IMG/VR virus record: IMGVR_UViG_3300037247_000468
Span: 1-23,177 of that record
Strand: one strand, 5' to 3'
DNA length: 23,177 bases
Origin: a virus
In this document: positions 1 to 23,177 of the stretch, piece after piece
Position numbering within the stretch: the first letter of the stretch is position 1
Layout: every line of letters starts with the position of its first letter
The notes under the pieces: model-generated
The model's input: only the letters and a program-made list of their open reading frames with translations
The model's database searches: none
What the model was told of the DNA's origin: nothing
Program-made: the position numbers and the translations under genes

Positions 1-174
1 GGTCAGATCGTCGGTTGATTGGCCATGTGTGGTGCGCCATTGGGTTATCTCGTGGCGGTACTGGACAATCAAGTCCAGCGCCCATGTGATTGCCTTGACA
101 TCGTTGTCTGATAAATCCCAGGTCTCATGATCGTCGTCGGTCATGGCGTGTAGGCGCTCTAGGTGCTCGTTCAT
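1..174 (-). CDS. Small phage protein of unknown function, 3' end cut by window edge
   Basis: The frame is open from an ATG at 174-172 to the left edge, giving 58 residues that begin MNEHLERLHAMTDDDHETWD. The start overlaps the stop of the upstream gene by ATGA (positions 171-174), which indicates translational coupling in the minus-strand operon. The visible part is acidic then helical, with an amphipathic stretch ending in QYRHEITQW. No family was recognised. It is probably a small accessory or early phage protein, judged only from its neighbours. Confidence 0.6.
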   Translation of the reverse strand, partial: MNEHLERLHAMTDDDHETWDLSDNDVKAITWALDLIVQYRHEITQWRTTHGQSTDDLT

Positions 175-518
175 GCCGCGGCCTCTTCGTCAAAGTCTTC
201 CAGCCATGTGCTGGCGATTTCGTCCCAATTGACGCGCCACAGTGAGCCGATTTCATGGAACATGCCGAGCAGGGCTTGATTGGGCGGGGTTTCAGAAAAA
301 TAGACATCGTGGGACATGTCCTTGACCCAATTCTCAACGTCGCGGGCTAGGGAATACCGCGCGTTTTGTTTGCTGGTCAGAACGGTGTTTGGGCCAACCT
401 TGAGAGATTCGCAGCACAGGTCATTGCGCTGGTCGTGTAAGCCCTCGTCGTTATCAATGTGCAGGACGGTTGCCCAAGTTTCACGGTTGCTCCAGCCTTC
501 GTAAGTTTGGTCTGTCAT
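171..518 (-). CDS. Small phage protein with an N-terminal WSNRETW motif (DUF7249-like)
   Basis: This 115-residue protein starts MTDQTYEGWSNRETWATVLH. The pattern G-W-S-N-x-E-T-W followed by a hydrophobic strand and I-D-N-D-E-G-L resembles a widespread family of small phage proteins that I associate with DUF7249; the name is from memory and the function is unknown. The remainder is acidic and ends LEDFDEEAAA. I chose the ATG at 518 because TAGGAG lies about 9 bases upstream; the open frame extends further upstream but runs through the hairpin leader. It is followed by an ATGA-overlapping gene. Likely an accessory or early protein. Confidence 0.75.
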   Translation of the reverse strand: MTDQTYEGWSNRETWATVLHIDNDEGLHDQRNDLCCESLKVGPNTVLTSKQNARYSLARDVENWVKDMSHDVYFSETPPNQALLGMFHEIGSLWRVNWDEIASTWLEDFDEEAAA

Positions 519-534
519 TGTCTCAACTCCTATC

Positions 535-580
535 GGGTAAACACACAAAGCCCTGCCAGGGACAGGGCTGAGTCTGGTTA
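535..580 (-). promoter_or_regulatory. Intercistronic hairpin leader module, copy 1
   Basis: On the minus strand the module reads GTAACCAGACTC, a hairpin, then TTTGTGTGTTTACCC, directly before the Shine-Dalgarno of the 171-518 gene. The hairpin has 7-bp arms at 549-555 and 563-569 (AGCCCTG and CAGGGCT on the plus strand) with a 7-base loop. The flanks match copy 2 at 858-902 almost exactly, while the stem sequence differs and pairing is kept. The T-rich tail is interrupted by G, so it would be a weak terminator at best; a processing site or translation-control hairpin is equally possible. Confidence 0.6.
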
Positions 581-841
581 CGCAGTGCGCCGGGTTTTCC
601 ATCCACGTTTGGCCGCTTTGCTGCGCTGCCTGTATGCCTTCATATCGTTGGCGAATGTCTTGCGGGAATGGATGATGGCCCGTGCGGACATGTAGGCAGC
701 GTAGGCGTGTTGGCCATAAGCGGCGGGTCCGCCTGTAAACTGGCGCTGGTCAACACCATTGATGTGCAGGCCGGAGTTGCCGTAGGTGTCCAACTGGTGC
801 GCGCGGTTGAGCCTGTAGAAGTATAGAATGTCCCTATTCAT
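578..841 (-). CDS. Small basic phage protein, unknown function
   Basis: This 87-residue protein begins MNRDILYFYRLNRAHQLDTY and ends in a basic tail (KAAKRGWKTRRTA). The middle is rich in Gly, Ala, Tyr and Gln. The ATG at 841 is chosen because AAGGAG sits about 9 bases upstream, in the leader shared with neighbouring genes; the longer open frame runs back through the hairpin module. Its TAA stop lies inside the conserved GTAACC flank of the next module. The basic C-terminus suggests nucleic-acid contact, but this is only inference and no family was recognised. Confidence 0.7.
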   Translation of the reverse strand: MNRDILYFYRLNRAHQLDTYGNSGLHINGVDQRQFTGGPAAYGQHAYAAYMSARAIIHSRKTFANDMKAYRQRSKAAKRGWKTRRTA

Positions 842-857
842 TTGCCTAACTCCTTGA

Positions 858-902
858 GGGTAAACACACAAGACCAGGGCACGCCCTGGCCGAGTCTGGT
901 TA
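858..902 (-). promoter_or_regulatory. Intercistronic hairpin leader module, copy 2
   Basis: Second copy of the module at 535-580. The flanks GTAACCAGACTC and TTGTGTGTTTACCC are retained on the minus strand. The hairpin has perfect 7-bp arms at 874-880 and 883-889 (CCAGGGC and GCCCTGG). The arms differ from copy 1 yet still pair, so the structure rather than the sequence appears to be conserved. It precedes the AAGGAG of the 578-841 gene and begins just after the stop of the 904-1107 gene. Confidence 0.6.
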
Positions 903-903
903 C

Positions 904-1107
904 TCAACGTGTCCGCATCATTGGTTCGCAAGTCCATCCGCCACTGGACTCCCATTCCTTGCGTGGCTGTGGAAAGTCCCAATTAATGTAATACCCAGGT
1001 TTGCCGCGATAGGGCGCCAGCTTCGAGACGACGGCGTTACGCCAAGCGTTGCTCGATGGGTCCCGGGCCTGGATTTGCTGATTAACTTGGAACTGGTTAT
1101 CGGTCAT
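904..1107 (-). CDS. Small phage protein, possible SH3/Tudor-like beta barrel
   Basis: This 67-residue protein starts MTDNQFQVNQQIQARDPSSN. The sequence continues W-R-N-A-V-V-S-K-L, then G-K-P-G-Y-Y-I-N-W-D. The pattern (Q-x-R-D-x3-N-x-W-x2-A-V-V ... Y-x-I-x-W-D) resembles small SH3- or Tudor-like barrels seen in phage proteins, but this is a weak structural guess. I chose the ATG at 1107 because TAGGAG lies about 9 bases upstream; the longer frame runs through the repeated leader. Function unknown. Confidence 0.7.
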   Translation of the reverse strand: MTDNQFQVNQQIQARDPSSNAWRNAVVSKLAPYRGKPGYYINWDFPQPRKEWESSGGWTCEPMMRTR

Positions 1108-1139
1108 CTGCTTGGCTCCTACCAGTGGGGCTTGACTAG
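1108..1139 (-). promoter_or_regulatory. Repeated 5' leader with Shine-Dalgarno, copy 1
   Basis: The minus strand reads CTAGTCAAGC, CCCACTGG, then TAGGAG before the ATG at 1107. The same CTAGTCAAGCC word occurs at 1360-1350, placed similarly before TAGGAG and the ATG at 1327. This is a duplicated leader shared by two adjacent small genes. Confidence 0.55.
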
Positions 1140-1216
1140 GGTTAAAGCTCTCAATGTGTGCCGAGTTGGTTAATTCTGGCACATTCGCGCTCGAAAGCTT
1201 CGCGGCGGTCAAGCAA

Positions 1217-1327
1217 CTACTGTGCTGCCTCGGCCTGTTCGGCGGTCCAGCCGCCGCGCGCATTGATGATGGTGCGGAGTCCGTTGTCGGATGAGTATTT
1301 TAGCTCTTCAAAGAAGTGATCGGTCAT
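1217..1327 (-). CDS. 36-aa small protein ended by an in-frame amber codon
   Basis: The protein starts MTDHFFEELKYSSDNGLRTI and ends WTAEQAEAAQ before a TAG at 1219-1217. TAGGAG lies about 8 bases upstream of the ATG. After the TAG the same frame continues for 21 residues, LLDRREAFERECARINQL then GTH, to a TGA at 1153-1151. That extension has normal-looking amphipathic composition and would complete a 58-residue protein. Two readings are possible: a gene truncated by an amber mutation, or readthrough. Other genes here (major capsid, portal, RHH) end normally at TAG, so genome-wide amber recoding is unlikely. Confidence 0.55.
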   Translation of the reverse strand: MTDHFFEELKYSSDNGLRTIINARGGWTAEQAEAAQ

Positions 1328-1360
1328 TGGGCGACTCCTATAAGTGGGTGGCTTGACTAG
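1328..1360 (-). promoter_or_regulatory. Repeated 5' leader with Shine-Dalgarno, copy 2
   Basis: The minus strand begins CTAGTCAAGCC at 1360, followed by ACCCACT and TATAGGAG before the ATG at 1327. It duplicates the leader at 1108-1139. The predicted start point of the minus-strand promoter (near 1359) coincides with the first base of this repeat, so the repeat would be the very 5' end of the transcript. Confidence 0.5.
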
Positions 1361-1365
1361 ATGCA

Positions 1366-1394
1366 AACATAAGTTATGCTGACGGCATAGTCAA
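1366..1394 (-). promoter_or_regulatory. Promoter of the left accessory operon
   Basis: On the minus strand TTGACT (1394-1389) is followed after exactly 17 bases by TATGTT (1371-1366), a reasonable sigma70-type pair. The palindrome CATAAGTTATG (1368-1378) overlaps the -10 element, and TATGC-N5-GCATA (1375-1389) fills the spacer. These suggest that a repressor, plausibly the divergent RHH protein, controls this promoter. Confidence 0.5.
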
Positions 1395-1409
1395 GCATTA
1401 AATGACGGG

Positions 1410-1448
1410 TTGACAAACTTTATGCCATGGCCCATATTTGGCATATGG
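1410..1448 (+). promoter_or_regulatory. Promoter and operator of the RHH regulator
   Basis: TTGACA at 1410-1415 is followed after 17 bases by CATATT at 1433-1438. A perfect inverted repeat CCATAT-N5-ATATGG spans 1432-1448, covering the -10 and the ATG at 1445. A second, TATGCCA-N11-TGGCATA, spans 1421-1445. With this -10 the start point would fall at or next to the ATG at 1445, implying a leaderless or nearly leaderless mRNA; no Shine-Dalgarno precedes that ATG. Confidence 0.5.
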
Positions 1449-1624
1449 AACCGGATAAGCGAGACAAGCGGGTTATCGTGCCTCTAAGTCAAGCTGAGGT
1501 TGACGCAATCGATGATTGGCGCTTCGCACATCGGATGCCCTCAAGGGCCGAGGCAATCAGGGAAATGCTGCGCCGACGTGTTAACAGTGACATTCAGGAA
1601 ACATATGACCAAGGCAATGGATAG
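1445..1624 (+). CDS. Ribbon-helix-helix transcriptional regulator
   Basis: The 59-residue protein starts MEPDKRDKRVIVPLSQAEVD. A basic beta strand (KRVIVPL) is followed by two helices: Q-A-E-V-D-A-I-D-D-W-R-F, a turn with M-P-S-R-A-E-A, and I-R-E-M-L-R-R-R-V. This is the Arc/MetJ/CopG-type RHH fold, which binds operators as dimers through the strand. I prefer the ATG at 1445 over the one at 1427 because it matches the predicted transcript start and gives the usual short N-terminus. The palindromes over its own promoter and the divergent promoter suggest autorepression and control of the left operon. It overlaps the next gene by 20 bases. Confidence 0.8.
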   Translation: MEPDKRDKRVIVPLSQAEVDAIDDWRFAHRMPSRAEAIREMLRRRVNSDIQETYDQGNG

Positions 1625-2027
1625 GTCGCGAGCTGGTCAACAAGGGCTTGCAGGTGAAGAAATGAGACTTACAACAGCCTGGGAGATCTACCAGCGGCCG
1701 TATCCACGTTTAAGGCGTGCGGATCAAATTGTTCAAAGGTTTGTCCGTGAGGTTGAAAGGCTACTGGCTGAAGAGCTTGGCAAGCAAGCCGAGCTGGTAG
1801 ACCAGGCACTAGGCACTAGGCAAGCAATGATATTCGGGCAGGAAATGGACGACGATCTGAAGATCATCTGTAGCTGCATCGAAGGAGCTTACAGTACGGA
1901 TGATTACAAGGGCGGGTACTCCCATTCTGATTTGGATAGGGCGGGCAGAGAAGAGCTTTCCCAAGCATTTCTGCGGTTGTCCCGGCGTTTGAAGGAATTA
2001 GAATTGGCACTAGGCAAGGCAGAGTAG
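1605..2027 (+). CDS. Helical protein of unknown function
   Basis: This 140-residue, mostly helical protein starts MTKAMDRSRAGQQGLAGEEM. It has a long amphipathic segment (A-D-Q-I-V-Q-R-F-V-R-E-V-E-R-L-L-A-E-E-L) and a C-terminal helix (FLRLSRRLKELELALGK). No family was recognised. AGGAA lies 5-6 bases before the ATG at 1605, and the start overlaps the RHH gene. An alternative start at 1662 (MRLTTAWEIY) also has a Shine-Dalgarno-like AGGTGA. The DNA word GGCACTAGGCAAG occurs twice (near 1808 and 2008), so the coding sequence contains a small repeat. Confidence 0.65.
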   Translation: MTKAMDRSRAGQQGLAGEEMRLTTAWEIYQRPYPRLRRADQIVQRFVREVERLLAEELGKQAELVDQALGTRQAMIFGQEMDDDLKIICSCIEGAYSTDDYKGGYSHSDLDRAGREELSQAFLRLSRRLKELELALGKAE

Positions 2028-2028
2028 G

Positions 2029-2244
2029 GTGGAGCTAACCCGCCGACGATTCTTTCAAGCTCTGGCGGCGAGTGTCGTGGCGGTTGGTGTGCCGTTGCCT
2101 ATTGGGAGGCCTGCTCGGTATCGTGTTAGGGAAACCGATTATCTGACTGACTCTGATGCGTGGTTCATGGCTTTGGCTCGTGCCATGCAGCAGACCAAGC
2201 AGACGGTGGGGGCGGACGTGTTCAATGGGGCTTTCAACAAGTAG
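2029..2244 (+). CDS. Small protein with Tat-like signal sequence
   Basis: This 71-residue protein starts at GTG with MELTRRRFFQALAASVVAVG. T-R-R-R-F-F-Q followed by a weakly hydrophobic, Ala/Val-rich stretch matches the twin-arginine signal pattern (S/T-R-R-x-F). The remaining roughly 45 residues have no recognised domain. It begins 1-2 bases after the stop of the preceding gene; AAGG lies about 10 bases upstream. If genuine it would be exported folded, or anchored in the inner membrane, which is unusual for such a small phage protein. Chance resemblance is possible, since RRRFF could also be a basic patch before a membrane helix. Confidence 0.65.
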   Translation: MELTRRRFFQALAASVVAVGVPLPIGRPARYRVRETDYLTDSDAWFMALARAMQQTKQTVGADVFNGAFNK

Positions 2245-2251
2245 GAACGCC

Positions 2252-2350
2252 ATGACAAAGCTAGATTATCCGGTTCTTTCTCATGCAGGTGCCGTGAACA
2301 ATAGTTTCCTGTCAGGAAACACGAGGCCGGACAATGGACAAGCCGTTTAA
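2252..2350 (+). CDS. 32-aa hypothetical protein
   Basis: The ORF starts MTKLDYPVLSHAGAVNNSFL and runs 32 residues to TAA. GTAGGAA sits about 6 bases upstream of the ATG, in the tail of the previous gene, so it could be translationally coupled. Composition is not distinctive and no family was recognised. Its 3' end overlaps the next small ORF. Too short to be certain. Confidence 0.4.
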   Translation: MTKLDYPVLSHAGAVNNSFLSGNTRPDNGQAV

Positions 2351-2411
2351 CACTATGCCTACGATGCCCATTGATACGGAATCGGCATTGGCTCGCATTG
2401 CAGCATGGTGA
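2334..2411 (+). CDS. 25-aa hypothetical protein
   Basis: The ORF MDKPFNTMPTMPIDTESALA (then RIAAW) overlaps the preceding ORF by 17 bases in another frame. No clear Shine-Dalgarno was seen. It is listed because it chains with its neighbours by overlap; coding status is doubtful. Confidence 0.25.
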   Translation: MDKPFNTMPTMPIDTESALARIAAW

Positions 2412-2441
2412 AAGCGGGGAAACATACGGTGATGACGGACA

Positions 2442-2609
2442 ATGGTCCCTGAACACAAGCCTGACCCACGCTATGAAGTGTCGGTCCTAGACGAGTGGAT
2501 AATCTATGAAGGCGGCACTGGTAGCTACTGCGAGGTGGTGAGAACGCGGTGGGTAGCTGATCCGAACGCACCAACCGGCGGTAATGACCGCAGCCATACT
2601 TTCACATGA
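2442..2609 (+). CDS. 55-aa hypothetical protein
   Basis: The ORF starts MVPEHKPDPRYEVSVLDEWI, continues I-Y-E-G-G-T-G-S-Y-C-E-V-V-R-T-R-W-V, and ends NDRSHTFT. It alternates hydrophobic and charged residues as a small beta protein would, and its composition looks like real coding sequence. The ribosome-binding site is weak (GACGGAC). It is the last small ORF before a 537-base non-coding block. No family was recognised; a DNA-mimic or nuclease-modulating role cannot be inferred. Confidence 0.55.
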   Translation: MVPEHKPDPRYEVSVLDEWIIYEGGTGSYCEVVRTRWVADPNAPTGGNDRSHTFT

Positions 2610-2732
2610 GGACTTTACAGCGAAGCCCTGTGGTCGAGAGGTGTGTCCAGGAAACAAAGTTAACTGAGGGGAAAGCGTCGAGAGCCGAGCCACGTCCACC
2701 TCGGCGCGGTACCCCAGTACCAGCTTGGCCCT

Positions 2733-2755
2733 GTAACCCACGGTCACACGGGGTT
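2733..2755 (+). repeat. Diverged direct repeat, copy 1
   Basis: The unit TAACCCACGGTCACACGGGG is matched at 2812-2833 by TAACCCACAGTGACAGCGGG. Both copies can form a small stem of ACCC with GGGT. They lie on either side of the hairpin at 2775-2803. Confidence 0.5.
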
Positions 2756-2774
2756 TCGTGTCCTGCCCGTCCTG

Positions 2775-2803
2775 TGACGTACTGACTACTAATCAGTACA
2801 TCA
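2775..2803 (+). repeat. Inverted repeat / hairpin with 11-bp arms
   Basis: The arms TGACGTACTGA (2775-2785) and TCAGTACATCA (2793-2803) are complementary except for one C/A mismatch, with loop CTACTAA. This is the strongest inverted repeat in the non-coding block. It could be an operator, an origin element or an RNA hairpin. There is no T-run after it, so it is not an intrinsic terminator. Confidence 0.65.
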
Positions 2804-2811
2804 TAGCCCCA

Positions 2812-2834
2812 TAACCCACAGTGACAGCGGGGTA
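2812..2834 (+). repeat. Diverged direct repeat, copy 2
   Basis: Second copy of the unit at 2733-2755, in the same orientation and following the 2775-2803 hairpin. The spacing between copies is about 79 bases. Confidence 0.5.
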
Positions 2835-2854
2835 CAGCCATTGACATGGCCAGT

Positions 2855-2878
2855 GGGTAGCGGTACGGGTAGCGTTAC
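2855..2878 (+). repeat. Tandem 12-bp direct repeat
   Basis: GGGTAGCGGTAC is followed immediately by GGGTAGCGTTAC, identical at 11 of 12 positions. Two tandem copies are reminiscent of iterons, though two are too few to call an origin. Confidence 0.55.
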
Positions 2879-2939
2879 GCCGGCTCATGCCCAGCCACAG
2901 CCACACACAGGCTGGCCATGGGCGATCGGCGCACCCCCC

Positions 2940-2962
2940 GGGTGGGGTTGGGGTTCCATGGG
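2940..2962 (+). other. Potential G-quadruplex tract
   Basis: Four runs of three or more G occur within 23 bases, separated by loops of 1, 2 and 6 bases (GGG-T-GGGG-TT-GGGG-TTCCAT-GGG). This fits the usual quadruplex pattern. No function is assigned. Confidence 0.5.
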
Positions 2963-3146
2963 TCCCGCCCCGGCACATCACACTTGGAAAACAGGTTCAG
3001 TACCGTTTCGGCTACTTTTACGCGAACTACTCAAATCCGGGCCATCTTTTACACGGGGTCAATAGATCGATTTTCCGCTGCTTATTGGAATTTGACAATC
3101 TAGCGGTTGTTTAGCCCTGAAAATTTGGTAAAATAAGGACTGAAAA

Positions 3147-3464
3147 ATGGACGTTTCTGAATTCAAGGCCTGGTTTGAAGGCTTCACCGAGGACATGAGC
3201 GGACAGCCCACCGCCAAGCAGTGGAAACGCGTCAAGGCGCGCGTAAAGCAGATCGATGGCACACCTACCACGGAGCGGATTTTCATTGACCGCTACAGGC
3301 GCCCGTATGAGCCGTATTGGCCGCAGCCGTATTGGATAGGCACGACTTCCAGCAACGTTTCTAACATGACCGTCACGGCTCTGGCATCCGACCATCCGGG
3401 TATGAACGCCCGCAATGCCTTCACGGCGCTGGGCAAGGCTGAGGCTGCTTCTATGGCGGCCTGA
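3147..3464 (+). CDS. Conserved-looking small phage protein upstream of the packaging genes
   Basis: This 105-residue protein starts MDVSEFKAWFEGFTEDMSGQ. The N-terminal part (E-F-x-A-W-F-E-G-F ... P-T-A-K-Q-W-K-R-V-K-A-R-V) resembles small proteins I associate with phages and prophages of Alphaproteobacteria, of unknown function. A Tyr/Pro/Trp-rich middle (RPYEPYWPQPYW) precedes an Ala-rich C-terminus. AAGGA lies 8-9 bases before the ATG, and a TTGACA box at 3092-3097 may be part of its promoter. It opens the packaging and head operon; a structured intergenic region follows. Confidence 0.75.
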   Translation: MDVSEFKAWFEGFTEDMSGQPTAKQWKRVKARVKQIDGTPTTERIFIDRYRRPYEPYWPQPYWIGTTSSNVSNMTVTALASDHPGMNARNAFTALGKAEAASMAA

Positions 3465-3470
3465 GAATAA

Positions 3471-3597
3471 TGACCCGACAGGAGGGTTTACCTGTCCTCG
3501 CCTGGCTTGGGTTCGACTCCTGTTTGCCGGGGCTACGGCTACGCGAAAGCTATGCTGCGGGGTTTGGCGGTTCGAGTCCGCATCGGGACATTTTTTT
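3471..3597 (+). ncRNA. Structured intergenic RNA candidate with two tRNA T-arm-like hairpins
   Basis: Two T-arm signatures occur 59 bases apart: GGTTCGACTCC (3510-3520) and GGTTCGAGTCC (3569-3579, with a 4-bp GCGG/CCGC stem). TGACCCGA (3471-3478) can pair with TCGGGACA (3583-3590) with one mismatch, as an acceptor stem would, and a run of seven T follows at 3591-3597. A hairpin GACAGG-N8-CCTGTC lies at 3477-3496. The span between the acceptor-like strands is about 118 bases, too long for a normal tRNA, and I could not fit D and anticodon arms or an encoded CCA. It could be a degenerate double tRNA, a tRNA mimic or a packaging-related RNA. Confidence 0.35.
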
Positions 3598-3609
3598 GAA
3601 GGAGAATCT

Positions 3610-4143
3610 GTGCCTCACGTCCCAACATATAAACTGACCGACCATCAGGCCCGTGTGGTCGAGGCCCGGAAGTCGCCGGGGATCACCTGGACGGGTGTGG
3701 CTAACCTGCTCGGGTGCAGTGAGTCTTCGGCAATTGGTTCTCACAAGGCAGCCATGAAGAAGCTCGATGCCGAGGCCGCTGCGGTGGCTTCCCCAAAGCC
3801 CCCCTCCAAGAGCTTGGCAGCGCCCACCAGGGCTCTGAAGCGTTATATGAAGTCCATGGGCCGGGTGACTGACAAGACCATCGAGGAGGGTCTGGAGAAG
3901 GTCATCGGGGCGGTTCTGTGGCACTTGAACCACAATCCGGAGATTATCGCCACAGCGTCGTTTCGGGATTTGTCGTCGATGCTGGGGATGTCGATTGAGA
4001 AGCGGCAGCTTTTGAAGGGCGAGCCCACGGCGATAACGAGATTTCAGGATATCAGGAAGCTTGACGAGGTTGCGGAGATGTTGAATTCTGAGTTGAAACG
4101 TCGTGGGAAGCTAATTGACGTGGTTGCAGAGGAAATGACATGA
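3610..4143 (+). CDS. Putative terminase small subunit (helix-turn-helix)
   Basis: This 177-residue protein starts at GTG with AAGGAG about 5 bases upstream, beginning VPHVPTYKLTDHQARVVEAR (first residue decoded as Met). A longer open frame upstream runs through the T-arm-like RNA and is rejected. Residues about 26-51 (ITWTGVANLLGCSESSAIGS, then HKAAMKKL) look like a helix-turn-helix. Basic helices follow. Small terminases recognise packaging sites on phage DNA and hand it to the large terminase. The assignment rests on the HTH and on location four genes upstream of TerL with overlapping starts and stops. A transcription regulator is an alternative. The C-terminus is LIDVVAEEMT, echoed by the next two proteins. 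Confidence 0.6.
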   Translation: MPHVPTYKLTDHQARVVEARKSPGITWTGVANLLGCSESSAIGSHKAAMKKLDAEAAAVASPKPPSKSLAAPTRALKRYMKSMGRVTDKTIEEGLEKVIGAVLWHLNHNPEIIATASFRDLSSMLGMSIEKRQLLKGEPTAITRFQDIRKLDEVAEMLNSELKRRGKLIDVVAEEMT

Positions 4144-4394
4144 ACGCGAGTGCAAAAGAACTTGCTGATATGGTTCAGGGTGCCGGCCCGATCCAGGGTC
4201 CGTTGATAGCCAAGGCCGCGTCCACGGTTGTCAAAATAGACAGTGCCCTATGGATGGCAAGGGCACTGCTGGAGCGCACGGGACAGCTCGATACACCAAT
4301 TTGTTCGCCCAATGGGCCGACAATCGGCGTGATTATTGACCGGGCACTCGCCGTTGGGAAGGCACAGTGCGACGTGGTAGCGGAGGAGGTGTGA
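4140..4394 (+). CDS. 84-aa protein of unknown function in the packaging operon
   Basis: The protein starts MNASAKELADMVQGAGPIQG and ends CDVVAEEV. It overlaps the previous gene by ATGA. The GAGG of the preceding C-terminal codons acts as its ribosome-binding site. The sequence is helical and Ala-rich with no recognised family. The C-terminal DVVAEEV and its codons recur in the flanking genes. The context suggests a packaging or head-related accessory role, which is inference only. Confidence 0.65.
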   Translation: MNASAKELADMVQGAGPIQGPLIAKAASTVVKIDSALWMARALLERTGQLDTPICSPNGPTIGVIIDRALAVGKAQCDVVAEEV

Positions 4395-4717
4395 TGGATG
4401 ATCTTGAACTCCTGCGGGCTAGAGCCGCGGTCTTTCTTGAGGACAACCTGCCAAAAGATGCTTTTTGGAGGGTCAGCCGTATTGACGACTGGCCGGAAAT
4501 CGAAATTATTTGGAAGGCGCGGGTTTATTTTCTCAAGTTGGCGCCGCATCCGGGCCACAATCTTCCATCGGCGACGTCCTTGACCAAAGAGGAGAAAAGG
4601 ATTCACGGCGCGCTGATGACGGCGGGCGCGCATGTATGGATTGTCCACAATTTGGCGAATATCGAAAGTATTTTACGGGATTTGAATGTGATTGACGTAG
4701 CGGCGGAGGAGGTGTGA
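4394..4717 (+). CDS. VRR-NUC-like small protein, catalytic motif apparently degenerate
   Basis: This 107-residue protein starts MDDLELLRARAAVFLEDNLP at an ATG overlapping the previous stop (TGATG), with GGAGGAGG just upstream. Residues 34-51 (PEIEIIWKARVYFLKLAP) followed by 66-84 (EEKRIHGALMTAGAHVWIV) resemble the core of VRR-NUC nucleases, in which P-D ... F-x-E-x-K is followed by a helix and G-x-x-V-x-V-V. Here the usual E-L-K is replaced by K-L with one residue fewer, so the catalytic Glu and Lys look lost. Fold assignment is from pattern memory. It may be a non-catalytic paralogue or an unrelated protein. It overlaps the terminase start by GTGA. Confidence 0.55.
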   Translation: MDDLELLRARAAVFLEDNLPKDAFWRVSRIDDWPEIEIIWKARVYFLKLAPHPGHNLPSATSLTKEEKRIHGALMTAGAHVWIVHNLANIESILRDLNVIDVAAEEV

Positions 4718-6369
4718 CCGACCTCTCCGCCCTCACCCCGGAAAATCTTCGCGCTCTTTCGTCTGAAGATTTGGCCCGTGTAACCGGGAGTCTTCTGGAT
4801 CAGCGCGCTGAGATCAGGAAAGAGAGCCAAATACTCTATTATCGTCCCGCGTCGGAACTTGCCAAGCAGGTTCATCTATCCAAGGCCCACACGATAGGAA
4901 TTGGGGGAGGGAACCGATCCTCAAAGACCGAAACGGCTCTCGTGGAAGCGATAGCCTGCGCGACGGGTGTTTTCCCGCTCGATTTTCAGGCTGAGTTTCG
5001 CGAGAAGTTCAAGGGACCTTTGAATATTCGTCTTTGCATCGAATCTCTGACCACGGTTCTTCATCCGATCATGCTACCGAAGCTGATGTGGTGGCGCTGG
5101 ACCGGCATCGATCAACCAGGGGGGATTCGGGGTCATTACGGCTGGGTTCCGCGAATGTGTCTCAAACAGGGCAATTGGGACAAATCGTGGTCTGAGAAGC
5201 TTCGCACGCTGACATTTCTCTGTCGTGATCCTGACGATCCGGACCGGGTTCTTGGTGAAAGCCAGCTACAGGTACTTTCCTACGATCAGGACCCGACCGA
5301 TTACGCTTCCGGTACGTTTGATATCGTGATTCACGACGAGCCGCCGCCGTTTTCTATTTGGAGAGAGAACCAGGCTCGTGTTTTGGACGTGGCCGGTAGA
5401 ATCTTTCTGTCCATGACCTGGCCTGACGATCCGGCCATACCTGTAGATTGGATTTACGACGAGGTTTATGAATTAGGCCAGTCTGGGCCGATGAAAGACC
5501 CCGGGATAGACTGGTTCGAGCTACAGACCCTCGATAACGTCCATATCGACGCAAAATCAATCCTGGACAAGACCAAGAGTTGGACCGAGGAAACTAAGAA
5601 GGTCCGTCTCAAAGGACAGCCCCTACGTTTCTCCAACCGTATCCATCCACTTTTCACCGACACCGAACAAGTTTGGTGTTTTACTTGTGGGAAGAACTGT
5701 ATGCCTGACGAAGGTGTGTGTGGCTGTGAGAGAAAATCGGTTGAGATTGTCGAATATCAGCATATTCAAGATTTTGACATCGGAGAGAGCTGGCCTGTTG
5801 TCTTTCTCCTCGATCCCCATCCTCGCAAGCCTCATATGTGCATGTGGGTGGCGGTCGATCCTAGCGATGATTACTGGGTCGTTCAGGAGGGTGCGGTTGA
5901 AGGTGATGCGAGCGATTTGAAGGCTTACGTCGATGGCATAGAGGAGGGGATGAACTTCAATGTCAGGCTGAGATTGATGGACCCAAACATGGGCCGTTCT
6001 CCCTCGGGAGCCAGAAGGGAAGTCACCTGGCAGGACGAATTCGAGGTCGTGGGGTTGAGGATGGACCTGGCGGACGATTCCGATATCGGAAGAAAGCGGG
6101 TCAACCAGTATCTTAAGCCTGATGAAAACACCCGCCGGCCGAGGCTGATGATTCATTCTCGTTGCCGGGGGACGGCACAACACCTCAAGAGATTCGTTTG
6201 GGATGATTTCAAGCGTTCTGCAAATCGTGACGTTAAACAGCAGCCGAAGGACAAGTATTCCGACTACCCGGCACTGCTGAAGTATTTCCTGAACTATCTG
6301 CCTACCTTCAGGACGCTTTACACCGGAGCACCGGTCATTGTACGCGGCAACAGACGAGGGGCTTATTGA
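4714..6369 (+). CDS. terL: Terminase large subunit
   Basis: This 551-residue DNA-packaging motor starts at GTG (GTGA overlap with the previous stop; GGAGGAGG just upstream). The ATPase domain has Walker A GGGNRSSKT (64-72), Walker B FDIVIHDE (202-209, Glu as catalytic base) and a coupling-like FLSMTWP (231-237). The nuclease half has candidate metal-binding acids D367 (VVFLLDP), D423 (RLRLMDPNMG) and D517 (YSDYPALLKYF), as in RNase H-like terminase nucleases. Between the two lies a Cys cluster, C322-x2-C325-x3-C329-x6-C336-x-C338, suggesting a zinc-binding insertion. The length is normal for TerL. It acts at the portal vertex of the procapsid. Confidence 0.95.
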   Translation: MTDLSALTPENLRALSSEDLARVTGSLLDQRAEIRKESQILYYRPASELAKQVHLSKAHTIGIGGGNRSSKTETALVEAIACATGVFPLDFQAEFREKFKGPLNIRLCIESLTTVLHPIMLPKLMWWRWTGIDQPGGIRGHYGWVPRMCLKQGNWDKSWSEKLRTLTFLCRDPDDPDRVLGESQLQVLSYDQDPTDYASGTFDIVIHDEPPPFSIWRENQARVLDVAGRIFLSMTWPDDPAIPVDWIYDEVYELGQSGPMKDPGIDWFELQTLDNVHIDAKSILDKTKSWTEETKKVRLKGQPLRFSNRIHPLFTDTEQVWCFTCGKNCMPDEGVCGCERKSVEIVEYQHIQDFDIGESWPVVFLLDPHPRKPHMCMWVAVDPSDDYWVVQEGAVEGDASDLKAYVDGIEEGMNFNVRLRLMDPNMGRSPSGARREVTWQDEFEVVGLRMDLADDSDIGRKRVNQYLKPDENTRRPRLMIHSRCRGTAQHLKRFVWDDFKRSANRDVKQQPKDKYSDYPALLKYFLNYLPTFRTLYTGAPVIVRGNRRGAY

Positions 6370-6371
6370 CC

Positions 6372-6644
6372 ATGAGTGAACCAGTCAATTTGGCGGAAGA
6401 GAGAGCCACTCGTGATGGCGATTGTCGGAAGTGGACCCCTGTTGACGCGCTGAAAGTATGTTTGCGCGACATAGAGAATGGAGAAATTGCTCCCGACATT
6501 CTTTACATTGCCATGGCTCAGAGCGACGAAGGAAAAGATGAAGCATATTACGATTTCAAAGTCGCAGGTGGGAAGAAGCTCGACATTATAGGACTTCTTT
6601 TCAAACACCTATCACTCCAAAATGGAGATGATGAGGATAATTAA
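6372..6644 (+). CDS. Small acidic phage protein between terminase and portal
   Basis: This 90-residue protein starts MSEPVNLAEERATRDGDCRK. The pattern T-P-V-D-A-L-K-V-C-L-R-D-I-E-N-G-E-I and L-Y-I-A-M resembles small hypothetical proteins found in phages and prophages. The C-terminus is acidic (NGDDEDN). The ATG at 6372 is preferred to the TTG at 6366 that overlaps the terminase stop. The ribosome-binding site is weak. Local composition is somewhat more AT-rich than its neighbours. Function unknown. Confidence 0.7.
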   Translation: MSEPVNLAEERATRDGDCRKWTPVDALKVCLRDIENGEIAPDILYIAMAQSDEGKDEAYYDFKVAGGKKLDIIGLLFKHLSLQNGDDEDN

Positions 6645-6663
6645 AATTTGACCAGGAGAGAAA

Positions 6664-8967
6664 ATGGCTCATAGACGTGAGCGCCCGCGCCGCAAATCCT
6701 TCAAATTTGACAACACTGAAATTGTCAAGCGGGTTTTGAAATTCTACAAGGACGATGACACGGCTCGTAGTGTCGAGAAGGAAGTCCGTATCCAGCGTTA
6801 TGCTAAGTTCCGGATGTGGACCGAAGGCAAGGACTGGCCGTGGCCGGATAGCTCTGATGTGCCTCTTTCGGACATGATGGAAAAATCCTTAAGGGTTCAG
6901 GACACTCTCCATAATGCCGTCATGTCGGCCCGCCCTCCGATTGGCTCTCAGGCTGTCAGTGGGACCGACCCCGAGAAAGAACGCTCGATTGATCGTTTGA
7001 TAGACTATCAGGTTTTTGTCGAGCAGGACGGCGAGAACATCATCGGGGATTTGGCCGACGCTTTTGTGAACGACGGTGAGTTTACCGTTTTCGTTCCTTG
7101 GGTGAAGGAATTCCGCGAAACTTCCGACGCCAAGATATTCGACCCCATTCCTGACGATGCGGAGCCGATTGACTATTTCCAAGCCATTATCCAGCAGGAA
7201 TTCCAGGAGCCTGCGGCGCCATCGGGAGCCAATGGCTGGGACTGGCGCGTTGGGGATAAGGAAGTTTCGTTCTACACCGATAAGGGCGGTGGGATTGAGC
7301 GGATCATCAAACAGGAGGTCGTTGTGTACGACGGCCCCCGGATAATCCAGAAGGAATGGGACGAGGTACTATATCCCGCACGGGCTGCAAATCTTCAAAT
7401 TCCCGGACCGTCCAACCCTCATGGGGCGGGTCATGTCATACTTGTCGATTATCCGACTATCGACGAGGTGCGCCGTCTTGCAAAGGGGGGTATTTACGAT
7501 CTCCTGACCAAGAAAGACCTCGATAAGCTGGAAGCCGCGGGCGAAAACCGTGACAATCAGGAGGCGAAGGATCAGAAAGACGACCTTCAGGGGATCACGC
7601 CGGCCCCGGTGGACAAAAAGGTGACTTCGCAGAAAACCGTCACGCGCCTGCTTTGCTTTGATATTTTCGATATCAACGGCGATGGCGTGGCTGAAGATGT
7701 CGTGTGGACGGTCATCATGGAGACCGAAGCTCTTGCGAGAGCCAAGATCATGACGGAAGTCTACCCGTCTAATCCTCCCAAGCGCCCCCTTGCCGAGCAA
7801 AGCTTCATTCCCATACGCGGGAGAAAAGGCGGAATTTCTCTTCTGGAGATGATGGAGGGGCTTCATGACGTGATGAAAATGACCCTCGACCAGACGGTGG
7901 ATTCCGGTACGCTGAAGGTTGCTCCACCGTGGTTCTACCGACCTTCGGGGTCGATCAAGCCCGAGATAATGAAGCTAGCTCCGGGGGAGGGATATCCGCT
8001 TCAGGACCCGCAGCGGGACGTGTTTTTCCCGCAGGCTAATTTTCAGGCCGAAACCCACGGGATCAATCTTCTAACCATCATGTCCCAATGGCAGGACCAC
8101 TTGACTACCATAGGTCCGCTACAATTGGGTGACGTGCCCAAGGGTAAGTCTTCGGCCTTGAGAACGGTTGGTGGTATGTCGATGGTGGCCGCGCAAGGCG
8201 AAGCGCGTCCCGAGAGAATTCTGCGGCGCTTCTTTAACGGTCTGGCGGATATCTGGAAGCAGGTACACGAGCTGAACCAGAATTTCCTGCCCGAGGAAAA
8301 GAAGGTGCGGATTATCGGGGCGAAGGAGAAATCCGAGGATCCCTACTTCACCGTAGGCAGAGGGAATATCTCGGGGGACTTTCACTTCGACTTCAAGGCC
8401 AATGTGCTGAACACCTCCAAGACAGCTTTGCAACAGGGCCTACAGGCCCTGCTGGGCACCTATGCGTCCGACTTGGCGTTTCAACTGGGTATTATTGATG
8501 GGACTGGGTTCTACCGCCTGTTGCGCGAGTTTGGACTGTCTTGGGGGCAGGACCCGGATCAGTTCATCAAGGAACCCGTCCCGGGTGCGATGAAACCGCG
8601 AATCTTTGCCGAAGAGGCTATTGCGGCGATCATGCGGAGCGAGATTCCCGATGGTGAACCGGGCGAGGGGGCGGCGCAGCATCTTGAGAAAATCCAGAAA
8701 TACCTCGAAGGGGATAATCTGGGGCTTCTAACCCCGCCCCAGGTCGAGATATTGAAGGTTTATCTACAGGAGGTGGCTGAGAAGGCCGCTTTGGAACAGA
8801 AGCAGCAGGCTTTGGCTCAGGCGGCGCAGAACTTCGGTCAGCCGGCTCAAGGTGGCGGTGGAGCGGCGCCGGGTCAGGATGCAACACTTGATGCACCGTT
8901 ACAGACCAATGAGCTGATAGACGAGAGTTTACCCGGAGCTGGAGGAGGCGCCAATGTATCCCAGTAG
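6664..8967 (+). CDS. Portal protein
   Basis: This 767-residue protein has AGGAG 6-7 bases before its ATG and begins MAHRRERPRRKSFKFDNTEI. It follows TerL and precedes the scaffold, the typical place of the portal. The length fits large portals of the P22 type. The sequence includes the common W-x2-G-K-D-W-P-W region near the N-terminus, a long alpha/beta middle, LEMMEGLHDVMKMTLDQTVD (stem/wing-type helix), and a C-terminal Ala/Gln-rich helix with a Gly-rich tail. Portals form a dodecameric ring at one capsid vertex and are the DNA channel and terminase dock. Identification is by position, size and overall pattern. Confidence 0.85.
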   Translation: MAHRRERPRRKSFKFDNTEIVKRVLKFYKDDDTARSVEKEVRIQRYAKFRMWTEGKDWPWPDSSDVPLSDMMEKSLRVQDTLHNAVMSARPPIGSQAVSGTDPEKERSIDRLIDYQVFVEQDGENIIGDLADAFVNDGEFTVFVPWVKEFRETSDAKIFDPIPDDAEPIDYFQAIIQQEFQEPAAPSGANGWDWRVGDKEVSFYTDKGGGIERIIKQEVVVYDGPRIIQKEWDEVLYPARAANLQIPGPSNPHGAGHVILVDYPTIDEVRRLAKGGIYDLLTKKDLDKLEAAGENRDNQEAKDQKDDLQGITPAPVDKKVTSQKTVTRLLCFDIFDINGDGVAEDVVWTVIMETEALARAKIMTEVYPSNPPKRPLAEQSFIPIRGRKGGISLLEMMEGLHDVMKMTLDQTVDSGTLKVAPPWFYRPSGSIKPEIMKLAPGEGYPLQDPQRDVFFPQANFQAETHGINLLTIMSQWQDHLTTIGPLQLGDVPKGKSSALRTVGGMSMVAAQGEARPERILRRFFNGLADIWKQVHELNQNFLPEEKKVRIIGAKEKSEDPYFTVGRGNISGDFHFDFKANVLNTSKTALQQGLQALLGTYASDLAFQLGIIDGTGFYRLLREFGLSWGQDPDQFIKEPVPGAMKPRIFAEEAIAAIMRSEIPDGEPGEGAAQHLEKIQKYLEGDNLGLLTPPQVEILKVYLQEVAEKAALEQKQQALAQAAQNFGQPAQGGGGAAPGQDATLDAPLQTNELIDESLPGAGGGANVSQ

Positions 8968-9319
8968 AGACGAATACCAGAAGATGCAGGGGTCAATCCG
9001 GGCCAACGGCCGCGATTACGACGTGAAAATGGTTCAGCAGGCGGCGGTCAAGGCGGAACTTCTGACCGGAGACCCGATTTGGGACCTGTTCCTGACCTAC
9101 CTGCAACATACCATCGAGGAGACCGAGGCTTACAGACAGAGCGCCCAGGCCGTTCTGGTTCATCCGTCTACCGTGGATCATCACGAAATGTTACAAGCCA
9201 AGATAGCTTTAGCGGAGTGCAATTCACGGATAGACATCTTGAGGGCGGTTGTTTCTCTGCCGAAGGATTTGATCGAAATGGGCGCCAAAGCCAAGGGTTT
9301 GCTGGAGCGCGAGGAATGA
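8954..9319 (+). CDS. Small helical protein following the portal
   Basis: This 121-residue protein starts MYPSRDEYQKMQGSIRANGR. GGAGGAGG lies about 7 bases before the ATG, inside the last codons of the portal, and the genes overlap by 14 bases. It is largely alpha-helical (HTIEETEAYRQSAQ, ALAECNSRIDILRAVVSLPK). No family was recognised. Position suggests a head-assembly or portal-associated accessory protein. Confidence 0.7.
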   Translation: MYPSRDEYQKMQGSIRANGRDYDVKMVQQAAVKAELLTGDPIWDLFLTYLQHTIEETEAYRQSAQAVLVHPSTVDHHEMLQAKIALAECNSRIDILRAVVSLPKDLIEMGAKAKGLLEREE

Positions 9320-9501
9320 AATTGGCCCGGATTGCGCCTAATGTAGCAATTCCTACCCCGATATGGGAAAGGCTTGAAACTTTTTTGCTTGACAGGCGGT
9401 CGGGTAATGTGACACTCAATATAAGGGACGGTCATATACTGTCGGCGCGAGTTGAAGATGTGGTGACCGTCACGCGCGCAGAGGTTCGCGCGCAAGCCTA
9501 G
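9316..9501 (+). CDS. DUF2292-like small protein
   Basis: This 61-residue protein starts MKLARIAPNVAIPTPIWERL by ATGA overlap with the previous gene. The segment E-R-L-E-T-F-L-L-D-R-R-S-G-N-V-T-L-N-I-R-D-G-H-I-L-S-A resembles the small DUF2292 pattern (helix, G-x-V-x-x-x-V-x-D-G-x-I/V). The molecular function of that family is unknown to me. It is the last gene before an intrinsic terminator. Confidence 0.65.
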   Translation: MKLARIAPNVAIPTPIWERLETFLLDRRSGNVTLNIRDGHILSARVEDVVTVTRAEVRAQA

Positions 9502-9518
9502 GGTAATCGGATAATCCG

Positions 9519-9552
9519 AGCCTGCTACCGGGAAACCGGCGGCGGGCTTTTT
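9519..9552 (+). terminator. Intrinsic terminator after the portal block
   Basis: The arms AGCCTGC (9519-9525) and GCGGGCT (9542-9548) pair with one G-T wobble. Nested inside is CCGG-GAAA-CCGG with a GNRA-type tetraloop. Five T (9548-9552) follow the stem. A short palindrome CGGATAATCCG (9508-9518) lies just upstream. It would end or attenuate transcription of the packaging and portal genes, so the capsid genes may be transcribed separately or at a different level. Confidence 0.8.
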
Positions 9553-9561
9553 CGCGTGTTT

Positions 9562-9619
9562 CGGGCGTAATCGACGGGCCGCCGCCGTCAGACCGGGCGT
9601 AGCTACGTGGGCCGCCGCC
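9562..9619 (+). repeat. Imperfect direct repeat upstream of the scaffold gene
   Basis: Two units begin CGGGCGTA and end GGGCCGCCGCC (9576-9586 and 9609-9619); the middle differs slightly. They are about 33 bases apart and fill the gap between the terminator and the Shine-Dalgarno of the scaffold gene. They could be a regulatory leader or a duplication scar. Confidence 0.6.
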
Positions 9620-9636
9620 ACAAGAAGGAGGATCGA

Positions 9637-10377
9637 ATGGCAGGTGAAAACCTCAATCTGGACCCCGACGAGACAGAGGGCAAAGGAGAGCCAATGGTGC
9701 CGAGAAGCGCTTTGGAAGCCGAACGGCACAAACGGCAAGCGGCGGAAAACTCGGCAGCGGAGTATCGCGGTCAGGTTCAAGGTATGACTGTCGCAAAGCC
9801 GGAAACCGATTCTCCCAAGGAGTTCAGTACTGCCGAGCTACGCCAGGCCGTGGACGAAGGCAAGCTTACGGAAGACGAGTCCGAGGCCATTAAGGCGCGG
9901 CAGATCGAAAAGCGGGTTACGGCGAAAGTGACCGAGGAAGTTGAAACCAAGCTCGCCGCACAAAATCGCGGCGAGCGGGTCTCTGCCGAGATCGGACGTT
10001 ACAAGGAAGCTATCCCCGATTTGACGGATACCGATTCGGCAGCGTTCAAGAAAGTTCAGACCGAGTTTTCGTATTTGACCCAGCAGGGTTACGACGCCAA
10101 CGACCCTCGGACGGAGTTGATTGCGGTTCGCGGGGCGTTCGGGGACATTGACCGGCTACAGAAGATCGAGCCGGGCAAGCGCGAGACTCATCAAGAGACC
10201 GGTGGGCATCCTGATCCCAATACGGAATCTGTCGATGGGGCACCGAAGGATATGTCGGCCGACACCAAGCGGTATTACCAGGATCAGATCAACCAGGGCA
10301 CGGTGATCGATTGGGAAGCTGCTAAGGCTGAGTGGTCTTACAAACCCAAGCACTCGCCGCGAGCGAGGTCCGCTTGA
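9637..10377 (+). CDS. Scaffolding protein
   Basis: This 246-residue protein starts MAGENLNLDPDETEGKGEPM with GAAGGAGG about 6 bases upstream of the ATG. It is highly charged and helical with coiled-coil character (SALEAERHKRQAAE; VTAKVTEEVETKLAAQNRGE) and has a basic C-terminus (KPKHSPRARSA). It lies between portal and major capsid, the classic scaffold position. Scaffold proteins guide capsid assembly and leave before or during packaging; a basic C-terminus often binds the coat protein. Called from composition and context. Confidence 0.75.
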   Translation: MAGENLNLDPDETEGKGEPMVPRSALEAERHKRQAAENSAAEYRGQVQGMTVAKPETDSPKEFSTAELRQAVDEGKLTEDESEAIKARQIEKRVTAKVTEEVETKLAAQNRGERVSAEIGRYKEAIPDLTDTDSAAFKKVQTEFSYLTQQGYDANDPRTELIAVRGAFGDIDRLQKIEPGKRETHQETGGHPDPNTESVDGAPKDMSADTKRYYQDQINQGTVIDWEAAKAEWSYKPKHSPRARSA

Positions 10378-10685
10378 TGGCATTTGCCGCTCCCAGTGTT
10401 CTCAAGGGCAAGGATTTCTGGACGCCGCAGCGGCGCTTATGGGCAGCACAAGATACTGGCCGCAGGCCGGGTCGGCTTCCCGGGGGGCACGTTGGAGACT
10501 GCGAGGATTTGAAGAAGGCCATTATCCTTTGTGAGGATGGCTGTGTGAAAAAGTTTAACGCAAAGAGGGCTGAGTACGTCGTGAAGAAGAATATTCCCAT
10601 TGTCAGGGGAAAATGTGACGGATGCAGTCAATTCACGTCGCGCGGGCGTCTGTTAGTCCACTATACGCTCGCCAACATTTGTTAA
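10377..10685 (+). CDS. Cys-rich small protein, possible zinc ribbon
   Basis: This 102-residue protein starts MAFAAPSVLKGKDFWTPQRR by TGATG overlap with the scaffold gene. Cysteines at about 42, 52, 56, 80, 83 and 102 include C-E-D-G-C and C-D-G-C, which may coordinate zinc. No family was recognised. Its place between scaffold and decoration gene suggests a role in head assembly or a virion component. Confidence 0.65.
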   Translation: MAFAAPSVLKGKDFWTPQRRLWAAQDTGRRPGRLPGGHVGDCEDLKKAIILCEDGCVKKFNAKRAEYVVKKNIPIVRGKCDGCSQFTSRGRLLVHYTLANIC

Positions 10686-10699
10686 AGGAGCCTATCTAA

Positions 10700-11419
10700 A
10701 TGGATTACGCATACAATTTGCAGGGCGGTGTGACCCCTGTGGCGATGAAATTTCAGGTTAATGAGACTCATGCAAACCCAGGTGTTGTAACCACGGCTCC
10801 GGGCGCCGGAGAAGGTGGAGTGGCACTATCAACTGCCGGTGCTACATCTTTTCCCGATGCGCTTGGCGTGACACTCGACACGGCCACGGCAGTCACCGCG
10901 CAGCAGACGGACGGCACGTCCACGGAACGGAAGGTCACGGTGATTATCAGCCCCGATGCGGTCTATCGCTCTCTGATATCTGGCGGGGCTACGGAAGGCA
11001 CGGCGCTGGTCGAGTACACCGTTTCGACCGCGATGACCGATGGTCTTACCCTGACCGACACGTCCGTGACCTGGACAAATCCGGCCTGGGACGAAGGTTC
11101 GGTTTTCTTCACCTCCGGAGTTAACAAGGGCCAGCACCGCAAGGTTATCACCACTGGCGGGTCGAATGTCGCGACGTTCAAGAACGCCTTCGATTTCGAC
11201 AGCGCCGTCAACGATACCTACGTCAAGCTGCCGTGGTGGTTTGCCGATGCTACGTCCAAGACCCTACAGCCCACAACCAACCTCTATCAGGCAAATGCCT
11301 TGATTGCCGTTGGTACGGGCGGCGCCGTGAAAATCATCGACATGGAATTGGACGAAAACGATACGAACGGCATGTACGTCCTCTTCACTCTCGACGATCA
11401 TGCGCTAAACCACGCATAA
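10700..11419 (+). CDS. Putative capsid decoration protein
   Basis: This 239-residue beta-rich protein starts MDYAYNLQGGVTPVAMKFQV; AAAGGAG lies about 10 bases before the ATG. It is rich in Thr, Ala, Gly and Val and ends MYVLFTLDDHALNHA. Position immediately upstream of the major capsid gene, size and composition fit a head decoration/stabilisation protein that sits on the outer capsid. No specific family motif was recognised, so this is largely a contextual call. Confidence 0.6.
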   Translation: MDYAYNLQGGVTPVAMKFQVNETHANPGVVTTAPGAGEGGVALSTAGATSFPDALGVTLDTATAVTAQQTDGTSTERKVTVIISPDAVYRSLISGGATEGTALVEYTVSTAMTDGLTLTDTSVTWTNPAWDEGSVFFTSGVNKGQHRKVITTGGSNVATFKNAFDFDSAVNDTYVKLPWWFADATSKTLQPTTNLYQANALIAVGTGGAVKIIDMELDENDTNGMYVLFTLDDHALNHA

Positions 11420-11450
11420 CGACTAAGCTTTTTCGGAAGGATTTTTTCAA

Positions 11451-12371
11451 ATGGGTGTTCCTCACACAACGGGCGCTTTCGGCGATCTTCTGGACATCCG
11501 TTTCCAGAAAATCTTCGACGACAATTTCCCGCAGCTTAACGACATGCTGCCGGAGTTGTTCAATTTCGAGCCCAACAACGGTCGGATCGACATGCGGTTC
11601 AGCCAGGTCTCAGGCTATAGCGATATCCCCGAGTTCGACGGTTCGGTGACGTATCAGGCTGCCACGCAGGGCTATGACACGACCATCACGCCTATCGAGT
11701 TCGCCAGCGGAATCCAGGTCGAGCGGCGTCTATTCGACACCGACCAGTACTCGATCATGAACCAGCAACCGGCAGGGCTTGCGCGTGCGTCACAGCGCAC
11801 TCGGCAGAAGCATGGTGCGCGGCAGTTCAACAATGCCTTCTCGGTCGATACCAAATTCTACAATAATACCGAACAGGTGGCGCTGTGTTCGGACAGCCAT
11901 ACGACGACCGTGCAGACCGCCTCGACCGCTAGTGGTTTCGATAATCTCGTGACGACTGCGCTTTCAGCAACCGCATTGGCGACGGCGCGCATTCAGATGC
12001 GTGGCTTCCGGGATGCCGCTGCTAACCGCGGTGATATCGAACCGGATGAGATTCTGTTCCCGCCCGATCTTTACGAGGTGGCTTTCGAGATTAACGCCTC
12101 GATGGGCAAGGTCGATACGGCTGAGAACAATCGCAACGTCCACTTCGGCCGCTATACCATGAAGGAATGGAACTACCTGACGGACCCCAATAACTGGTTT
12201 CTGATGGATAGCGCGCTTCGGGGCGAAAGCCTCAAGTGGTTCGATTCCGTGCCGACTGAGTTCGCCCAAGCGGAGGACCTCGATACGATAATTGCGAAAT
12301 GGCGCCTCTACGAAGTTTACGGCAATGGCCACTTAGATTGGCGCTGGATACTAGGAGCCCAGGTTTCCTAG
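11451..12371 (+). CDS. Major capsid protein (HK97 fold, Mu gpT-like)
   Basis: This 306-residue protein starts MGVPHTTGAFGDLLDIRFQK; GGAAGGA lies about 10 bases upstream of the ATG. The N-terminal half has the V-E-R-R-L-F-D-T-D-Q-Y helix and RQKHGARQFNNAF that I associate with gpT-type coats. The C-terminal half contains PPDLYEVAFEIN, WNYLTDPNNWFLMDS and the strand WRLYEVYGNGHLDWRWILGA. It assembles the icosahedral shell. It follows scaffold and decoration-like genes as expected. It ends at a TAG. Confidence 0.85.
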   Translation: MGVPHTTGAFGDLLDIRFQKIFDDNFPQLNDMLPELFNFEPNNGRIDMRFSQVSGYSDIPEFDGSVTYQAATQGYDTTITPIEFASGIQVERRLFDTDQYSIMNQQPAGLARASQRTRQKHGARQFNNAFSVDTKFYNNTEQVALCSDSHTTTVQTASTASGFDNLVTTALSATALATARIQMRGFRDAAANRGDIEPDEILFPPDLYEVAFEINASMGKVDTAENNRNVHFGRYTMKEWNYLTDPNNWFLMDSALRGESLKWFDSVPTEFAQAEDLDTIIAKWRLYEVYGNGHLDWRWILGAQVS

Positions 12372-12385
12372 CACGGAGAGAAACG

Positions 12386-12607
12386 ATGCCACATCCGATG
12401 ACTGACGCTGAATTCAAGGCGGAGGGTGACTTGGACGCTTTGATGCGCGCCCAGGAAATCGACCGCGACCCCGCACGGCAGGTTGCTGCCAAGAGGCTTG
12501 CGGAGGAGCGTAAGGATGAGGCCGCACGAGTTGTTGAGTCTCTGCCCGGCCGGTCCCCGCGCACTTTCAACGGTGCGGTCAGAAACAGCAGAATGGTGCC
12601 AACGTGA
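12386..12607 (+). CDS. 73-aa helical protein after the capsid gene
   Basis: The protein starts MPHPMTDAEFKAEGDLDALM; GGAGAG lies 6-8 bases before the ATG. It is a charged helix (ALMRAQEIDRDPARQVAAKR) ending in a basic tail. An upstream-extended frame overlaps the capsid gene and is rejected. No family was recognised; possibly a virion or assembly accessory protein. Confidence 0.65.
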   Translation: MPHPMTDAEFKAEGDLDALMRAQEIDRDPARQVAAKRLAEERKDEAARVVESLPGRSPRTFNGAVRNSRMVPT

Positions 12608-12825
12608 TGGACGCTACTTACACCGTCACCTTCAAGGGCTTCCCGGACAAGTTCGTCGCTCTTCTTGACCGTTGGATCGAGGAAGACATTGCCGCTTATC
12701 CGAAGCGCATGGCCATGGATAGCGCGACCGTTGTGAAGCAGCCACATGCTGAAGCTGCGCGACAGTTCCGCAAGGAATTGAAGAGTGCTGCCAAGAAGGG
12801 GAAGAAAAATGCCCAATCCAGATAG
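12607..12825 (+). CDS. 72-aa basic protein of unknown function
   Basis: The protein starts MDATYTVTFKGFPDKFVALL. It overlaps the previous stop by TGATG; a GTG three bases earlier is an alternative start. Helices with Lys/Arg enrichment lead to a C-terminus KELKSAAKKGKKNAQSR. The first 40 residues (K-G-F-P-D-K-F-V-A-L-L-D-R-W) suggest a small folded domain. No function recognised. Confidence 0.6.
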   Translation: MDATYTVTFKGFPDKFVALLDRWIEEDIAAYPKRMAMDSATVVKQPHAEAARQFRKELKSAAKKGKKNAQSR

Positions 12826-13009
12826 TGGCAATCTCGATAGCCAGCTTGGCAACGCCCCGCCGAAGTTCAAGCGCAAGGCAGGCGGCAAGGCCCCGCCGGT
12901 CAATGTGAAGCCGGCCAACTGGGGTGGTTTGCCGGGGCCGACACAGCCGAGGGATCGTTCGGCCGGTGTGAAGAAATTGAAGACCCATGCGATGAGCAAG
13001 GGTCTGTAG
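12809..13009 (+). CDS. 66-aa basic, proline-rich protein
   Basis: The protein starts MPNPDSGNLDSQLGNAPPKF and continues with Lys, Pro and Gly (RKAGGKAPPVNVKPANWGGL). It is probably disordered. AAGGGGAAG lies just upstream of the ATG, and it overlaps the preceding gene by 17 bases. Basic disordered proteins can bind DNA or the inner capsid surface, but nothing here proves it. It is followed by a structured leader. Confidence 0.6.
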   Translation: MPNPDSGNLDSQLGNAPPKFKRKAGGKAPPVNVKPANWGGLPGPTQPRDRSAGVKKLKTHAMSKGL

Positions 13010-13075
13010 CGGGTAATTTCGGGTGCGATTCCCGTTGGCAGCTACGTGAAATCCGTAGGTGTCCCTAGACAGGAG
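13007..13075 (+). promoter_or_regulatory. Structured leader of the beta-helix gene, T-arm-like hairpin plus two stems
   Basis: Three hairpins are stacked before the ribosome-binding site: CGGG-TGCGATT-CCCG (13020-13034), which resembles a tRNA T-arm with a 7-base loop; CTACG-TGAAATC-CGTAG (13042-13058); and TGTC-CCTA-GACA (13060-13071), which abuts AGGAG. Parts match the element at 3507-3550: the T-arm-like core, then GTTTGC or GTTGGC, then GCTACGCGAAAGC or GCTACGTGAAATC. The last stem sits where it could control ribosome access to the 13083 gene. Confidence 0.45.
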
Positions 13076-13082
13076 AAGATAG

Positions 13083-14108
13083 ATGACTTTGACACCCTTC
13101 CCACATGGAATTTCAAGTTTCGGCAGCCCGGTCATGGGCGGCAGTGGAACCTTGCCTGTCATGGGCGGGCGCATTGCGGCCACGGGCGATGCCAAGGTGT
13201 ATTTTGTCGATCCGGCCAACGGTTCGGACGGCAATTTGGGGCTTTCCCCCGATAAGGCGCTCAATACTGTTTCTGCCGCCTATGCCAAGACGATAGATAA
13301 GTCCGGCGACACAATTTATCTGCTGAACGACGGCAACACTACCGGTTCCAGCGTCGAGAGCGCCACCATTACGTGGTCGAACGACAATGTGCATCTCGTT
13401 GGTCTCTGTGCCCCGACTCTGTTGAGCCAGCGGTCTCGGATCGTCTGGCAGGGCGCCGACGTTGTAACACCGCTGATTAACGTCACCGGCAATGGCAATC
13501 TCTTTTCCAACGTTTCGATCATCGAAGAAACAACCGAGAATGCCGTTGCCAGCGTCGGCGTAAGAGTCTCGGGTCAGCGTAATGTTTTCCATAATGTTGC
13601 CATCATGAGCATGGTTAATACGAACACGGGAGACGAGGCCGATTCAAGCTGCCTGCTTCTCAGCGGCGGTTCGGAGAACACTTTCCGGGGGTGCTATATC
13701 GGCGTGGATACGTCGGCCCGAAGCGCGTCCAATGCCAGCGTGGAATGCGAGAGCGCCGCAACGCGGAACGCTTTCTACGATTGCTTTTTTGCGATGTTCG
13801 CGGATGCGGCATCGCCGGTGTTTCTGGAAGCCAGCACCAGCAGCGACATCGACCGTTGGTTGCTTTTCGAGCGCTGCAAGTTCATCAATCCGGATACCAT
13901 AACCGCCTGTTCGACCATCACCCAAGCGTTCAATGTGAAGCTCGGCTCCGACTTGGGCGGCGTGGTCTTGGTCTTCGATTGCTTCTTCAACGGCATGTCG
14001 AACATCGTCAGCGCCGACAACACGGCAGTCAGAGTCATGGGGGCCACGTCGGCAAACGCTACTGCCGTACAGCGAATGATGGTCGCCACCGCCGCCGACT
14101 TCAATTAA
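13083..14108 (+). CDS. Right-handed beta-helix (pectate-lyase-like) virion protein
   Basis: This 341-residue protein starts MTLTPFPHGISSFGSPVMGG; AGGAG lies about 7 bases upstream of the ATG. Residues 39-70 (VYFVDPANGSDGNLGLSPDK then ALNTVSAAYAK) match the common N-terminal cap of parallel beta-helix proteins. Repeated rungs follow: NLFSNVSI (139-146), NVFHNVAI (167-174), NTFRGCYI (199-206), NAFYDCFF (229-236), LLFERCKF (260-267), LVFDCFF (296-302). Such folds bind or cleave polysaccharide in phage tailspikes, though no catalytic residues were identified. A partial duplicate of its 3' end follows the stop. Confidence 0.8.
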   Translation: MTLTPFPHGISSFGSPVMGGSGTLPVMGGRIAATGDAKVYFVDPANGSDGNLGLSPDKALNTVSAAYAKTIDKSGDTIYLLNDGNTTGSSVESATITWSNDNVHLVGLCAPTLLSQRSRIVWQGADVVTPLINVTGNGNLFSNVSIIEETTENAVASVGVRVSGQRNVFHNVAIMSMVNTNTGDEADSSCLLLSGGSENTFRGCYIGVDTSARSASNASVECESAATRNAFYDCFFAMFADAASPVFLEASTSSDIDRWLLFERCKFINPDTITACSTITQAFNVKLGSDLGGVVLVFDCFFNGMSNIVSADNTAVRVMGATSANATAVQRMMVATAADFN

Positions 14109-14200
14109 GTCTAATGCTTCTTCAACGGGGGCGCACAACGGAAGGCTCTGCCGTACAGCGAATGATGCTCGCAACCGCCACTGATAAGACTACGGTGTAA
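14109..14200 (+). pseudogene. Partial duplicate of the 3' end of the beta-helix gene
   Basis: Two words of the gene recur after its stop: TGCTTCTTCAACGG (13980-13993 and 14115-14128) and TGCCGTACAGCGAATGATG (14063-14081 and 14149-14167). The interval is 69 bases in the gene but only 20 in the duplicate, so the reading frame is not kept. In another frame the second word still encodes S-A-V-Q-R-M-M-L-A-T-A-T-D before a TAA, paralleling T-A-V-Q-R-M-M-V-A-T-A-A-D of the gene. This is a decayed duplication remnant. Confidence 0.65.
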
Positions 14201-14209
14201 GAGGATAAA

Positions 14210-15040
14210 ATGACCGAACTTTCCACTGAGAACGTTCTTCATCCTCGCCAGGTTTCCGAACTCAACGAGGACAAGTCGAGACTTGAGAAGATGCTTGGTT
14301 CGGCGCCATACATTCGGAGCCAGCTTGTTGACGGCGGGGCGAATGTTGTCAAGCAGATTCAAGGCATTGACAAGATGCTCGAACAAGCCCCCAAGCCCAT
14401 CCCGAAGGAACAGCTTGACGCTGCGGTAAATACCGAGAAGTTGCTTCGCGAGTCTTGGTTAATTGGCATGCCGACACAGGCCGAGATGCGCCGTAATCCT
14501 TCGGGGGCGGTTGACAAGAACCGATCCTGGTCGGACCGCAACAAAACCGGCATATTGCAGTGGAAGCAGCTTCGCCGCCGCCTGCATGCGAGTGGTGTTT
14601 CGAAGCATCGCCTGGCTGATGAGGGTGATATCTCCAATATCGAGATATATCGTCCCGAGGGCGGGCCGGGTGAGCTAAACATGCATAACGAGCAGATACC
14701 AGGAAAGGTTATGAGCCTTCCCCCGGCGGGCGCGGGGCCTGCCACGGTGATGTCAGACGAGCAAGCCGAGATGCTCCAGAGCATCAACCCCGAGCTTCAC
14801 GGCAAGATGGCGTTGCTCAGCAACGATCAGCGTGCCGAGGTGTTGGGGCTGGTGGACAATTTGATTGGTGGCGTCAAGTCGAAACCCAAAAAGCCCAAAG
14901 GTTCCTATAATGAAAGCCCGATTGCGCTTTTGAGGACAGAGGCCAAGTCTCTGGGCATCAATGTCTTCCAGAAGGGCCGGGAACAGCTTCGCACTGAAAT
15001 AGCGGAGCGGAGCGGCACTCTCGTCGCCAAGGAGGGGTGA
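14210..15040 (+). CDS. 276-aa helical protein of unknown function
   Basis: The protein starts MTELSTENVLHPRQVSELNE; AGAGGAT lies a few bases before the ATG. It is hydrophilic and mainly helical, with a basic middle (NKTGILQWKQLRRRLHASGV) and a C-terminal helical segment like a small HeH or SAP-type domain (I-A-L-L-R-T-E-A-K-S-L-G-I-N-V-F-Q-K-G-R-E-Q-L). The latter comparison is tentative. The linker KSKPKKPKGS is basic. It sits between two carbohydrate-fold genes, so a virion-associated role is plausible. Confidence 0.65.
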   Translation: MTELSTENVLHPRQVSELNEDKSRLEKMLGSAPYIRSQLVDGGANVVKQIQGIDKMLEQAPKPIPKEQLDAAVNTEKLLRESWLIGMPTQAEMRRNPSGAVDKNRSWSDRNKTGILQWKQLRRRLHASGVSKHRLADEGDISNIEIYRPEGGPGELNMHNEQIPGKVMSLPPAGAGPATVMSDEQAEMLQSINPELHGKMALLSNDQRAEVLGLVDNLIGGVKSKPKKPKGSYNESPIALLRTEAKSLGINVFQKGREQLRTEIAERSGTLVAKEG

Positions 15041-16068
15041 TGGCGTATCCATTCATTTTTGAGGAAAATTTTGAATTAGGTACTAAGGGTGATTTTGGCG
15101 CAGAGGCCGACACTGGTACGAAATTGGACTTCCCCCACTACTCTACGTTGGCAGCCATCCCCGGTATGGCGCTTCCCTATCGTGGCGCCTATTGTATGAG
15201 GATCGATTGCGGCGATGCCAACGACCACACGCTATTCGAGGAAGACCTGGATATTGCCGATACAGACACGGCGTGGGTCCGGTTCTATCTCTACATTCAT
15301 CCGGACTTTGCGGCCACATCCAACGATATTTTCAACATTTTCGAGTGGCAGAGCACGTCCAATGTGGTAGAGGCATGTATCAGCTTGCAGATCACGGCGG
15401 CGACGGATTTGGTGGATATCGCAATCGCCGATGGCACCGAAGCGTCGTCTGGCTTTACAAATATATCCAAGGGAGTTTGGCATCTTGTTGAGGCGTTGTT
15501 CACAGTCGATGTGGCGGCCGGCAGCGACGGCGTTCTTACTCTATTTGTGGACACATCGCAACTCCAGACTGTAACTGGTCATAACCAGTCGCTTGCGATC
15601 ACCCATGGTGTATTCGGAACGCAGAACACTGCGTCTACCACGACAGGCGTGTTGCTTTTCGATCAGTTCGTTTTCGACGACCTCCAGGTTTATGGTTTCC
15701 AGCGCCGTTACCCCGAAACCATTCTCTGCACCAAGAGCCAGCATGTTTTTGTCGGCAATGGTCGAATCGATAATGTCACGCTGCTTTCCGGTGACACGAC
15801 GGTCAATAATCAAGTCAAGATTTATAATACCGACACGGCCGATACGAACGATGCATCTCACATTGTTGCTGAACTTAGGAATACGGCCGTGAAGGAAATT
15901 GTTGACCCTGCCGGGATGCCGGTTCGCGTGACGAGAGGGGCGTATGTCCAGATTACAGGCACTCCAGAGGACGGTGGCCCGCGAGCTCTTGTTCAAATTG
16001 GCGCCGCACAGGGTTGGGGTTCAGAAGGTGCGATCAGGAATTATGCGATCAAGAGGGGGGTAATATGA
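15040..16068 (+). CDS. LamG/concanavalin-like virion protein
   Basis: This 342-residue beta-rich protein starts MAYPFIFEENFELGTKGDFG at an ATG overlapping the previous stop; GGAGGGG is just upstream. The opening (F-E-E-N-F-E-L-G ... Y-R-G-A-Y-C-M-R-I-D), the middle W-V-R-F-Y-L-Y-I-H and V-W-H-L-V-E-A-L-F-T-V, and L-F-D-Q-F-V-F-D-D-L-Q-V-Y resemble concanavalin/LamG-type jelly rolls used in glycan binding. Residues after about 225 form a second beta domain. Fold is inferred from pattern only. It is likely a decoration or receptor-binding protein. Confidence 0.65.
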   Translation: MAYPFIFEENFELGTKGDFGAEADTGTKLDFPHYSTLAAIPGMALPYRGAYCMRIDCGDANDHTLFEEDLDIADTDTAWVRFYLYIHPDFAATSNDIFNIFEWQSTSNVVEACISLQITAATDLVDIAIADGTEASSGFTNISKGVWHLVEALFTVDVAAGSDGVLTLFVDTSQLQTVTGHNQSLAITHGVFGTQNTASTTTGVLLFDQFVFDDLQVYGFQRRYPETILCTKSQHVFVGNGRIDNVTLLSGDTTVNNQVKIYNTDTADTNDASHIVAELRNTAVKEIVDPAGMPVRVTRGAYVQITGTPEDGGPRALVQIGAAQGWGSEGAIRNYAIKRGVI

Positions 16069-16595
16069 CCAAGGTCAACCTCTATGCGCCTTTCGCGGGG
16101 GTCAAGGACGGGCTCACTCTTTGTACGCTTCTCAGGGATGCGAAGAAGCTAGAGGAGGTTATGGGTGTCATTGAGATACTCGACGGGCGGATAAGGGAGA
16201 TCAATGAGGCTATCGAGATTCTTGGCAAGGCTTCCAAGATGGACGCTCTTTTGCGTGAGGCAAAGCAGAAGGATCAAGATGCGCTGTTTGTGCTAAATGA
16301 AGCCAATGAAAACGCCGGGCAAATCCAGAAAGATGTCAAGTCCTGGGCGGATGATCTCCGCGAGAAGATTGTCGAGCGCGAGGATGCTGTGGCGGCGGGC
16401 GAGAAAGCCCTTGCCGAGGACAAGTCCCGGTTCAACGCCGATGCTGCTGCTTGGCAGATCGCGAAGGCCAAATGCGAAGCAGAACTTGCCGATCAGACGC
16501 AGCTCGCGGCTCGCAAGCTTGATGAAGCCGTGGGACTCAAGAAGCGTTATGAAACAGCCCTTGCTGTCACGAAGGCTGGAGTGGCGGCAGCCTAA
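16065..16595 (+). CDS. Coiled-coil protein of unknown function
   Basis: This 176-residue protein starts MTKVNLYAPFAGVKDGLTLC by ATGA overlap with the previous gene. From about residue 25 it is almost continuously helical and heptad-like (EKIVEREDAVAAGEKALAED; CEAELADQTQLAARKLDEAV). Coiled coils of this sort serve as trimeric stalks or chaperones. It lies inside the putative virion-appendage cassette, which supports a structural role, but no family was recognised. Confidence 0.65.
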   Translation: MTKVNLYAPFAGVKDGLTLCTLLRDAKKLEEVMGVIEILDGRIREINEAIEILGKASKMDALLREAKQKDQDALFVLNEANENAGQIQKDVKSWADDLREKIVEREDAVAAGEKALAEDKSRFNADAAAWQIAKAKCEAELADQTQLAARKLDEAVGLKKRYETALAVTKAGVAAA

Positions 16596-16642
16596 TGGCT
16601 GACGCCATGGTGGCGCGCATGAAGGCGGCAACGGTGGCCTGA
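16595..16642 (+). CDS. 15-aa linking ORF
   Basis: The ORF MADAMVARMKAATVA begins by TAATG overlap with the stop of the upstream gene and ends by TGATG overlap with the start of the downstream gene. It would keep terminating ribosomes moving through the 46-base gap by re-initiation. Whether the peptide itself matters is unknown; chance cannot be excluded. Confidence 0.3.
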   Translation: MADAMVARMKAATVA

Positions 16643-17022
16643 TGCCCAATTCCTGGATCACCAAAAGTGACGGGACGGAAATCCGCCTCGCACACCCGCT
16701 CAACCGTTCGGGCATGGCCGCGAGCGATACCGAGCGCAGCTACGATTTGCTGAATGACCCGCGCTTCCAGGACGCGGACAAGACCAAGACCGCTCTGGTG
16801 CTCAAGACGCTGTTGCAGGAGGACCTCACGACCCGGACGCTGGTACGGGATTTGCCCGACGACGAATGGACCAAGACAACTGATCCCGTGACCAAGCATG
16901 GTGAGGCGATGTTTTGGGAGGGCAATGGTGCCAAGCGTGTGGTGGTGTCCCGTCCGACCATTGTTGAGCGGTTTGAGTGGGACGGCCAGGACTGGGACCA
17001 CAAACTGCGGCGGGCGCGGTAG
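16642..17022 (+). CDS. 126-aa protein of unknown function
   Basis: The protein starts MPNSWITKSDGTEIRLAHPL; its ATG overlaps the stop of the 15-codon ORF. The C-terminal half (E-A-M-F-W-E-G-N-G-A-K-R-V-V-V-S-R-P-T-I-V) is beta-rich. No family was recognised. Codon use and GC content match the rest of the head operon and contrast with the AT-rich gene that follows. Confidence 0.65.
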   Translation: MPNSWITKSDGTEIRLAHPLNRSGMAASDTERSYDLLNDPRFQDADKTKTALVLKTLLQEDLTTRTLVRDLPDDEWTKTTDPVTKHGEAMFWEGNGAKRVVVSRPTIVERFEWDGQDWDHKLRRAR

Positions 17023-18174
17023 ATGGCGCTAACTTTGAACAATCTCACCGGATTTGAAACGGCCGGTGCAGAAGAAGCGTTGAGCGTATCTAATTCACCG
17101 ACTTTTCCTACGACTGATCCAAGATCAGGTAATAGACATCTTTCAATTGCGTCCACGCAAGAATATAAATTTCCTTGGGTTGCAGGCGGAGTCACAGATC
17201 AGGGCAATGATTACATTGTAGGTATTGCTATTAAATTATCTTCGACTTCTGCTGACTCATCGGGATTTATAAAGGTTCGTGACGATGTGGCGGGAAGATT
17301 ATGGCAACTGGAGGTAGCCAGCTCTAATAAGTTAGCTTTGACCGATCAAGGTGGTGTTGCTGTTGTAATAACGAGCACAGATTCTTTAACTACAACACAG
17401 TATCATTATATAGAAATATATTTTCAGCATAGTGATCCAGGCAATGCTGAAATGTTTATCGATGGTGTGAGTCAAGGAACGGCTTCAAGCGTAGACTTTA
17501 GTAACGGCAACAGCATGAATGCAAGTGCTGCTTTAGAAATGGTGCATGACGGTTCAAATACTTTTCTTGTGGACGATATTTATATTCTCTCCGGTGCCAC
17601 CGCAGCCTCCGACCGCTACGGCGATTTTGCAGTAAAAGCCTACCAGTCCACCGATGTAGGTGCAACCGACCAGGGCGACACGTTGGCGGACGGCACCTGG
17701 GCGCTGGTAAGCGAGACGCCGGGCAACGAAGGTACCAGCAACGATGCACAGTATCAAGACACCGGCAATCTGACCGGTAGTACCATTACGGACGGGGGCG
17801 ACAGGCCAGGGCCATCAGGCGATAGCGATGTGACTGGCGCGACCATCAAGGGCGCGAAGTTCATTGGTAATTTCAAGCGCACCACAGGTGGCGGCAGAAC
17901 ACACACTCTCTTGCATGGCAATAATGTCGATGATGTAACGGCCACGGCTGATTTAGGGCTAACCGTTGATTACATCATTTATGAGGTGTTGTCAGAAGCG
18001 GCTGGTATTGTCCCGACTGAATCCGAATTCTTCCAGCAGGGCTTTTCCAAGTCTGCCACTGCAGGCCAGGACATATTCTGCGGCGATCAGTGGGCCATGC
18101 TGGGATATGTGCCGGCGGCGGTCGCTGCTATCCCCATACCTAGTTTAGTAATGGCACCCTACATTCCGGCATGA
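17023..18174 (+). CDS. Chimeric LamG-like virion protein with AT-rich 5' half
   Basis: This 383-residue protein starts MALTLNNLTGFETAGAEEAL immediately after the previous TAG, with no clear Shine-Dalgarno. Residues to about 190 resemble a LamG/concanavalin jelly roll (Y-H-Y-I-E-I-Y-F ... M-F-I-D-G-V-S-Q-G, then T-F-L-V-D-D-I-Y-I-L-S-G), a pattern common in phage structural proteins. The C-terminal half is a different beta domain and ends with a hydrophobic segment (YVPAAVAAIPIPSLVMAPYI). Base composition changes sharply near 17585: 17 of 60 G+C at 17401-17460 against 39 of 60 at 17641-17700. This suggests module exchange by recombination. Confidence 0.7.
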   Translation: MALTLNNLTGFETAGAEEALSVSNSPTFPTTDPRSGNRHLSIASTQEYKFPWVAGGVTDQGNDYIVGIAIKLSSTSADSSGFIKVRDDVAGRLWQLEVASSNKLALTDQGGVAVVITSTDSLTTTQYHYIEIYFQHSDPGNAEMFIDGVSQGTASSVDFSNGNSMNASAALEMVHDGSNTFLVDDIYILSGATAASDRYGDFAVKAYQSTDVGATDQGDTLADGTWALVSETPGNEGTSNDAQYQDTGNLTGSTITDGGDRPGPSGDSDVTGATIKGAKFIGNFKRTTGGGRTHTLLHGNNVDDVTATADLGLTVDYIIYEVLSEAAGIVPTESEFFQQGFSKSATAGQDIFCGDQWAMLGYVPAAVAAIPIPSLVMAPYIPA

Positions 18175-18187
18175 AAGGAACACACTA

Positions 18188-18640
18188 ATGTCACGATATA
18201 GCGCAGGCGCTCGAACGACCGCTGGCACGTCGTTGCAGCCGATGATGTCGATATGGTCGGCTGCTGCTTCAACGGGGACGCTCCGCGAGGTTGGCTGTTT
18301 CAATACGACGGCTACCGCGGTTGAGATTTTCCTCACTCGTTTGACAGCGGTAGGGACCGCGGGGGCACTTCTAACCGAGTCACCCTATAATCCAAAAGGG
18401 CCGCTACCCCTTTGTACGGTAAACACAACGCATAGTGGCAATGCCACGCTTGGAGATGATTTAGGTTATCGGGCGGTGCTTGGGGCGGCTGTTGGTTCTG
18501 GGGTTATCTGGACCTTCGGAGACACTGGGATAGTGATTGGATTGCCGGATGCCCTCGAGCTCGTCACGAACGGCATCGGGATCATCCTTGAGACCGGCAC
18601 TGGTCAGATTTGCCAAACCTACTTTATTTGGGATGAGTAG
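18188..18640 (+). CDS. 150-aa beta-rich protein, likely virion component
   Basis: The protein starts MSRYSAGARTTAGTSLQPMM; AAAGGAA lies about 8 bases upstream of the ATG. It consists mostly of short hydrophobic strands (R-E-V-G-C-F-N-T-T-A-T-A-V-E-I-F-L-T-R-L), ending G-Q-I-C-Q-T-Y-F-I-W-D-E. This pattern, with a loop of charge-neutral strands, is similar to that of the 22357 gene product and to small phage structural proteins. The catalytic or binding role is unknown. It overlaps the HNH gene. Confidence 0.65.
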   Translation: MSRYSAGARTTAGTSLQPMMSIWSAAASTGTLREVGCFNTTATAVEIFLTRLTAVGTAGALLTESPYNPKGPLPLCTVNTTHSGNATLGDDLGYRAVLGAAVGSGVIWTFGDTGIVIGLPDALELVTNGIGIILETGTGQICQTYFIWDE

Positions 18641-19058
18641 CAAGCCATTGAAAACGCACAATCTTTTGGCCTACAGGAAGGGCTGCCGCTGTTCAGAGTG
18701 CCGCGCAGCGAATGCTGCTTCCGCCCGCAAATACAAAGCCCAAAACCCCGAGCGCTACAAGGCGAATAAACGCGCCTGGGACCAGGCTCTCCGTAAAGAA
18801 GTTCTCGATCATTACGGAGGCAAGTGCGTTTGTTGCGGAGAGCGCGAGTTGGCGTTTTTGTCTCTTGACCACAAGAATGGTGGAGGGAATAAGCACCGCC
18901 AAGAGCTTGGGCTTCGCGGATCGGGTATCTGGGCATGGACAAAGCGTGAGGGGTATCCGGATATGTTTCAGGTCCTCTGCCACAATTGTAATCAAGCGCG
19001 AGGATATTATGGTCGATGTCCTCATGAAGATTACCCGGCGCTCTACGCTGTAGCATGA
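18633..19058 (+). CDS. Freestanding HNH endonuclease
   Basis: This 141-residue protein starts MSSKPLKTHNLLAYRKGCRC and overlaps the preceding stop by 8 bases. The HNH core shows C65-x-C67-C68, D79-H80 in FLSLDHKNGGGNKH, and C116-H117-N118-C119-N120 in VLCHNCNQARGYYG. An N-terminal C18-x-C20-x2-C23 cluster probably binds another zinc. HNH enzymes use one metal to nick or cut DNA; freestanding ones in phages often behave as homing endonucleases. It is inserted among virion genes, so a mobile origin is likely. The neighbouring genes remain joined by short overlaps. Confidence 0.85.
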   Translation: MSSKPLKTHNLLAYRKGCRCSECRAANAASARKYKAQNPERYKANKRAWDQALRKEVLDHYGGKCVCCGERELAFLSLDHKNGGGNKHRQELGLRGSGIWAWTKREGYPDMFQVLCHNCNQARGYYGRCPHEDYPALYAVA

Positions 19059-19348
19059 GCGCACTGACGCGATATCCGGTTCCGCAGGCTACCGCGGCAG
19101 GTAAGGTCGATGGTCCCCGGCTGCTCTTCCGCCTGGAGCCAACGATTGTTCCGGAGCCTGTACTTGCGTTCCTGCGACCCCTTCGTGGCCTGGAGGTCAT
19201 TGAGGCGGGCGCGGTTGATGATCCTCGGCTTTACTTCCGTCTGGAGGCTGCGGTGGTTCCTGGGCGCATTATGTCTAGTCTTGCCGCCCATGGGGGCTTG
19301 GCTGGCCTTGGTGGTATTGCAGGACAAGGCGGGGGCTTGGCGGGATAG
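19055..19348 (+). CDS. 97-aa protein with internal duplication
   Basis: The protein starts MSALTRYPVPQATAAGKVDG by ATGA overlap with the HNH gene. Two repeats are visible: A-A-G-K-V-D-G-P-R-L-L-F-R-L-E-P (14-29) and E-A-G-A-V-D-D-P-R-L-Y-F-R-L-E-A (50-65). At the DNA level, 19097-19152 and 19205-19260 are diverged copies of the same 56 bases. The C-terminus is Gly/Ala-rich. Likely a small structural or appendage protein; no family recognised. Confidence 0.6.
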   Translation: MSALTRYPVPQATAAGKVDGPRLLFRLEPTIVPEPVLAFLRPLRGLEVIEAGAVDDPRLYFRLEAAVVPGRIMSSLAAHGGLAGLGGIAGQGGGLAG

Positions 19349-20914
19349 ATGTATTTAGGTGATTTCAAGGAAGACGGCGACGTTTTCTTCAAATTCACAA
19401 CCCGAGCTTTTGCCACGGGCATCCCTACGGTCTTGGCCAACACGCCTGTCTTGTCGGTCTTTATCGACGAAAATACGACCGGGAAGACGACCGCAGAGAC
19501 TTATTTCGATCTGGACGTGTCACTTGGCAGCATCGTTGGCTACAATAATGTACGGATTGATTTGAGTGGCGATGCGTTTTTTGCCACGGGCGGTGACTAT
19601 TCAGTTGTTATCACCACAGGCACGGTCGATAGCGTATCTGTGGTTGGTGAGGTAGTTGGTACATTTAGCATCGAGAACCGTTCGATGGGCCAGCCGGTAG
19701 GCTCAACTCTTTCGGATGATATTGCGGCGATTAAGTCTGAGACGGCGCTTATCGTGGCCGACACCAGCGAAACACAGGGTAAACTCCCCACCAACAAGTT
19801 CATGGGGAGTTCTGACGGAGCCGACGACGACGGAAACATAAATTCCATCCTGGCTGGTACGGTGACAAACGCACAGGGCACCGATGTTGCCACTGACGTT
19901 GCAGCCATGATTGATGTTAATAACAGAGTGGACGTTGGCGCATTTCTGGGTACGGCTGTTGCGGCAGCAACGGCTAGTGGGGAAGTCAACGCCAACGTGA
20001 CGGAACTTGGCGGTGTGGTGCAGTCCCTGACGGACCTCAAGGATTTTGCCGATGCTGGCTATGATCCAGGGACGAACAAGATCACGGGTTGTGTGCTGAC
20101 AGATACCGTTACCACAGTTACCAATCAACTCTCGGCGGCGACCATCGCGAACCAGGTGTGGGACACGGATGCAACAGGCCGTCAATCAGCCGGCTCATTC
20201 GGTCAAGCCATTGGCGATCCAGGCGCGAATGCGGAGACAATGTACGATGCCGTTATAACTGACGCAGCGGGTACAAATGTTGCTGTAGATGTTGTTGCCG
20301 TGAAGGCAGAGACCGTAAATATCCTAGCTGACACAGACGACATTGGTGTAGCCGGTGCTGGCCTGACCGATCTCGGTGGCATGTCTGACGGCATGAAGAC
20401 CGAGGTGGAGAGTGAAGTCAATGATGGCTTGGTGGCACTTGGCCTAGATCATCTCCTCGGAGCCTCCGTGACGGGCACCGATATCACCGACAACAGCATC
20501 ATCGCAAAGCTAGTTTCGAAAGAGGCCACGGCGGACTGGGACGACTTTGTAAACACCACGGATAGCCTCCAGGCCATACGCGATCGTGGCGACGCGGAGT
20601 GGATTACAGCAACAGGCTTCTCAACACATAATGCGGCGGCTGTCTGGTCGGTCGCTACACGGGTTCTGACGGCCAACACCAATCTGAATGATATCAGTGT
20701 CTCGGACATCCTAACAACACAAATGACAGAGGCATACGCGGCCAACGGTGTGGCTCCAACTCTGGCACAGTGCATGTTTGCTATTCATCAGTTTAAGATG
20801 CAGCATGGCATATCGGGTACGGCTTGGACGGTGCGGAAATTGGACAACACCACCACGGCATTCGTTGTCACTCTCGACGATGCGACGAACCCAACCGACG
20901 CCAAGAGGGTCTGA
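19349..20914 (+). CDS. Fibre-like structural protein
   Basis: This 521-residue protein starts MYLGDFKEDGDVFFKFTTRA directly after the previous stop. The N-terminal beta domain (F-F-K-F-T-T-R-A-F-A-T-G-I-P-T-V-L; G-G-D-Y-S-V-V-I-T-T-G; G-T-F-S-I-E-N-R) is followed by a repetitive helical middle (DDIAAIKSETALIVADT; VAVDVVAVKAETVNILADT). The C-terminal domain contains Y-A-A-N-G-V-A-P-T-L-A-Q and T-V-R-K-L-D-N-T-T-T-A-F. I recognise this domain pattern from many phage structural and fibre proteins in environmental sequences, without a firm family name. It is probably a trimeric appendage or receptor-binding protein. Confidence 0.7.
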   Translation: MYLGDFKEDGDVFFKFTTRAFATGIPTVLANTPVLSVFIDENTTGKTTAETYFDLDVSLGSIVGYNNVRIDLSGDAFFATGGDYSVVITTGTVDSVSVVGEVVGTFSIENRSMGQPVGSTLSDDIAAIKSETALIVADTSETQGKLPTNKFMGSSDGADDDGNINSILAGTVTNAQGTDVATDVAAMIDVNNRVDVGAFLGTAVAAATASGEVNANVTELGGVVQSLTDLKDFADAGYDPGTNKITGCVLTDTVTTVTNQLSAATIANQVWDTDATGRQSAGSFGQAIGDPGANAETMYDAVITDAAGTNVAVDVVAVKAETVNILADTDDIGVAGAGLTDLGGMSDGMKTEVESEVNDGLVALGLDHLLGASVTGTDITDNSIIAKLVSKEATADWDDFVNTTDSLQAIRDRGDAEWITATGFSTHNAAAVWSVATRVLTANTNLNDISVSDILTTQMTEAYAANGVAPTLAQCMFAIHQFKMQHGISGTAWTVRKLDNTTTAFVVTLDDATNPTDAKRV

Positions 20915-21081
20915 TGGCAATTCGCACCGTTGTTACGCGAGGCTTCGGAAATGGGACCTTCAATGGCACCATCGCGCTAGTTGTCACTCGTGGCTATGGG
21001 GCGGGTGCTGCTGTGACCGCCGGAACCCGCCGTCAGCGCCAGATCAAGTCCTTGACCCGTTCACGCCGAAGACGTAGGTGA
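20914..21081 (+). CDS. 55-aa protein with Arg-rich tail
   Basis: The protein starts MAIRTVVTRGFGNGTFNGTI at an ATG overlapping the previous stop (TGATG). After V-V-T-R-G-Y it becomes strongly basic, ending TRRQRQIKSLTRSRRRRR. The repeat V-V-T-R-G-F/Y suggests a small duplicated motif. Such tails can bind nucleic acid or an acidic partner. No function is known. Confidence 0.6.
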   Translation: MAIRTVVTRGFGNGTFNGTIALVVTRGYGAGAAVTAGTRRQRQIKSLTRSRRRRR

Positions 21082-21085
21082 GAAA

Positions 21086-22357
21086 ATGGCTGTATTCACA
21101 CCAGAGGTGAGTCAGACGGTCCAAATTGAGGCCGCCAACAGCCATAGTATCGATGCCTCTGGCCGCTGGCGAGTCTCAAATCCCCAAACCCTCTTTGACT
21201 CGAAATTGACGGGGATAGACAATGCGCCGCTGTTTTGGGATGAGCAGCTTGAAAGCGGCACGATGGCGACGACCACGCCAACAGCCGACAAACCGTATAT
21301 CGATTTCACCAGCAGCGATACAACGGCGGGAAAGCGGACGCGACAGACCTTTCGCAGATTCAATTATCAGCCCGGCAAGGGCCAGCAGATAAAGATGACG
21401 GGCATTCTTGAACTTGCGAACGGGACCAAGACGGGATGCGAAAGGCGTATAGGGCCTCATGATGATAACAACGGGGCATTCTTTGAATCCGACGCTGGGG
21501 TGGTAGGCGTCACGCTGCGTTCCCACGATTCAGGATCAACAGTTGACACCACGGTTGCCCAAGCAAGCTGGAACCTCGACAACATGGACGGCGATAACGA
21601 CACCGAAAACCCGTCAGGGCTCACTCTTGACACTACAAAAGAGCAGATTTTCGTTATCGACTTTCAGTGGCTTTCCGCGGGTCCTGTTCGGTTTGGTTTG
21701 GAAATCGGTGCCGTTATTATTTACGTCCATGAAGTCACGGCTGCCAACGCGGCGACAATTCCGTGGGCCAGCACGCCTAATCTTCCGCTTCGATATCAGA
21801 TTATCACGACGACCGATTCCGGCGTTTGCTCGATGCGCTGCATTTGTTCGGTTGTTGTCTCGGAAGGTGGAACGGATGATCTCGGCATATTAAGGTATAA
21901 GTCAACGGCTGGTGCGGCGGTAACGACGGATGCGGAAAACTCACTATTCGCTGTTGTCGGGGTACGGTTGAAGTCAACGCATGTGGGCACAACCATCCGC
22001 ATGATCCGGGCCGCGCTGCAAATCCATACGGCTCTTGAATTTGCCGAATGGGTGGTTCTTTTCAACCCCACCGTGGCGGGCACTTTTACCTATAGCAATT
22101 TGGTGAACAGTTCGGTTCAGACGGCCCTGGGGGCTACTGCGAACACGGTGACGAACGGTATTGAAAACGCTGGGGGGTATGTCGAATCCGATAAAAAGGG
22201 CGGCGGGAGCATAGACGAGGCAGTGGGCAACGCACTGACCTTGGGGGTTGCGATCGACGGCACGACGCTTGATACAATTGTGCTTTGTGTCCGTCCTATC
22301 GGGGGTGTTTCGGCGATGGACATAGAGGGTTCGCTGACGTGGCGTGAGTTGATTTAA
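21086..22357 (+). CDS. Conserved virion structural protein
   Basis: This 423-residue protein starts MAVFTPEVSQTVQIEAANSH; AGGTGAG lies a few bases upstream of the ATG. The hallmarks are R-Q-T-F-R-R-F-N-Y-Q-P-G-K-G-Q, then F-V-I-D-F-Q-W-L-S-A-G-P-V-R-F-G and I-I-Y-V-H-E, followed by L-P-L-R-Y-Q-I. I recognise this pattern from structural proteins of many environmental and marine phages, usually annotated as hypothetical. It is likely exposed on the virion as a capsid or tail appendage. The precise role is unknown. Confidence 0.75.
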   Translation: MAVFTPEVSQTVQIEAANSHSIDASGRWRVSNPQTLFDSKLTGIDNAPLFWDEQLESGTMATTTPTADKPYIDFTSSDTTAGKRTRQTFRRFNYQPGKGQQIKMTGILELANGTKTGCERRIGPHDDNNGAFFESDAGVVGVTLRSHDSGSTVDTTVAQASWNLDNMDGDNDTENPSGLTLDTTKEQIFVIDFQWLSAGPVRFGLEIGAVIIYVHEVTAANAATIPWASTPNLPLRYQIITTTDSGVCSMRCICSVVVSEGGTDDLGILRYKSTAGAAVTTDAENSLFAVVGVRLKSTHVGTTIRMIRAALQIHTALEFAEWVVLFNPTVAGTFTYSNLVNSSVQTALGATANTVTNGIENAGGYVESDKKGGGSIDEAVGNALTLGVAIDGTTLDTIVLCVRPIGGVSAMDIEGSLTWRELI

Positions 22358-22695
22358 TGACGTTAATTGGGACGACACTTGGGCAGTTGAGGCCCGGAAA
22401 CACGACAGCGGTCAGCGTCTATTCGCCGCCGAGCACGACACAGGCGCAGATCACAAAGATTGTTGTCTGCAATACGGCTGCGACCACCCAGAAATTTCGC
22501 ATCTTTCTTGACCACGATGGCACAACTTATGACGAGACTACGGCGCTGTTCTGGGATATAGTGACGCCTACCGATACAACAGTTGAGATCGATGGAGATT
22601 GGTGGATGACTGACAGCGCGGGGAACCTTGCAGTGAGAACGGATAGCGCCAGTGCCTTCACGTTTACCGTTTTCGGAGCGGAGCATCAGGTATGA
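22357..22695 (+). CDS. 112-aa small beta virion protein
   Basis: The protein starts MTLIGTTLGQLRPGNTTAVS by TAATG overlap with the previous gene. It contains Y-S-P-P-S-T-T-Q-A-Q-I-T-K-I-V-V-C-N-T, then F-L-D-H-D-G-T-T-Y-D-E-T-T-A-L-F. This is a recurring pattern in small phage structural proteins that often accompany the gene type upstream. The fold is probably a small beta sandwich. No enzyme motif is seen. Confidence 0.7.
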   Translation: MTLIGTTLGQLRPGNTTAVSVYSPPSTTQAQITKIVVCNTAATTQKFRIFLDHDGTTYDETTALFWDIVTPTDTTVEIDGDWWMTDSAGNLAVRTDSASAFTFTVFGAEHQV

Positions 22696-23177
22696 GTAGC
22701 ACCAGTCAAGTCACTGATTTCAGCGATCTCTACACGGATTTGTCCAATCGTGTGAGAATCCAGACGGGTGTGACCGCGAGCGAAAATCAGGCCAAGCGCT
22801 ACATCAACACCGGCTTGCAAGACATGCACATAGGGTTTCAAGAGGGCTTCACTTGGGCGGAACGTGTAGGCGAACTGGTCACACAGCCTCAATATACCAC
22901 CGGGACACTTTCGATCGATCAGGGTTCTACCACTCTGACCGGCTCAAGCACGCTCTGGAATACTAACAATGCCTTTAACGTGGCAAATATGCGCGCTGGG
23001 GGTAAGATCGTGATCGACGGCGGGGTTGAGGTGTACGAGATAGCTTCTGTCTCCGGCGATACTGCGGCGGTGCTGACTGCTACGTATACTCAGTCGGATG
23101 CCAGCGCGGTTTCTTACGTCTATTTCGAGGACGAATACGCGCTCGATTCGGACTTCCTGCGGCCCGTGAGTTTCAAC
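22692..23177 (+). CDS. Head-tail adaptor, gp53-like, cut by window edge
   Basis: The first 162 residues are visible, starting MSSTSQVTDFSDLYTDLSNR by ATGA overlap. The opening D-F-S-D-L-Y-T-D-L-S-N-R-V-R-I-Q-T-G and K-R-Y-I-N-T-G-L-Q-D-M match what I know of the phage adaptor (gp53-like) family: a small helical domain, here followed by beta strands (G-T-L-S-I-D-Q-G-S-T-T-L-T-G). Adaptors dock the tail to the portal. The frame is still open at the last base, so the 3' end lies outside the window. The beta insertion after residue 65 could be a decoration domain. Confidence 0.7.
   Translation, partial: MSSTSQVTDFSDLYTDLSNRVRIQTGVTASENQAKRYINTGLQDMHIGFQEGFTWAERVGELVTQPQYTTGTLSIDQGSTTLTGSSTLWNTNNAFNVANMRAGGKIVIDGGVEVYEIASVSGDTAAVLTATYTQSDASAVSYVYFEDEYALDSDFLRPVSFN

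Follow-up and report, generated by a model that had tools for sequence, protein, structure and literature searches.

Conserved core genes and a variable slot form a probable host-recognition locus between the capsid and adaptor genes of an uncultured short-tailed phage lineage

The window analysed here, a 23,177-base fragment of an IMG/VR virus record that ends within the head-tail adaptor gene, carries a long interval between the MCP and adaptor genes which divides into a conserved core at 12809-16068, followed by a variable slot at 16065-22691. We consider it probable, at roughly 0.6, that this interval is the host-recognition (tailspike/fibre) locus of an uncultured SU10/HMO-2011-type short-tailed phage lineage and that it combines fixed with exchangeable parts. 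Most likely, the virus has here an exchangeable kit for host recognition, not a new shell-fixed device. Three proteins would make up the fixed part: a tailspike-like beta-helix protein, the helical p276 and a lectin/lyase-like protein of concanavalin fold. The exchangeable part would be the slot that precedes the adaptor gene and takes up or swaps structural gene pairs, a homing-type endonuclease and modules of fibre-like type. The core and slot proteins would be produced alongside the head proteins, take their places at or close to the adaptor once the neck is complete, and attach to or degrade polysaccharide of the host surface. Replacement of slot genes would then change the receptor, while p276 would help assembly or attachment. 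The genes of the interval and its flanks are as follows.

10700-11419, + strand: cem239, a 239-aa protein directly upstream of MCP, with clade-wide homologues upstream of MCP
11451-12371, + strand: MCP, left flank (PF25209, 5.3e-10); 85-89% identity with the three nearest contigs
12386-12825, + strand: two small proteins of 73 and 72 aa (gene call); homologues patchy, in some relatives
12809-13009, + strand: s66, 66-aa basic protein, core; 71 homologues in the locus set
13083-14108, + strand: beta-helix-type protein, 341 aa, core, tailspike-like; in 34/39 contigs
14210-15040, + strand: p276, all-helical, core; in 39/39 contigs; AlphaFold2 model with pLDDT 84 and 13 helices
15040-16068, + strand: lamG342, 342 aa, core; predicted concanavalin-A fold at residues ~4-222, followed by a beta domain at the C-terminus; in 30/39 contigs
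16065-16595, + strand: cc176, helical/coiled-coil-type by sequence, at the slot start; homologues in a minority of relatives
16642-17022, + strand: 126-aa protein, shared with the nearest relative only (75% identity to L002)
17023-18174, + strand: beta-rich protein of 383 aa, perhaps another LamG-like one; 62% identity to the L002 homologue
18188-18640, + strand: 150-aa beta-rich protein (gene call); no homologue in the locus set
18537-19058, + strand: HNH endonuclease ORF by sequence (phrog_2255, 3.6e-12; phrog_4234, 7.6e-10)
19055-19348, + strand: 97-aa Gly-rich ORF with a weak coding score
19349-20914, + strand: 521-aa modular fibre-like protein with an N-terminal beta domain, repeats and a conserved C-terminal tail
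20914-21081, + strand: 55-aa protein whose C-terminal RRQRQIKSLTRSRRRRR is common to a 272-aa gene in L002
21086-22357, + strand: 423-aa virion structural protein (phrog_1645, 4.2e-68)
22357-22695, + strand: 112-aa partner of the 423-aa protein; the homologous pair is also adjacent in HMO-2011 (5.9e-07)
22692-23177, + strand: head-tail adaptor, truncated where the contig stops; 65-70% identity to the full-length adaptors of L003 and G003

The head-gene operon of the window further includes a terminase (4714-6369), a portal (6664-8967) and a scaffold-type gene (9637-10377). The portal matches Pfam SU10_portal (PF23899, 9.1e-20, above the cut-off) and is thus of the SU10 type. A short HMM match to 'MCP' at 2077-2244 was dismissed as a small-sequence artefact. 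The adaptor of the clade gives no direct Pfam match; a profile built on it recovers and aligns with the adaptor of HMO-2011, which itself belongs to Pfam SU10_adaptor (PF24175, 9e-26). The truncated adaptor of the window was identified through its relatives, whose full-length homologues align with the HMO-2011 protein. The nozzle-type genes of the clade and of HMO-2011 are homologous as well, and a PDB profile search with the nozzle-type protein gave nothing useful. In our reading, the lineage has an SU10-type portal together with an SU10/HMO-2011-type pair of adaptor and nozzle ('stabilization') genes. HMO-2011 is a short-tailed phage, and neither tail tube, sheath nor tape measure genes were seen in 27-34 kb relatives, which are incomplete contigs.

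Relatives were collected by sequence and profile searches. The MCP search returned three near contigs (85-89% identity), profile searches with p276 and lamG342 returned 10 and 16 loci, respectively, and a profile built from 18 MCPs returned 261 relatives from IMG/VR. Eighty of the 261 were examined by gene calling and iterated profile search, and all gap and presence counts refer to the 39 non-redundant contigs, including the window, that hold both MCP and adaptor. The gene order s66 – beta-helix – p276 – lamG342 repeats across dozens of contigs and is therefore more than chance; it also recurs in contigs that were binned with bacterial genomes (Alphaproteobacteria, Gammaproteobacteria, Rhodospirillales), which hint at hosts among the Alpha- and Gammaproteobacteria. 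Presence declines from p276 (all 39) through the beta-helix protein (34) to lamG342 (30), and the absence of lamG342 from nine contigs and of the beta-helix protein from five speaks against the host-recognition reading. The gap between MCP and adaptor ranges from 1,994 to 10,321 bases with a median of 4,074, the window having the longest. From the last core gene to the adaptor, the distance is below 200 bases in 16 of the 39 contigs, i.e., the slot is empty, and reaches 6,624 bases in the window. One relative, L068, has minus-strand gene calls within the interval and is possibly misassembled or miscalled.

A sequence-only reading of this DNA had described a single glycan-recognition cassette between capsid and adaptor genes. 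The genes it listed are present in the order it gave, in the 10,321 bp between the end of MCP (11451-12371) and the adaptor start at 22692, but they fall into two units, and p276 (14210-15040) and the HNH ORF (18537-19058) had been omitted. Its premise, that adaptors usually come soon after the capsid gene, does not hold in this lineage, in which the gap is at least 2.0 kb (median 4.1). Since the two genes are never close here, their separation is characteristic of the lineage, and what stands out is only the top of its range. The start/stop overlaps to which it pointed do occur at many junctions, with overlaps or abutments at 9 of 16 from MCP on, but they are nothing special: the genes just upstream show them at 3 of 7 junctions, which indicates ordinary phage operon packing. 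Promoter and terminator scans gave counts near or below expectation (8 versus 7.7 and 12 versus 14.4, respectively), so that no internal boundary can be drawn from them.

The beta-helix protein of the core is tailspike-like. Its mean pairwise identity is 0.41-0.52 over residues 1-60 and drops to 0.20-0.24 past residue 150. A conserved start followed by a divergent body is the usual pattern of tailspikes and fibres, and the protein shows it, with the reservation that the conserved part may be a helix cap. Profile searches gave weak matches to the pectate lyase 3vmv and the tail fibre family phrog_32409. The gene also occurs in tandem right after the capsid genes, with four copies in L087 and two each in L070 and L077; we count these copies, together with the divergence between start and body, in favour of a recognition function. 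The same pattern of conserved start and variable end is seen in tfN, a second fibre gene downstream of the nozzle-type gene, and recognition may thus reside there instead.

The universal core protein p276 had no family match, and a PDB profile search gave nothing useful. Its predicted fold had no match in the PDB either; Foldseek and VIA returned generic helical matches only, with Z under 6, which are not interpretable. Judged by this model, p276 is not a glycan-recognition protein. Its presence throughout the clade suggests a structural role or one in assembly, and we regard it as a candidate assembly/attachment factor. In three relatives, glycosyltransferase-2-like genes lie between the beta-helix gene and p276 (L029:8136-9277, L037:8013-9244, L026:8375-9190), followed by hexapeptide acyltransferase-like genes in L029 (Hexapep, 4.6e-22) and, by sequence similarity only, in L037. 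Such genes could possibly serve glycan modification of the virion or the host surface.

The structure of lamG342, predicted from an alignment with 18 homologues, has a pLDDT of 86 and a pTM of 0.87. Residues 4-222 match the fungal PL20 endo-beta-1,4-glucuronan lyase 2zzj with a VIA Z score of 20.1 (195 aligned residues, rmsd 2.5), and the model has the concanavalin/jelly-roll fold of that family. The two proteins differ in that they share only 10% identity and lamG342 carries an extra C-terminal domain. Further VIA matches were 8q28 (Z 18.0), Cip1 (17.4), the alginate lyase 6kcw (16.4) and vAL-1 (16.2), and Foldseek matches had E values of 2e-8 to 7e-8. Matches to clostridial neurotoxin binding domains were set aside as general concanavalin-fold similarity, meaningless for function here. 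A PDB profile search gave nothing useful, and the match to Pfam PF14099 (Polysacc_lyase; 2.3e-5) scored 24.8 bits, below the gathering score of 29.9. Against BFVD, Foldseek found numerous phage proteins without names whose two-domain length is comparable, which is suggestive only; one of them comes from the structural gene cluster of an N4-like roseophage. The natural guess from the model is that lamG342 binds or cuts polysaccharide, although the fold alone shows no function. Two LamG-like proteins had been proposed from the sequence; the predicted fold backs lamG342, whereas the second, the 383-aa protein at 17023-18174, has no Pfam or PHROG family match.

Could lamG342 be an active polysaccharide lyase (PL20-like depolymerase) and not a binding protein? 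Its best structural neighbours are indeed lyases (2zzj, 6kcw and vAL-1), and the PF14099 match points the same way. However, concanavalin-fold lectins, CBM-like domains and toxin binding domains come out nearly equal (8q28 at Z 18.0, many at Z 14-15) and the Pfam lyase score stays under the gathering cut-off, which leaves the enzyme as an unlikely candidate on the modelled structure.

The sequence-only reading inferred recognition or adhesion and attached the apparatus to the capsid. The first inference agrees with the predicted concanavalin fold of lamG342, which comes near to that of polysaccharide lyases, with the conserved start and divergent body of the beta-helix protein and with the exchange of fibre-like genes in the slot; the second is unsupported, gene position being its sole argument. 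How poorly position predicts location is illustrated by the 423-aa phrog_1645 protein, a family annotated as virion structural in many phages. Homologues occur in 160 phage records, with the best matches in HMO-2011 and cyanophages. In HMO-2011 the gene lies upstream of the terminase, beside the 112-aa homologue; in DSL-LC04 it follows the nozzle-type gene, and cyanophage S-RIM8 has it close to neck genes. With locations this different, its gene position does not reveal its position in the virion. Its placement in podoviruses and cyanomyoviruses is likewise unrelated (window, 21086-22695; L009:4655-6252; L040:14282-16043; L039:5869-7179). A partner of 110-112 aa stands beside it in the window, in HMO-2011 and, by appearance, in DSL-LC04.

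Other observations bear on the neck. In the clade adaptor, an insert at residues ~68-143 matches N-terminal domains of tail fibres (phrog_6129, 2.1e-9; phrog_1980, 8.3e-7) and, in the PDB, side-fibre and distal-tail chains (0.003-0.004), matches that are modest and in this respect count against the neck. The HMO-2011 adaptor is without this insert of ~80 aa. In SU10, the long fibres are held by the adaptor, one domain of which is a fibre dock (PMC9509320). Among 23 contigs, lamG342 distances correlated with adaptor distances given MCP (partial r 0.60, p 0.001) and not with MCP distances given the adaptor (partial r 0.04, p 0.38); among 18 contigs, the correlation of lamG342 with the neighbouring p276 was 0.39 versus 0.55 with the adaptor. 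Several comparisons were made, and genome neighbourhood and a slow MCP may explain this covariation. The adaptor insert, the covariation and the kinship with short-tailed HMO-2011 weakly favour a neck location as judged from sequence, none of them being decisive.

The alternative that lamG342 and the beta-helix protein are capsid-surface decorations which bind environmental or host glycans appears doubtful to us. It draws on two points: the core is encoded right after MCP, and every locus found that includes the MCP region pairs it with this MCP family. Carbohydrate-binding capsid decorations are a known kind, such as Hoc, pb10, gp12 of SPP1 and gp8.5 of phi29 (PMC7602432). These surface proteins promote binding to cell-surface carbohydrates; in contrast to lamG342 with its predicted concanavalin fold, they have Ig-like, beta-tulip or collagen-like folds and a capsid location shown by structure. 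None of these folds was found in the two proteins that were folded, lamG342 being concanavalin-type and p276 all-helical, and searches for LamG or concanavalin-type capsid decorations found no described equivalent in the literature collection covered. Besides the unreliable guidance of gene position and the covariation of lamG342 with the adaptor, not MCP, a more natural cement candidate is encoded elsewhere. The separate, conserved cem239 gene had no Pfam or PHROG match and its PDB profile search gave nothing useful, but by position its product would be the likelier capsid cement or decoration protein. In Ralstonia phage GP4, the cement protein gp1 precedes the MCP gp2 (PMC9698820), a placement like that of cem239. 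With similarly little confidence, we consider a previously undescribed accessory ring or collar at a capsid vertex or the neck, in which p276, lamG342 and the beta-helix protein would present lectin-/lyase-like domains as a second recognition layer apart from the downstream tail fibres.

Evidence for an exchangeable host-recognition kit comes from the slot itself. The nearest relative has a terminase 91% and an MCP 89% identical to those of the window. The DNA of the two matches at 70% identity up to window position 18,139 and at 82% from 21,018 onward, the latter stretch taking in the beginning of the 423-aa gene. Between these positions no similarity was detectable at the DNA level, and the relative has other genes there. 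Judging by this comparison, shared flanks around a replaced middle are the result of an exchange of fibre-type genes inside a fixed frame. The family of the 521-aa protein recurs in the same slot in L067, L076, L086, L089, G003 and L038. The HNH ORF, which overlaps the end of the 150-aa gene, possibly encodes a homing endonuclease. An NCBIfam search gave no names for the cassette proteins, and p276, lamG342 and the 521-aa protein had no tblastn match in 50,697 phage records. Less likely still than the alternatives above is that the slot holds mostly non-virion, moron-like cargo and the beta-helix protein alone serves recognition: the slot varies from 0 to 6.6 kb and contains the HNH gene, and some relatives have glycosyltransferase-like and hexapeptide acyltransferase genes within the core, but most slot genes encode beta-rich, repetitive fibre-like proteins and phrog_1645 is annotated as a virion structural family in many phages.

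The host-recognition reading thus draws together the ordered core and variable slot of the 39 contigs, the SU10-type portal with HMO-2011-homologous adaptor and nozzle-type genes, the predicted polysaccharide lyase/lectin-type fold, the beta-helix pattern, the slot replacement with its HNH gene, and the adaptor insert with its covariation. Compared with known systems, Puniceispirillum podovirus HMO-2011 (GU557055) resembles the lineage in adaptor, nozzle-type gene and structural pair but has a P22-type coat protein, an adaptor gene one gene behind it, the pair upstream of the terminase and no beta-helix/p276/lamG342 core. Escherichia phage SU10 (Kuravirus) shares the portal family and the fibre-dock type of adaptor with fibres at the adaptor (PMC9509320); its order, however, is MCP gp9, adaptor gp11 and then the long fibres gp12-13, so that the fibre genes follow the adaptor gene instead of preceding it. 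The Manatee Spring contigs MW202796 and MW202601 have homologous MCP and portal and at least 5 kb of fibre-like genes between MCP and adaptor, but other fibre genes and neither p276 nor lamG342. As the block of MW202796 is already annotated as tail fibre/collar, a fibre block at this place is not new, and the proposed undescribed apparatus is reduced to families without names in an uncultured lineage; the new details are these gene families and the regular core-plus-slot architecture.

The 261 capsid relatives in IMG/VR define a large uncultured phage lineage, in which the fixed structure and the probable exchangeable recognition slot are now located, making its host range testable from sequence. 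Three unnamed virion-candidate families, one of them universal, have a placement in the particle that can be determined, and the locus illustrates how inferring virion position from gene position alone can mislead. Among the relatives, the adaptor gene of L018 (16126-17143) and the MCP gene of L027 (7169-8080) were each called as two pieces, reflecting a frameshift, an insertion or a sequencing error. Another member, L118 (JAJFLB010000053.1), lies near the end of a 290,789-base contig binned as Gammaproteobacteria; it may represent either a prophage or misbinning, which bears on the host.
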